A DNA stretch of 39,250 bases from a virus. Positions 1 through 39,250 of this stretch are shown one piece after another. Position numbers and translations under genes: made by a program. The notes under the pieces were generated by a model. It did no database searches, was not told where the DNA came from, and saw only the letters and a list, made by a program, of their open reading frames with translations. Positions within the stretch are counted from its first letter, which is position 1; the number at the start of each line of letters is the position of its first letter. The stretch is from positions 1-39,250 of the IMG/VR virus record IMGVR_UViG_3300048834_000083, one strand, 5' to 3'.

Positions 1-737
1 GCGTTCTGCCTTGAGATCAGAGCCACGAGCAAGTTCCCTGCGGTGTGAGCCTGCGCTGGCGTCTGGATGCTTCCTACCGCTCCCACCGATCCGTTGTCTA
101 CTCTCGACACCTGATGGATGCCCGCATACGCCCACGAAGCGAACACTCCCACGTTCTCCGTGGTCGTTCCGAAGTCGATGGTGATAGTCCTTCCGCTCTC
201 TGAAGCAGAGAACTCGTCATGCGCTCCTGTGTACCCCATGAAGCTCTCCGAGATCGCATCGTAGTCCTCGGTGAGACCGGTCCATGTCGCGGTCGTTGAA
301 GCCGCCACTCCTCCCACGCCGATCGCAAAGCCACCCGCTAGGATGTCGAGGTTCACTGTAGGATCTGCGACCACGCTGTCATCCACGTCATACGGCGTCG
401 CACTGAGAAGATCGTCTGCCCTATAGAGACCGATCGAACAGCGCACCATCGTATCTGCAAAAGTCACCACCACATCTCCCGTGGTTCCTGAAGGCACCAG
501 TGCGATCGCCAGTCCAGCCACCTGCGTATTCGATGCCGTGTTCGCCCTCTGGCGCACAATGGTCGCTGCCACTCCTCCGACCGTCACTCCGGTGATGGTA
601 GTGGTTGCTCCTGCCTTGCGCGATATAACCGCCACAATGATGTGCCGGTCGCTTGCTGCACTTCCGAGGTTCTGCGATGCAAAGGTATAGCTCGAAAGGT
701 CGGCGGTATCTGTTGCTGATTGAAGGAAGCTGATCAT
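1..737 (-). CDS. Fibre/appendage protein, N-terminal part (runs off left edge)
   Basis: The reading frame opens at ATG 737 and stays open for 245 codons to the window edge. The ATG overlaps the stop of the upstream gene in an ATGA. The protein is rich in Ser, Thr, Gly, Ala and Val and looks all-beta. A first beta-sandwich-like domain covers about residues 1-200. A second begins near residue 210 and is cut shortly after the stretch TAGNLLVALISRQNA. In domains of this kind that stretch is normally followed by a segment like VTDTxGNTW, and exactly such a segment opens the gene at the right edge of the window. I infer the two are halves of one virion fibre or adhesin of about 820 residues. No catalytic motif is visible. 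The coding assignment is secure, the role is inferred. Confidence 0.8.
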   Translation of the reverse strand, partial: MISFLQSATDTADLSSYTFASQNLGSAASDRHIIVAVISRKAGATTTITGVTVGGVAATIVRQRANTASNTQVAGLAIALVPSGTTGDVVVTFADTMVRCSIGLYRADDLLSATPYDVDDSVVADPTVNLDILAGGFAIGVGGVAASTTATWTGLTEDYDAISESFMGYTGAHDEFSASESGRTITIDFGTTTENVGVFASWAYAGIHQVSRVDNGSVGAVGSIQTPAQAHTAGNLLVALISRQN

Positions 738-2431
738 GGCATTTGTTGATAAATACGGACCGTGATGTACCCGTCCCCGTCGTAGTAGTCCACCATCGAG
801 GAGTTCACGATGCCCGTGAGCGTGAAGTCGGTATCAGCTCCGGCCGCCGTCTCGGTATCGAGAGACTCCCATGCTGTCGTGCCGTAGTTGTAGATCTCGA
901 GCGTCACCGTCTCTACTGAAGGAGCCACAGTGCTCTGCCCGTTCCAGGTCACGGTGATCTTCTTCGTCACATCGGTGTGCTGCACCTTGTACTGATGGAT
1001 CGCATACTGCCCCGATACGCCATCCAGTCCGATCCTCACTCCATCGTCGAGCGCCACATCGTCACGCTCTCCCGATGTGTAGATGGTCGAGAGGTTCGCA
1101 TCATCTGTCGGAAGCGCCGCATAGTTCCCGCGAGAAAAGATCCTCGTCATGTCGGCGATCTCATACTGCGTTCCCTTCGTGATGGCGTTCTCATCCACTA
1201 CCGCATACTCGGCGCCCTTCGTGAGCGGGTTCTCCGTCCAGAGCATCTGTATTGCGATGCCCCAGGTCGGTGAGTTCACCGCTGGCGTACCAGTCAGTGA
1301 CGACTGCAGAGAGAGCTCATCGCCGTCAGAGATCTCGTCAGTGTGTCCCGTATCCAGCCCGCTCGTAGCCGCCTCCGAGATCGTCACCGTGAGGTTCCCC
1401 GCTGCGCTGTTCTTCCGTACCGTGAACGTGCGAGAGTCTCCGGTTCCAGGCGCAGATGTGAGGAGCACATAGAGCGCCTTCAGTATGTACCGCTCCGCCA
1501 CTCCCGCTTCAGCGGTTCGATCTGCCTCCACCGTATCCCCCGACATGTTCGAGGAGTTGGTCATGGCAAGGTACTGCGTGGCACTCGTCGATAGCGAAGC
1601 ACTCGACCCGCAGAGGAACGTCTCCCCGTCATTGTCCGGCTCGAACTCGATGCCCCATGATCCGAAGATCGCCGACCCGCCTGCTGTTCCGGTCGTGACG
1701 CACCCGATGGTGAGATAGTCCCCTGGCTGCACGTCGATCGAAAGCCCTCCGATCTCCAGGTCTGAAGATGTGAGCTCGATCGCACTCGACGCTTCCTGCA
1801 CGCCGTTCTTGTAGATGTAGTACGTCATCACACGAGTGCCTCCCTGTGATCCCGTCATCTCGATGCGCCACCGCCTGATGGTTCCGTGGATCGGTATGAG
1901 CGATGCTCGCTGTGCCGTGAGCGATGTACTCCATGAGTATCCTCCCCACGCTGGCTGATATTCGGTCGTGATGACGTCTCCCGTACCGTTCCCCGTCCCT
2001 CCGATGATCACGCACCGCTTCGTCGCTGTAGGCTCGAACAGGAAGCTCCAGGATGCAAGACTGAACGCCACCGGCGTCCCCGTCACCACGCACCTGATCT
2101 GTATCTCGTCTCCTGCAGCGATCGACATCGTGCTCGTGTTCACCGCCTCAAGCACCCCGTTGCTGATCGTGACGGCAAGCGTGCCTGTCGTCGATCCGTT
2201 CTTCAGAAGCCTGAACTCATAGCTCCCCGCGGCTGTCGGGTCCACGTTCACCTTCAGCCTGAAGCCGATGATCGTCCCAGCGATCGGGAACAGCGAGTTC
2301 CTCCACGAAGAAGACGTCGCCCATGTATTCGATGAGTTCCCTCCGAAGATCGAGGCATACGCCGTACCACTCGCCGGTGCCGCAGCTTCTAGTGATCCGA
2401 AAAAAGGTTGTCGAGTTGGTAGGTATGCCAT
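734..2431 (-). CDS. Virion appendage protein with three beta-domains and two TK-x(3)-Y repeats
   Basis: A 565-residue, Ser/Thr/Gly-rich protein. Three similar beta-domains of about 120-130 residues follow one another; the first two each end in an xWxFxFEP-type strand (WSFLFEPT, WGIEFEPD). Two copies of a TK-x(2)-x-Y-x-[VI] repeat follow, the unit that occurs about 25 times in the fibre at 37530-39250. The C-terminal 130 residues form another beta-rich domain (VTWNGQSTVAPS). There is no signal peptide, membrane segment or enzyme motif. The start lies 4 nt after the upstream stop, and its own stop overlaps the next start, so the two fibre genes are translationally coupled. It is most likely a receptor-binding or decoration protein; the exact virion location is unknown. 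Confidence 0.75.
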   Translation of the reverse strand: MAYLPTRQPFFGSLEAAAPASGTAYASIFGGNSSNTWATSSSWRNSLFPIAGTIIGFRLKVNVDPTAAGSYEFRLLKNGSTTGTLAVTISNGVLEAVNTSTMSIAAGDEIQIRCVVTGTPVAFSLASWSFLFEPTATKRCVIIGGTGNGTGDVITTEYQPAWGGYSWSTSLTAQRASLIPIHGTIRRWRIEMTGSQGGTRVMTYYIYKNGVQEASSAIELTSSDLEIGGLSIDVQPGDYLTIGCVTTGTAGGSAIFGSWGIEFEPDNDGETFLCGSSASLSTSATQYLAMTNSSNMSGDTVEADRTAEAGVAERYILKALYVLLTSAPGTGDSRTFTVRKNSAAGNLTVTISEAATSGLDTGHTDEISDGDELSLQSSLTGTPAVNSPTWGIAIQMLWTENPLTKGAEYAVVDENAITKGTQYEIADMTRIFSRGNYAALPTDDANLSTIYTSGERDDVALDDGVRIGLDGVSGQYAIHQYKVQHTDVTKKITVTWNGQSTVAPSVETVTLEIYNYGTTAWESLDTETAAGADTDFTLTGIVNSSMVDYYDGDGYITVRIYQQMP

Positions 2432-2435
2432 AGGT

Positions 2436-3017
2436 CTATGTGAGGCGGTACTGCACGAGGTCGATGTCTTCCTGGTTGCTGATGATCATGCGGTCATCCG
2501 GCAATATGAAGGTGAAGTGATGCGTGCTCCCTGCCTTGTACCCGAAGCAGATCACCCGCACGAAGTCCTTGAGATACCACGGCTTCACCATCTTGTATTT
2601 GAAGATGATCTTCATGCCGTCAGCGAGTGGCATATAGATCCGCTTCGTCTTGTCATCCGGTTTGTACACCACGAGCGCCTTCACCCTGCTCTGGTCCACT
2701 TCTCCGATCTGATGGAAGAAGCCCTCGCTGTCGAACTGATGGAACTCACTGCACTCCGGCTCCACCGGGATCTGCTTCTTCTTGCCCTGGAACACCTTCA
2801 TGTCGGCGATCGTCTGCTCATCCACATCCCCACGCTCCCGAAGCAGTCGTTCCCGCTCCTTCGTGTCTCGGTCGATCTCCTCGTCACGCAGTCGCTTCTT
2901 CTCGGCCGCTTCTGCCACCTGCGTCTCTGTAGGATGGAAGATCACGCCCCATACCCATCGTTCTAGCTTCACGATCTCCTCCTTCCCGTCCTTCTTGAAA
3001 ATATAGTCTGTTTGCAT
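2436..3017 (-). CDS. Hypothetical protein with coiled coil, head/fibre region
   Basis: I do not recognise this family. The frame extends upstream to 3185, but that extension reads through a hairpin and a direct repeat, so I place the start at ATG 3017, giving 193 residues. That ATG has the ACTATGCAAA context common in this genome. Residues about 35-80 are highly charged (AEKKRLRDEEIDRDTKERERLLRERGD is typical of a helix or coiled coil), followed by a mixed domain with several aromatic residues. It sits between capsid-region genes and the appendage proteins, so a virion or assembly role is likely. An oligomerising or chaperone function for the downstream fibres is possible but unproven. Confidence 0.7.
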   Translation of the reverse strand: MQTDYIFKKDGKEEIVKLERWVWGVIFHPTETQVAEAAEKKRLRDEEIDRDTKERERLLRERGDVDEQTIADMKVFQGKKKQIPVEPECSEFHQFDSEGFFHQIGEVDQSRVKALVVYKPDDKTKRIYMPLADGMKIIFKYKMVKPWYLKDFVRVICFGYKAGSTHHFTFILPDDRMIISNQEDIDLVQYRLT

Positions 3018-3034
3018 AGTTAGTTTTTTACGTA

Positions 3035-3060
3035 AGAACCCCCGCGAGAGCGAGGGTTCT
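3035..3060 (-). other. Intergenic RNA hairpin, 11-bp stem
   Basis: On the minus strand AGAACCC-U-CGC pairs with GCG-G-GGGUUCU around a UCUC loop, giving an 11-bp stem with one U-G pair. The downstream sequence is UACGUAAAAAAC, so there is no U-run and it is not a canonical intrinsic terminator. It lies 18 nt before the start at 3017 and may stabilise or process the mRNA. Confidence 0.6.
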
Positions 3061-3064
3061 GTTG

Positions 3065-3098
3065 GCATTGAGTTGCCTCGCTCTGCGCATTGAGTTGC
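3065..3098. repeat. 12-bp direct repeat, two copies
   Basis: GCATTGAGTTGC occurs at 3065-3076 and again at 3087-3098, two helical turns apart, in the only sizeable gap (about 100 bp) of the capsid region. It could be a protein-binding site or a recombination scar. No function is known. Confidence 0.5.
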
Positions 3099-3117
3099 GC
3101 TGATATATGTTGTGGCG

Positions 3118-3363
3118 TTACTTCTTCGCGCCACGCTCGAGTGCCTTTCCTGATGCCCTGCTGAAGCGACCATTCGTGAGAGCATCCTGGTGTTCGATCT
3201 CTGTGGGTCGGTGCCCTGTGATCGGACTGATGTGGTTCAGATAGTCTTCCTCGGTATTGAAGACATACCCTCCTCTCGCGATGTGCTTGTTCTTCAGCTC
3301 CTTCGGTTTGAAGTCGGCCTTCATGCCGATGCAGTTCTCCGGGAGCTTGTTCTTTGCCGGCAT
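3118..3363 (-). CDS. Small basic hypothetical protein, capsid region
   Basis: An 81-residue, Lys/Arg/Asn-rich soluble protein of unknown family. It starts one base after the stop of the preceding gene, so it is almost certainly translated from the same message. No membrane segment or known motif is visible. Small basic proteins in this position are often head-completion or decoration factors, but nothing in the sequence proves that here. Confidence 0.65.
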   Translation of the reverse strand: MPAKNKLPENCIGMKADFKPKELKNKHIARGGYVFNTEEDYLNHISPITGHRPTEIEHQDALTNGRFSRASGKALERGAKK

Positions 3364-3364
3364 A

Positions 3365-3865
3365 TTAGGCGGTTTCGTCGTACTGATAATTCATCGTTGT
3401 CGATGCTCCAGCCGTGTCCGCGCCGTTGGTGATGATCTGGTGCACGAGGTAGTCTGAGTACCCTGTTCCAGTCAGCTCTCCCGTGAGAGATCCACCGATA
3501 CCGAGGTTCGCGCTTCCTGGCTCTGATGTAGGCATCGCCTGGTCCACGTTGGTGATCGAAGTGTTCACCGGTGTCGCGTATGTCTTTTGAACATAGCCAG
3601 ATGTTCTCTGGTTTCCGACATGCGTCGCTGCGCCACCGAGCGCACCCGTTCGCCACACCTTGAGGTTGTCGATCTTTGAAGATCCACCCATCGCGGTCAC
3701 GTGGAACCGCTGGTACTTCGCGTATGAACGATCGCCAGCTACGATCGGGTTGTCCACCGCATCGAGTTCGGCACTGTCCACCGATCCCATGTTCGAGTTG
3801 GCGATGTCGTGGGTGACAGTCTCGCCTCCTCCATTGCTTTCGCAGATTTCTACTGTTGCTGCCAT
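3365..3865 (-). CDS. Putative virion structural protein downstream of capsid
   Basis: A 166-residue acidic protein, rich in Gly, Ala, Ser and Thr and probably mostly beta. Its core, HVTAMGGSSKIDNLKVW, resembles phage proteins I recall encoded near the major capsid gene, although I cannot name the family. The start at 3865 follows an 82-nt leader containing a hairpin and the TTATCAAC/TAAACAAC motif seen before several other genes. A minor capsid or decoration role is the best inference. Confidence 0.7.
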   Translation of the reverse strand: MAATVEICESNGGGETVTHDIANSNMGSVDSAELDAVDNPIVAGDRSYAKYQRFHVTAMGGSSKIDNLKVWRTGALGGAATHVGNQRTSGYVQKTYATPVNTSITNVDQAMPTSEPGSANLGIGGSLTGELTGTGYSDYLVHQIITNGADTAGASTTMNYQYDETA

Positions 3866-3871
3866 GTGAGT

Positions 3872-3890
3872 GTTGTTTACTTGTTGATAA
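3872..3890 (-). promoter_or_regulatory. Leader motif TTATCAAC-N3-TAAACAAC
   Basis: Minus-strand TTATCAAC AAG TAAACAAC lies immediately upstream of ATG 3865 and no Shine-Dalgarno sequence is present. Near-identical arrangements precede the starts at 24231, 24447, 30193 and 35511, with looser versions before 5831 and 25823. It may be a translation enhancer or an RNA- or DNA-binding site. Confidence 0.5.
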
Positions 3891-3913
3891 TGATAGGCCT
3901 CGAGCGGCCATTC

Positions 3914-3937
3914 CTGCTCCCCAGTGATGAGGAGCAG
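3914..3937 (-). other. Intergenic RNA hairpin, 7-bp stem
   Basis: Minus strand CTGCTCC pairs with GGAGCAG across a 10-nt loop, in the leader between two capsid-region genes. No U-run follows, so it is more likely a stability or processing element than a terminator. Confidence 0.5.
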
Positions 3938-3947
3938 AGTGGTCGCT

Positions 3948-4361
3948 TTAGGCTTCGTCCACCTTCACCGTTGCGTACAAGACGCGAACGATAAGGTCTG
4001 AGTCACCTGCTGCCGGTTCGCCCGTACCTGCTGCTGCAAGCACGATAGCGCCGTTCTCCGATGCTTCTGCAGAGTCTACTGCAGGGCGGAGCACGATGCT
4101 GTGGCGGTCAGCCGACTCGATGAGAGCTTGCGCTTCTGCATCTGAGTCAGTGGTCGCGCCACCGATCGACAACGAGTGGTCAGAGTTCGCCCATGTGTAG
4201 GCGATGCTGTTGAAGTCGAGCGTGAGAGATGCGAAGAGCATGATATGTGCATATCCAGCTCCAGGCGCCTCCACGATCTCCACATCAGTCGCTACGAGCG
4301 CCTTCACCTGTGCAGGTGTCACGCGCACTTCGCGCCACTTTAGGTTCAATTCTTGATCCAT
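3948..4361 (-). CDS. Putative head decoration or minor capsid protein
   Basis: A 137-residue protein from ATG 4361. The frame continues upstream to 4403 but that part overlaps the leader. The motif LTPAQVKAL (here VTPAQVKALVATDVEIVEAPGAG) followed by a hydrophobic beta stretch and IAYTWANSD is typical of small beta-rich proteins encoded just after HK97-type capsid genes. These are widespread in phages and usually annotated as hypothetical. The leader contains a strong hairpin and ends in GATAACGACATCATC before the ATG, without Shine-Dalgarno. A role on the capsid surface is inferred from position and composition only. Confidence 0.7.
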   Translation of the reverse strand: MDQELNLKWREVRVTPAQVKALVATDVEIVEAPGAGYAHIMLFASLTLDFNSIAYTWANSDHSLSIGGATTDSDAEAQALIESADRHSIVLRPAVDSAEASENGAIVLAAAGTGEPAAGDSDLIVRVLYATVKVDEA

Positions 4362-4397
4362 GATGATGTCGTTATCGTTTCGAGTAATAGGTTCCGA

Positions 4398-4434
4398 GGT
4401 CATCGCTGGAGACCCGAAGATCTCCAGAGTGACC
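4398..4434 (-). other. Intergenic hairpin between capsid gene and its neighbour
   Basis: On the minus strand GGTCA-CT-CTGGAGA pairs with TCTCCAG-CGA-TGACC around an 8-nt loop, giving a 12-bp two-part stem. It lies 15 nt after the major capsid stop and has no U-run, so an mRNA-stabilising or processing role is more likely than termination. Confidence 0.6.
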
Positions 4435-4448
4435 CCAGGACCGACTGG

Positions 4449-5831
4449 TTAGTCGCCAGTCACGAGGAGCCGCAACGCGCTCGGAAGCGTGACCTTGTAG
4501 CCTACGCGCTGTACAGCACGCATGGCGATCATGTCCTGCTCCGCAAGGTTGATCACGGTCTCGCCATCAGTATCAGTGATGGTTGCCTGATCAAGCATCT
4601 TGAGGCGGATGTCCGACTTCTCACCGTATGCTGCACCTCGCTTGAGGTCTCCGTACAGCATGATCGGAAGGTTCGGAGTAGTAGTTCCCTCGGCTGATGC
4701 CTTTGTAGGCGCAGCCTCGATGAGCTCTACCGGGCGACCGTTGATGGTTCCGAAGTCTCCACCGCCGAGTGGGTTGTAGAGATAGTCTCCGGTTCCGTCA
4801 TCGTTCTGGCGAAGGGTTCGCACCTTCGAGAGAACGGTTCGGTGCATGTGGTACTTCCCGTTCACCGCTGGGCTCGTCTCGTCAGCGAGCTTGAGGATGT
4901 CCTCCGGTCGGAGATCATCCACGTCCTCGTTGTCGCCGAGCTTCGTGACTGGGATAGTCGTCTCACCGTTACCGCCCTGGAAGACACCAGTCCATACGGT
5001 GCCGTCACCGTTGAAGAACTGAAGGTCCACTTCCTGGTCGATGGCTTCTCGGATGAGTTGCGCAACGAGACCAGTGAGGTCGATGCCTGTATCTTCCACC
5101 ACTTCTTCCGTCATCGGCACGATCACTGCGAGCTTTTTGAGGGCAAGAGTGACGATGCTGAACGATGGCTGAGAGGATGGCTTCTTCTCGCCTTCATCAA
5201 GCCAGAAGACCGAGAGAGTAGATCCGAGCGCAGTGATGCGTCGAGTGTTCCCCTGGTTCAGCAAGTGATAAGCGAAAAGTTCTCGAGCGCGACCGTAGCC
5301 GACACTTTCGAGTCGGATCACCTCGTTCGCAAGAGGTTCCGGGATTGTGTATCCAGCGTCCGCACCCGATCCATCGTCGGTAGTGTCGATCGCCTTCATG
5401 CCCAGTTCCTTGAGCGTCTTGGTATCCTTCGCCTTCAGCGCAAGGAGGAAGAGGCGAGTCTTCTCATCGTTCTCCTTGTTTTTCGTAGCAGATGGCTGTC
5501 CGCCGTTGTCGATCGCCTGCTTGCGCGCGATGACAATCTTCTCCTGGAGGTCATCGACAAGGGTCTTCGCGATAGCGTCGGCCTTCTTGCTGATGTGGTC
5601 ACGAGTGGACTGGTCGATGAGTCCCTTGAGCGCTTCCGCGTCAATACCCTTCGCACCCTCGTCACCATCCTCATCTTCGTCATCTGCACCTTCTGCTGGA
5701 GCGAACTCCTTGAAAGATGCGCGGATGTCTTCGTTGAGGATGTCCCAGTTCTTCTGAAGGATGTGCTTTGCTTCCTCGCTCTTGGCGACTTGCTCCGCGG
5801 TCATCTTCAGCACTTCACGTAGTTTTAACAT
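4449..5831 (-). CDS. Major capsid protein, HK97 fold, with N-terminal scaffold domain
   Basis: A 460-residue member of the HK97 major capsid family, which forms the icosahedral shell. Residues 1-155 are charged and helical, with an acidic stretch DDEDEDGDE at about 50-58; this matches the delta (scaffolding) domain that the prohead protease removes. The mature domain starts near TIPEPLANEVIRL (162-174) and contains the usual E-loop/P-domain region, a TEEVVEDT stretch, and the late motif YGDLKRGAAYGEKSDI that is characteristic of this family. The gene follows the protease directly, as in HK97. The leader holds TTATCAGG and AATAACAC boxes rather than a Shine-Dalgarno site. Cleavage near residue 155-160 is inferred. 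Confidence 0.95.
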   Translation of the reverse strand: MLKLREVLKMTAEQVAKSEEAKHILQKNWDILNEDIRASFKEFAPAEGADDEDEDGDEGAKGIDAEALKGLIDQSTRDHISKKADAIAKTLVDDLQEKIVIARKQAIDNGGQPSATKNKENDEKTRLFLLALKAKDTKTLKELGMKAIDTTDDGSGADAGYTIPEPLANEVIRLESVGYGRARELFAYHLLNQGNTRRITALGSTLSVFWLDEGEKKPSSQPSFSIVTLALKKLAVIVPMTEEVVEDTGIDLTGLVAQLIREAIDQEVDLQFFNGDGTVWTGVFQGGNGETTIPVTKLGDNEDVDDLRPEDILKLADETSPAVNGKYHMHRTVLSKVRTLRQNDDGTGDYLYNPLGGGDFGTINGRPVELIEAAPTKASAEGTTTPNLPIMLYGDLKRGAAYGEKSDIRLKMLDQATITDTDGETVINLAEQDMIAMRAVQRVGYKVTLPSALRLLVTGD

Positions 5832-5834
5832 AGC

Positions 5835-5865
5835 GTTGTAGTGTTATTCCTGAGTAACCTGATAA
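5835..5865 (-). promoter_or_regulatory. Capsid-gene leader, variant of the TTATCAAC motif
   Basis: The 34-nt gap between protease and capsid genes reads, on the minus strand, TTATCAGG, an 11-nt spacer, then AATAACACTACAACGCT before the ATG. It keeps the order TTATCA...TAACA(C)...AC...ATG of the other leaders but with a longer spacer and a small GTTA/TAAC inverted repeat. There is no Shine-Dalgarno sequence. Confidence 0.4.
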
Positions 5866-6678
5866 TTATTTTTTGCTCGCTTTGATGAGCGAACGGATCG
5901 CGCGATTGACCTCATCGACTGAGTAACCTTTGCGACCTTTGCGATCCTGGGGCTTCACAGGAGTGTGTTCGACCTTGCCCTTTTCATCCGCATCTTTTGA
6001 CTTCTCCGTCAGCTGCTCGACCGCCGACTTGATCTCGGTCGGTGACGCCTTCAGTATCGTCTCCACTGCTGCCTTCACTGTATCTTCTCCATCTTCCACC
6101 ACCTCGTCTTCCTTCTTCTCCGGTTCGACTGGTGCCGGTTCCTCCTCCGTCTTCTTGCCGAGGATCTTCGCAGTCATCTGATCTGCTCGTTCCTTTCGCT
6201 GTTCAAGCGGTGCGACATCGATGCCCTTGCTCTTTGCGAGCGCCATCGCGTTCGCTGGCACATTCACGCATGAGATCTCGTAGAGCTCATTCTCGAGAAG
6301 GATGAACTGCTCGGTCGCCTCATCGTACTGCCACTTCGTATTCATAAAGCCGACGCTGAACGCTCGAAGGTATCCTCCGGCGTACAGGTTGTAGATCGTC
6401 TTCGCGAAGTCATACTCCTCCGCTGCGAACTGGATCGTCCCTTCGAGTGCCCCATCCACGAAGCCGAGATCGATCGCTTTTCCGATCGCTGGCTGATATT
6501 GATCATGGCCCCATAGGATCACCGGGTTCTGCAGGAAGTTGTCGAGCTTCCATCCCTTCTGGTCGATGATCTCCCCATGCCTGTCCTCGTCAGCAGTTGA
6601 AAAGACTCCGCGGAGTTGGTACTTCGCCGGATCGACGGCTTTCACTGTGAAGTTGAGTGACGATAGTTTCTTTTCCAT
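5866..6678 (-). CDS. HK97-type prohead maturation protease
   Basis: A 270-residue prohead serine protease (peptidase U35/S78 type) that cleaves scaffold from capsid subunits inside the prohead. The likely catalytic residues are His58 in LWGHD and Ser108 in RAFSVGF, with an acidic partner near Glu134 in ENELYEIS. The protease domain covers about 1-160. Residues 165-270 are Glu/Lys-rich, low-complexity and helical, and may act as an extra internal scaffold removed at maturation. The gene sits between portal and capsid. A TGCTACAAT box lies 9 nt upstream of the ATG, suggesting its own promoter and a near-leaderless message. Confidence 0.93.
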   Translation of the reverse strand: MEKKLSSLNFTVKAVDPAKYQLRGVFSTADEDRHGEIIDQKGWKLDNFLQNPVILWGHDQYQPAIGKAIDLGFVDGALEGTIQFAAEEYDFAKTIYNLYAGGYLRAFSVGFMNTKWQYDEATEQFILLENELYEISCVNVPANAMALAKSKGIDVAPLEQRKERADQMTAKILGKKTEEEPAPVEPEKKEDEVVEDGEDTVKAAVETILKASPTEIKSAVEQLTEKSKDADEKGKVEHTPVKPQDRKGRKGYSVDEVNRAIRSLIKASKK

Positions 6679-6687
6679 GTTGTGGTT

Positions 6688-6696
6688 ATTGTAGCA
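6688..6696 (-). promoter_or_regulatory. Extended -10-like box TGCTACAAT
   Basis: TGCTACAAT ends 9 nt before ATG 6678 in the 41-nt gap after the portal gene. A weak TTTACA lies 15 nt upstream of the TACAAT hexamer. If used, the transcript would start 1-3 nt before the ATG. Confidence 0.5.
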
Positions 6697-6719
6697 TAGG
6701 GATTAGTTTGTAAAGAGTG

Positions 6720-8915
6720 CTATTCGAGAAAAGCTGGGGCTAACACACACCTGCAGTTTATCACTTCAGATGCCGGCCCGCTCGCATCTCCTGGGTACAT
6801 CAGTCCATTGCTGAACTTCTTGTCGATCGCCACGACCTTGCCATCGAGTGATCGGTGCGAGTCGCGAGTGCGGTCATCTCCTGTCGAGATCCACTCCTTC
6901 GCGTTCGCCACACCGCTCTGCTTGTACCCTTCGATAAAGCCCGCATTGTTCGCAGCAGTCGCTTCAGTTCGGGCGATCATCTCTGAACGGTATGCAGGGT
7001 ACTCCTTGTACACCTCCTGCACTCGGTCAGTGAGCTGTTGGATCGTCTCGCTTGCAGCCACGCCTTCAGCCAGCGTGGTCGAGAGTTTTTCCACAGTGGT
7101 CGCATTGACCTCCTTCGCCATCACCTTCGCCCGTTCCTTGATCTGCTTCATGAGCGCATCGCTGATCTCGAAGGTCTTCTCCGGTGCGACAGCGAGAAGC
7201 GCCTCCTCTCCCGCACTTCGTAGGAACTCCTCGATGAACGGGAACGAGATCTCTGCGAGGAGTGCGTTCTCCTGCTTTACATCGAACGCTCCATCCACCG
7301 CCTTCTGTCGCATCTCCGGGCCGACTGCCTCATAGCGTTCTGCGAGTGAACGCATCACTCGCTGCATCTGCCCGTCTGCATACTTCTCGATCTCTGGCTT
7401 GAAGCGGTCGCCCTTTGCGTCGATCGCCTTCAGTACCACATCCACATACTTCTCGCGGATCTCCGGCTTGATGTACTTCGTGACCTTCGGCTCTGCCACC
7501 TCGGTCTCCTCCGCTTCGTCATCCTTCAGCACGACCTTGATCTTCTTGTCCTTTGCGAGTTCCTCGTAGATGGTCTTCTCCACCTGGTTGCTGATGCCGA
7601 TCATTCTGAACGCCTTACCGCGTCCGCGGAACACGCCCTTCCTGGTATCACGAACACGAGATCCGCCCACGGACTTCTGTGGCAAGCCTCCGACTGGAAC
7701 ATTCGAGAGTGGCTGGTATAGGTTCCATCCGCCATCGACTGCCTCACGGCCACGCTCCTCACGCGCCTCGTTGATGAGCTTCATACCCGCACGGATCTCG
7801 ATCTCGTCGATCTCCGCCTGCATCTTCTCGTCAGTAGGAAGGAAGTCTCGGCTGTAGTCTATGAAAAATACCTCCCCGAACTCCGGGTACACGAAGTGCT
7901 CGTTCAGCTTCTCGCAGAGGCGGTTGATCTCCGGCTCGATGGTCTCCTTGAGGAAGATCTCCATCGCCGTCTTTGCGTTCGCTAGGTTCACATCGTCAGT
8001 GATGGCCACGATCGGCTTCGGCACTTGGAACGCCACGAGCACATCGTCTCGTGTGAACTTCATGCTCTCGATGTAGTCCATCTCCCGCTGTGAGATAGAG
8101 ACCTGCTGATACTTGAGACCGCCCTCCAGGATCGCACCCTTGCCGGTGTTCTTCGCTCCCTGGTGTCGCTTGTTCCATGCCTCACGGATCTCCTCCTTCT
8201 GATCACCCGATACCTTCCCAGGCGTCTCGAGGATGAAGTCTGGTCGTGCATTGTTCTTGAAGAAGTTCGCCTGGTAGTTGTTTGCGAACTCCTCGGTGTC
8301 TACTCGCACCCGTGCAGCACGAAGCGCCGAGATGCCTCCGAACTCATCGAGTGGTGATGGGTATGCGTCATGGATCACATCGTCAGCATCGAACACCACC
8401 TCCCCGTCCATCTTGCTGAACTTGTAGCCCTTGATGAGCTTCGGGTCGTTCTTGTCGATGATCACTGTCATCCTGTCTGGTCGTAGGTTCCACATCTCCA
8501 CCACTTCACTGCCTGGTCCGTTGCTTCGCACCTTCAGCACAAAAGTCTCCCCAGCGAGGAGCTTGTTGATCATGTACTTCTCGTAGAACTCCGTCTTCGT
8601 TTGGAACGGGTTCGGTCGGTAGAGAATATCCAGTGCCTCATGCACGAACACCTCCTCCTTGTCTCCGTCCTGGTTCCTGATGCGGTACAGCTCGAAGTTG
8701 ATGGATGCAGTCTTCTGAGCGATCTTCTTCACGCACGCGAACACATACAGCGACTTCCCGTATGTCTCGAGCGCTCTGGTCTGGCTCATGCCACCGAGAT
8801 CGAACACGAAGCTCCTGAAAACATCAAAGCCACCCTCGAGTGCTGGGTAGCTGCTCTCCACCGATTTTTCGCGGAACGCTCCGCCGATCTTCGAAAGTAT
8901 TTTGAGTGGGTCCAT
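6720..8915 (-). CDS. Portal protein fused to a MuF-type head morphogenesis domain
   Basis: A 731-residue protein with two parts. Residues about 1-430 are an HK97-family portal: YVFACVKKIAQKTASI, the conserved NLRPDRMTVI block, the FFKNNARPDFILETPG segment and the LVAFQVPKPIVAI block. The portal is the dodecameric ring at the capsid vertex through which DNA passes. The last 90 residues carry the signature of Mu F-like (SPP1 gp7-like) proteins: ARTE near the start, then DDRTRDSHRSLDG, YPGD and a terminal NCRCVLAP. Between them is a helical linker. Portal and MuF are usually separate adjacent genes; here they are one frame with no break. The MuF part normally enters the capsid and may leave with the DNA. 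The next gene is the protease. Confidence 0.92.
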   Translation of the reverse strand: MDPLKILSKIGGAFREKSVESSYPALEGGFDVFRSFVFDLGGMSQTRALETYGKSLYVFACVKKIAQKTASINFELYRIRNQDGDKEEVFVHEALDILYRPNPFQTKTEFYEKYMINKLLAGETFVLKVRSNGPGSEVVEMWNLRPDRMTVIIDKNDPKLIKGYKFSKMDGEVVFDADDVIHDAYPSPLDEFGGISALRAARVRVDTEEFANNYQANFFKNNARPDFILETPGKVSGDQKEEIREAWNKRHQGAKNTGKGAILEGGLKYQQVSISQREMDYIESMKFTRDDVLVAFQVPKPIVAITDDVNLANAKTAMEIFLKETIEPEINRLCEKLNEHFVYPEFGEVFFIDYSRDFLPTDEKMQAEIDEIEIRAGMKLINEAREERGREAVDGGWNLYQPLSNVPVGGLPQKSVGGSRVRDTRKGVFRGRGKAFRMIGISNQVEKTIYEELAKDKKIKVVLKDDEAEETEVAEPKVTKYIKPEIREKYVDVVLKAIDAKGDRFKPEIEKYADGQMQRVMRSLAERYEAVGPEMRQKAVDGAFDVKQENALLAEISFPFIEEFLRSAGEEALLAVAPEKTFEISDALMKQIKERAKVMAKEVNATTVEKLSTTLAEGVAASETIQQLTDRVQEVYKEYPAYRSEMIARTEATAANNAGFIEGYKQSGVANAKEWISTGDDRTRDSHRSLDGKVVAIDKKFSNGLMYPGDASGPASEVINCRCVLAPAFLE

Positions 8916-8936
8916 GTGTATAGTTTACATGAGTTA

Positions 8937-10460
8937 TTAAATGATGGTAAGCGAGGGCTTGGGCATATTGAACATCTGCAAAGCGATCGCTCGTGAGAAC
9001 ACTCGGTCGTCGTGCTTGCCACTGGGATGCTCCGCCTTGTTGCTTTTATTGTACACCATGTTGCGTGCCTCTCCCTCCGCTTCGGTGTATGTCTCATACA
9101 GCTCCTCCTTTCGCCATGCGCTCTCGAGGTCATTGATCATGATCGGTCGTGATGAGCCAGTGGTCTCCCACTCGTTGAACTGGATGCCCATGTCGTTCGC
9201 AGTCTTCACCATCGCCGCTCCCACACCCTGCCCTTCGATGCCGAGGATGATGTCGAACTGGTTCATGATCTTCTCCACTTCGAGAAGGAAGACATCGATC
9301 GGGTCGTTGCTTGTCAGCTCGTAGATCACCACCGCACCGTTCTCTGGATGGTATGGCGAAAACGGCTCGATGACGCTGAAGCTGTGAGCGTCTCCTTCTG
9401 GCGTACCCTCTGCAGGGTCGATGCCAGCGTAGAGCGTCTTCTTCCTGATCTTCTTCTCCTTGTTGCCGAGCAGTCGGTCACGATCCTCCGCCTTCATCTT
9501 CCTGATGTCGTCCATCGGTATCTTCAGCGTGGCATCCACCTTGATGTGCTTGAACACCGAGCGACCTGCCTGCAGGAAGCATGACTCGTCATCCTCCGGG
9601 TACTCCTGGTAGAACAGATCGCCCTTGTCCCATATCTTGTACCGCCTCCACTTCATCTGCCCCACCGTGAGCACCATGCCGTACTCATGCTCCACTCGCT
9701 TCAGCAGTGCCAGCTCCTCCTCGTCAAGTGTCTCTGCGAACTCCTCCTCGCTCATATCGAACATCGCCTGCACCGTCTTCGAGAGTCCTTCCTTCTCCTC
9801 CTGCGTGAGATTGTCGGCACTGTACTCCTCGTCGATGAACCACGGGATGAAGATGCAAGTGTATGGCGACTTCCCCGACTTCGCCTTCTGCCATAGATCG
9901 TAGAACTCGTCCCGACCGTTCGGCGTGGTCTCGATGTCTATCTGCCCATACTCCGCCGCTTCAGCCACACCGGCGAGCGTCTTCTTCAGATCGGGATAGA
10001 ACGCCGCCTCCGACAAGTGCGCCCTGTCGATGGTATCTCCACGACCGAACGCCGTCTGCCCTGCCGTTCCCACGAAGAAGGTGCTCCCTGTCTTCGGGAA
10101 CTTCATCATCCTCCGTGAGTCGATGCTCACCTCTGGCTTGATGGGCATGTTGTCGTGGTACGCCTTCACCGCAGCGAAAAGACGCTCCGTGCTCTCCCGC
10201 TCGTGACTGATCACCACGGCGTTCGTGGTTCGCATACCGCACTGGATGTACTGATCCCCGTCGATGACCTTCGAGAGACCCTTCTGTCGTGCCTTCAGCA
10301 CCAGGTTCCTGCGTGTCATCTTCTCCCAGTAGAAGTTCTGCGCCGCATTGTACTTGAAAGGCACCACCACTCCTCGCTTGTTGCGGATGCGGAGCATCTT
10401 CTCGATCATCACTCGGCGGAAGTCCTTCTTCTTGGTTTCGGGATGCTGTAGGTTTCTCAT
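8937..10460 (-). CDS. terL: Terminase large subunit
   Basis: A 507-residue packaging motor ATPase and nuclease. The Walker A-like motif is LKARQKGLSK (55-64), the deviant form usual in TerL. A DTIDRAHLSEAAF segment follows where Walker B and the coupling Glu are expected. The C-terminal RNase H-like nuclease shows YAGIDPAEGTPEGDAHSF, then LGIEGQGVG and GKHDDRVFSRAIAL, which supply the acidic metal ligands. The start overlaps the small subunit stop by 4 nt, and the portal follows after 21 nt, the standard packaging order. Packaging type (cos or pac) cannot be read from the sequence; circular permutation, if real, would favour headful. Confidence 0.95.
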   Translation of the reverse strand: MRNLQHPETKKKDFRRVMIEKMLRIRNKRGVVVPFKYNAAQNFYWEKMTRRNLVLKARQKGLSKVIDGDQYIQCGMRTTNAVVISHERESTERLFAAVKAYHDNMPIKPEVSIDSRRMMKFPKTGSTFFVGTAGQTAFGRGDTIDRAHLSEAAFYPDLKKTLAGVAEAAEYGQIDIETTPNGRDEFYDLWQKAKSGKSPYTCIFIPWFIDEEYSADNLTQEEKEGLSKTVQAMFDMSEEEFAETLDEEELALLKRVEHEYGMVLTVGQMKWRRYKIWDKGDLFYQEYPEDDESCFLQAGRSVFKHIKVDATLKIPMDDIRKMKAEDRDRLLGNKEKKIRKKTLYAGIDPAEGTPEGDAHSFSVIEPFSPYHPENGAVVIYELTSNDPIDVFLLEVEKIMNQFDIILGIEGQGVGAAMVKTANDMGIQFNEWETTGSSRPIMINDLESAWRKEELYETYTEAEGEARNMVYNKSNKAEHPSGKHDDRVFSRAIALQMFNMPKPSLTII

Positions 10461-11023
10461 GACTGCTTGCTGTTTAACTCATCGAGTATCGCATCGACCA
10501 CATCCTCGAAGGTCTTGTCGTCGGTGTGATGCTCCAGCACCTTCTTCGCCTTGTACTTCTCGACCGTAGTACTGAGCCACCATCGGATGGTAGGTCCATC
10601 ATCCTTCATGATCAGCTTCATCGCCCGATCCTCCACCATGTCCACCCTCTGCCTCTCTATCTCGATGAGGCGTGCGTGGAACTCCCCATCGTTTGCCTTC
10701 CAGTCGTAGAAGGTCTGGCGACCGATGCCCGCCTTGTCACATGCCAGCGTTATCGTCCCCAGTGAGTTCGCAAAGACTTCGAGGAACAGTTCCTTCTTCT
10801 CCCGTGTCCTCTGTTGCTCACTTTTGCTGTCGGCGTTCGCTATCGCATCCACCGCCTTGCACACCCTGTCATGTGCCAGTGCTCGCTCTATCCATGCCTC
10901 CGACCCCTGTTCGTGTACGGTTTGTACGGTTTCTGAAGAAAAAAAAGAGTCACCAGCATCAGAAAAGCCGGACTCTGCGCCCGTTTGCTCTTGCCCTTTT
11001 CCGTTGTGTGTGGTGTCGTTCAT
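10457..11023 (-). CDS. terS: Terminase small subunit
   Basis: A 188-residue DNA-recognition subunit. After a low-complexity N-terminus of about 60 residues, a helix-turn-helix region reads FANSLGTITLACDKAGIGRQTFYDWKANDGEFHARL, typical of phage small terminases of the IS3/Mor-like helix-turn-helix type. A helical oligomerisation segment and a charged C-terminus follow. It overlaps the large subunit by 4 nt downstream and a small zinc-binding protein by 4 nt upstream. Its binding site is probably nearby, but I could not single it out. Confidence 0.9.
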   Translation of the reverse strand: MNDTTHNGKGQEQTGAESGFSDAGDSFFSSETVQTVHEQGSEAWIERALAHDRVCKAVDAIANADSKSEQQRTREKKELFLEVFANSLGTITLACDKAGIGRQTFYDWKANDGEFHARLIEIERQRVDMVEDRAMKLIMKDDGPTIRWWLSTTVEKYKAKKVLEHHTDDKTFEDVVDAILDELNSKQS

Positions 11024-11310
11024 ATTGAAAAGCTCCCGTCATCGAACCGTCTCTTGATCTCTCTCCCTACTCGTACAGCGATGTCCTTCTGGCATCTCCT
11101 GCATATCATCAAGAAGTATGTCTCCTTCTTCCCATCTGTCGTCAGCTGTGCCATCGGCATCGGCATCAAGCTCTCTATGCAGCATGGCGCGAAGATCGTC
11201 TCTCCGTGCCTGTGCCACGGTATCCGGTTGCACATCCCGCAATAGAGCCAGCCTATATGCGGCTCGCTCCTCTGGGGTTTTCCGTATCTCCTCTCGCTGT
11301 TCTTGTTCAT
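11020..11310 (-). CDS. Small zinc-ribbon-like protein before terminase
   Basis: A 96-residue protein with paired cysteines: YCGMCNR (start), APCC (middle) and ICRRCQK (end), plus several His residues, suggesting one or two structural zinc sites. Its stop overlaps the terS start in an ATGA, which supports this frame. Third codon positions are G/C-rich like the neighbouring genes. The family is unknown. It overlaps a second open frame (11039-11500) for about 270 nt; see that entry. A regulatory or DNA-binding role is possible. Confidence 0.7.
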   Translation of the reverse strand: MNKNSERRYGKPQRSEPHIGWLYCGMCNRIPWHRHGETIFAPCCIESLMPMPMAQLTTDGKKETYFLMICRRCQKDIAVRVGREIKRRFDDGSFSI

Positions 11311-11500
11311 AGAGATCTTTGAGTTCGTTGTGAAGCCCTACCGTACACGCCTTGCATCCCTTCCTGTGGTAGTAGCTTCTCCTCGTACCGCAGCAGATGT
11401 GCTTCTCCCCGTCCCAGGTGAAGTCGAGTGGTGATCCCAGCAGTCCGTCTATGCGGAGCTGATCGATCTGCGTCAGCTTTTCTGCTACTTGTCCCACCAT
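11039..11500 (-). CDS. Hypothetical protein overlapping the methyltransferase end and the zinc-ribbon gene
   Basis: From ATG 11500, which overlaps the methyltransferase by 16 nt, this frame encodes 153 residues. The first 63 codons (11500-11311) are the only plausible coding frame there and include HICCGTRRSYYHRKGCKAC, a likely zinc-binding cluster. The remaining 90 residues are charged and helical (EEIRKTPEERAAYRLALLRD) but share DNA with the 11020-11310 gene in another frame. Either this is real dual coding, or this gene was recently extended by stop loss. The N-terminal half is well supported, the C-terminal half less so. Confidence 0.55.
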   Translation of the reverse strand: MVGQVAEKLTQIDQLRIDGLLGSPLDFTWDGEKHICCGTRRSYYHRKGCKACTVGLHNELKDLYEQEQREEIRKTPEERAAYRLALLRDVQPDTVAQARRDDLRAMLHRELDADADGTADDRWEEGDILLDDMQEMPEGHRCTSRERDQETVR

Positions 11501-12390
11501 AGCCCCACGAGGTAGTCGTTGAAGAGATAGTCCGACACGTTGCAGTTCACGGCGTTCCCCAGGGCGAACCATCGCTTCGCTGTAGAGCTCCCTTCAGTCC
11601 ATCCTTCCGGGAAGCCCTGCAGCAGTTCCGCCTCCCGCGCTGTGATGCGTCTGAAGGTGCCGTTCTCCTCCTGTGTGACGAGCATACGCCGACCGCTCGA
11701 TGAGATCCCCGTGGTGAGTGTGTTCACCCGATCGTATCCACCGACTAGCTCGAACCCCTTCAGCCCTCCCGTTGCCTCGAGGCGTTGCATCGTGCGCTCC
11801 GAGAGGACGTCCTTCGCTCCGTACTCACCCCGCACATCTCGGAACCGCTTGGTGTTGTCACGCACCTCCGGGTTCTTCGCTGCGAAGTCCTTGTCCCTCC
11901 GTCCGAGGAAGACCACCCGCTCACGAGCCTGTGCGCTTCCGTAGTGGGCGCTGTTCAGCAATACCACCCGAACATTGTATCCGGCCGCCTGCAGCACCTT
12001 GAAGACGTTCTGGTAGGTCTCTCCGCCATTGTGCGTCGAGATCCCCTTCACATTTTCGAGTACCAGGAACTCCGGCTTCTTCTCCACCAGGATGTCGTAG
12101 ATGTAGAAGATCATCTGCCCTCGCCGATCGCTGAAGCCTTTCCGGGCGCCGGCCATCGAGAAGGCTTGGCATGGGAACCCTCCGCAGAACACATCGAAGT
12201 CGGGTAGCTCCTTCGGGTTGATCTTGGTGATGTCCCCGTAGTTTTTGTGGTGCGGATAGTGGCGAGAGTAGATCTCGATCGAACTGGCCTTGATCTCCGA
12301 ATACCCGACGCACTCTGCGCCACGCTTCTCGAGACCCATGTCGAGTCCTCCGATCCCTGTGAATGTTGAAAAATATCTGAGCTTCTTCAT
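11485..12390 (-). CDS. C5-cytosine DNA methyltransferase
   Basis: A 301-residue enzyme that transfers methyl from SAM to C5 of cytosine. Family motifs are in order: FTGIGG (motif I, 10-15), GGFPCQAFS (motif IV, catalytic Cys74), LENV (motif VI, Glu112), QARERV (motif VIII, 154-159), and LGNAV near the end (motif X). The target-recognition region lies between motif VIII and GNAV, and the specificity cannot be read. No cognate restriction enzyme is adjacent, so this is an orphan phage enzyme, most likely protecting DNA against host restriction. It starts 1 nt after a ParB-like gene. Confidence 0.95.
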   Translation of the reverse strand: MKKLRYFSTFTGIGGLDMGLEKRGAECVGYSEIKASSIEIYSRHYPHHKNYGDITKINPKELPDFDVFCGGFPCQAFSMAGARKGFSDRRGQMIFYIYDILVEKKPEFLVLENVKGISTHNGGETYQNVFKVLQAAGYNVRVVLLNSAHYGSAQARERVVFLGRRDKDFAAKNPEVRDNTKRFRDVRGEYGAKDVLSERTMQRLEATGGLKGFELVGGYDRVNTLTTGISSSGRRMLVTQEENGTFRRITAREAELLQGFPEGWTEGSSTAKRWFALGNAVNCNVSDYLFNDYLVGLWWDK

Positions 12391-12391
12391 G

Positions 12392-12994
12392 TTATGTTCG
12401 CGCTGCCATTAGCAATACCTTCGCCGCCTCCCCTGGCTTCTCCAGGATGAACTTCTTCGCTGCATCGTAGTCCTCCTTCGCCTTGAACTTGATCGCCACC
12501 TTCTCCTTCAGCATCGGTGCCTCCGGTGGCAATACCGTGAGGATACCGAGGCGAGCCTCATCCACATCGGTATTGTCAGTCTCCGTGAGACCGAACCATG
12601 CCTTCAGATCGTCATCCTCGAACCCCCACGCCATGAGCTCATCCATCTCGAAGTTGTCGGTGATCTTGTCCCAGTCCCACGAGCCGGTGTTCTTGTTCAG
12701 TCGGATGTTCAGCTCTCGCTCCTCCGTTGCCGTCAGCTCTCGGCTCGGCACTCGCACATCGATCTCCTCCTCCGCCTGTCCGAGATCCATATAGATCTGC
12801 ACGCGTTGGTGTCCTCCGATGAGGTTGTTCTTTTTCTTCCCGCCGTTCACCACGATCGGCACGACCTTCCCGAACTCCACGACCGACGCCATGAGGTCAG
12901 CCTTCTCCTTCTCTCCGATCGTTCGCGGATTGTAGTCAGCTGGGACCAGCTCCTTCACCTTCCGCTTTTCTGTTGTCCATGTAAGTTTCTCCAT
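12392..12994 (-). CDS. ParB/Srx-fold nuclease-like protein next to methyltransferase
   Basis: A 200-residue protein with an N-terminal ParB-like domain: VPADYNPRTIGEKEKADLMASVVEFGKVVPIVVN, then NNLIGGHQRVQIYMDLG, the GGHQR form common in phage ParB-like proteins. The middle, ATEERELNIRLNKNTGSWDWD, is also typical of this family. Such proteins are often encoded beside phage or prophage DNA methyltransferases, which fits here. They are thought to bind DNA and in some cases nick it or hydrolyse CTP, but the exact activity is unknown. The C-terminal 70 residues lack recognisable motifs. Confidence 0.85.
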   Translation of the reverse strand: MEKLTWTTEKRKVKELVPADYNPRTIGEKEKADLMASVVEFGKVVPIVVNGGKKKNNLIGGHQRVQIYMDLGQAEEEIDVRVPSRELTATEERELNIRLNKNTGSWDWDKITDNFEMDELMAWGFEDDDLKAWFGLTETDNTDVDEARLGILTVLPPEAPMLKEKVAIKFKAKEDYDAAKKFILEKPGEAAKVLLMAART

Positions 12995-12998
12995 ATCG

Positions 12999-13223
12999 CT
13001 ATTTTTTAATGTAAATAAAGAAGCCCATCATCCACGCCCACACTCCCATCGGTATCCACTTCGGCTTCGGCTTCAGTATGTTCCCGATCACCTTCGCCTG
13101 CTCCCGTGCTGTCTTCTGCACATCCCTGCGGTAGATCTGGCGCGCCTTCTTCGCGAGCTTCCTTCCGCTCTTGGTGTTGCCGATCACTTCGTCGGCCGTC
13201 TGTTGTATGCTTGGTCCGCTCAT
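12999..13223 (-). CDS. Small basic protein with C-terminal membrane segment
   Basis: A 74-residue protein: a Lys/Arg-rich helix (KSGRKLAKKARQIYRRDVQKTAREQAK), then a short hydrophobic tail with WIPMGVWAWMMGFFIYIKK. That is a possible C-terminal membrane anchor or peripheral segment of about 15 residues. It overlaps the helicase loader by 4 nt, so it belongs to the replication operon. The family is not recognised. A role tethering replication or attacking the membrane would be guesswork. Confidence 0.65.
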   Translation of the reverse strand: MSGPSIQQTADEVIGNTKSGRKLAKKARQIYRRDVQKTAREQAKVIGNILKPKPKWIPMGVWAWMMGFFIYIKK

Positions 13224-13744
13224 GATTTTAGTCGTTTATCTTCGCCAGTAAGTTCCACCACATCGCACATCTCCACGATGCGAGAAGCGATGCGGTCTCC
13301 GAGCACCTCCGCGATCTTCTCGATCGAGAGGTTCGAGGAGAGGATCATCGGCTTCATGCTCATGTACCTGCTGTTGATCAAGGTGTAGAGCTGCTCGAGT
13401 ACCCATCCGCTTGGTGACTCCGCCCCGATGTCATCGAGGAAGATCAGCCCCTCGGTCTCCATGAGACTCTCCATCGCCCGCACTTTGTCGTAGCCGTTGC
13501 GATCCATATCCGCCCGACTGCTCTGAAGCAGTTCTCCGGTATTCCAGAAGATCGCCATGCGGTACGGGTTCTCCGTGTCGTATTGCTTCTTCAGTGCGAA
13601 CATCGCGTGCGTCTTCCCCACGCCTACCGAGCCGTGGATGAAGATGCCCTTCTTGCTCGATTTGATCTGCACGAACTTCTCACGGATCGCCACTGGCACA
13701 TCCTGGAACTTCGCGTCTTTGTATCGTTCGGGTATCCTGATCAT
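13220..13744 (-). CDS. DnaC/IstB-type helicase loader ATPase
   Basis: A 174-residue AAA+ ATPase. Walker A is GSVGVGKTH (38-46) and Walker B is LIFLDDIG (100-107). A sensor 1-like LSSN follows, and the RIASRI stretch supplies a likely arginine finger. Size and motifs match the short DnaC/DnaI-like proteins that load the replicative helicase at the origin. It overlaps the putative initiator upstream by 4 nt, the usual initiator-loader pair. No phage DnaB-type helicase is present, so it probably recruits the host helicase. Confidence 0.88.
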   Translation of the reverse strand: MIRIPERYKDAKFQDVPVAIREKFVQIKSSKKGIFIHGSVGVGKTHAMFALKKQYDTENPYRMAIFWNTGELLQSSRADMDRNGYDKVRAMESLMETEGLIFLDDIGAESPSGWVLEQLYTLINSRYMSMKPMILSSNLSIEKIAEVLGDRIASRIVEMCDVVELTGEDKRLKS

Positions 13745-14463
13745 ATTTTTTGTCCCACATGGGCGTATTTACCTGCTGGCGCCGCCTGTCGGTTCGCCGG
13801 TGCCTTCTTCCCCTTGAACGGGAACAGTCCCGTCCATCCGTTCTGTATCGACTGCGTGATGATCGCCACATGATCCGCCTGATGCTCCTCGAGGAACTTG
13901 AGCTGCTGCTTGATCGTGGTCGGTGTGAGTTTCTTTTTTATTTCTTTACGATATACCACCCACTCATCCCACGCCTCCTTGTTCAGCCACGGACAATGCG
14001 ACGCCATCTCCGCCGCTTCCGGTTGTGGATGCTCTGTCACTTGCATCGAGATCTGCACCGAGTCTCCCTGCTTCAGCACCACCGGCTTCTCGAGCACCTT
14101 CCTCGCCAGTAGTACTCCCTCCTCCGCGTCCTTCCAGTGCTTCTTCGAGAGAAGCGTGTACACATTGTTGTTGTGCGTGCCGTCCACCTTCTTCGACTGC
14201 TGCACCTCGATCATCCCGAACTTCTGCAGTGTCTTGATCCCCTTCGCCACTGTGTTCCTGCTCTTGATGCCGATCTCCTCCGCGATCGTTTCCATGCTCG
14301 GCCAGCATGTCTGCTCATCATTGTCGGCATGTCGCGAGAGCGCGATGTATACCAGGACTGCGTTCGGTCCGATCAGTCTCGCATACTCATCGAGTAGTGC
14401 GTTGTCGAGCCAGAACCACTCCTTCTGCCGCTTGTCGCGGATCTCTGAAAATTGCAGTTGCAT
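13741..14463 (-). CDS. Replication initiator-like protein with winged-helix domain
   Basis: About 240 residues from ATG 14463. An in-frame ATG at 14475 is possible, but AGGAGG abuts it, and 14463 has the ACTATGCAA context shared by many starts here. Residues 20-100 form a winged helix: LDEYARLIGPNAVLVYIALSRHAD, CWPSMETIAEEIGIKSRNTVAKGIKTLQKFGMIEV. The C-terminal part has AWDEWVVYRKEIKKKLTPTTIKQQLKFL and IQNGWTGLFPFKG, typical of phage replication O-like proteins. It is the first gene of unit III, right after a terminator and the shared operator. It likely binds the phage origin and works with the loader gene that overlaps it. Confidence 0.85.
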   Translation of the reverse strand: MQLQFSEIRDKRQKEWFWLDNALLDEYARLIGPNAVLVYIALSRHADNDEQTCWPSMETIAEEIGIKSRNTVAKGIKTLQKFGMIEVQQSKKVDGTHNNNVYTLLSKKHWKDAEEGVLLARKVLEKPVVLKQGDSVQISMQVTEHPQPEAAEMASHCPWLNKEAWDEWVVYRKEIKKKLTPTTIKQQLKFLEEHQADHVAIITQSIQNGWTGLFPFKGKKAPANRQAAPAGKYAHVGQKI

Positions 14464-14485
14464 AGTCCTTTCCATACCTCCTATT

Positions 14486-14502
14486 GTATAAAAGATTTAT
14501 AC
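14486..14502 (-). promoter_or_regulatory. Promoter/operator dyad, copy 3 (unit III)
   Basis: GTATAAA-N3-TTTATAC is a perfect 7+7 dyad. On the minus strand it runs into TTTATACAATAGGAGGTA, combining a -10-like TACAAT (14483-14488) with AGGAGG. GTTACTAAC (14521-14529) lies 19 nt upstream. The same pair of dyads precedes the genes at 21398 and 25305. Overlap of the dyad with the -10 region suggests control by a dimeric DNA-binding protein. Confidence 0.65.
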
Positions 14503-14536
14503 AAAAGAAAAGGCGAGAGTGTTAGTAACTCCCGCC
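14502..14536 (-). terminator. Intrinsic terminator of unit II
   Basis: On the minus strand GGCGGGAGU pairs with ACUCUCGCC (one G-U pair) around the loop UACUAAC and is followed by UUUUCUUUUG. The stem includes the stop codon of the NinB-like gene, and the loop is the conserved GTTACTAAC block. Confidence 0.75.
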
Positions 14537-15034
14537 TTCCCACTCCTCCTTCCCGTCCCAGTCCGCCTCGTTCGGTAGAGGGATATAGAGCCCCAGCCCG
14601 CTGTCTGGTCCCAGTCCCTCCGGCTTCGTTGGAAGCGCTGCCCACGGTATCACCGTCCTGAACACATACTCCATGTATGCCGCGTCTCCGAGCTCTGTGG
14701 TCGATCCTGTGCGCTTGTAGCGGTACTCCTTGCCTCCGGGTAGCTCTCCCCGCTTTTCCTCCTTTAGAAAGAGATCCTTGAGCATCTCATGGGCCTCCTG
14801 ATCGAAGACTCCCATCTCGGCCGCTATCATCCGCACCACCACCGCATGGTAGTACTCCTCGACGTTCCGGCTCCGTGGCTTCACCTTCCGCTTGATGGTG
14901 AGCACCAGGTTCTCCTTCCCTTCGAGCGGGATGAGGTGCTGATCGAACGCTTCACGCTGTTTGAAGACCACCTTGTTCTGCACGATCGCGACCTCCCATG
15001 CCGGATATATCACTTTGTCCTTGAGTTTTTTCAT
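14522..15034 (-). CDS. NinB-like recombination protein
   Basis: A 170-residue protein with the layout of phage NinB-like proteins. It has a basic LTIKRKVKPRSRNVEEYYHAVVVRMIAAEMG segment, EAHEMLKDLFL, a STTELGDAAYMEYVFRTVIPWAA helix, and an IPLPNEADW end. This family is associated with lambda-type recombination and is thought to bind single-stranded DNA; the activity of this divergent member is inferred. It overlaps the preceding small gene by 4 nt and is the last gene of unit II, its stop lying inside the terminator hairpin. Confidence 0.7.
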   Translation of the reverse strand: MKKLKDKVIYPAWEVAIVQNKVVFKQREAFDQHLIPLEGKENLVLTIKRKVKPRSRNVEEYYHAVVVRMIAAEMGVFDQEAHEMLKDLFLKEEKRGELPGGKEYRYKRTGSTTELGDAAYMEYVFRTVIPWAALPTKPEGLGPDSGLGLYIPLPNEADWDGKEEWEGGSY

Positions 15035-15222
15035 GGTCGTGTATCGCCGTCGCTTTCGGATAGCATGATGCGCTGCGCGTTCGTATCCTTCATGATCGCC
15101 TCCACTGCCTGCGCCACCTTGAGAGCCGTCTCGATCGGTAGCTTGCCGTGGATGCTCACCACTGTGAGCGGTTCCTTCAGCTCCTTCGCTTCCTGATCGA
15201 TCGGTTCCGGTGTCAGTGTCAT
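15031..15222 (-). CDS. Small hypothetical protein
   Basis: I start this gene at ATG 15222, whose ATGA overlaps the stop of the upstream HNH gene, giving 63 residues. An upstream in-frame ATG at 15249 would overlap by 31 nt. The sequence LTVVSIHGKLPIETALKVAQAVEAIMKDTNAQRIML suggests a small alpha/beta domain. There is no known motif. It overlaps the NinB-like gene by 4 nt, so it is coupled within unit II. Confidence 0.65.
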   Translation of the reverse strand: MTLTPEPIDQEAKELKEPLTVVSIHGKLPIETALKVAQAVEAIMKDTNAQRIMLSESDGDTRP

Positions 15223-15581
15223 GTGAAGACCCGCATCCCTGTTTTCCATACGCCGTATTTTTCGTTTAGTCGCTCGCGTTTTCTGATAAGATCCGCGCGG
15301 TCGAACTTTGCGAGCTCGTCATCCGTCGCACGGTTGAGCATGATCCAGTCGCACCGATCCTTCACCTCGCCCACCATCTGATCATGCAGTCGCTTCACGA
15401 TGGGAAGGATGCACCACTTCTCCTGCACCTGCTTCCCCGCATAGATGAAGTTGTGATGCCACTCGATGCGTTCCTGGTCGAAGCGGTTCTCCGTCTTCCT
15501 TCCTCCTCCGGTCAAGCAGCACCGATGGTAGAAGGGATCGTCGCCCATGTCACTCCGCAGTTTGTTGGGTATCTTGTTCAT
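15219..15581 (-). CDS. HNH-like nuclease / recombination protein
   Basis: A 120-residue protein with a CC pair (YHRCCLTGG), then ERIEWHHNFIYAGKQVQEKWCILPIVKRLHDQ, which fits a His-rich HNH or beta-beta-alpha-metal nuclease core. The WHHNFIYAGKQ segment matches small phage proteins encoded among ninB/ninG-like genes. It could resolve recombination or packaging intermediates. The start at 15581 overlaps the upstream gene by 32 nt; ATG 15548, 1 nt after that stop and preceded by GGAG, is an alternative. Confidence 0.7.
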   Translation of the reverse strand: MNKIPNKLRSDMGDDPFYHRCCLTGGGRKTENRFDQERIEWHHNFIYAGKQVQEKWCILPIVKRLHDQMVGEVKDRCDWIMLNRATDDELAKFDRADLIRKRERLNEKYGVWKTGMRVFT

Positions 15582-15960
15582 CTCGTTGTTTTATGATCTC
15601 CCGCCTCCTCATCACCGCCCTGTGGAACTCGACGAGCTGTGGGTCCTGTATCATCTCCTTCTTCACGAATGGGTTGATGCGGTATCCGTAGTACTTCGCT
15701 CCGCTTTTCCCCTCGATCTTCCTTCGCTGGATCAGCTCCGGGTTCGCCTTGATCATCTCACTCGCTCGGGCGCTGCACTCATACGAGACATACCCCCACT
15801 TCCCGACCTCCCTGCAGTACACCTCGCCCATGAGCTCGAAGACTGGAACATAGCGTGGTTGTTCCCCCTTCTCCTTCGCCACCTGCCACTCATTGTACAG
15901 GATGTAGAAGATGCTCTGGATCTGCGTGAGTCGCCGTCTATTGCGTATTTTTCGCCTCAT
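15550..15960 (-). CDS. Hypothetical basic protein with possible winged helix
   Basis: A 136-residue protein, basic at both ends. The middle (YECSARASEMIKANPELIQRRKIEGKSGAKYYGYRIN) resembles the last helix and wing of a winged helix-turn-helix that reads DNA, and the first 30 residues (RRLTQIQSIFYILYNEW) could be its first helix. It overlaps neighbours on both sides, as expected in this tightly packed operon. DNA binding is likely but a specific role is unknown. Confidence 0.65.
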   Translation of the reverse strand: MRRKIRNRRRLTQIQSIFYILYNEWQVAKEKGEQPRYVPVFELMGEVYCREVGKWGYVSYECSARASEMIKANPELIQRRKIEGKSGAKYYGYRINPFVKKEMIQDPQLVEFHRAVMRRREIIKQRDEQDTQQTAE

Positions 15961-16183
15961 GGTGTTGCCTATTTACCTTTCGCAAGAACTCTGCGATCAG
16001 CTCGAGACAGTCGTGGTCGCACCAGCTCTCGGTGAAGTAGCACACGTACTTCCTCCACCCGCCGTACCACTTGATCAGTGCGAACGGTTCCCCGTCCTTC
16101 CCGACCACGTACCACCTTCTCGTCTTCGCCAGTGGTGGCAATTCCTTGAAGGTGATGTACTTCTCGACTCGTTTCTTACCCAT
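15938..16183 (-). CDS. Small conserved-looking phage protein
   Basis: An 81-residue protein, RWYVVGKDGEPFALIKWYGGWRKYVCYF followed by CLELIAEFLRKVNRQH. This pattern (KDG, IKWY, W-R-Y, a Cys-Leu helix) is one I recall from small uncharacterised phage proteins in replication or recombination regions. No function is known to me. Its first codons overlap the stop of the Cys/His mini-protein upstream, and its end overlaps the next gene by 23 nt. Confidence 0.7.
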   Translation of the reverse strand: MGKKRVEKYITFKELPPLAKTRRWYVVGKDGEPFALIKWYGGWRKYVCYFTESWCDHDCLELIAEFLRKVNRQHHEAKNTQ

Positions 16184-16307
16184 CGCTTTTTCGCCATCCT
16201 CGCTCCGCCTTGCATGGGTAGTTGTGACAATGGAAGCGGTTGCCCCTCCTCGATCTTCGCCATCGGTGAAGACCGAAGAAGCACATCACGTTCAGTAGCC
16301 AGCTCAT
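16176..16307 (-). CDS. Cys/His-rich mini-protein, 43 residues
   Basis: A short gene: ATG 16307 overlaps the helicase stop in an ATGA, and its TAA overlaps the next start, so it fits the coupled chain exactly. The protein has a hydrophobic start (MSWLLNVMCFFGLHRW), a basic middle, then FHCHNYPCKAERGW. The C-H-C-H-C spacing suggests a single zinc site. It could be a modulator of the helicase it is coupled to, but there is no direct evidence. Confidence 0.65.
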   Translation of the reverse strand: MSWLLNVMCFFGLHRWRRSRRGNRFHCHNYPCKAERGWRKSDG

Positions 16308-17530
16308 ACCCCTGCTTCTCGGAACTCTTTATCCTTCGCCACTACCTCCGGGTGCATCGCGAACGCTAGGTCGTTGATGTCCGTGAGATGTAGCCCTTCG
16401 AGCGAACGCACGCGACTGATCGCCACATACCCCTGCCCGAACTCGAAGGTCCCGCCCAGATCGACCTCTGCCGCATCGAGCGACATACCCTGGGACTTGT
16501 GTACCGTGATCGCCCACGCTAGGCGCAACGGTATCTGCTTGATCGACGCCACCTGCCCTCTGCGTCGTGTCGAGTAGCTCCACTCGGCCGCCACCGGCAC
16601 GATAGTCTTGCCCTCGAGCGTCTTCACGATCGGCGCTCCTCCACCTGTGAAGCCTGTCACCTTCCCGATCGTTCCGTTCACATACCCCTCCTTGAAGTTG
16701 TTCCGGGTGAACATCACCACGGCGCCTTCCTTCAGCTTGAGGATCTCCGGCGAGAGGCACTGCTTCTTCAGCGTCTCGATGAACTTCGGATCTCCGCTCT
16801 CGCTCATCTCGTACTTCTTCTCCTGCCCCTTCAGCTTTGCCAGCTCCTCGTTGTTCAAGCGATCCACATCAGCGTTGTGCGTGTAGAGTTTGGTGTCTGG
16901 CTTCTTCGTCATCGTGCATGCCTTGAGGCGCGCCTTCTGCTCGTCAGTCACCGTTCCTGCTCGCATCGCTGTGAGGATGCCGAGGAACTCCGCATCGCTC
17001 TGTCGGTGTTGCTCCGTGAGGTAGCACACCTGCATGTTCGCCTCGATCCATGACTGTGCGTTGAAGGCGAACTCCTTCTTCTCTCCGTCTCGTGCCACTG
17101 GTGGTAGTTGGAAGAAGTCCCCCACGAGTACCACCTGTATGCCTCCGAACGGCTTCCCGTTGTTGTGCACCGCCTTGAGGATGTTCGATACATCATCCAG
17201 CAGTACCGCATCGAGCATCGAGATCTCGTCGATCACGAGTACCGAGATCGGCTTGATGCGCTCGACGATCCAGGTGTTGTATGTGATCCCATCCAGTTGC
17301 TCCTTCCGTAGTCCCCGCCTGATACCGAGCCCGCTCCACGAATGGATCGTGCTGCCGTCCAGATGTGACGCTGCGATGCCAGTCGATGCTGTGATCGCAT
17401 ACGCCATCTCCTCCTCCTTCATCCATGCCTTGAACAGGTCGATCGTGTATGTCTTACCCGCTCCTGGTTCTCCGGTGAGGAAGACGTTCGCGCCCGTCTT
17501 CAGCACCTCTAGCGCTCGATCCTGTGTCAT
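16304..17530 (-). CDS. PIF1/RecD-type superfamily 1 DNA helicase
   Basis: A 408-residue helicase with Walker A GEPGAGKT (20-27), motif Ia region ITASTGIAASHLDGSTIHSWSGLG, Walker B VLVIDEISML (Asp102-Glu103), motif III GDFFQLPPV (138-146), TEQHRQSD, and the C-terminal AWAITVHKSQGMSLD with YVAISRVRSLEGLHL. These are the canonical PIF1/RecD2-like motifs, so it should unwind DNA 5' to 3'. It overlaps the ParB gene by 4 nt upstream and the mini-protein by 4 nt downstream. It likely aids replication fork progress or recombination. Confidence 0.92.
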   Translation of the reverse strand: MTQDRALEVLKTGANVFLTGEPGAGKTYTIDLFKAWMKEEEMAYAITASTGIAASHLDGSTIHSWSGLGIRRGLRKEQLDGITYNTWIVERIKPISVLVIDEISMLDAVLLDDVSNILKAVHNNGKPFGGIQVVLVGDFFQLPPVARDGEKKEFAFNAQSWIEANMQVCYLTEQHRQSDAEFLGILTAMRAGTVTDEQKARLKACTMTKKPDTKLYTHNADVDRLNNEELAKLKGQEKKYEMSESGDPKFIETLKKQCLSPEILKLKEGAVVMFTRNNFKEGYVNGTIGKVTGFTGGGAPIVKTLEGKTIVPVAAEWSYSTRRRGQVASIKQIPLRLAWAITVHKSQGMSLDAAEVDLGGTFEFGQGYVAISRVRSLEGLHLTDINDLAFAMHPEVVAKDKEFREAGV

Positions 17531-18903
17531 AGCGACTTCAGTGCTTTAGCCACATCGTCCTCCCATGTCGGCAAGTGCAGCGCCACGATCGCGCGAAGCA
17601 TCCCCGCCTCACCTTCAGCTTCAGCCCACTCGCGGATCGTCTTCTCGTAGTTCCGCGACTTGCGCATCTTGCCACCATACCCTTCGGTCTCCTCCACGAT
17701 CGCCTCCAGTCCGAGCTTCTTGCAGAGTGGCTGGAAGTCGTTCAGTCCGTTCCGATCCATCACGAGCTCGAACACCGCCTTCACCTGTGGCTTCGTGAGT
17801 GGGAACTTGATCTTCTTCAGCGCCTCCTGCAGTTTTGCTGCCTTCGCCGCCTCCTTCTTCGCCTCCTTCTCCCGCTCCTTCTTGCGAGCCTGCTTCTCCT
17901 CCGGCGTCAGCTTGTGCGCTGTAGAACCAGATGAGTGACGCAGATCATCCGCATGCGTCGAGATGTGGAAGACACGCCCCTGATCCTGCCACCCTTCCAC
18001 CACGATGCCGAGGATGTCTTCGCTCGCATCCTTCCGCTCCTTCGCCGTCTCGAGCAGTTTGTACTCGTCGCGACCGAGCACGCCCTTCGTATCCGGTTGC
18101 CCGTATGAGGTCGAGATCTTCACGATCTTGTTCCCCTTCTCGGTCTGCTTCTGTATCTCGAGTTCGATGAACGCCGCCATCATCTTCGCGTGCTTTGCCG
18201 GGTCCTCCACTTCCTCCATGTCGGTATCGAACAGCGTCGCCCGCTTGGTATCACCGAGCAGTTCCGAGAGCTTCTCATCCTGCGCCCACGGCTTCGAGCC
18301 ATAGTGCGCATACATCTGCTCGCCGATGAACTTCTTGATGTTCTCCGCACCCCACCCGTTCTTCGCCCGATCGACCGCTTCCTTCTGTATCTTCTCGACA
18401 TCACACTTCGAGATCACGATCGCCACGGTGAGGCTCATCTCTCCGTTGCGGAACAGCTTCTCCGCCTGTGCCGAGAGGTTCGTCAGTCCGAGACGCTCCC
18501 GAACATACCGCTCGCTCTTGCCCACACGCTTCGCGATCTCCACCACATCGGCACCGCGTCGCTCTGCGAGATACTTGAACGCCTGCGCCTCCTCGAGCGG
18601 ATGCACATCTTTGCGCTGCATGTTCTCCACGATCTGCGCTTCTCGCGCCTCCTCGTCAGTCATCTCCACCACATGAGCAGGGATCTCCTCGATGCCCGCT
18701 TCAGTGGCCGCAGCCAGTCGCCGGTTGCCAGCGATGACCTCGAACTTCTTGCCCTTCGCTCGCACGAGTACCGGGACAAGCACACCCTTCTCCTTCACCG
18801 ATGCGACCAGCTCATCGAACTCCGCGCCCTTGAAGCCATCGGCTCCGCGTGGGTTCGTTGAACTTGCGAACGCATCCTTGACCTTGATTGTTTGTAATTG
18901 CAT
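17527..18903 (-). CDS. ParB-family DNA-binding protein, 458 residues
   Basis: The N-terminal ParB domain has box I-like SSTNPRG, SVKEKGVLVPVLVR, and the CTP-binding AGNRRLAAATEAG (GNRR in place of the common GERR). NMQRKDVHPLEEAQAF then leads into a helix-turn-helix with VVEIAKRVGKSERYVRERLGL. The C-terminal half is long, Lys/Glu-rich with a coiled coil around 335-360 (ARKKEREKEAKKEAAKAAKL). No ParA is encoded in the window, so this is not a standard partition pair. It may act in transcription control, replication or DNA compaction. ACTATGCAA precedes the start. Confidence 0.88.
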   Translation of the reverse strand: MQLQTIKVKDAFASSTNPRGADGFKGAEFDELVASVKEKGVLVPVLVRAKGKKFEVIAGNRRLAAATEAGIEEIPAHVVEMTDEEAREAQIVENMQRKDVHPLEEAQAFKYLAERRGADVVEIAKRVGKSERYVRERLGLTNLSAQAEKLFRNGEMSLTVAIVISKCDVEKIQKEAVDRAKNGWGAENIKKFIGEQMYAHYGSKPWAQDEKLSELLGDTKRATLFDTDMEEVEDPAKHAKMMAAFIELEIQKQTEKGNKIVKISTSYGQPDTKGVLGRDEYKLLETAKERKDASEDILGIVVEGWQDQGRVFHISTHADDLRHSSGSTAHKLTPEEKQARKKEREKEAKKEAAKAAKLQEALKKIKFPLTKPQVKAVFELVMDRNGLNDFQPLCKKLGLEAIVEETEGYGGKMRKSRNYEKTIREWAEAEGEAGMLRAIVALHLPTWEDDVAKALKSL

Positions 18904-18912
18904 AGTAACTTT

Positions 18913-19539
18913 TTAGATTGACAATTCTTCCTTACATCCTGCCACGATCTCGTCCCACACCTTCATGGTGTCGGCCATCTCCTCGATGACCTGTGCGAGT
19001 GTGCGCTTCGTTCTGAAGCGGTTCACCTCGCCTGTGAGGATGATCGTGTTCTCATCGTGCGGACTCCAGTCTGTGACCGCCCACACGAGCTCGATGTCTT
19101 CCGGCACCTTCTTGGTGAGGAGGTAGCAGATCATCGCATAGAACGTGATCTGCTTGTCCTCGTCCACCTTCCGCTGCGTCCATGCCGGCTTCCCTTCCTT
19201 CGAGTACATGCCGGTCTTGTATTCCTTGAAGGCTGAGTGATCACCCTTCCTGGTATCCATCCGTCCATGCACTTGCACCTTCTTCTTCCCGCTCACGATC
19301 TCCGCGTTGCTCGGCTGATCCATCAGCTCGAACTTCGGCAGCATCTCGATCACGGCATCCAGCTCTACATCGCCAGTGTCTTCTTCGAACTCCAGCGAGT
19401 GCGCGACCTTACTCCCGAACCTCGTCTGCGTGGACTCGAACTTCTTGCCGTCATACAGGTAGAGGTCGATGTAGCGGTCGGGGTTCTGCTTCCAGAGTTT
19501 CTTCTGGCTGTGGGAGATGTACTCGCGCGGCGTGATCAT
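18913..19539 (-). CDS. RecB/Cas4-like PD-(D/E)XK exonuclease
   Basis: A 208-residue nuclease of the PD-(D/E)XK superfamily. The active site is visible in order: His47 in GSKVAHSLE, Asp95 in HGRMDTRKG, Glu106 and Lys108 in FKEYKTG, and Gln130 in DEDKQITFYAM. This is the layout of lambda-exonuclease/RecB/Cas4-like enzymes. I see no four-cysteine iron-sulfur cluster, so it is not a typical Cas4. It overlaps the preceding putative annealing protein by 4 nt, matching exonuclease plus annealing-protein pairs used in phage recombination. Confidence 0.85.
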   Translation of the reverse strand: MITPREYISHSQKKLWKQNPDRYIDLYLYDGKKFESTQTRFGSKVAHSLEFEEDTGDVELDAVIEMLPKFELMDQPSNAEIVSGKKKVQVHGRMDTRKGDHSAFKEYKTGMYSKEGKPAWTQRKVDEDKQITFYAMICYLLTKKVPEDIELVWAVTDWSPHDENTIILTGEVNRFRTKRTLAQVIEEMADTMKVWDEIVAGCKEELSI

Positions 19540-20447
19540 TTCTTGATCGCCTTCGCTGTCTCACCGATAAGCTCGACCAGTTCCTTCTTCTGTGGGTCGG
19601 TATATTTGTCCGACTTTGAGATCTTCCCCTTCAGTTCTTCGAGGGCGTTCACGTCGTCCATCTCCATGATCGACTTCTTCACCTTCTCGAACATTGCCGG
19701 AGACACTCCCTTCTCCTGCTTCGGTGGCTTCTCATCAGGTGCACGCTCTCCGCGGTCCTGTGGGTTCATGTCCTCCATATCCTGCGTGAAGCGTCCCGAT
19801 GAGTTCGTTGCCTCGAGGATCGCTCCCACATAGGATCGCTTCTGCGCCATCTTCATGATGGTGTTCTCCATATCGTAGAAGTCCTTCTTCTCGATGACAT
19901 ACACCGTGTACTTCGATCCGTTGCGCTTGCTTTTGCGCTCCTGCTTCTCTCCCGCCTTCTTCTCCTCCTCGGTGCACTCGTTGTCGAACTTCGTGGTGAA
20001 GCGGTACTTCTTCTCGTGACTGTTGCATGTACCCTCACACGTCGATACCACCTGCCCCGACTTGTTGAAGATCGTCGTGCGGTAGGTGTACCGAATGAAC
20101 GATCCGTCCGACTTCACCTCCTTCAGCACGCACTCCTTCTTGTGTCTGAAGAAGAACAGCTTCTCCAGTTTCTCCGCCCCTGGCTTCAGCAGTGTCGGCT
20201 TGTCAGTTCCGGGGATCTCATCGAAGTCCGTCCCCTTGTTCAGCATGCGCCCTACAAAGGCGTCATAGTTCTTGAGGAAGGTCTCGTACTCGTTGATCTG
20301 TGCCAGGTTCGGAAGCATGTATGCACTCGGCACTGTCGCCTCCGGTACGATCTCGGTCTCGTGACTCATGTGCGTCTCCGTTGCCGGGATCACCTGCACA
20401 TCTTGAGCCCCACCTTGCTCGGTGGTTTTTTCTTGTGTTTTTTCCAT
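19536..20447 (-). CDS. Putative single-strand annealing / recombination protein
   Basis: A 303-residue protein with an N-terminal flexible segment, then a domain with DFDEIPGTDKPTLLKPGAEKLEKLFFF. The segment YDMENTIMKMAQKRSYVGAILEATNSSGRFTQDMED resembles helices seen in phage annealing-type recombination proteins and their relatives. Two Cys residues (CEGTC) lie in the middle. The C-terminal part is charged and helical. Adjacent coupling with a PD-(D/E)XK exonuclease supports a Red/RecET-like role, but the family call is inference, not a motif match. Confidence 0.65.
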   Translation of the reverse strand: MEKTQEKTTEQGGAQDVQVIPATETHMSHETEIVPEATVPSAYMLPNLAQINEYETFLKNYDAFVGRMLNKGTDFDEIPGTDKPTLLKPGAEKLEKLFFFRHKKECVLKEVKSDGSFIRYTYRTTIFNKSGQVVSTCEGTCNSHEKKYRFTTKFDNECTEEEKKAGEKQERKSKRNGSKYTVYVIEKKDFYDMENTIMKMAQKRSYVGAILEATNSSGRFTQDMEDMNPQDRGERAPDEKPPKQEKGVSPAMFEKVKKSIMEMDDVNALEELKGKISKSDKYTDPQKKELVELIGETAKAIKK

Positions 20448-20460
20448 GTCAATGATCTGG

Positions 20461-21075
20461 TTATCGGGCGCGTGAAGCCATCTGTGACTTCTCCACGACC
20501 TTCACTCCTGGGATCTCGACGCCAGCAAGTGCGACCTTCTTGATCTTCACCATGTCGAGTTCCCGTGGCTTGTAATACTCATCAGGGATCGCCTTCTCGT
20601 CCACGATCTCCACTTCCTTCACCTTCTTCAGCGTGAGCGTAGAGCTTCCGGTGTCGGCGGTCTTTTTTGCTTCGGGCATCGCTGCGATCTTCTTCGCTGC
20701 GGTTTCTGGTTTCTGGTAGCCCGACTCGACCTTCCCGATCTCCTTCTCTTTTGCATCAGCGAGACGCTTCTCCTCCGCTTCCATAAATACCTGCGCCTTG
20801 CTTTTCAGCATTGCCTCTACCTCCTCGCACTTCTTGATGAACGGATCGAATGTCGCCTTCGCATGTTCGATGATCGACTTCGCTGGTGCGATGTACTTGT
20901 CACGCACCTCCGTCACTTGCTTCTTCGCTTCCTTCACTGTAGCGATGTGCTCCGCTACCGAGTTGAGCTCTTGCTCGTTCGTGATGGTTATCGCCTCCAT
21001 CTGGCTGTGCAGTGTGGTGATGCGTGTCTCGTGCTCCTTCACCTCCGCTGCCGGTATCACTTCGTTTGTTTGCAT
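20461..21075 (-). CDS. Coiled-coil recombination-region protein
   Basis: A 204-residue protein, mostly a long coiled coil (about residues 10-120), ending in VDEKAIPDEYYKPRELDMVKIKKVALAGVEIPGVKVVEKS. The motif (IPDEYY...D...IK...GVEIPGV) is one I recall from phage proteins encoded beside annealing proteins and exonucleases. The exact function is unknown; it may be a structural partner or inhibitor in recombination. The leader is A-rich (ACACAAAAACAAAACTATG) with no Shine-Dalgarno site. Confidence 0.7.
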   Translation of the reverse strand: MQTNEVIPAAEVKEHETRITTLHSQMEAITITNEQELNSVAEHIATVKEAKKQVTEVRDKYIAPAKSIIEHAKATFDPFIKKCEEVEAMLKSKAQVFMEAEEKRLADAKEKEIGKVESGYQKPETAAKKIAAMPEAKKTADTGSSTLTLKKVKEVEIVDEKAIPDEYYKPRELDMVKIKKVALAGVEIPGVKVVEKSQMASRAR

Positions 21076-21098
21076 AGTTTTGTTTTTGTGTTAGCTGA

Positions 21099-21398
21099 TC
21101 AGTCCCGCAAGCGATCGACCTTCCCGCTTTTTGGGCGTGGGAGTACTTGAAGTGGTGAAGCATCCATCCAGCATTTACCGTCCTTGCATACACGGTACTG
21201 GATGCCGCTCTTGCGCACGATGACGCAGATCACGGTCTTCGGAACGCTCTCGAGATCCGCCTCGCTAGCGATCACCTTCACCCTATACTTTCCCTCCACA
21301 AGAAGGTCATAACCGAGCCCTGGTATATCGCCGACCTCCTTCACGGAGTAGCCACGCTGCCAGAGCTTTCTTTTTACTTGTTCGATCATGCCTTCCAT
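21099..21398 (-). CDS. Hypothetical protein, first gene of unit II
   Basis: About 99 residues from ATG 21398. The frame also contains ATGs at 21416, inside the operator dyad, and 21389. A -10-like TATACT lies 6 nt upstream of 21398. The sequence VKRKLWQRGYSVKEVGDIPGLGYDLLVEGKYRVKVI resembles the small alpha/beta fold of restriction-like or DNA-binding proteins (the GYDLLVEG...RVKV strand pattern), but catalytic residues are not convincing. As the first gene after the shared operator, it may be a regulator. Confidence 0.6.
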   Translation of the reverse strand: MEGMIEQVKRKLWQRGYSVKEVGDIPGLGYDLLVEGKYRVKVIASEADLESVPKTVICVIVRKSGIQYRVCKDGKCWMDASPLQVLPRPKSGKVDRLRD

Positions 21399-21404
21399 AC
21401 GTAT

Positions 21405-21451
21405 AGTATAAATCATTTATAGTGAGATGAACATGCCCACCTGTTAGTAAC
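21405..21451 (-). promoter_or_regulatory. Promoter/operator element, copy 1 (unit II)
   Basis: The minus strand carries GTTACTAAC (21451-21443), 21 nt, then TATAAATGATTTATA (21421-21407), which runs into TATACT (21410-21405), 6 nt before ATG 21398. The dyad and the spacing match the copies at 25351-25398 and 14486-14529. I see no good -35 hexamer at 17 bp, so activator dependence is possible. Confidence 0.65.
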
Positions 21452-21455
21452 TAAA

Positions 21456-21480
21456 GGGGAGCCGGTATACCGAGCTCCCC
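21456..21480 (-). terminator. Probable terminator hairpin of unit I
   Basis: GGGGAGC/GCTCCCC with inner CGGTATACCG gives a strong stem. It starts 6 nt after the stop of the zinc mini-protein. The plus-strand reading has the better T-run (ATTTTTTC); the minus-strand reading has AAAAAA before and only UUUAGUU after the stem. It may work in both directions. Confidence 0.55.
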
Positions 21481-21486
21481 ATTTTT

Positions 21487-21663
21487 TCAGCATCTCGCCC
21501 TGGGCGATCGCCCCCACACGCCGTTCTGCTGCACCGGCTGAAGCGGTAGTTCGAGTTGCTTTTCCTTCTCCCGAATGAAAAGCCACTCGTGCTCCCGTGA
21601 GCAGTAGGGACCGACATGACCTTCCGGCACATCGTCCCCGCACCATTTGCATTTGCGATCCAT
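21487..21663 (-). CDS. Zinc-finger mini-protein, 58 residues
   Basis: MDRKCKWCGDDVPEGHVGPYCSREHEWLF: a CxxC pair plus a later C-x(3)-H gives a clear treble-clef-like zinc site; the rest is a short Gln/Leu-rich tail. The ATG is preceded by AAAGGAGGT with 5-6 nt spacing, the best Shine-Dalgarno site in the window. Overlapping frames at 21413-21670 have no such support. It is the last gene of unit I, followed by a hairpin. Function is unknown; nucleic-acid binding is likely. Confidence 0.7.
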   Translation of the reverse strand: MDRKCKWCGDDVPEGHVGPYCSREHEWLFIREKEKQLELPLQPVQQNGVWGRSPRARC

Positions 21664-21682
21664 CTCGCACCTCCTTTCTCCG

Positions 21683-23173
21683 CTATAAGTATACCTCCAC
21701 CGCCGGCTTCATCGCTTCGCCCCAGGGTACATCGCCACCATACGCTTCCGCCAGCGTCTTGAAGTCCGATCTGTTTTCCTTCACCAGTTCCGCGATCCGC
21801 TTCGGCATCTCCTCGAGCTCCTCCGCGGTGAACGGTCGAGTGAACTCGTCGATCTTCCGGTTCTTGTCTCGGTTGATCTTCTGCACATGCGCGTCGATGT
21901 CGCCTTCGCCCTTCGCCATGTAGTAGACGACCTCCATCTCGTTCTGCTGTTCCGGGCGGTCCATGCGGTTCTCCGCCTGTAGGTTCATGCTCGGCACGAA
22001 GTCCATGTCCACCATCAGCGTCACACTCGCCTCCGGCACATTGCCTCCTTTCGCGTGGCTCTTGATCCGCCCCACGAGCACCTGTGAGCCTTCCGCCTTC
22101 CAGTCAGCGAGATCTTCGAACGACTTCCACGAGATCCCCGCCTTCGTCAGTTCTTCCTGGATCACCCGATCGGTCTCGATGAACAGCGAGAAGATGATGA
22201 TCCTCTTGTCGCCATACTTTCCTGCAGCAATGTCGGCCACCGCTTGCCGAGCCTTCCACCTCGAGTTCACCTGATACACCTGCCCGTTCTCGATCAGCCT
22301 TCGAAGCTCGGTCACATTGGTCATGTTCATGTTGCGCTTCTTCGCCGAGACCAGGTACTCATCCCATGCCCGCTCGTACTCCATGATCCACGGCGCCGAC
22401 TTCTCCACCCACTCCACTCGGCGCTCCTTCTTCTTGAACACATTGGTGTCCTGCTTTCGTCTGAAGATGAAGTGCGACTCCATGAGGTAGCGAAGCTCCC
22501 GCACATTGTTCGCACCCTTCGCCCACCACTGGTAGTACTTCCAGTACTGCTTTTGCACCTGCTCCGGTGTCAGTCCCTCGGTGCTGCGGATCTTCTTGTA
22601 GAACCCGCCAGCGAAGATCCGCTCGAACGCCTTCTGCGACTTTGCCTTCCCATCACCCGCAAGCGGATGCTCGAGTAGCGTGAGTGGTGCGAACAGCTCG
22701 GCCGCTCCGTTCATCATCGGCGTGCCTGAGAGCATGATCAGCACCTCCATCTTCTTCGAGATCTTCCGCACCTTCTTGAAGCGTTGCGATGTGGTCGTCT
22801 TCGCGAGCGTTGCCTCGTCGATCGCCATTGCATCGAACAGCTCCTCGATGTCCTCGTCATCGATCTTGTCGAGTGCTTCCGGGTTGATCCCGCACACCAT
22901 ACGGCTGTCAGCCTGGCGCACCGTCTCGATGTCAGTCTCCCGCAGCGAGATATAGTCCATATCCGTGAAGTGCGCCTCCACCTCCTTCCTGAAGTTCTGG
23001 CTGTTCACGATCTCGTTCTTCTCCGCCACGAGGAGTATGTGCTTCGTCGCCGCCTCGTGCGCGCCACCGATCGCAGTGATGGTCTTCCCCATCCCCATGT
23101 CGAACGCGATGTATGTGCGCCTCACCTCGTTGATGAAAGTGATCGCCTCCTCTTGGTAATCAAAGAACCGCAT
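21683..23173 (-). CDS. SNF2-type superfamily 2 helicase/ATPase
   Basis: I start this at ATG 23173 (MRFFDYQEEAI), where homology-like sequence begins; the frame runs on to 23422 in non-coding style. That gives 496 residues. Motif I is DMGMGKT (25-31), motif II is DEAT (118-121) and motif III is SGTP (148-151). In the second RecA-like domain RIIIFSLFIETDRVIQEEL and ENRMDRPEQQNEM (motif VI) are clear. SNF2-like phage proteins of this size translocate on double-stranded DNA and take part in replication or recombination. It overlaps the preceding gene by 14 nt. Confidence 0.9.
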   Translation of the reverse strand: MRFFDYQEEAITFINEVRRTYIAFDMGMGKTITAIGGAHEAATKHILLVAEKNEIVNSQNFRKEVEAHFTDMDYISLRETDIETVRQADSRMVCGINPEALDKIDDEDIEELFDAMAIDEATLAKTTTSQRFKKVRKISKKMEVLIMLSGTPMMNGAAELFAPLTLLEHPLAGDGKAKSQKAFERIFAGGFYKKIRSTEGLTPEQVQKQYWKYYQWWAKGANNVRELRYLMESHFIFRRKQDTNVFKKKERRVEWVEKSAPWIMEYERAWDEYLVSAKKRNMNMTNVTELRRLIENGQVYQVNSRWKARQAVADIAAGKYGDKRIIIFSLFIETDRVIQEELTKAGISWKSFEDLADWKAEGSQVLVGRIKSHAKGGNVPEASVTLMVDMDFVPSMNLQAENRMDRPEQQNEMEVVYYMAKGEGDIDAHVQKINRDKNRKIDEFTRPFTAEELEEMPKRIAELVKENRSDFKTLAEAYGGDVPWGEAMKPAVEVYL

Positions 23174-23555
23174 GCACTGTCTTGAGTATCGGATAACTGT
23201 TGCCGTGCTTGAAGACGAACGCGATGCCGTCATGCACCACCTTCTCGTCCCCGTTGCTCCGTTGCGTGAGGGTATATGCGAATGTCGCCTTCTCATAGAG
23301 CCAGGAGTAGAGGCCACGCTCCCTCCACTCCTGGACCGGAACGAACTGCGACGCACGATCGATCGAGTGTCCCGACACTTCCATGTCTCCGCCGGCCGAC
23401 GTTCCTCGCCGTGCCAGCTCACTCTCTGCCATCTCTCGTGCCTCGCCTTGGTGTTCGTTCGCCAGGTAGCGCAGATACGACAAAGGCAAGCGTGTCCAGC
23501 GCTCCCCTTCGTGTTTGCCGAATGTGATCAGCTTGTTGTGTGTATCTCGCATCAT
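23160..23555 (-). CDS. DUF3820-like small protein
   Basis: About 131 residues from ATG 23555 or 23552. ITFGKHEGERWTRLPLSYLRYLANEHQGEAREMAESELARRG matches the pattern of DUF3820-type domains (FGKHKG...LPxSYLxWL), which also occur at the C-terminus of some exonucleases. The rest is a mixed domain ending just inside the SNF2 helicase gene. Function is unknown; association with nucleases and helicases suggests nucleic-acid binding. The upstream extension of this frame to 23825 overlaps two other genes and is rejected. Confidence 0.75.
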   Translation of the reverse strand: MMRDTHNKLITFGKHEGERWTRLPLSYLRYLANEHQGEAREMAESELARRGTSAGGDMEVSGHSIDRASQFVPVQEWRERGLYSWLYEKATFAYTLTQRSNGDEKVVHDGIAFVFKHGNSYPILKTVHAVL

Positions 23556-23560
23556 TTTCG

Positions 23561-23725
23561 CTATATGCCCAGTATGCTCGTGCCGAGCTTCCATCCTCCC
23601 TTCGCCAGTTGCCAGGTCAGTCCGAGACCCGCTCCGAACAGGAAGATCGAGACTCCCCACAGAAGAGCCAGAACGACCCACCCGCTGATCTTCGCGAGTA
23701 CTCCCATCACTTGTTCCCTGGTCAT
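23561..23725 (-). CDS. Small membrane protein, 54 residues
   Basis: MTREQVMGVLAKISGWVVLALLWGVSIFLFGAG...: one or two hydrophobic helices (about residues 15-45) with a short cytoplasmic N-terminus and a Lys/Gly-rich end. The ATG overlaps the preceding stop in an ATGA. The family is unknown. It lies in the replication unit rather than in the lysis module, so a membrane tether or host-takeover factor is possible. It is not an obvious holin by position. Confidence 0.65.
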   Translation of the reverse strand: MTREQVMGVLAKISGWVVLALLWGVSIFLFGAGLGLTWQLAKGGWKLGTSILGI

Positions 23726-24231
23726 TTTCTTTTCCCGAACCAGCTACGACCGCCTCCAGCTTCTTCTGTGGCTTGCTGTGGTGCGTCAGGCTGAGAGTTT
23801 TCCTTGTTTTCGACCTTTCCCCCATCTTCCTCCTTTTCGTCGTTTCCTGAGCCTCCTGCGCCTCCGTGGATGTCCTCCGCCGGCTTGAAGCCCGCCTCCT
23901 TCAGCGTCTCGTAAAGAGCCGGAAGCAGTTCTCCCTGCGCATGTCGGATCTCGTCATCGGTCAGCTCCTCGCTTTCCACGAGATCCCCGAGCTCCTTCAC
24001 CATGCCCACCACTGTGGTGTGCATCTCCTCGGTCATCCGGTCGAGTGCCTGCGTCTCCTCCCCACGCGTTTCGATAGCCGATCGCTCGACATCCACCGCA
24101 TCTTCAGAGATCGCCCAGCCCTCTCCCTTCATAAAGCCGCGGTTGATCGCCTCGGCAATTCTTCGGAGCATCGTCATCGCTCCGCCTTTGCCGTCAGTCT
24201 CCGCGTCTACTTTGAGTATGAACTTCTTCAT
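23722..24231 (-). CDS. Hypothetical acidic protein with disordered tail
   Basis: A 169-residue protein. The N-terminal part (FILKVDAETDGKGGAMTMLRRIAEAINRGFMKGEGW) is a small alpha/beta segment, the middle (TEEMHTTVVGMVKELGDLVESEEL) is helical, and the last 55 residues are Gly/Glu/Asn/Gln-rich and probably disordered. I do not recognise it. It sits between a small protein after SSB and the helicase region, preceded by the TTATCAAC/TAACAAC leader. A role in DNA metabolism is inferred from position only. Confidence 0.65.
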   Translation of the reverse strand: MKKFILKVDAETDGKGGAMTMLRRIAEAINRGFMKGEGWAISEDAVDVERSAIETRGEETQALDRMTEEMHTTVVGMVKELGDLVESEELTDDEIRHAQGELLPALYETLKEAGFKPAEDIHGGAGGSGNDEKEEDGGKVENKENSQPDAPQQATEEAGGGRSWFGKRK

Positions 24232-24239
24232 CGTGTTCT

Positions 24240-24257
24240 GTTGTTATTGGTTGATAA
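24240..24257 (-). promoter_or_regulatory. Leader motif TTATCAAC-N3-TAACAAC
   Basis: Minus-strand TTATCAAC CAA TAACAAC lies 8 nt before ATG 24231. The whole gap from the previous stop (TAGGGCGAG...) closely parallels the gap before ATG 24447 (TAGGGTCGAG...), suggesting duplication or strong selection. Confidence 0.6.
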
Positions 24258-24267
24258 AAGTCTCGCC

Positions 24268-24447
24268 CTACTTCTTCGCCTCGATCTCCGCATCCACATC
24301 GACCAGAGCCGCTTGAAGGACTTCCTTGAAGTCCTTCAGCTCTTGCTTGATGTCAGTACGGAGAGTGAAGTTCAGCTGCACATTGCCTTTTGCGTATGAG
24401 AACGCTCGGCTGTCGGTGTGCTGCTTCTTCAGTATTTTCTCTCCCAT
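24268..24447 (-). CDS. Small hypothetical protein after SSB, 59 residues
   Basis: MGEKILKKQHTDSRAFSYAKGNVQLNFTLRTDIKQELKDFKEVLQAALVDVDAEIEAKK, given here as a description: a short beta hairpin region then an amphipathic helix. The residues NVQLNFTLR and the following Lys/Glu helix look like a small partner protein. It lies between SSB and the acidic protein, with the conserved TTATCAAC/TAACAAC leader upstream. I do not recognise the family. Confidence 0.65.
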   Translation of the reverse strand: MGEKILKKQHTDSRAFSYAKGNVQLNFTLRTDIKQELKDFKEVLQAALVDVDAEIEAKK

Positions 24448-24453
24448 GAGTTT

Positions 24454-24471
24454 GTTGTTAGCGGTTGATAA
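24454..24471 (-). promoter_or_regulatory. Leader motif TTATCAAC-N3-TAACAAC
   Basis: Minus-strand TTATCAAC CGC TAACAAC lies 6 nt before ATG 24447. It is identical to the copy before 24231 except for the 3-nt spacer, although the two genes are unrelated. Confidence 0.6.
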
Positions 24472-24482
24472 ATTGCTCGACC

Positions 24483-24899
24483 CTAGAACGGGATGTCCTC
24501 CGGGTTGATGTCACCGATGTCTTCCTCATCCTCCCGATCGTCATCTCTCGCACTCGATGACTTGCTTCCCGCCTTCTGCCCGAACTGGAAGCGATCGACA
24601 ATGATCTCGGTGCGGTACATCTTCTTCCCGCTGTCCTTGTCCTCCCAGCTCTGCGTCTTCAGTCTACCCTCGACATAGAGCTCTTGCCCCTTCTCCACAT
24701 ATTGCGCGATCGTCTCTGCATCTTTGCCGAACGCCACGATGTTGTGGAACTCGGTCTCCTCCTGCTTCTGCTTGTCTTTGTCGTACCAGACTCGGTTCGA
24801 TGCGACCGAGAAGCTGCACGCCTGCGTCCCTGATGGGAGCGACTTGAGCTCTGGATCACGCGTCACCCGTCCGATCACTTGTGCTTTGTTTAAGTTCAT
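24483..24899 (-). CDS. ssb: Single-stranded DNA-binding protein
   Basis: A 138-residue SSB. The OB fold (about 1-105) begins MNLNKAQVIGRVTRDPELK, with SVASNRVWYDKDKQKQEETEFHNIVAFGKDAETIAQYVEKGQELYVEGRLKTQSWEDKDSGKKMYRTEIIVD, the standard bacterial SSB pattern. A short Ser/Asp-rich linker leads to the acidic tip INPEDIPF, the interaction peptide that recruits helicases, nucleases and repair proteins. It protects single-stranded DNA during replication and recombination and may replace host SSB. It is in unit I, upstream of the helicase genes. Confidence 0.95.
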   Translation of the reverse strand: MNLNKAQVIGRVTRDPELKSLPSGTQACSFSVASNRVWYDKDKQKQEETEFHNIVAFGKDAETIAQYVEKGQELYVEGRLKTQSWEDKDSGKKMYRTEIIVDRFQFGQKAGSKSSSARDDDREDEEDIGDINPEDIPF

Positions 24900-24903
24900 A
24901 GTG

Positions 24904-25110
24904 TTAGTTGCTCACCTCGCAGTATGGATACTCGCCGTGGTAGCTGTAGTACTCCGTTGGCGTCATGCCTCCATACTCTTTTGCAACACACTCCTCGTAC
25001 TGCTCCGCCCATCGGAACAGCTTCTCGTCCTGCGCTGCCGACCACTTCAGCACCATCACGATCGCGACGATGATGAGGATCACGACTCCCACTGCTTGTA
25101 TCTTCTGCAT
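24904..25110 (-). CDS. Small single-pass membrane protein
   Basis: A 68-residue protein: an N-terminal hydrophobic helix (residues about 5-24, VGVVILIIVAIVMVLKW) followed by a soluble part containing two Cys and many Tyr/Glu (YEECVAKEYGGMTPTEYYSYHGEYPYC). It could be a membrane protein facing the outside, with a possible disulfide between the two Cys. No family is recognised. Located in unit I before ssb, it may act early, for example at the host envelope, but this is speculative. Confidence 0.65.
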   Translation of the reverse strand: MQKIQAVGVVILIIVAIVMVLKWSAAQDEKLFRWAEQYEECVAKEYGGMTPTEYYSYHGEYPYCEVSN

Positions 25111-25122
25111 AGTGTTTTTTGT

Positions 25123-25305
25123 TTAATACTTCTCTTGATAATCTTCGACCTCCTCGTGGATCTTCTGCGTCATCGGACACGGTTGTGTTCCGATCGGCGC
25201 CATGTGCGGTTCTCCTGGCCACACTTGCTCCATCGTAGTGATGTCCTCGTGTTCGCCATCGATCCCTCCACAGAACTCGCACTCCTCTTTTTCTTCTGTG
25301 TGCAT
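25123..25305 (-). CDS. Small zinc-binding acidic protein, first gene of unit I
   Basis: Sixty residues from ATG 25305. The frame opens at 25362, but that ATG lies within the operator dyad. CEFCGG near the N-terminus and a later CPMTQ with nearby His residues suggest a small zinc site. It is rich in Glu and His. It is the first gene after the control region with the direct repeats, so it may be a regulator or anti-host factor. No family is recognised. Confidence 0.6.
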   Translation of the reverse strand: MHTEEKEECEFCGGIDGEHEDITTMEQVWPGEPHMAPIGTQPCPMTQKIHEEVEDYQEKY

Positions 25306-25350
25306 AGGCGTCTTTGTGGGTTTTTTATTTACTATTGCTCCCACTCCATA

Positions 25351-25398
25351 AGTATAAATCATTTATACCCCACAAGCCATGCCCCGCCTGTTAGTAAC
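25351..25398 (-). promoter_or_regulatory. Promoter/operator element, copy 2 (unit I)
   Basis: On the minus strand GTTACTAAC (25398-25390), 22 nt, then GTATAAATGATTTATAC (25368-25352), a perfect dyad with a central G, running into TATACT (25356-25351). The expected transcript start is near 25344, giving a leader of about 40 nt before ATG 25305. Confidence 0.65.
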
Positions 25399-25400
25399 TA

Positions 25401-25460
25401 CCATGCACAAAAAATGAGCATGGGTTGTCCATGCACAATTTTTAAGCGTATCCATGCACA
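25401..25460 (-). repeat. Three direct repeats of TGTGCATGG (iteron- or operator-like)
   Basis: CCATGCACA occurs on the plus strand at 25401-25409, 25429-25437 and 25452-25460, spaced 28 and 23 bp. A related inverted GCATGG lies between the first two. They sit just upstream of the unit I operator in the largest gene-free stretch (25306-25604, 299 bp). They may bind the initiator or a regulator. Confidence 0.6.
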
Positions 25461-25531
25461 CGGTTTACGCACTAACTATACTCATCTAACAATACTCACT
25501 TTATTAGGGCACGCCCCCCAGTAAGGCAACG

Positions 25532-25563
25532 AAAAAAGGCGAGGTGCAAGTCCCGCCTTTTTC
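25532..25563 (-). terminator. Bidirectional intrinsic terminator
   Basis: AAAAAGGCG pairs with CGCCTTTTT around a 12-nt loop, so both strands have a GC stem flanked by T-runs. On the minus strand it ends transcription after the basic Lys/Ala protein, separating the late region from unit I. Confidence 0.8.
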
Positions 25564-25604
25564 CTGGTGACGCCTATGCAATACGCCCCACCGTGAAGTA
25601 TATC

Positions 25605-25823
25605 CTACTTCTTCGCCGCCTTCTTGCTCGTCTTGCGAGCAGCAGCTTTGCGTGCCGGTGCCTTCTTCTTCGGCGTGAGGTTCACCGTTTCAGTTTTTGA
25701 AGCTGAAGCAGGTGCCTGGCGTTCGATGCTTCGGAACTTGCCGAGCTCGAGTGCCTTGCCGAGATGAGGAGCGAACGCTGGGTTCGCATCGACATGCTCT
25801 TGCTTTACTGTGATGTGTGCCAT
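25605..25823 (-). CDS. Small basic protein with Lys/Ala-rich, histone-like tail
   Basis: From ATG 25823, 72 residues: a short N-terminal segment (MAHITVKQEHVDANPAFAPHLGKALELG), then a basic tail with repeated KKAPARKAAARKTSKKAAKK, like bacterial H1-type (HC1/AlgP-like) tails. Such tails bind DNA non-specifically. It may help condense phage or host DNA, or be packaged. A TGATACAAT box lies 37 nt upstream, with a TTATCAGC...ACAAC leader between. It follows the transglycosylase gene and ends before a strong terminator. Confidence 0.7.
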   Translation of the reverse strand: MAHITVKQEHVDANPAFAPHLGKALELGKFRSIERQAPASASKTETVNLTPKKKAPARKAAARKTSKKAAKK

Positions 25824-25830
25824 AGCTATG

Positions 25831-25869
25831 GTTGTTTTACATATCGCTGATAATGTGCTCATTGTATCA
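25831..25869 (-). promoter_or_regulatory. Promoter-like box TGATACAAT and leader of the basic protein gene
   Basis: TGATACAAT (25861-25869) is an extended -10-like sequence. The leader reads TTATCAGC, 6 nt, TAAAACAAC, 4 nt after the motif to the start context TAGCTATG. It may allow independent late expression. Confidence 0.45.
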
Positions 25870-26340
25870 CCTTGAAGGTGGACGTCCGAGCTTCCTCACG
25901 CAGTCCGGGAACTCTTGCTCCCATCGAACCGCGTCATCATCCATCATGAAGCGCACCATGAGCCGCTGCGCTTCGGGATCGTAGAGCTCGACCTCTCCCA
26001 TCGAGTACCGCACTCGGTACATCTCGAACGTCGTGTCCTTGAACTGAAGAAGCCCATGCGAAGGAGTGCCGTCACGATCGACTGGATTGAGTGCGTTCGG
26101 GTTTCCACCCGACTCGCAGATCTCCAGATCAGTGAGCCACTGCTCTCTCGTCGCCGGTTGCTTCAGCAGTACCTTCTTCGGTTCCTCCAGGTGCGCCGTT
26201 GTTATAGGCTCGATGACCTCCACCTCCTTCACTGGCATCTCTGCGAGTGGTGTGTCACGTGGAACCTCGTCTTCGATTGTCCCTGGTCTCCCCAGTATGT
26301 AGAGGAGCATCAGCCCCCCGATGAAAAATGCTTTCGTCAT
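25867..26340 (-). CDS. Transglycosylase (SLT/lysozyme-like) with N-terminal anchor
   Basis: A 157-residue protein: a hydrophobic N-terminal segment (MTKAFFIGGLMLLYILG, 1-17) acting as signal or anchor, a Pro/Glu-rich linker (20-65), then a small lysozyme-like domain with LEICESGGNPNALNPVDRDGTPSHGLLQFKDTTFEMY. Glu76 in ICESGGNP is the expected catalytic acid, and GLLQF is the second SLT motif. It should cut peptidoglycan glycan strands outside the membrane. It lies downstream of the multidomain lysin, so it may be the lysis glycosidase. A small hairpin (GCCCG/CGGGC) sits just before its start. Confidence 0.85.
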   Translation of the reverse strand: MTKAFFIGGLMLLYILGRPGTIEDEVPRDTPLAEMPVKEVEVIEPITTAHLEEPKKVLLKQPATREQWLTDLEICESGGNPNALNPVDRDGTPSHGLLQFKDTTFEMYRVRYSMGEVELYDPEAQRLMVRFMMDDDAVRWEQEFPDCVRKLGRPPSR

Positions 26341-26375
26341 GACCTGCCCGATACGGCCGGGCTACCGCAGAGCGA

Positions 26376-26675
26376 TCAGTACAGATCGATCTGGCGTGAG
26401 TTGTAGGACGCAGAGACGCCCATCTCACGCTCCGCTTTCGCGATGGTGATGCTGTTCAGTATTGCCTTCCAGATCTCGGCCACGATGAGACCGATCACCA
26501 CCACGAGAGATGCAGGAACTCCTGCGCTCGTGAGCCATGCGTACACATCATGCACGAAGGTTGCCCACTCCGGTGTGAGCACTACGGCGATGAGAGCCGT
26601 GAAGATCAGCGACCCTGCGCTGATGAAGAAAGACTTGATGCGTTTTGACATAAATATATTTGTTATAGCTTGCAA
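26376..26675 (-). CDS. Possible internal holin-like gene within the lysin
   Basis: In frame inside the lysin, TGCTACAAT (26689-26697) overlaps AGGAGGT (26682-26688), which sits 7 nt before TTG 26675; a second start is ATG 26651. The 99-residue (or 91-residue) product MSKRIKSFFISAGSLIFTALIAVVLT... has a basic N-terminus, two membrane helices and a charged tail, the class II holin layout. The sequence TACAATAGGAGGTA also precedes the initiator gene. Separate expression of the membrane part is inferred, not shown. Confidence 0.5.
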   Translation of the reverse strand: MQAITNIFMSKRIKSFFISAGSLIFTALIAVVLTPEWATFVHDVYAWLTSAGVPASLVVVIGLIVAEIWKAILNSITIAKAEREMGVSASYNSRQIDLY

Positions 26676-28157
26676 TGCGTTACCTCCTATTGTAGCACTT
26701 TTGACCCCGAAAAGTGCCTCGTCGATGTTCCCCTGTTGAAAGTCGAGAAGCGAGTATCCGGCCGTGAACTGGAAGTGCGGTCGGTCTTGGAAGCTCTCCC
26801 ACTTCCCGCCCCACTCGAGTCCGATCGCCTCTGCGATCGCTCCAGCCATATCCCACGGTCCCTCGTAAGTGATACCCGATCCCTTCTTGAACGCCACATC
26901 GAACGCGCAGCGCCAGTTGTGAAGGCTCTCGCCTCCCTTCGCATTGGTGACGATCGCTCCTGGCTTCGTGCGCCCTTGAGCATAGAGCTCGTTCTGCTCC
27001 TCGATGGATCGGTACTCGTCAGTCACCATGACCGGGTTGCCGGTCGCCTCCATGATCGCCACAAAGAGATCACGGAGTTCCGCCACCTTCGGGTAGAGCT
27101 CTAGCTCATTTTTTTTTTGAGCGTTCAGTGACGCTCGTGTCTTCGGTCCTAGTCGGCCGTAGCCTGTTGTTTGCGGAGTACCGCTCGAGACGAGGTTCTT
27201 CGTCTTCTGGTATCGCTGCACTGCGTCTTCAGTAAGCGGTCCATAGTGCGGATCGAACTGCGCCTCCACTCCCTGGAAGCATGGCTTCCCATCGAACGCA
27301 GTCTCCTTGATGAGACGCTTCTGCAGTTCCACCACATCCGTGCCGGTCATGCCACGCTCGAGGTCACGAGTGAACACGAACAGCGTCTCCTTCGCATCTT
27401 CGAGGATCTCGTTCGGGATGTCGGTGTACACCATGATGTCGTGGATCTTGCCTTCGTACTCATCGAAGTAGAACCACCCGTTCCCGTCATCTCCCCAGTC
27501 CTCGCCCCATGAGTTGCGGAAGTAGATCTTCACCCGATCCTTCTTCACCTCGAACCCATAGAACACGATGCGGTGACGCCCGCGGTATGGTGTCGGCTTC
27601 ACTGGTAGCTTGCTCCATGCTCCCACTTCGAGCGTGGCGTTCACCACTCCGTTCTGGTAGATCGCCTGCATGATGTCTTCAGCAGTCGCCGCCACGAACG
27701 CATAGCCCCCAGTCCTGCGAAGATGCGCATCCTTCTTGATCGCATCCGTCACCGTGACCTTGATGAACTCCGCATGCGGTAGGCTGTTGTCATCGCCTAC
27801 AAGCGCCTCACGCGCCGCACCCTCATCCTTCAGCACACCGGCCGCCACTCGAGGATAGGTTCCCTCTGCAGCAAGCCCGTCCTTCGCCTTGCATCTCGCA
27901 TACACGAAACGCTTCGAGACCCGCGTCAGTACGCCGGTCTCTTTTCGGTCGAAGTACTCGGCCGTCTTCCCTTCAGCCTGCCCCACGCACGAGCCGTTCT
28001 TCTTCTGATCCTCCACCGGATACTCCGAGAGATCCGTGAGGTACTTCTTCGGCAACGCCACGGGCGCCTGCACGAGTGCGAGCGGGATGTCACGGTTGTC
28101 TGGTGGGTTCAGTGCCGCACCCAGTCCTTTTTCTTCGATCGTTTGTTTTTTTGGCAT
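26376..28157 (-). CDS. Multidomain lysin: papain-like, PG-binding, M15 peptidase and two-TM domains
   Basis: I choose ATG 28157 (593 residues). Residues 35-245 form a papain-like (C1) peptidase: Gln51, Cys57 in GSCVGQ, His195 in GRHRI and Asn215 in RNSWGEDWG. Residues 265-345 are a peptidoglycan-binding domain (GMTGTDVVELQKRL, YGPLTEDAVQRYQ). Residues 355-470 are an M15/VanY-like L,D- or D,D-peptidase with DEYRS, His413-x(6)-Asp420 (SLHNWRCAFDV) and PHFQ (His461). A linker then leads to two hydrophobic helices (508-530 and 545-570), holin-like. The last part has its own possible start. The protein likely degrades wall peptides and possibly the membrane barrier in one polypeptide. Confidence 0.88.
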   Translation of the reverse strand: MPKKQTIEEKGLGAALNPPDNRDIPLALVQAPVALPKKYLTDLSEYPVEDQKKNGSCVGQAEGKTAEYFDRKETGVLTRVSKRFVYARCKAKDGLAAEGTYPRVAAGVLKDEGAAREALVGDDNSLPHAEFIKVTVTDAIKKDAHLRRTGGYAFVAATAEDIMQAIYQNGVVNATLEVGAWSKLPVKPTPYRGRHRIVFYGFEVKKDRVKIYFRNSWGEDWGDDGNGWFYFDEYEGKIHDIMVYTDIPNEILEDAKETLFVFTRDLERGMTGTDVVELQKRLIKETAFDGKPCFQGVEAQFDPHYGPLTEDAVQRYQKTKNLVSSGTPQTTGYGRLGPKTRASLNAQKKNELELYPKVAELRDLFVAIMEATGNPVMVTDEYRSIEEQNELYAQGRTKPGAIVTNAKGGESLHNWRCAFDVAFKKGSGITYEGPWDMAGAIAEAIGLEWGGKWESFQDRPHFQFTAGYSLLDFQQGNIDEALFGVKSATIGGNALQAITNIFMSKRIKSFFISAGSLIFTALIAVVLTPEWATFVHDVYAWLTSAGVPASLVVVIGLIVAEIWKAILNSITIAKAEREMGVSASYNSRQIDLY

Positions 28158-28167
28158 AGTTATTTTT

Positions 28168-28626
28168 TTATTGTCTAGTAGTGTGGTCGAGCACATCGAC
28201 ATGCTTGCCGATGAGGTCGATCAGTTTGGTGATGGCGTTGTTCGTCACCTCCATGTTCTTCGCGAGTGTGGTCACGATGTCGTGCGTCTCGCGTGAGATC
28301 TTCATCGCTTCGAACGCTTGCTGCTGGAACTTCTTGGTGTCATCATCTCGTCCCTGCAACACCTTGATGAGTGTCTCGTTCTCCCGTTCAAGATCGCTCA
28401 CCTTTTTGGTGAGGTTCTCGATGTCAGTGGTCTGCTTGTTCACTTTCGTCTCGAGCTGATCCACTGTCTGCTTGAGGAGATCGATCAGTCGGTCCTCATT
28501 GCCATCGACCTCCTTCCGCCGTTCCCTGGCGCTCTTGTCCCATAGTCCATACAGCGCAATACCGCCGGCTATGATCAAGCCCGCGATAATGATGTATGTG
28601 CCGATGTGATTGAGTATCTGATCCAT
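28168..28626 (-). CDS. Membrane-anchored coiled-coil protein (spanin- or lysis-like)
   Basis: A 152-residue protein: an N-terminal transmembrane segment (THIIIAGLIIAGGIALYGLW-like, about 9-28), then a charged linker and a long coiled coil (about 45-105, DLLKQTVDQLETKVNKQ and LERENETLIKVL). The C-terminal helical part is rich in Ile, Thr and His. The layout of one TM plus a periplasmic or cytoplasmic coiled coil resembles an i-spanin, but there is no obvious o-spanin partner with a lipobox. It sits directly upstream of the lysin and after the tail-tip genes, so a lysis role is likely. Confidence 0.65.
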   Translation of the reverse strand: MDQILNHIGTYIIIAGLIIAGGIALYGLWDKSARERRKEVDGNEDRLIDLLKQTVDQLETKVNKQTTDIENLTKKVSDLERENETLIKVLQGRDDDTKKFQQQAFEAMKISRETHDIVTTLAKNMEVTNNAITKLIDLIGKHVDVLDHTTRQ

Positions 28627-28630
28627 GATG

Positions 28631-30193
28631 CTATTCGATGATCTGCGCCACTACTGCCCGACCTGGTGCGCCGTTTCGACCTGCGATGCCTGCCGTACCA
28701 TTGACTCCCTGCGTTGTCGATCCAGTTCCAGCAATACCCGCAGCACCAGCCGCTCCGCCTATACCTCCCGAAGTGTTGATGGTTCCGCTGTTGGTGAGAG
28801 CTCCCTTGCAGAGAAGGTACACATCCGCACCATCACCGCCATCGCCTCCGTCTCCGCCATCGCCTCCGTCACCAGAGTTGTCATCGGATGCAGTAGATCC
28901 TCCGGCCCCACCGTTTCCGCCGTTGCCACCCGCTGCGAAAATGTTACCAGAGAAGCTGAGCGTGCTATCAGTGAACAGATAGAAGCAAGTCGCTCCGCCT
29001 TTGCCGTCTCCACCGTCTCCACCGTTTCCGCCATCTCCCGATGTGTTGTTCTGTGCCTGGCCACTTCCTCCGTTTCCGCCGTTGCCACCATTGACACCTG
29101 TCCCGCCGTTTCCTCCGTTTCCGCCGGTGTTCTGGTCTCCGTTTCCACCATCACCTCCGTCACCACCATCGCCGTATGTACCATTCCCTCCGTTGCCACC
29201 ATGACCACCGAGAGTACCGTCTGCAGATGTGCCTCCTCCATCGCCACCATCACCTCCAGCGTTCCATCCATCGCCGCCATTGCCTCCGTTTCCACCGCTC
29301 GCTCCGTTATCGAACGCAGAGCCACCGTTTCCACCATTGCCTCCGTTTCCACCATTAGGTCCAGAGTTGCCTCCATGACCTCCATGACCTCCATCGCATC
29401 CGTTGTTCGTACCATTGCCGCCATTGCCGCCATTGCCTCCGTTTCCATCATCCACGCCAGCACCACCCGAACCTCCCGATCCAGCAGCACCAGAGCCAGA
29501 AGCACAATCGCCGCCATTGCCGCCATTGCCTCCGTTCTTGTTGGTCGCTGTAACGCCGGCCGCACCTGAAGTAGATGCACTCGAAGCACCGCCACCTCCG
29601 CCACCTCCGCCGAGTGTTGTGCCGTTTCCGTTTCCTCCGTTTCCACCAGAGCCAGAAGCTCCTGTTCCCGCAGTACCGCCAGTACCCGATGCAGGAGAGA
29701 CTGATCCATCAGATCCGCCCGCTCCACCGTTTCCGCCTCCAGCGTTTGCTCCAGGCGCAGCTTCAGCAGCACCGAGAGATCCTGAAAGTGCGTTTCGTAT
29801 AGATCCCGATGTGAGCACCTGTGAAGATACTGCCACGCCGATCTTGCCAGTCACTACTCCCTGCAGGTTGATGTCTCCCACGATCGTCACCGCTCCCTGG
29901 CATCGGATAACTACCCACGAGTTGCCGGTGAAGCGAAGCGTCGCTCCGGCTGAGATATTGAAAGTCGTGAAGTTGTACACCTGTCCAGTCGCAAGGAACG
30001 CAGTACCGCTCGTGAGGTTGTACGCACCATCGCTTCCATCGCCGCCCTCATGGAACGACAAAAACTCGGAGTGGACTTTTCCGTCCCCCTCGAGTCGTGG
30101 TACGCGATCCACATCATTCGCCGGAGTAGCATCTCGCTCGCTCTGGTTGATGAAGTCGCCCTCTCGTATTTTTTGTCCTGCTCTTAAGGTCAT
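28631..30193 (-). CDS. Gly/Asn-rich tail-tip protein, polyglycine helix-like
   Basis: A 520-residue protein. Residues 1-150 form a normal mixed/beta domain ([29 protein letters not shown]). From about 160 to 440 it consists mostly of [16 protein letters not shown] and GAGG runs with short inserts; the C-terminal 70 residues return to mixed composition. Gly-rich arrays of this kind form polyglycine-II bundles in the gp38-type phage adhesins, where variable loops contact the receptor. A receptor-binding role is inferred. The start overlaps the preceding gene by 4 nt. The plus-strand open frames here are codon shadows of GGN repeats. Confidence 0.8.
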
Positions 30194-30738
30194 GGTGTGT
30201 AGTTGTTACCTGCGTTGATAATGTACTCCACCAGGGTGTCCTCGTTCGATCCCTTCGTGTGTGACGGAGAGATGATCGATCGACAGAAGATCTGCGTCCC
30301 TGTGTAAAGCGCGAACTCCGTGTATGTGTCATTCGGTAGCTCATCGTTTGTGAAGAACCACTCGGTCGTCAGCACGCTCACCGATGTGAACTCTACAGTC
30401 GCCCGTGGCACTCCGACCACCGCTGGCGTTTCGAGCGCCGTGTCGGTATCAGAAGGAGCAGTCGTACCCGTCCCGATCCCGCATGTGTCGAGTTCAAGTG
30501 GGTAGGTGTCATCTCCTCCGAGATGCTTGAGGAACAGGTTCACCCCGTAGTCCTCCGAGAACATGATCTTGTTCGAGATGAAAGCACCTCGCTCCTTCAC
30601 CATGAACTCGAGCAGTCCCATGTGGTACAGCTTCAGCCAGAGACCTGTCGGTATCCAGCTCGGCTTCGCCTTCATGCGAACGATGCGGTACTTGCCGCTG
30701 AAGGGTGGGAGTGATGACTTGAGTGCGATTTTTTCCAT
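30190..30738 (-). CDS. Putative tail-tip structural protein
   Basis: A 182-residue protein with [54 protein letters not shown], then a beta-rich part ([24 protein letters not shown]). I recall similar proteins in phage tail regions but cannot name the family. It lies between the tail-associated protein and the Gly-rich tip protein and overlaps the latter by 4 nt. It may connect the tip protein to the baseplate. A TGCTATACT box lies 7 nt before its ATG. Confidence 0.65.
30202..30221 (-). promoter_or_regulatory. TTATCAAC...TAACAAC motif, coding copy
   Basis: Before ATG 30193 the minus strand reads TTATCAAC, GCAGG, TAACAAC. Here it codes for the last residues of the upstream protein, so it could be coincidence, but order and distance to the ATG match the non-coding copies. 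Confidence 0.35.
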
Positions 30739-30745
30739 TAGTCAA

Positions 30746-30754
30746 AGTATAGCA
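30746..30754 (-). promoter_or_regulatory. Extended -10-like box TGCTATACT
   Basis: TGCTATACT lies in a 32-nt gap, 7 nt before ATG 30738. A transcript from it would have almost no leader. There is no good -35 at 17 bp. Confidence 0.5.
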
Positions 30755-30770
30755 CCGCCCACTCCATTTT

Positions 30771-32225
30771 CTAGGATGAAATGGTGGATTTATTTACCAG
30801 CGCCACATTGCTGTAGCTGTCGCTTCCGGGATCGTTTTGCTCCACCACATAGTCCTCCGATGTGGTGACTGTGATCGTGCCGAGCTCGTCGCTCATCTCG
30901 AACCCATCAGAGAGCGAGAAGAAGTTCAAAAGCGTCTCATCCTCGCCCTCCGAGATGCGCTCATCGAGGAGTAGCTTCTGCAGGATGTCGATCATCGTGA
31001 TCGTCTTCAGCGTAGCGATCTCCGCCCGCCAGATGTATGTCTCCTTGCTCTCCTGGTTGAACGTCACCGACTGGATCAAAAAGTCCTCTGCGATACCGCG
31101 AGAAGGGATGGTGATGTTGATGGTCTGCCCGCTTCGCAGTCCCGCCGTCTGTGTAAGAAAAGAACCCGCACGGATCGCCGCCGCATAGAGCTCGAGCTTC
31201 GCCTGTGCGAACTGAAGCGCCTCGTCTCGTGTCTTCAGCGAGTCGTTGTACTCCACGAACTCATACACGCCATAGAGATTGACGGATGGGTTGTTCTGCT
31301 TCTGCACCACGAGAGGCTTCAGCGGGATGCCCGTGATCTCGATGTTCGTCGTGCCCGATCCTGGCGCTGCCGGTATGTTGCCCGCAGTGAAGCGGATGTA
31401 CTTCTGCTGAAACGACCACATGCAGTCGAAGTCCTCGTCCTGGTTGAGATAGTCCACGCCTACAGTGACCGGCGACCCGTCCACCGTTACTGTCGGGATC
31501 TCTGCGAACTTGTGGTCGGTCGAGAAGGTATCAGTCTCACCGTCTCCAGCCCATAACTTCGTGCGCTCCTCCGCTCGAGCCTCGCCTCCGCGGATCTTCA
31601 CTCGGTTGCGGATCTGCGAGAAGTCGCTCTTGATCACGAGCGAGTCGATGATGAAGTTCCCGCTCGTTGCATCGAGATCGAACGGCGCATCCTCGTCATT
31701 CTTCTTGAAGAAGTGCACATCCTTGAACGCATCCACATACCAGTAGTAGTTCGTCAGCTTCGCCAGTTTGTTGAAGCACTCCGAGAGCGAGAGCTCGTTG
31801 AAAGAGACCGAAGCGATCGCCACTTCCGCCCCTCCCACATTCGTGTCCGTGAACCCGTAGTCGTCAGCGTATCGGTCGATGAGGTCGAGCACCACCGCCT
31901 GCAGGTCGGTGTCCTCATACCGCTCGATGACTCGCTTGCGGTCGAGGTGCTGAGTCCAGTCCTTGCAGGTGACATTGTGCACGATCACTTTGTCGCCTTC
32001 CATGAGCTGCTCCACCTCCACGATCACGCCTCCGAAGGTTCTGGTCCCGTCCACCGTCACGATCACTTCCTGGTTCACCGCCGGCCGAAAGGTCTGCGCT
32101 CCGTACTCCTCGATCGTGAACGAGCAAAGATCCGCCTCTTGGTTGATGCGGTCAGTGACTACCAGTGAAGGGAAGCGCACGAGTGAGCTTCGATCCACTG
32201 CGTTGATTGTGAGTACTACTCCCAT
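30771..32225 (-). CDS. Tail-associated baseplate hub-like protein
   Basis: A 484-residue protein. The start (LTINAVDRSSLVRFPSLVVTDRINQEADLCSFTIEEYG) and the next block (QEVIVTVDGTRTFGGVIVEVEQLMEGDKVIVHNVTCKDWTQHLDRKRV) match gp27/hub-like tail proteins of siphophages. The middle (TNYYWYVDAFKDVHFF) and the C-terminal half (LRSGQTINITIPSRGI, SVTFNQESKETYIWRAEI) fit the same family. No peptidase motif is evident. It lies right after the tape measure gene and probably forms the tail tip that anchors it. The distal tail protein function may be combined here, because no separate Dit-like gene is visible. Confidence 0.8.
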   Translation of the reverse strand: MGVVLTINAVDRSSLVRFPSLVVTDRINQEADLCSFTIEEYGAQTFRPAVNQEVIVTVDGTRTFGGVIVEVEQLMEGDKVIVHNVTCKDWTQHLDRKRVIERYEDTDLQAVVLDLIDRYADDYGFTDTNVGGAEVAIASVSFNELSLSECFNKLAKLTNYYWYVDAFKDVHFFKKNDEDAPFDLDATSGNFIIDSLVIKSDFSQIRNRVKIRGGEARAEERTKLWAGDGETDTFSTDHKFAEIPTVTVDGSPVTVGVDYLNQDEDFDCMWSFQQKYIRFTAGNIPAAPGSGTTNIEITGIPLKPLVVQKQNNPSVNLYGVYEFVEYNDSLKTRDEALQFAQAKLELYAAAIRAGSFLTQTAGLRSGQTINITIPSRGIAEDFLIQSVTFNQESKETYIWRAEIATLKTITMIDILQKLLLDERISEGEDETLLNFFSLSDGFEMSDELGTITVTTSEDYVVEQNDPGSDSYSNVALVNKSTISS

Positions 32226-32228
32226 GTC

Positions 32229-33977
32229 CTAGTACGAGATCTTCGTGCGAAGCTGAAGCTGGCGCACGATGTCGGCAGCGATCTGCTGTGCGATACCTTC
32301 TCGACCCATGAAGGTGCTGCCGTTGAAGTTGATGACGATCGCCGGGCTTCCTCCCATGCCGTTGCTGATGCGTCCCGCGGTCGATGGCGTGAAGATCTCC
32401 GGGCCATGCTCTCCCACGAGATACGAACCTCCGCCGATCACCGGACCACCCGCCGCACGAGCGCCGAGCACTTCCTTCCCTCGATCCACCACCTTGCCGA
32501 GTGCGTCCTTTACACCCGACCCGATGTCCTTGAGCATGTTCTTTAGTTTTTCAAGGACATCGAAAATAGGCTCGACCTTCTCACTGATCCAGTCAAAGAC
32601 GCCACCGATCTGTTCCTTTGCCCACATAAAGACCTCCACCACTCCTTCCCAAAAGGACGAGAAGAACTCGCTCACGGACGCGAACATGGTCTTCATCCAC
32701 TCCCAGGTCGCCACAAAAAATGCCTTGATGCCGTCCCACACCATCTTCCAGTACTCGAGCATCTTCGAGAGGTTCTCCTCCCAGTTCGGCCAGATCATGT
32801 CGAGAAGCATCGCATAGAGCCCCACGATGAAGTAGATGTATGTCATCACCGTGCTCTTGATACTCTCCCACACCTCCACGAAGAACTCCTTCAGTGAGGT
32901 CAGCACCCCTGCGATCGTCTCGTACACCGTATTCCACGCCGATGTGGCGAACGCCACGATCTCGTCCCAGTTCTTATACAAAGCCACCCCTGCTGCGATC
33001 AGGAGCCCTACAGCGAGCGTGATGCCCGCCACGATGCCTACGATCGGCCATGCGACCGTCATGAAGGCAAGCGTCACCACCGCCAGCGTTCCCACCACCG
33101 CCGTGAGCGCAGCAAGCGCACCAACGGCCAGCATGATGCCGGTCGCCAGTTTCGGGTTCGCCTCGATCCACCTTGCGATGGCATCCACCGCCGGGCGTAT
33201 CGCCTCGAGCACCTTCTGTACGATCGGAAGAAGCTGTGCGCCGAGTGTCGCACTCATATCCTTGAACTGCGCCGAGAGGATGCGCTGCTGGTTCGCAAGC
33301 GAGTCCTGGGTATTCTTGAAGTCTCCCGCCGTCACCGCCGTCTGCTTCATGATCAGCTCCACGCGGTAGAGGCGCTTCTCCTGTTCTGTAAGCTCGGTCA
33401 CTGAAGTCGTGATGCCCTTCGAGAGCAGATAGGTCTGAAGTGACGCATCGGTCACATCTCCCGCATATCGACGGATCGCTTCCGTCTCTCCGCGGATCGC
33501 CTGGTTGATGGCACTCATCGCATCGTTCACATCCGTGTTGAACACCGAAGCCATGTCGGCCGCTCGCTCCGTGAGGTTGATGGTCTCACCCGCCACCTCC
33601 TCCATCGAGAGCCCTGTGTCCTTGAGGAGCGCACCCGTGATGGTAGACATCTGGTTGAACTCGCTGTTCGCCATACCCACGGCGGTCGCCGCGTTCTTCC
33701 CGAACTCGAGGATCTTGCCCGCACCTTCACCGAACACCACATTCACCGCGTTCACGGACTCACCGAGGTCAGATGCCTGCTTCACCATCTTGCCCATCGT
33801 GTAACCGATCGCCGCAGTCGCAGCTGCACCCGCAAGTGCCATCTTCTGGAACGCTGGCTGAAGGTCCTGCACTTTCATCTTCACTCGGTCGAGTTCTTTT
33901 GAAACGCCAGAGAAGGCGGCCGATGTACGGTTCTCGCCTTCTAGGATGACTCTCATTTTTTGTTCCATTGTAGCCAT
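32229..33977 (-). CDS. Tape measure protein
   Basis: A 582-residue protein that sets tail length. The N-terminal 250 residues are helical (RMALAGAAATAAIGYTMGKMVKQASDLGESVNAVNVVFG, GETINLTERAADMASVFNTDVNDAMSAINQAIRGE), as in phage tail tape measure domains. Several hydrophobic segments at about 285-350 and 390-420 (PIVGIVAGITLAVGLLIAAG) would help membrane passage of DNA. A run of Trp-rich helices follows, then a Gly-rich C-terminus (GPVIGGGSYLVGEHGPEIFTPS). Using about 0.15 nm per residue, the tail would be roughly 85 nm. It follows the frameshifted chaperone genes, the usual order. Confidence 0.92.
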   Translation of the reverse strand: MATMEQKMRVILEGENRTSAAFSGVSKELDRVKMKVQDLQPAFQKMALAGAAATAAIGYTMGKMVKQASDLGESVNAVNVVFGEGAGKILEFGKNAATAVGMANSEFNQMSTITGALLKDTGLSMEEVAGETINLTERAADMASVFNTDVNDAMSAINQAIRGETEAIRRYAGDVTDASLQTYLLSKGITTSVTELTEQEKRLYRVELIMKQTAVTAGDFKNTQDSLANQQRILSAQFKDMSATLGAQLLPIVQKVLEAIRPAVDAIARWIEANPKLATGIMLAVGALAALTAVVGTLAVVTLAFMTVAWPIVGIVAGITLAVGLLIAAGVALYKNWDEIVAFATSAWNTVYETIAGVLTSLKEFFVEVWESIKSTVMTYIYFIVGLYAMLLDMIWPNWEENLSKMLEYWKMVWDGIKAFFVATWEWMKTMFASVSEFFSSFWEGVVEVFMWAKEQIGGVFDWISEKVEPIFDVLEKLKNMLKDIGSGVKDALGKVVDRGKEVLGARAAGGPVIGGGSYLVGEHGPEIFTPSTAGRISNGMGGSPAIVINFNGSTFMGREGIAQQIAADIVRQLQLRTKISY

Positions 33978-33989
33978 AGTGGTGTTGTG

Positions 33990-34513
33990 TTATCTCCTGC
34001 CGGTGCGTGTTGCTTTGTCAAGCTCCAGCGCCTCCGCTTTGTCCTGATCCTTGAAGTAGCGGATCATTGCGACCAGGAACCACTCGGGCTGCACCATGCA
34101 CTGGTGGAACGTCCAGCCTGTTCGTGCGCAGAGCGCTACGATGTGGTCTGCGTTCCTTTTTTTTTAGCAGAGGAGTCGATGTCCGCCTTCACGAACGCCG
34201 TATCGTCCTCGTGCATCTTCAGAACGAACTGCCAGGCTGGGATCTTTGCACCTTCGTGCTCGATCTCCTTCAGCCCGTCCACTGAGACCACGAACTTCTC
34301 GTACTCTCGGTGATCGCTCTCCTTGATGAACTTGTTCACATCGAACTCGCCCATCTTCATGTCCGGCTTGTTGGCCACGATCTCCGGCTTCATCTTCACT
34401 GAGCCGTACAGTGGCTCGTTGATGTACTCGCGATCCTCGCCAGTGATCCAGTCCTTGATCTCTACCTTGTGCTTGCCGAACGGCGTCTCGATTATGTGTG
34501 TATTGTTTTGCAT
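33990..34513 (-). CDS. Tail assembly chaperone, long form by -1 frameshift
   Basis: The short form ends at 34136. If ribosomes slip -1 on the nine A residues (34157-34165), reading continues as NADHIVALCARTGWTFHQCMVQPEWFLVAMIRYFKDQDKAEALELDK to a TAA at 33990-33992, giving about 174 residues. The total span of 524 nt plus one repeated base is divisible by three, as required. The extension has no start codon context of its own and a sensible hydrophobic pattern. This matches the gpG/gpGT arrangement in lambda-like and many other phages, where the ratio of both forms assists tape-measure assembly. Confidence 0.88.
34136..34513 (-). CDS. Tail assembly chaperone, short form (gpG-like)
   Basis: A 125-residue protein starting in an ACTATGCAA context after an A-rich leader. 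ETPFGKHKVEIKDWITGEDREYINEPLY is typical of gpG-like tail chaperones. The last residues AKKKGTQTTS include the slippery A-run. It lies between tail tube and tape measure genes. It probably binds the tape measure protein to keep it soluble during tail assembly. Confidence 0.85.
   Translation of the reverse strand: MQNNTHIIETPFGKHKVEIKDWITGEDREYINEPLYGSVKMKPEIVANKPDMKMGEFDVNKFIKESDHREYEKFVVSVDGLKEIEHEGAKIPAWQFVLKMHEDDTAFVKADIDSSAKKKGTQTTS
34157..34165 (-). promoter_or_regulatory. Slippery A9 run for programmed -1 frameshift
   Basis: The minus strand reads GCT AAA AAA AAA GGA in the short-form frame, so A-AAA-AAA slips are available. The zero-frame stop comes 7 codons later. I did not find a strong downstream pseudoknot by eye. 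Confidence 0.8.
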
Positions 34514-34527
34514 AGTTTTTTTACCTG

Positions 34528-35511
34528 TTAGTTATAGTTTGCGATCTCGTTGGTAACGGTGACATGGATCGCTTCAGCTTCCGCATCATCGTAGTGAGCG
34601 GTGAACTGGATGTCCTGCGTCACGATGTCGTCAAGCGGTCGCTCTGGCGTCCATGAGGTGTAGGTGATGTTCGGAAGGATGATCTCGATCTGAGGGTTCA
34701 CTCCCGTGTCGATGTCTACATCTGAACGAGTGAGCGTGATGCTCATCGCTCGGCTCGTGTTGTTTACATACAGATCGTGATGGGTCTCGCCATCGTAGTC
34801 GATCTTCATGCCTCCAGTGATCTCCAGCATGAGCGCAAGCACATCGCCAGGATTGAGCTCGCTGATGTTCTGGTTCACCCGTCCGCTGTTGTTGATCGAG
34901 AGAGAGAACTCCTTGACCTTGAGAGCAGAAGCCGCTCCGAGTCCAGCCACATCCGCTGCGATCTTCAGCGTCACATCATAGTGACGGAAGAAGTAGTCGT
35001 CGCTTCCGTAGCTCGGTGAGTAGTCTGCGTGAGTTGCCTCATCCACTCCGATGAAGCCGACCGTTGCGTTGATGAGATCGTCCACTGGCGTGCGGAGTTC
35101 GAGAGAGTTCACGAGCACACGCTCGTATTCATAGTCCTGCTGGCCGAGCTGTGCCATGCCGAGTGTGAGCGTAGGGTACTGTGCGTTCCCTGTGAGAACC
35201 TCGAACAGGTGGTCGTAGACCGCACCGTTCGCCGATGTCGTCACCTTACCGAGAAGCGAAAGAAGGAAGAAGCCGATCGAGCCGTTGCGTACATTGAACT
35301 CGAGGTCGCCTTCCGATCGCTTCTGCACGATCGTCGAGCCCTGGCTGTTGATGCCCGTGCCCTTTGTCTCGCGGATCGGTGTCTTCTCCACCATCACGCG
35401 CACGCCTGTCGGTGTTCGTGCAGGAACCCATGCCGATGGCGTTTCTGGCGTACCGCGCACTGTTTCGCGCGCTACTCCGAGGTTGATGTCTTCTCCTTTA
35501 ATGTATCCCAT
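34528..35511 (-). CDS. Major tail tube protein
   Basis: A 327-residue protein. Its start, GYIKGEDINLGVARETVRGTPETPSAWVPARTP, is typical of phage tail tube (major tail) proteins, and the rest is beta-rich with repeated S/T-x-L and V-x-L strands, for example EFNVRNGSIGFFLLSLLGKV and LKVKEFSLSINNSGRV. Position (after terminator-like proteins and before the frameshifted chaperone) supports the call. It is larger than the lambda tail tube protein, so it probably has an added Ig-like or surface domain. The leader contains the TTATCAAT/TAGCAAC variant motif. Confidence 0.85.
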   Translation of the reverse strand: MGYIKGEDINLGVARETVRGTPETPSAWVPARTPTGVRVMVEKTPIRETKGTGINSQGSTIVQKRSEGDLEFNVRNGSIGFFLLSLLGKVTTSANGAVYDHLFEVLTGNAQYPTLTLGMAQLGQQDYEYERVLVNSLELRTPVDDLINATVGFIGVDEATHADYSPSYGSDDYFFRHYDVTLKIAADVAGLGAASALKVKEFSLSINNSGRVNQNISELNPGDVLALMLEITGGMKIDYDGETHHDLYVNNTSRAMSITLTRSDVDIDTGVNPQIEIILPNITYTSWTPERPLDDIVTQDIQFTAHYDDAEAEAIHVTVTNEIANYN

Positions 35512-35518
35512 AAAATTG

Positions 35519-35536
35519 GTTGCTATTTATTGATAA
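35519..35536 (-). promoter_or_regulatory. Leader motif, TTATCAAT-N3-TAGCAAC variant
   Basis: It begins inside the last codons of the upstream small gene and ends 7 nt before ATG 35511. It differs from the consensus by one base in each half. Confidence 0.4.
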
Positions 35537-35678
35537 TTTTCTCCGCTTCCTCTCTGGTCTCCGCCTCCACGGACTTCTGATGCTGCGGGAAGAAGAACCG
35601 CTTTTTCTTGCGAGGCTTCTCCTGCTTTGTCTCCTCCTGGGAGGTGGTGATCATCTTGTTGCGTGGTGCTTTTTCCAT
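35523..35678 (-). CDS. Small basic tail-region protein, 51 residues
   Basis: A short gene from ATG 35678 to TAG 35523. The protein is Lys/Arg-rich in the first half (EKPRKKKRFFFPQ) and ends SVEAETREEAEKIINK. The segment FFFPQHQKSVEAETREEAEK resembles small proteins often placed between the tail terminator and tail tube genes of siphophages, which I recall as uncharacterised. A TGCTAAACT box lies 6 nt before its ATG. It may assist tube assembly. Confidence 0.65.
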   Translation of the reverse strand: MEKAPRNKMITTSQEETKQEKPRKKKRFFFPQHQKSVEAETREEAEKIINK

Positions 35679-35684
35679 AGGTGT

Positions 35685-35693
35685 AGTTTAGCA
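35685..35693 (-). promoter_or_regulatory. -10-like box TGCTAAACT
   Basis: It lies 6 nt before ATG 35678, just after the stop of the upstream gene. It is part of the recurring TGCTAnAnT series. Confidence 0.4.
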
Positions 35694-35695
35694 CA

Positions 35696-36139
35696 TCAAA
35701 CAGTGTCTACGTAGGTGCTCACTGTGAGGATAACCGATGCAGTCCTGTAGGTCGCCTCTCCGACCACTGTCTCGCCCCACGGCGAAACGCCCACGCTGGC
35801 AAGGTCTGCCTTCGTGAGCGGTTTCTTTACGCAGAAGATCTTCAGCAGTTGGCTCACTGCCTCGCCCATCGCTTCCTCCGCCTTTTCCTGCTCCGACTGC
35901 TTGGTCGCAGGGTAGAACACATTCAGCGAGAAGGTGAGTATCATCTTCCGGCTGTCCTGGCTTCCTGTTGAAGCGAACGCCACATCGTTCTCCGCAAGCA
36001 TCACCACTACCGCAGGGAACCCTTCGAGCGTTGAAACTGGGAACGGTGCGACCGCTCCGAAAAGATCATCGTCACCTGCTTCGATGACCGATGCGATCTC
36101 TGCTCTGATGTCGTTGATAAAAGTTTTTGTGATCGCCAT
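35696..36139 (-). CDS. Tail terminator-like protein
   Basis: A 147-residue alpha/beta protein (KTFINDIRAEIASVIE, FPAVVVMLAENDVAFASTGSQDSRKMILTFSLNVFYPA, YRTASVILTVSTYVDTV). Length, fold pattern and position between HK97 gp10-like and tail tube genes match tail terminator or minor tail proteins (gpU-like). It would cap the tail tube at its head-proximal end. There is no distinctive motif, so the call depends on context. Confidence 0.7.
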   Translation of the reverse strand: MAITKTFINDIRAEIASVIEAGDDDLFGAVAPFPVSTLEGFPAVVVMLAENDVAFASTGSQDSRKMILTFSLNVFYPATKQSEQEKAEEAMGEAVSQLLKIFCVKKPLTKADLASVGVSPWGETVVGEATYRTASVILTVSTYVDTV

Positions 36140-36146
36140 AGTGATT

Positions 36147-36599
36147 TTAGTCTAGCACATTCTTCACCGCCTTCTCGAACTCTTTGTTCACCGCACGCTC
36201 CGATGCGCTGATCCCGCGAGTGAAGAACGGGTTCGCTCTGGTTCCTGGGTGATGCACCACTTCTCCGAAGATCTTGTTCTCTCTCCGGTTGGCGAGTACC
36301 TTCTTGTGCTTCACTCGGATCACATGCGGTCGAGTACCGAACTCCACGAAGGCGCCGTACTCCGCTCCCACTTCCACCATGCCCTTCGCTACTCCGAGCA
36401 TCTGCGACCTGATGGACTGTCGAAGGTTTCCTCCTCCGCCTCGCTTGTTCACTGGTGCCTCTCGCTTCACATTCCTCTCGATCTGCAGGATCGAACGCGA
36501 GACGGCGTTGTGGATCTCCTGCGTCATACGAGCCGGTGCTGCTTTGAAGAGCGCAGTCACCTGGTCGTAGTTCTTGATCGTTATCGTGACATTGCTCAT
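36147..36599 (-). CDS. HK97 gp10-like tail completion protein
   Basis: A 150-residue protein with the pattern of HK97 gp10-like proteins: an N-terminal helix (AARMTQEIHNAVSRSILQIERNVKREAPVNKRGGGGNLRQSIRS), VEVGAEYGAFVEFGTRPHVI, and HPGTRANPFFTRGI near the end. The EYGAFVEFGT and PGTRANPF motifs are diagnostic. It sits at the head-tail interface. It overlaps the head-closure gene by 4 nt. Confidence 0.9.
   Translation of the reverse strand: MSNVTITIKNYDQVTALFKAAPARMTQEIHNAVSRSILQIERNVKREAPVNKRGGGGNLRQSIRSQMLGVAKGMVEVGAEYGAFVEFGTRPHVIRVKHKKVLANRRENKIFGEVVHHPGTRANPFFTRGISASERAVNKEFEKAVKNVLD
36149..36157 (-). promoter_or_regulatory. -10-like box TGCTAGACT
   Basis: It overlaps the last codons of the gp10-like gene and ends 9 nt before ATG 36139. 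It is a weak member of the TGCTAnAnT series and may be coincidental. Confidence 0.3.
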
Positions 36600-36925
36600 G
36601 ACTCGAAGATGCGGATCGTTACCTCCATGTGGTTGTGCCCCACGAAGTCGTACTTCTCCACTCCGGTCACGCGGTACTCGAGCGTCTCCTCGTTCAGCGT
36701 TCGGTACACCCGATCGCCTTCCCGCACATCAGCAGTCTCGCAGAACATGAGGAACTCCTTGCCGAACCCGCCAGGGATGTCCTGCGAGAACGATGGGTCG
36801 AGCGGTTGTATATGGCACGAAAGCGACTCGATGATGGTCGAGAAGTTTTTCTTGTTGGTGCCTACAACATCCGCCAGTCGTTGCACCTCCACAGTCTCGT
36901 TGAACTGTAGCTCTATGCTTCCCAT
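36596..36925 (-). CDS. Head closure / head-tail adaptor protein
   Basis: A 109-residue protein, beta-rich: ETVEVQRLADVVGTNKKNFSTIIESLSCHIQPLDPSFS, DVREGDRVYRT, YRVTGVEKYDFVGHNHMEVTIRIFE. Size and the late strand pair ending in H-x-E-V-x-I match SPP1 gp16/HK97 gp7-type head-closure proteins. It is placed between the connector and gp10-like genes, 1 nt after the connector stop, and overlaps the next gene by 4 nt. It would form a ring below the connector that stops DNA leaking. Confidence 0.8.
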   Translation of the reverse strand: MGSIELQFNETVEVQRLADVVGTNKKNFSTIIESLSCHIQPLDPSFSQDIPGGFGKEFLMFCETADVREGDRVYRTLNEETLEYRVTGVEKYDFVGHNHMEVTIRIFES

Positions 36926-36926
36926 G

Positions 36927-37511
36927 CTAGAAGGTGAACCGCTTGTTGAACTGCAGCATCTCGTCGACCTCGGGATGCTTTGTCGCCTGTTCGCTCACGC
37001 TTCGGTATGTCACTTGGTAGCGACCGACCGACACGCTCTGCACTTCCCCTTCGCTCGCATACGCCTCTTTGATGATGCCGGCCATGAGGATCGTCGCTGC
37101 CATCTTCACCTGCTTCGGGACCGCTGCATATCCCCACTTCGCCTTCACATAGATGTTCTGAGTACCACATGGGAACACGAGGTACTTCAGCTTCAGCCCC
37201 GTGATGGTGTCCTTGCGGATCGGTGTGGTGATGTAGTTCTCCGCATCGATCGGATCTCCCGTCTCACTGAAGCGCACCTCGGTGATCTCTGTCGCCGCAT
37301 CGATCACGAGCGTCTTCGTCCCGTCACCGTCGAAGGTTCGATCCTCCGCCACCGCATCCTCCGCCACTGGCGTGAAGTCGCGGTTCGTGGTGTTGTCGAT
37401 GTACTCCTCCACCGTTTCCATCCACTCGTCGATCTGATCGTCGAAGGAGTCATCGATGTCGATGAGCATGTAGTTCTCGATCGCTTCTTTTGATGTGTAG
37501 CCTTTCAACAT
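36927..37511 (-). CDS. Head-tail connector protein (HK97 gp6-like)
   Basis: A 194-residue protein: YTSKEAIENYMLIDIDDSFDDQIDEWMETVEEYIDNTTNRDF at the start, a beta strand region (FDGDGTKTLVIDAATEITEV), and VKAKWGYAAVPKQVKMAATILMAGII followed by SVSVGRYQVTY. This is the pattern of gp6-like/YqbG connector proteins (WGY...P..V..A...L). It attaches below the portal. A TGCTATAAT box ends 9 nt before the ATG. Confidence 0.88.
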   Translation of the reverse strand: MLKGYTSKEAIENYMLIDIDDSFDDQIDEWMETVEEYIDNTTNRDFTPVAEDAVAEDRTFDGDGTKTLVIDAATEITEVRFSETGDPIDAENYITTPIRKDTITGLKLKYLVFPCGTQNIYVKAKWGYAAVPKQVKMAATILMAGIIKEAYASEGEVQSVSVGRYQVTYRSVSEQATKHPEVDEMLQFNKRFTF

Positions 37512-37520
37512 ATTGCCTAG

Positions 37521-37529
37521 ATTATAGCA
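37521..37529 (-). promoter_or_regulatory. Extended -10 promoter box TGCTATAAT
   Basis: A perfect extended -10 sequence in the 18-nt gap after the repeat fibre, ending 9 nt before ATG 37511. The transcript would start about 2-4 nt before the ATG. This is the best member of the series. Confidence 0.6.
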
Positions 37530-39250
37530 CTAGAGCGACCTGTATGGGGAGGTTGTCCTCCGTGCATACGGGCTCGCCCGCCTGATAATGACCCGCGTCG
37601 TTCGATGCGCATACGGCCCCTCTGTCGGAGTGTATGGTCGCACCGGCTTCTTCGTGTACGGGTAGAACCGCACCACATAGGTGAGAGGCACCTGGATCGC
37701 CGTATCGGTCGTGACACGGTACTCCATCTGCTTCTCGATCGATGTGTTCAGCTGCACCTCGTAGTCCATCGGCTTGGTGAGAGCCACATCCGCAGTGACC
37801 TCATACGCCATCGTCTTGATCTCGATCATCTCCGCGGTGACCTTGTAGAGCGCCCACTTGCTCTCTACGCCCTCCGTTTGCACAAAGTAGTCGGATGCCT
37901 TACTGAGCCCCTGAACGCTCTGTACGGCGTATTCTGTGCCCTTCTGGAGCGCCTGTTCGCTCGTTACCTCGTACAGCATCGCCTTCGTGACATCTGCCTC
38001 CGTGACCACTCGGTACGCTGAAGGCTTGGTGATGGATGCCTCGCTCGTGACTTCGTAGTCCGCACCGATCGACGCCACGCGCTCGACCACCACTCGGTAC
38101 TCCGCATCCTTCGTGATGCTCTGATCCTGCGTGACCATGTACTCGATCGCCTTCTGTATCGCAAGCTCGACGGTCACTTCGTATGCCACAGCAATCGCCA
38201 CACCCTGCTCGCTCTCTACCGCATACTGCGCATCCTTCTGCAAGTTGGTCGTGGTGATCGGGATCTCCACTTCGTAGCTCATCCCTTTCGTCACATTCTC
38301 CGAGATCGTCACCGCGTACTGCGACCCCTTCGTCAGAGCCACCTCCGCGGTCACTTCGTAGTCGGCCGCCTTCGTTACCGGCACCTCGGCCACCACCATG
38401 TACACCGCTCCCTTCGTGATCGGCATCTCTACCGTCACCGCATAGTCGGCTCCGATCTGCATCTCTCCGGGCGTGGTCAGCACTCGATAGTCCGCTCCCT
38501 TCGTGTCGACCACTTCAGCAGTGACCTGGTACTCCGCATCCTTCGTCAGCACGATCTCATCGCTCACGGCATACTCCGCATCCTTCGTGATCGGATGCTC
38601 GCTCGTGACGGCATAGTCAAGATCCCGCGGTGAGTTGTGCTCGCTCTCTACTGCGTAGTCGAGGTCCTTCGTCACCGCGAGATTGTTCGTCACCTCATAC
38701 GCAGCACCGATCGAGATGGTCGTCCTCTGCACCACTTCGTACATATCGGCCGACAATGTTCCCGCCGCACCGCTTGGCGCGTTGAACACCCCGCCGAGGA
38801 TGCGCCAGTCGTTGCTTGCGCATGTCGCATCAGCCTCCTCTCCCGCGGTCACGATCTTGTACTCATCGAGGAAGAACCCGATCGCCTCGATGTTCTCTCC
38901 ATCAAAGCCGCTGCCCTCCACAATGCTCTGGCCGTCAGCTTCCACGATCGCCACGATGACCGCTTCGTCACCAGTGACCGCGAGAGACGCCGTTGTAGGC
39001 GTTGTGCCGTTGCCGTCAGCGCCATCCCAGTCTCCACCTGGATCTTCAGTACCGAAGCCTCGGAACTCACGCACCGAGATCACGAAGTACCCGCCGGTCC
39101 CCGATGTGAGTGCCGCCGTCACCTGGTTGCTTGCATGTCCTCCGATGTTGTAGGCATACCAGATCGCCATCGTGTTGGTGTTCCCCGCTTCGAGATAGTC
39201 GCTTCCCAGCTGTTGCCATGTATTGCCGTCCGTATCTGTCACGGTGATGG
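37530..39250 (-). CDS. Repeat fibre protein, C-terminal part (runs off right edge)
   Basis: The frame is open from the window edge; the first in-window GTG (39242) is probably internal because ATCACC codes in frame upstream. The first 160 residues complete a beta-domain (TDTDGNTW...YFVISVREFRGFGTEDPGGDWDGADGNG) and a linker. Residues about 172-520 consist of about 25 copies of a 14-residue repeat, consensus xxITKDAEYxVTxE. The end is Arg/Tyr/Pro-rich (YTKKPVRPYTPTEGPYAHRT). It is likely a long beta-structured fibre shaft. I infer that its N-terminus is the partial gene at 1-737. Confidence 0.8.
   Translation of the reverse strand, partial: ITVTDTDGNTWQQLGSDYLEAGNTNTMAIWYAYNIGGHASNQVTAALTSGTGGYFVISVREFRGFGTEDPGGDWDGADGNGTTPTTASLAVTGDEAVIVAIVEADGQSIVEGSGFDGENIEAIGFFLDEYKIVTAGEEADATCASNDWRILGGVFNAPSGAAGTLSADMYEVVQRTTISIGAAYEVTNNLAVTKDLDYAVESEHNSPRDLDYAVTSEHPITKDAEYAVSDEIVLTKDAEYQVTAEVVDTKGADYRVLTTPGEMQIGADYAVTVEMPITKGAVYMVVAEVPVTKAADYEVTAEVALTKGSQYAVTISENVTKGMSYEVEIPITTTNLQKDAQYAVESEQGVAIAVAYEVTVELAIQKAIEYMVTQDQSITKDAEYRVVVERVASIGADYEVTSEASITKPSAYRVVTEADVTKAMLYEVTSEQALQKGTEYAVQSVQGLSKASDYFVQTEGVESKWALYKVTAEMIEIKTMAYEVTADVALTKPMDYEVQLNTSIEKQMEYRVTTDTAIQVPLTYVVRFYPYTKKPVRPYTPTEGPYAHRTTRVIIRRASPYARRTTSPYRSL
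37675..38725 (-). repeat. Tandem array of about 25 degenerate 42-bp units
   Basis: The units encode 14 residues with invariant-like [TQ]K near position 4-5 and Y at 9, a hydrophobic residue at 11 and E or D at 14. DNA identity between units is modest, so the repeats are old and kept at protein level. Confidence 0.75.

Follow-up and report, generated by a model that had tools for sequence, protein, structure and literature searches.

A papain-family peptidase, a peptidoglycan-binding domain, an M15 peptidase and a putative holin in one reading frame of an environmental tailed phage

Endolysins of the Enc34/M4Lys type consist of an enzyme and a C-terminal two-helix domain, and can lyse cells with no separate holin (PMC7143992, PMC8943055); M4Lys requires its C-terminal transmembrane (TM) domain for lysis, and in E. 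coli it depends on neither holin nor Sec (PMC7143992). A natural holin-endolysin fusion has been described in C. sporogenes (PMC9527704), and in-frame internal starts in endolysin genes give rise to two polypeptides from one gene (PMC9430671). Permuted papain-like amidases have been described in the tails of Thrax phages (PMC9703825). In the literature searched we found no paper on true C1 papains as phage lysins, and the words papain and Peptidase_C1 are absent from two endolysin surveys, one of which (PMC12596118) excluded endolysins with transmembrane regions from its data set. Phage proteins combining papain and peptidoglycan (PG)-binding domains are already present in UniProt: one of them (BFVD A0A6J5MXS7, 484 aa, annotated as "Peptidoglycan binding-like", from an uncultured Caudovirales phage) is 32% identical over 339 columns to the protein described here.

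The window analysed in this study, i.e. the whole 39,250-nt stretch of a virus record, carries capsid protein, protease, portal and terminase genes as well as tape measure and baseplate hub genes, and is devoid of tRNAs. An intact lysin ORF (ATG at 28157, TGA at 26378-26376; Table 1) is located on its minus strand. The initial annotation had reported a single ORF without stating the strand; this ORF exists and is open throughout. Its description as "one polypeptide" applies to the reading frame but perhaps not to the products, since the join between enzyme and membrane parts resembles a gene boundary. An alternative in-frame ATG at 28202, 45 nt ahead of the likely start, would give a protein of 608 aa and would overlap the preceding gene; the shorter form is favoured because an AT-rich stretch precedes position 28157.

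The product shares with Enc34 ORF39 and M4Lys an enzyme followed by a C-terminal two-helix membrane domain (PMC8943055, PMC7143992). The enzyme of the latter is a lysozyme-like PHA02564 domain, without papain, PG-binding or M15 modules; this catalytic domain, which defines the family, was not found in the lysin of the window, whose enzymes are C1 and M15 according to Pfam. The C. sporogenes fusion also unites holin and lysin in one chain, but there the holin is N-terminal and has a single TM helix (PMC9527704), while the in-frame products reported for other endolysin genes are shorter enzyme isoforms and not holins (PMC9430671). Endolysins of the Ply500, LysB4 and CwlK types share the M15 fold, the zinc residues and about 40% identity over the domain, but have neither a papain domain nor a C-terminal hairpin; in the window, M15 is the third of four modules. 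The fusion of enzymatic and membrane-disrupting parts, which had been considered rarer still than a papain in a lysin, is seen here as one open frame, but it has precedents in Enc34/M4Lys and C. sporogenes.

Table 1. Features of the lysin gene and its neighbours in the window.
Feature	Position	Strand	Residues	Remarks
Whole ORF	26376..28157	-	593 aa + TGA stop	papain C1 + PG_binding_1 + M15 + linker + two-TM hairpin
Peptidase_C1 (papain-family) domain	27465..28019	-	aa 47-231	Q51, C57, H195, N215
PG_binding_1 domain	27180..27347	-	aa 271-326	
M15 domain (L-Ala-D-Glu endopeptidase type)	26769..27095	-	aa 355-463	H413, D420, H461; acid D458
Linker	26652..26705	-	aa 485-502	18 codons, translated; gene-boundary composition
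Extended -10-like motif in linker	26689..26697	-		TGCTACAAT
Perfect Shine-Dalgarno-like sequence	26682..26688	-		AGGAGGT, 6 nt before TTG495
Holin-like two-TM segment	26379..26651	-	91 aa	from internal ATG503 (MSKRIKSFF...)
Upstream cassette gene	28168..28626	-	152 aa	N-terminal TM + coiled coil (spanin-like or accessory)
Downstream gene	25867..26340	-	157 aa	N-terminal hydrophobic segment + SLT-like lytic domain

Moving on from the tail module, a glycine-rich ORF comes first, then a TM/coiled-coil gene, the lysin gene and an SLT-like gene. Lysis cassettes usually occupy this place and, together with the domains of the predicted product, the position makes it very probable that this product acts as the endolysin of a tailed phage; the M15 part is matched by PHROG lysis/endolysin families. 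The TM/coiled-coil gene is 35% identical over 147 aa to its positional counterpart in a related locus (L337), and has weak Rz-like PHROG matches. The SLT-like gene matches Pfam SLT above the cut-off (8e-6) and has a 45% identical homologue in a portal-related phage (G022). Similar SLT-like proteins would hint at a host among the Patescibacteria, a suspicion on which we base no claim. No relatives were found with the baseplate hub as the query. The glycine-rich repeat ORF just ahead of the lysis genes (520 aa, 28631-30193, minus strand) has no family match, and glycine-rich ORFs are present at the equivalent place in L337 and L341.

The domains with their residues and folds, the place in the cassette and the gene-boundary signature were all computed. 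Profile searches with Peptidase_C1, PG_binding_1 and M15-family models each gave matches above the gathering cut-off. The papain domain was matched at 5e-9 (37 bits versus a cut-off of 20.7). Its triad of Cys57, His195 and Asn215 occupies exactly the positions given in the initial annotation, and Q51, six residues ahead of C57, is placed like the oxyanion glutamine of papain. All four residues are invariant in an alignment of 37 sequences, and Cys57 and His195 also in 10 aligned papain relatives. In the AlphaFold2 model based on the 37-sequence alignment, the domain reached a pLDDT of about 85-98 over most of its length, and a Foldseek search identified xylellain (3ois) as the closest structure (E 2.6e-15, target TM 0.74), with matches to cathepsins as well; the proposed papain fold is thus present according to both programs. 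Taken by its triad, oxyanion glutamine, profile and predicted fold, the domain is a member of the C1A papains. For structure prediction the papain and M15 relatives were aligned separately, because in a joint alignment, which was rejected, the papain rows were misaligned onto M15.

The PG-binding domain does lie between the two peptidases, as had been noted. Its class was assigned by profile (1.3e-5, 25.7 bits versus a cut-off of 23), this part being poorly modelled by AlphaFold2 (pLDDT mostly below 60). Within the M15 region, Pfam identified VanY at aa 355-424 (2e-6) and Peptidase_M15_4 at aa 405-463 (4e-11), both exceeding the gathering cut-offs. The zinc residues, again at exactly the positions first proposed, form an HxxxxxxD...H site that is invariant in 22 sequences. 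When the C-terminal 248 aa were modelled, the M15 domain was predicted confidently, and the remainder as helices only, at moderate confidence. The modelled domain matched Ply500 (2vo9) with E 2.8e-11 and an rmsd of 2.0 over 124 columns, and also LysB4, PDB entries 2vo9 and 6akv being matched in both sequence and fold. M15 enzymes of the Ply500 type cleave the L-Ala-D-Glu bond and, by its similarity to them, the domain encoded in the window should cut this bond of the stem peptide.

Hydropathy analysis bore out the two C-terminal membrane helices that had been proposed (about aa 510-528 and 542-560). AlphaFold2 modelled this region as helices only, with a pLDDT of about 65-78. A second possible start, TTG495 at 26675, would extend the hairpin to 99 aa. 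The hairpin had no homologue in phages, viral contigs or the examined relative loci when used as the query, and comparison with known holin families revealed no Pfam match and no significant PHROG match. It is a short two-TM-helix segment adjoining an endolysin, which is the layout of class II holins; given this topology, and the place that a separate gene takes in relatives, we infer that it is a holin. A tblastn match in LPPA15 that seemingly ran into the next gene was set aside: the membrane parts are not similar, and no homology is claimed.

The linker looks like a gene boundary or gene start. Of 11,512 codon windows in the genome, that at aa 485 ranks first in synonymous AT3 bias (z -6.18); the second-ranked window (25165) falls in an ORF model that covers the likely boundary of two smaller ORFs, and the third (28184) just ahead of the lysin gene's own start. 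Gene-interior 63-mers (over 90 nt away from the nearest gene boundary) with a GC content of one third or less were found at 22 of 28,442 positions, all of them at the linker. GC3 amounts to 0.41 in aa 471-502 versus 0.67-0.75 in the domains, and returns to 0.73 in the hairpin, with the same coding frame on either side and no frameshift signature; nor was there any frame error inside the enzyme part, a point raised by the initial annotation. Standalone M15 homologues stop at the equivalent of aa 479-484, and the 54 nt from their end to ATG503 are open and in frame in the window.

Two motifs are also present in the linker. The minus strand of the genome contains five copies of the consensus TGNTAYANT, and the plus strand none; the four copies outside the linker lie 7-18 nt before gene-model start codons, and the copy at 25869, which overlaps a start codon, may be due to chance. 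AGGAGGT by itself is a weak signal, because AGGAGG is present in 55 copies on the minus strand, mostly inside coding sequence; a Shine-Dalgarno sequence is absent from most of the gene starts checked in the window. The promoter-like and Shine-Dalgarno motifs overlap too closely to be used by one transcript and, having been sought after the site was seen, they weigh less than the composition ranking. Scans for terminators and sigma-70 promoters yielded fewer sites than in shuffled sequences and were not used. The TGNTAYANT motifs at 37529, 30754 and 6696 (minus strand) precede start codons by 16-18 nt, which leaves little room for a leader, and several genes of this phage may therefore be leaderless.

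When viral contigs were scanned for the papain part, 80, 12 and 47 loci were identified, partly overlapping. Papain-type C1 is encoded in more than 100 environmental virus loci; Peptidase_C1 was matched in 67 of the 69 scanned proteins (that of the window and 68 environmental viral relatives). The initial view of C1 domains as unusual in phage lysins has to be corrected in so far as they recur in environmental phages, even though no publication on a lysin role was found. Papain is paired with PG_binding_1 in L084, L245, L246, L339 and L340, and is attached to M15_3 in L256, M23 in L337, SLH in L085, SPOR in L263 and Cu_amine_oxidN1 in L262 and L104; the papain part of L341 is too diverged for Pfam, its PG-binding part being matched. 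The SLH module of L085 is a Pfam match, while an SLH-like tail on the papain of L248/L273 was judged by eye. In the isolated phage THSA-485A the papain gene follows a GH25 lysozyme gene, and in L263 papain-SPOR comes first, ahead of genes for a TM protein, an Amidase_2 protein and a 62-aa two-TM protein, in this order. In bacterial genomes, papain matches of 23-31% identity are dispersed among many phyla.

The closest papain relative, L256, is 45% identical over 256 aa and likewise has a second enzyme of the M15 superfamily and a following two-TM gene. It differs from the window in that the enzyme is Peptidase_M15_3 instead of M15_4, the PG-binding domain is missing, and the two-TM gene (79 aa) is separate. 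The proteins of L084, L245, L246 and L338-L340 share papain followed by PG_binding_1, but neither a Ply500-type M15 domain nor a fused hairpin was seen in the loci examined. A portal search retrieved 34 related phages. Five of their records, some of them short fragments, match the query in the same cassette, which consists of a TM/coiled-coil gene, papain with PG-binding domain or M23, and a short TM gene. M15_4 was not found in any of the 20 longer portal-related records, and the second enzyme is therefore exchangeable. All nine close relatives (L084, L245, L246, L256 and L337-L341) have a short membrane protein encoded separately behind the enzyme, in L084 with one small gene in between; the gaps are 41 (L256), 59 (L337), 46 (L245) and 47 nt (L246), and otherwise a few nt. 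The full-length query found no relative in viral contigs and no match covering 80% of it in phage genomes, and the fused enzyme-hairpin form was not found in any relative; the fusion thus rests on one metagenomic sequence.

We consider it fairly probable that an endolysin and its holin are fused or overlap in frame, and that the holin has probably retained a start codon of its own. The separate hairpin counterpart in nine relatives and the gene-start-like linker suggest that the membrane part is probably also made as a separate product. The internal start, the lysis function, the substrates and the timing are inferred, and the likeliest history would be that the stop codon of the enzyme was lost, so that the former intergenic stretch is now read through. 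The last 91-99 residues would form the two-helix holin, with its start most likely kept at ATG503, or at TTG495 behind AGGAGGT, and two products, the full-length enzyme-holin and the free holin, would be the likeliest present state. The free holin would open the membrane at a set time and the enzyme domains would reach the wall, where the PG-binding domain could hold them while M15 cuts stem peptides. Papain might cut a second peptide-linked layer, which by analogy may be a surface protein layer (cf. the SLH fusion in L085) or other peptide bonds of the wall (cf. the PG-binding, SPOR, M15 and M23 partners). The unusual host envelope suggested in the initial annotation is conceivable. Put forward more tentatively, as something we slightly doubt, is the wider proposal that one frame holds the complete lysis cassette, with a holin nested in a papain-PG-binding-M15 endolysin and both membrane-tethered enzyme and free holin as products, within a papain-core lineage whose second modules are exchangeable (PG-binding, M15_4, M15_3, M23).

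The same open frame could encode a single obligatory fusion, in which the hairpin serves to anchor the enzyme or to bring it through the membrane and no free holin is made, as the required TM domain of M4Lys (PMC7143992) and the like layout of Enc34 ORF39 (PMC8943055) would suggest. We regard this as unlikely, given that the gene-boundary composition of the linker ranks first in the genome and that nine relatives carry a separate short TM gene at this place. These observations would also fit two ordinary genes, the enzyme's stop codon being hidden by an error of sequencing or assembly in this one metagenomic contig: relatives have two genes, the linker composition and the 54-nt spacing match an intergenic gap, and one base change could mask a stop. 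However, such an error would have to hit one particular codon, no frameshift signature was detected and GC3 recovers in the hairpin, which makes this explanation somewhat less likely still. That the gene follows the tail module, and that papain-like amidases occur in Thrax tails (PMC9703825), would also suit a virion-associated or tail-linked surface protease for entry and not an exit lysin. This we find very improbable in view of the short membrane gene behind the enzyme in all close relatives, the lysis-family PHROG matches, the Ply500-type M15, the adjoining GH25 lysozyme gene in THSA-485A and the Amidase_2 and two-TM genes in the L263 cassette.

True papain proteases thus recur in environmental phages beside PG-binding modules and second wall peptidases, which points to hosts with protein in the release barrier or to papains that cut wall peptides. 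If an endolysin and its holin are indeed joined in frame with the gene-start signature preserved, the locus would be a rare snapshot: a tethered endolysin of the Enc34/M4Lys type could arise by the loss of one stop codon, and the whole cell-bursting kit may be fused or nested in a single reading frame.

Some further features were observed among the related loci. The TM/coiled-coil gene was weakly matched in L353 (record G020, 24489-24812), within an open stretch of 635 aa interrupted by a single TAG, which possibly reflects a recoded phage or a chance match. The papain + M23 lysin of L337 (655-2232, minus strand) ends in two near-identical repeats (GIMILEGFSG..LFEDK..EYQTLLQI). In the phage papain gene of L289 (4870-6879), intein splicing and LAGLIDADG domains are located before the His/Asn half of the papain domain.

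Follow-up and report, generated by a model that had tools for sequence, protein, structure and literature searches.

In-frame internal translation starts are established in endolysins (PMC3111421, PMC9430671, PMC4777826, PMC7098653), and in the endolysins of Enc34 and M4Lys an enzyme part comes first and membrane helices last within one protein, the accessible text on both describing neither an internal promoter nor an internal start (PMC8943055, PMC7143992). A natural fusion of holin and endolysin is also found in a TpeE-family protein of Clostridium sporogenes, in the opposite order, with the holin first and the endolysin C-terminal (PMC9527704). The locus analyzed here shares the layout of Enc34 and M4Lys. 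It lies in a whole IMG/VR virus record of 39,250 bp (hereafter the window), where an open frame of 608 codons on the minus strand (28202–26376) joins a lysin to a membrane segment. Whereas the enzyme part of Enc34 belongs to the PHA02564 family, Pfam matches define three consecutive domains in the present 608-residue product, all encoded on the minus strand: a papain-like C1 peptidase domain (27465–28019, residues 62–246; PF00112, E 5e-9), a peptidoglycan-binding domain or PGBD (27180–27347, residues 286–341; PF01471) and an M15 endopeptidase domain (26709–27095, residues 370–498; PF13539/PF02557, PHROG 2649). They are followed by two hydrophobic helices.

The M15 match is above the Pfam cutoff and the signature SxHN...AFD...HFQ is present; H64, D71 and H112 (numbering of the aligned M15 fragment), which we take to be the metal ligands, are invariant in all six sequences compared. 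The lysin likely starts at the second ATG of the frame, at 28157, since the stretch upstream of it is AT-rich and the first 15 codons of the frame do not resemble coding sequence. On the same strand, the upstream gene (28168–28626) encodes an N-terminal membrane helix and a charged, probably coiled-coil region, a putatively XhlA-like protein by resemblance, and the downstream gene (25867–26340) an SLT transglycosylase-like protein whose N-terminus is hydrophobic. Protein searches of viral contigs returned nothing closely related to the whole lysin, the upstream gene product or the membrane part, and no tRNA or Rfam match was found in the window. Further upstream, the open reading frame 28631–30193 carries many short GGC/GGA/AAC-rich repeats at 28850–29520 (minus strand) and probably encodes a glycine-rich protein, without family match. 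The longest homopolymer of the window, a run of ten A on the sense strand (27109–27118, minus), lies in the lysin frame between PGBD and M15; a run longer or shorter by one base would bring a stop after a few codons and leave C1-PGBD alone, which is a complete gene in the relatives L042–L045, and the run is a possible slippage site.

The membrane part, P0002 (26651–26379, minus), comprises 91 residues counted from an in-frame ATG at 26651 and contains two hydrophobic helices, which appear as hydropathy peaks at residues 522–551 and 553–588 of the 608-residue product and form a C-terminal two-helix membrane domain. It has no family match: neither a known holin family nor any other PHROG was matched, and Pfam gave only a weak, irrelevant match (E 0.096). 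The structure model contains helices at residues 2–24, 27–42 and 47–90, with a pLDDT of 76.7 and a pTM of 0.42, too weak for a fold search. The layout is nevertheless that of a two-helix holin, being small, with two membrane helices and a position next to the lysin as in relatives, and by its size, helices and place P0002 is probably a holin. Read from the sequence, positive charges stand before helix 1 (MSKRIK) and K/R residues follow helix 2, so that both ends of the membrane part are suggested to lie inside the cell and the lysin part of a fusion would be cytoplasmic.

We compared the junction with 153 other M15 loci, five from named phages and 148 from two overlapping scans of which the best 80 each were taken. 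M15 homologues terminate at or near the position corresponding to residue 498: 149 of the 153 have their stop no more than 25 codons past the local match, two run off their contig, and two (L172 and L204) have longer C-terminal parts, which contain no membrane helix. None of the 151 that end inside the contig continues into a membrane segment. In the nearest homologues, L046 (58%) and L047 (49%), the M15 lysin stops one codon beyond the position that corresponds to residue 498, and a two-helix protein is encoded separately, its open reading frame beginning 11 nt and 1 nt downstream, respectively. Pseudomonas phage LPPA15 has a TAG stop at the end of its M15 gene, and the gene of a membrane protein starts 3 nt further on without a change of frame. 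A nearby open reading frame with a hydrophobic helix is present in 35 of 85 M15 loci, absent from 48 and not to be judged in two that are too short, which makes a membrane protein next to an M15 lysin common, not general. A search with the portal protein yielded 34 relatives, many of them fragmentary records, five of which carry a papain lysin; in all five the lysin ends and a small hydrophobic open reading frame follows separately downstream. In one of the portal relatives (L041, 655–2232, minus) the papain domain shares its protein with a putative M23-like peptidase segment in place of PGBD or M15, and the C1 domain seems to have been combined with different second enzymes across the phage group. 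Since homologues stop at the junction and relatives possess a separate small membrane protein, the record appears to hold two genes in one frame, and the membrane part very probably derives from a gene of its own.

One rival explanation is a single protein. No stop codon interrupts the frame, endolysins that end in a two-helix membrane domain have been described (PMC8943055, PMC7143992), and the product of 28168–28626, with its own membrane helix, might serve membrane permeabilization; the locus could thus encode one endolysin of this type only, the signals at the junction being functionless leftovers. We regard this as unlikely, though deserving of serious consideration: the membrane segment is absent from all other M15 loci that can be judged, the charges preceding helix 1 suggest a cytoplasmic lysin part, and the linker between the M15 domain and the membrane part has no coding character. 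The linker, a putative former intergenic region (26708–26652, minus, codons 499–517), is AT-rich, uses rare codons and contains the promoter candidate discussed below. Its mean log w (log relative adaptiveness) is −1.42, compared with −0.33 for the M15 domain and −0.45 for the holin part, and none of the 2775 in-frame stretches of 19 codons taken from 23 genes of the window reaches so low a value. Along the whole frame, AT content in 60-nt windows is highest in the linker and in the stretch before the ATG at 28157; AT-richness and codon use overlap as evidence, AT-richness alone contributing to odd codons.

Because about 19% of letter shuffles of the linker leave it open in frame, an accidental in-frame fusion does not appear very unlikely. 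The same figure, multiplied by one third for the frame, can be put to the opposite use, in favor of an error in the record: one or more wrong bases near 26715–26700 would mask the lysin stop, and the real phage would carry two ordinary genes. Homologues do stop within codons of this position, and the other two frames both reach a stop inside AATAGGAGGTAAC, so that a single-base indel would close the lysin frame. On the other hand, the junction stretch contains no homopolymer longer than four bases. A second record of this phage, in which the open junction could be checked, was not found, and we consider such an error rather improbable.

A sequence-only reading had proposed that the junction contains a promoter, a Shine-Dalgarno (SD) sequence and a TTG start for a separate holin. 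The letters are as it described them: the extended −10 element TGCTACAAT (26697–26689), the SD-like string AGGAGGT (26688–26682) and an in-frame TTG (26675–26673) are all present on the minus strand at the boundary between the M15 domain and the membrane helices, the gap between AGGAGGT and TTG being 6 nt and not 7. The recurrence of 14 bases before the initiator gene is likewise confirmed, TACAATAGGAGGTA occurring exactly twice, at 26694–26681 and 14488–14475 (minus), where the second copy adjoins the initial ATG of the gene for a DnaD/O-like replication initiator (13741–14475) in the order −10 box, 7 nt, ATG. No other 14-mer that is repeated on the coding strand has both its copies at most 45 nt before a start in the list used, which itself includes 26651. 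As for the promoter, it is a good candidate in terms of its −10 match, which stands above chance, while its activity is only inferred. TGNTAYAAT matches the window four times against 0.63 expected, always on the coding strand, and the junction is the sole sense-strand occurrence of TGNTA[TCA]AAT inside the 40 called genes (35,157 coding nt). No −35 element is recognizable at the junction and a simple sigma-70 scan returned no two-hexamer promoter there, but that scan is powerless here, with four promoter-like sites in 20000–39250 against 7.0 expected. Antisense open reading frames across the junction were also considered, and nothing spoke in their favor.

The way in which genes start in this phage and its surroundings was then compared using automatic starts, defined as the first ATG of long open reading frames, with control ATGs from the same genes. 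No SD enrichment is seen in the window, where a five-base match 3–12 nt upstream is found at 0/39 starts and 26/254 internal ATGs, nor in the 34 portal relatives (8/339 starts vs. 123/2188 control ATGs). Other phages' M15-lysin loci, in which SD sequences are detected (82/346 vs. 43/1325), served as a positive control and indicate that the test works. Pieces of Patescibacteria genomes show no clear enrichment (14/181 vs. 53/1027), a single piece (G050 C1) differing with matches at 4 of 14 starts. The stated rarity of SD sites holds for the start signal and not for the string: shuffles predict 5.1 copies of AGGAGGT and the window has 15, of which 14 are on the coding strand.

What precedes many starts instead is a −10 hexamer. 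In the window, 4 of 44 hand-picked starts have one 5–14 nt upstream, compared with 0.26% of 759 other ATGs, and it is found 5–12 nt before 3/39 automatic starts and 0/254 controls; at the window starts that have a box, the spacing to the ATG is 7–9 nt. At the same distance of 5–12 nt the counts are 88/339 vs. 65/2188 in the 34 portal relatives, among which apparent near-duplicates with shared sites (e.g., L013/L014, L020/L021, L029/L030) make the p-values of the start signals too small, and 37/181 vs. 32/1027 in the Patescibacteria pieces, some of which come from contigs carrying a portal relative; contigs without one that were counted individually (G050 C1, G245 C3, G040, G041, G043, G045) show the box at 10 of 68 starts. 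M15-lysin loci show no such enrichment (4/346 vs. 39/1325). Half of the relatives' −10 sites at 5–10 nt (39/78) bear a TG extension, as does the junction box, and TGNTA[TCA]AAT has 35 upstream matches 6–10 nt before an ATG in the relatives, compared with 33 sense and 23 antisense matches inside their genes (344,622 coding nt). In the portal loci L007–L040 and the Patescibacteria pieces L145–L164, the boxes often read TGNTATAAT and stand 6–9 nt before the ATG. It looks as if leaderless or very short-leader expression were widespread in Patescibacteria-linked phages and probably in their hosts. AT-rich biases before non-SD gene starts are reported from several phyla (PMC5397173); in the limited literature available we found no report of leaderless or −10-adjacent starts in Patescibacteria, the accessible parts of PMC12641178 and PMC6851277 being silent on them. 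Portal relatives were found in 10 of 379 Patescibacteria genomes, and the host of the present phage is probably a member of this group. A match of 51% lies in a Patescibacteria bin and another match in a Planctomycetaceae bin, so that binning errors are possible. Elsewhere in the window, TAGTTACTAACAGG and TATAAATGATTTATACT co-occur at 25400–25362 and 21453–21416 (minus), at the starts of two small open reading frames (25123–25362 and 21099–21416), and these pairs look like paired control regions or diverged paralogues.

Taken together, the explanation that we prefer, and hold to be about evenly poised between right and wrong, is that a promoter at the junction gives rise to a short-leader mRNA from which a separate holin is translated, in addition to a lysin-holin fusion made when translation of the lysin continues past the junction. 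The domain order, the missing stop codon, the non-coding-like linker, the promoter match and the lack of SD use are observed, and the promoter activity, the transcript start, the separate translation and the holin function are predicted from them. In this scenario, loss of the lysin stop codon would have turned the genes of the lysin and of the two-helix holin-like protein into one open frame, the former intergenic gap remaining regulatory. RNA polymerase would bind TGCTACAAT and start near 26682–26680 (minus), 7–9 nt past the −10 box, a position deduced from the −10-to-ATG spacing in the phage and its relatives. The resulting short mRNA, with an AT-rich leader of about 30 nt and no SD sequence, would be translated from the ATG at 26651 into the 91-residue holin-like protein, and AGGAGGT would merely fill the stretch from the −10 box to the transcript start, with no role in ribosome binding. 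Translation of the lysin, probably from the ATG at 28157, would pass the junction and also produce the fusion, which may be a harmless by-product, a tethered lysin or an antiholin. Against this explanation stand the background of such boxes inside the relatives' genes, the absence of a recognizable −35 element and the spacing: a box about 6–9 nt before the start is found at 14475, 6678, 30738 and 37511, whereas the junction box lies 13 nt from the TTG and 37 nt from the ATG at 26651, which is not the standard start of its group.

An elaboration of the preferred explanation would make the ratio of the fusion, acting as tethered lysin and antiholin because of its bulky lysin part in the cytoplasm, to the separate holin from the junction promoter a clock for lysis. 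Dual-start holins are known, and such a clock would be their promoter-based, SD-free counterpart; we regard both the clock and this parallel as quite unlikely. The separate synthesis, presented in the sequence-only reading as a new way of timing lysis, follows in any case a known principle, that of the in-frame C-terminal product made separately.

Separate production of the holin is therefore plausible by way of the junction promoter and a formerly separate gene, and not by way of AGGAGGT and TTG. In the latter model AGGAGGT is a working SD sequence and the TTG at 26675 starts a holin of 99 residues; the perfect seven-base match 6 nt from an in-frame TTG speaks for it, and AGGAGGT could act on longer read-through mRNAs that contain it. 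We judge it very unlikely. SD sequences are not used at starts in the phage and its relatives, where the matches fall below the controls in both sets. At the junction, coding character is weakest in the eight codons from the TTG to just before the ATG (mean log w −1.93), whereas an A/T-rich stretch, such as tends to lie upstream of starts in the window, stands before the ATG at 26651. With AGGAGGT placed after the −10 box and before the expected transcript start, the mRNA of the junction promoter would largely lack it; promoter and SD sequence cannot both serve one transcript, AGGAGGT being included only in a longer mRNA from upstream. As a ribosome-binding site the string also fails at 14475, where it stands 0 nt from the first ATG of the initiator gene, unusable by any SD interaction; in the order TACAAT, AGGAGGT, ATG it fills the usual −10-to-ATG gap of 7 nt. 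The second in-frame ATG of that gene is 12 nt past AGGAGGT. The discriminator reading leaves unexplained why TACAAT is followed by AGGAGGTA at both sites, with eight identical bases after the box, and none of the relatives' 78 discriminators contains GGAG. Inspection by eye of the holin genes of L041, L042, L044, L046 and L047 revealed a TG-extended box in none of the five; in L047 an unextended TACAAT stands 13 nt before the ATG, and in L041 AGGAG stands 10 nt before the ATG, so that SD sequences may not be wholly absent from the group.

That a phage or host factor binds TACAATAGGAGGTA and thereby couples replication, through the initiator gene, to lysis, through the holin, would fit a 14-mer that is alone on the coding strand in having both copies upstream of listed starts, but it is most improbable, with only two copies in the window and the 13-mer TACAATAGGAGGT found in none of 125 loci apart from the window's own copy. 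In the same 125 loci AATAGGAGGTA occurs in one unrelated locus only (L121, minus strand), and the replication initiator has a single match in 22 records, limited to residues 155–223.

If the preferred explanation is true, the locus shows two lysis genes midway through a fusion, the holin being kept separate by transcription and not by a ribosome-binding site. It may matter more that a −10 box directly before the ATG, and not an SD sequence, marks many genes in Patescibacteria-linked phages and in the Patescibacteria pieces; if this is true, start prediction becomes testable in barely cultured Patescibacteria and their phages, and SD-based readings in such genomes call for caution.

With respect to known systems, the predicted arrangement resembles that of Ms6 lysA (a mycobacteriophage gene), CTP1L and LysIME-EF1, in which a full-length protein and a shorter C-terminal product share one frame and one stop. 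The short product is in those cases a lysin or wall-binding part, whereas here it is a putative membrane protein. The endolysin gene of staphylococcal phage 187 contains a holin gene in another reading frame. The internal start of Ms6 has a consensus ribosome-binding site (PMC3111421), in contrast to the present junction, which has a candidate promoter and no usable SD sequence. In Deinococcus-Thermus, a −10-like motif about 6–7 bp before the open reading frame gives rise to leaderless mRNA (PMC12340547); the boxes before starts in this phage, its relatives and the Patescibacteria pieces are similar, in another phylum, although the junction box is too far from its ATG for a leaderless start. 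As in Shigella VirF21, a promoter internal to a gene would lead to production of an in-frame C-terminal part, the VirF21 mRNA being leaderless and beginning 1–2 nt before its ATG, whereas the leader predicted here measures about 30 nt (PMC5101355).
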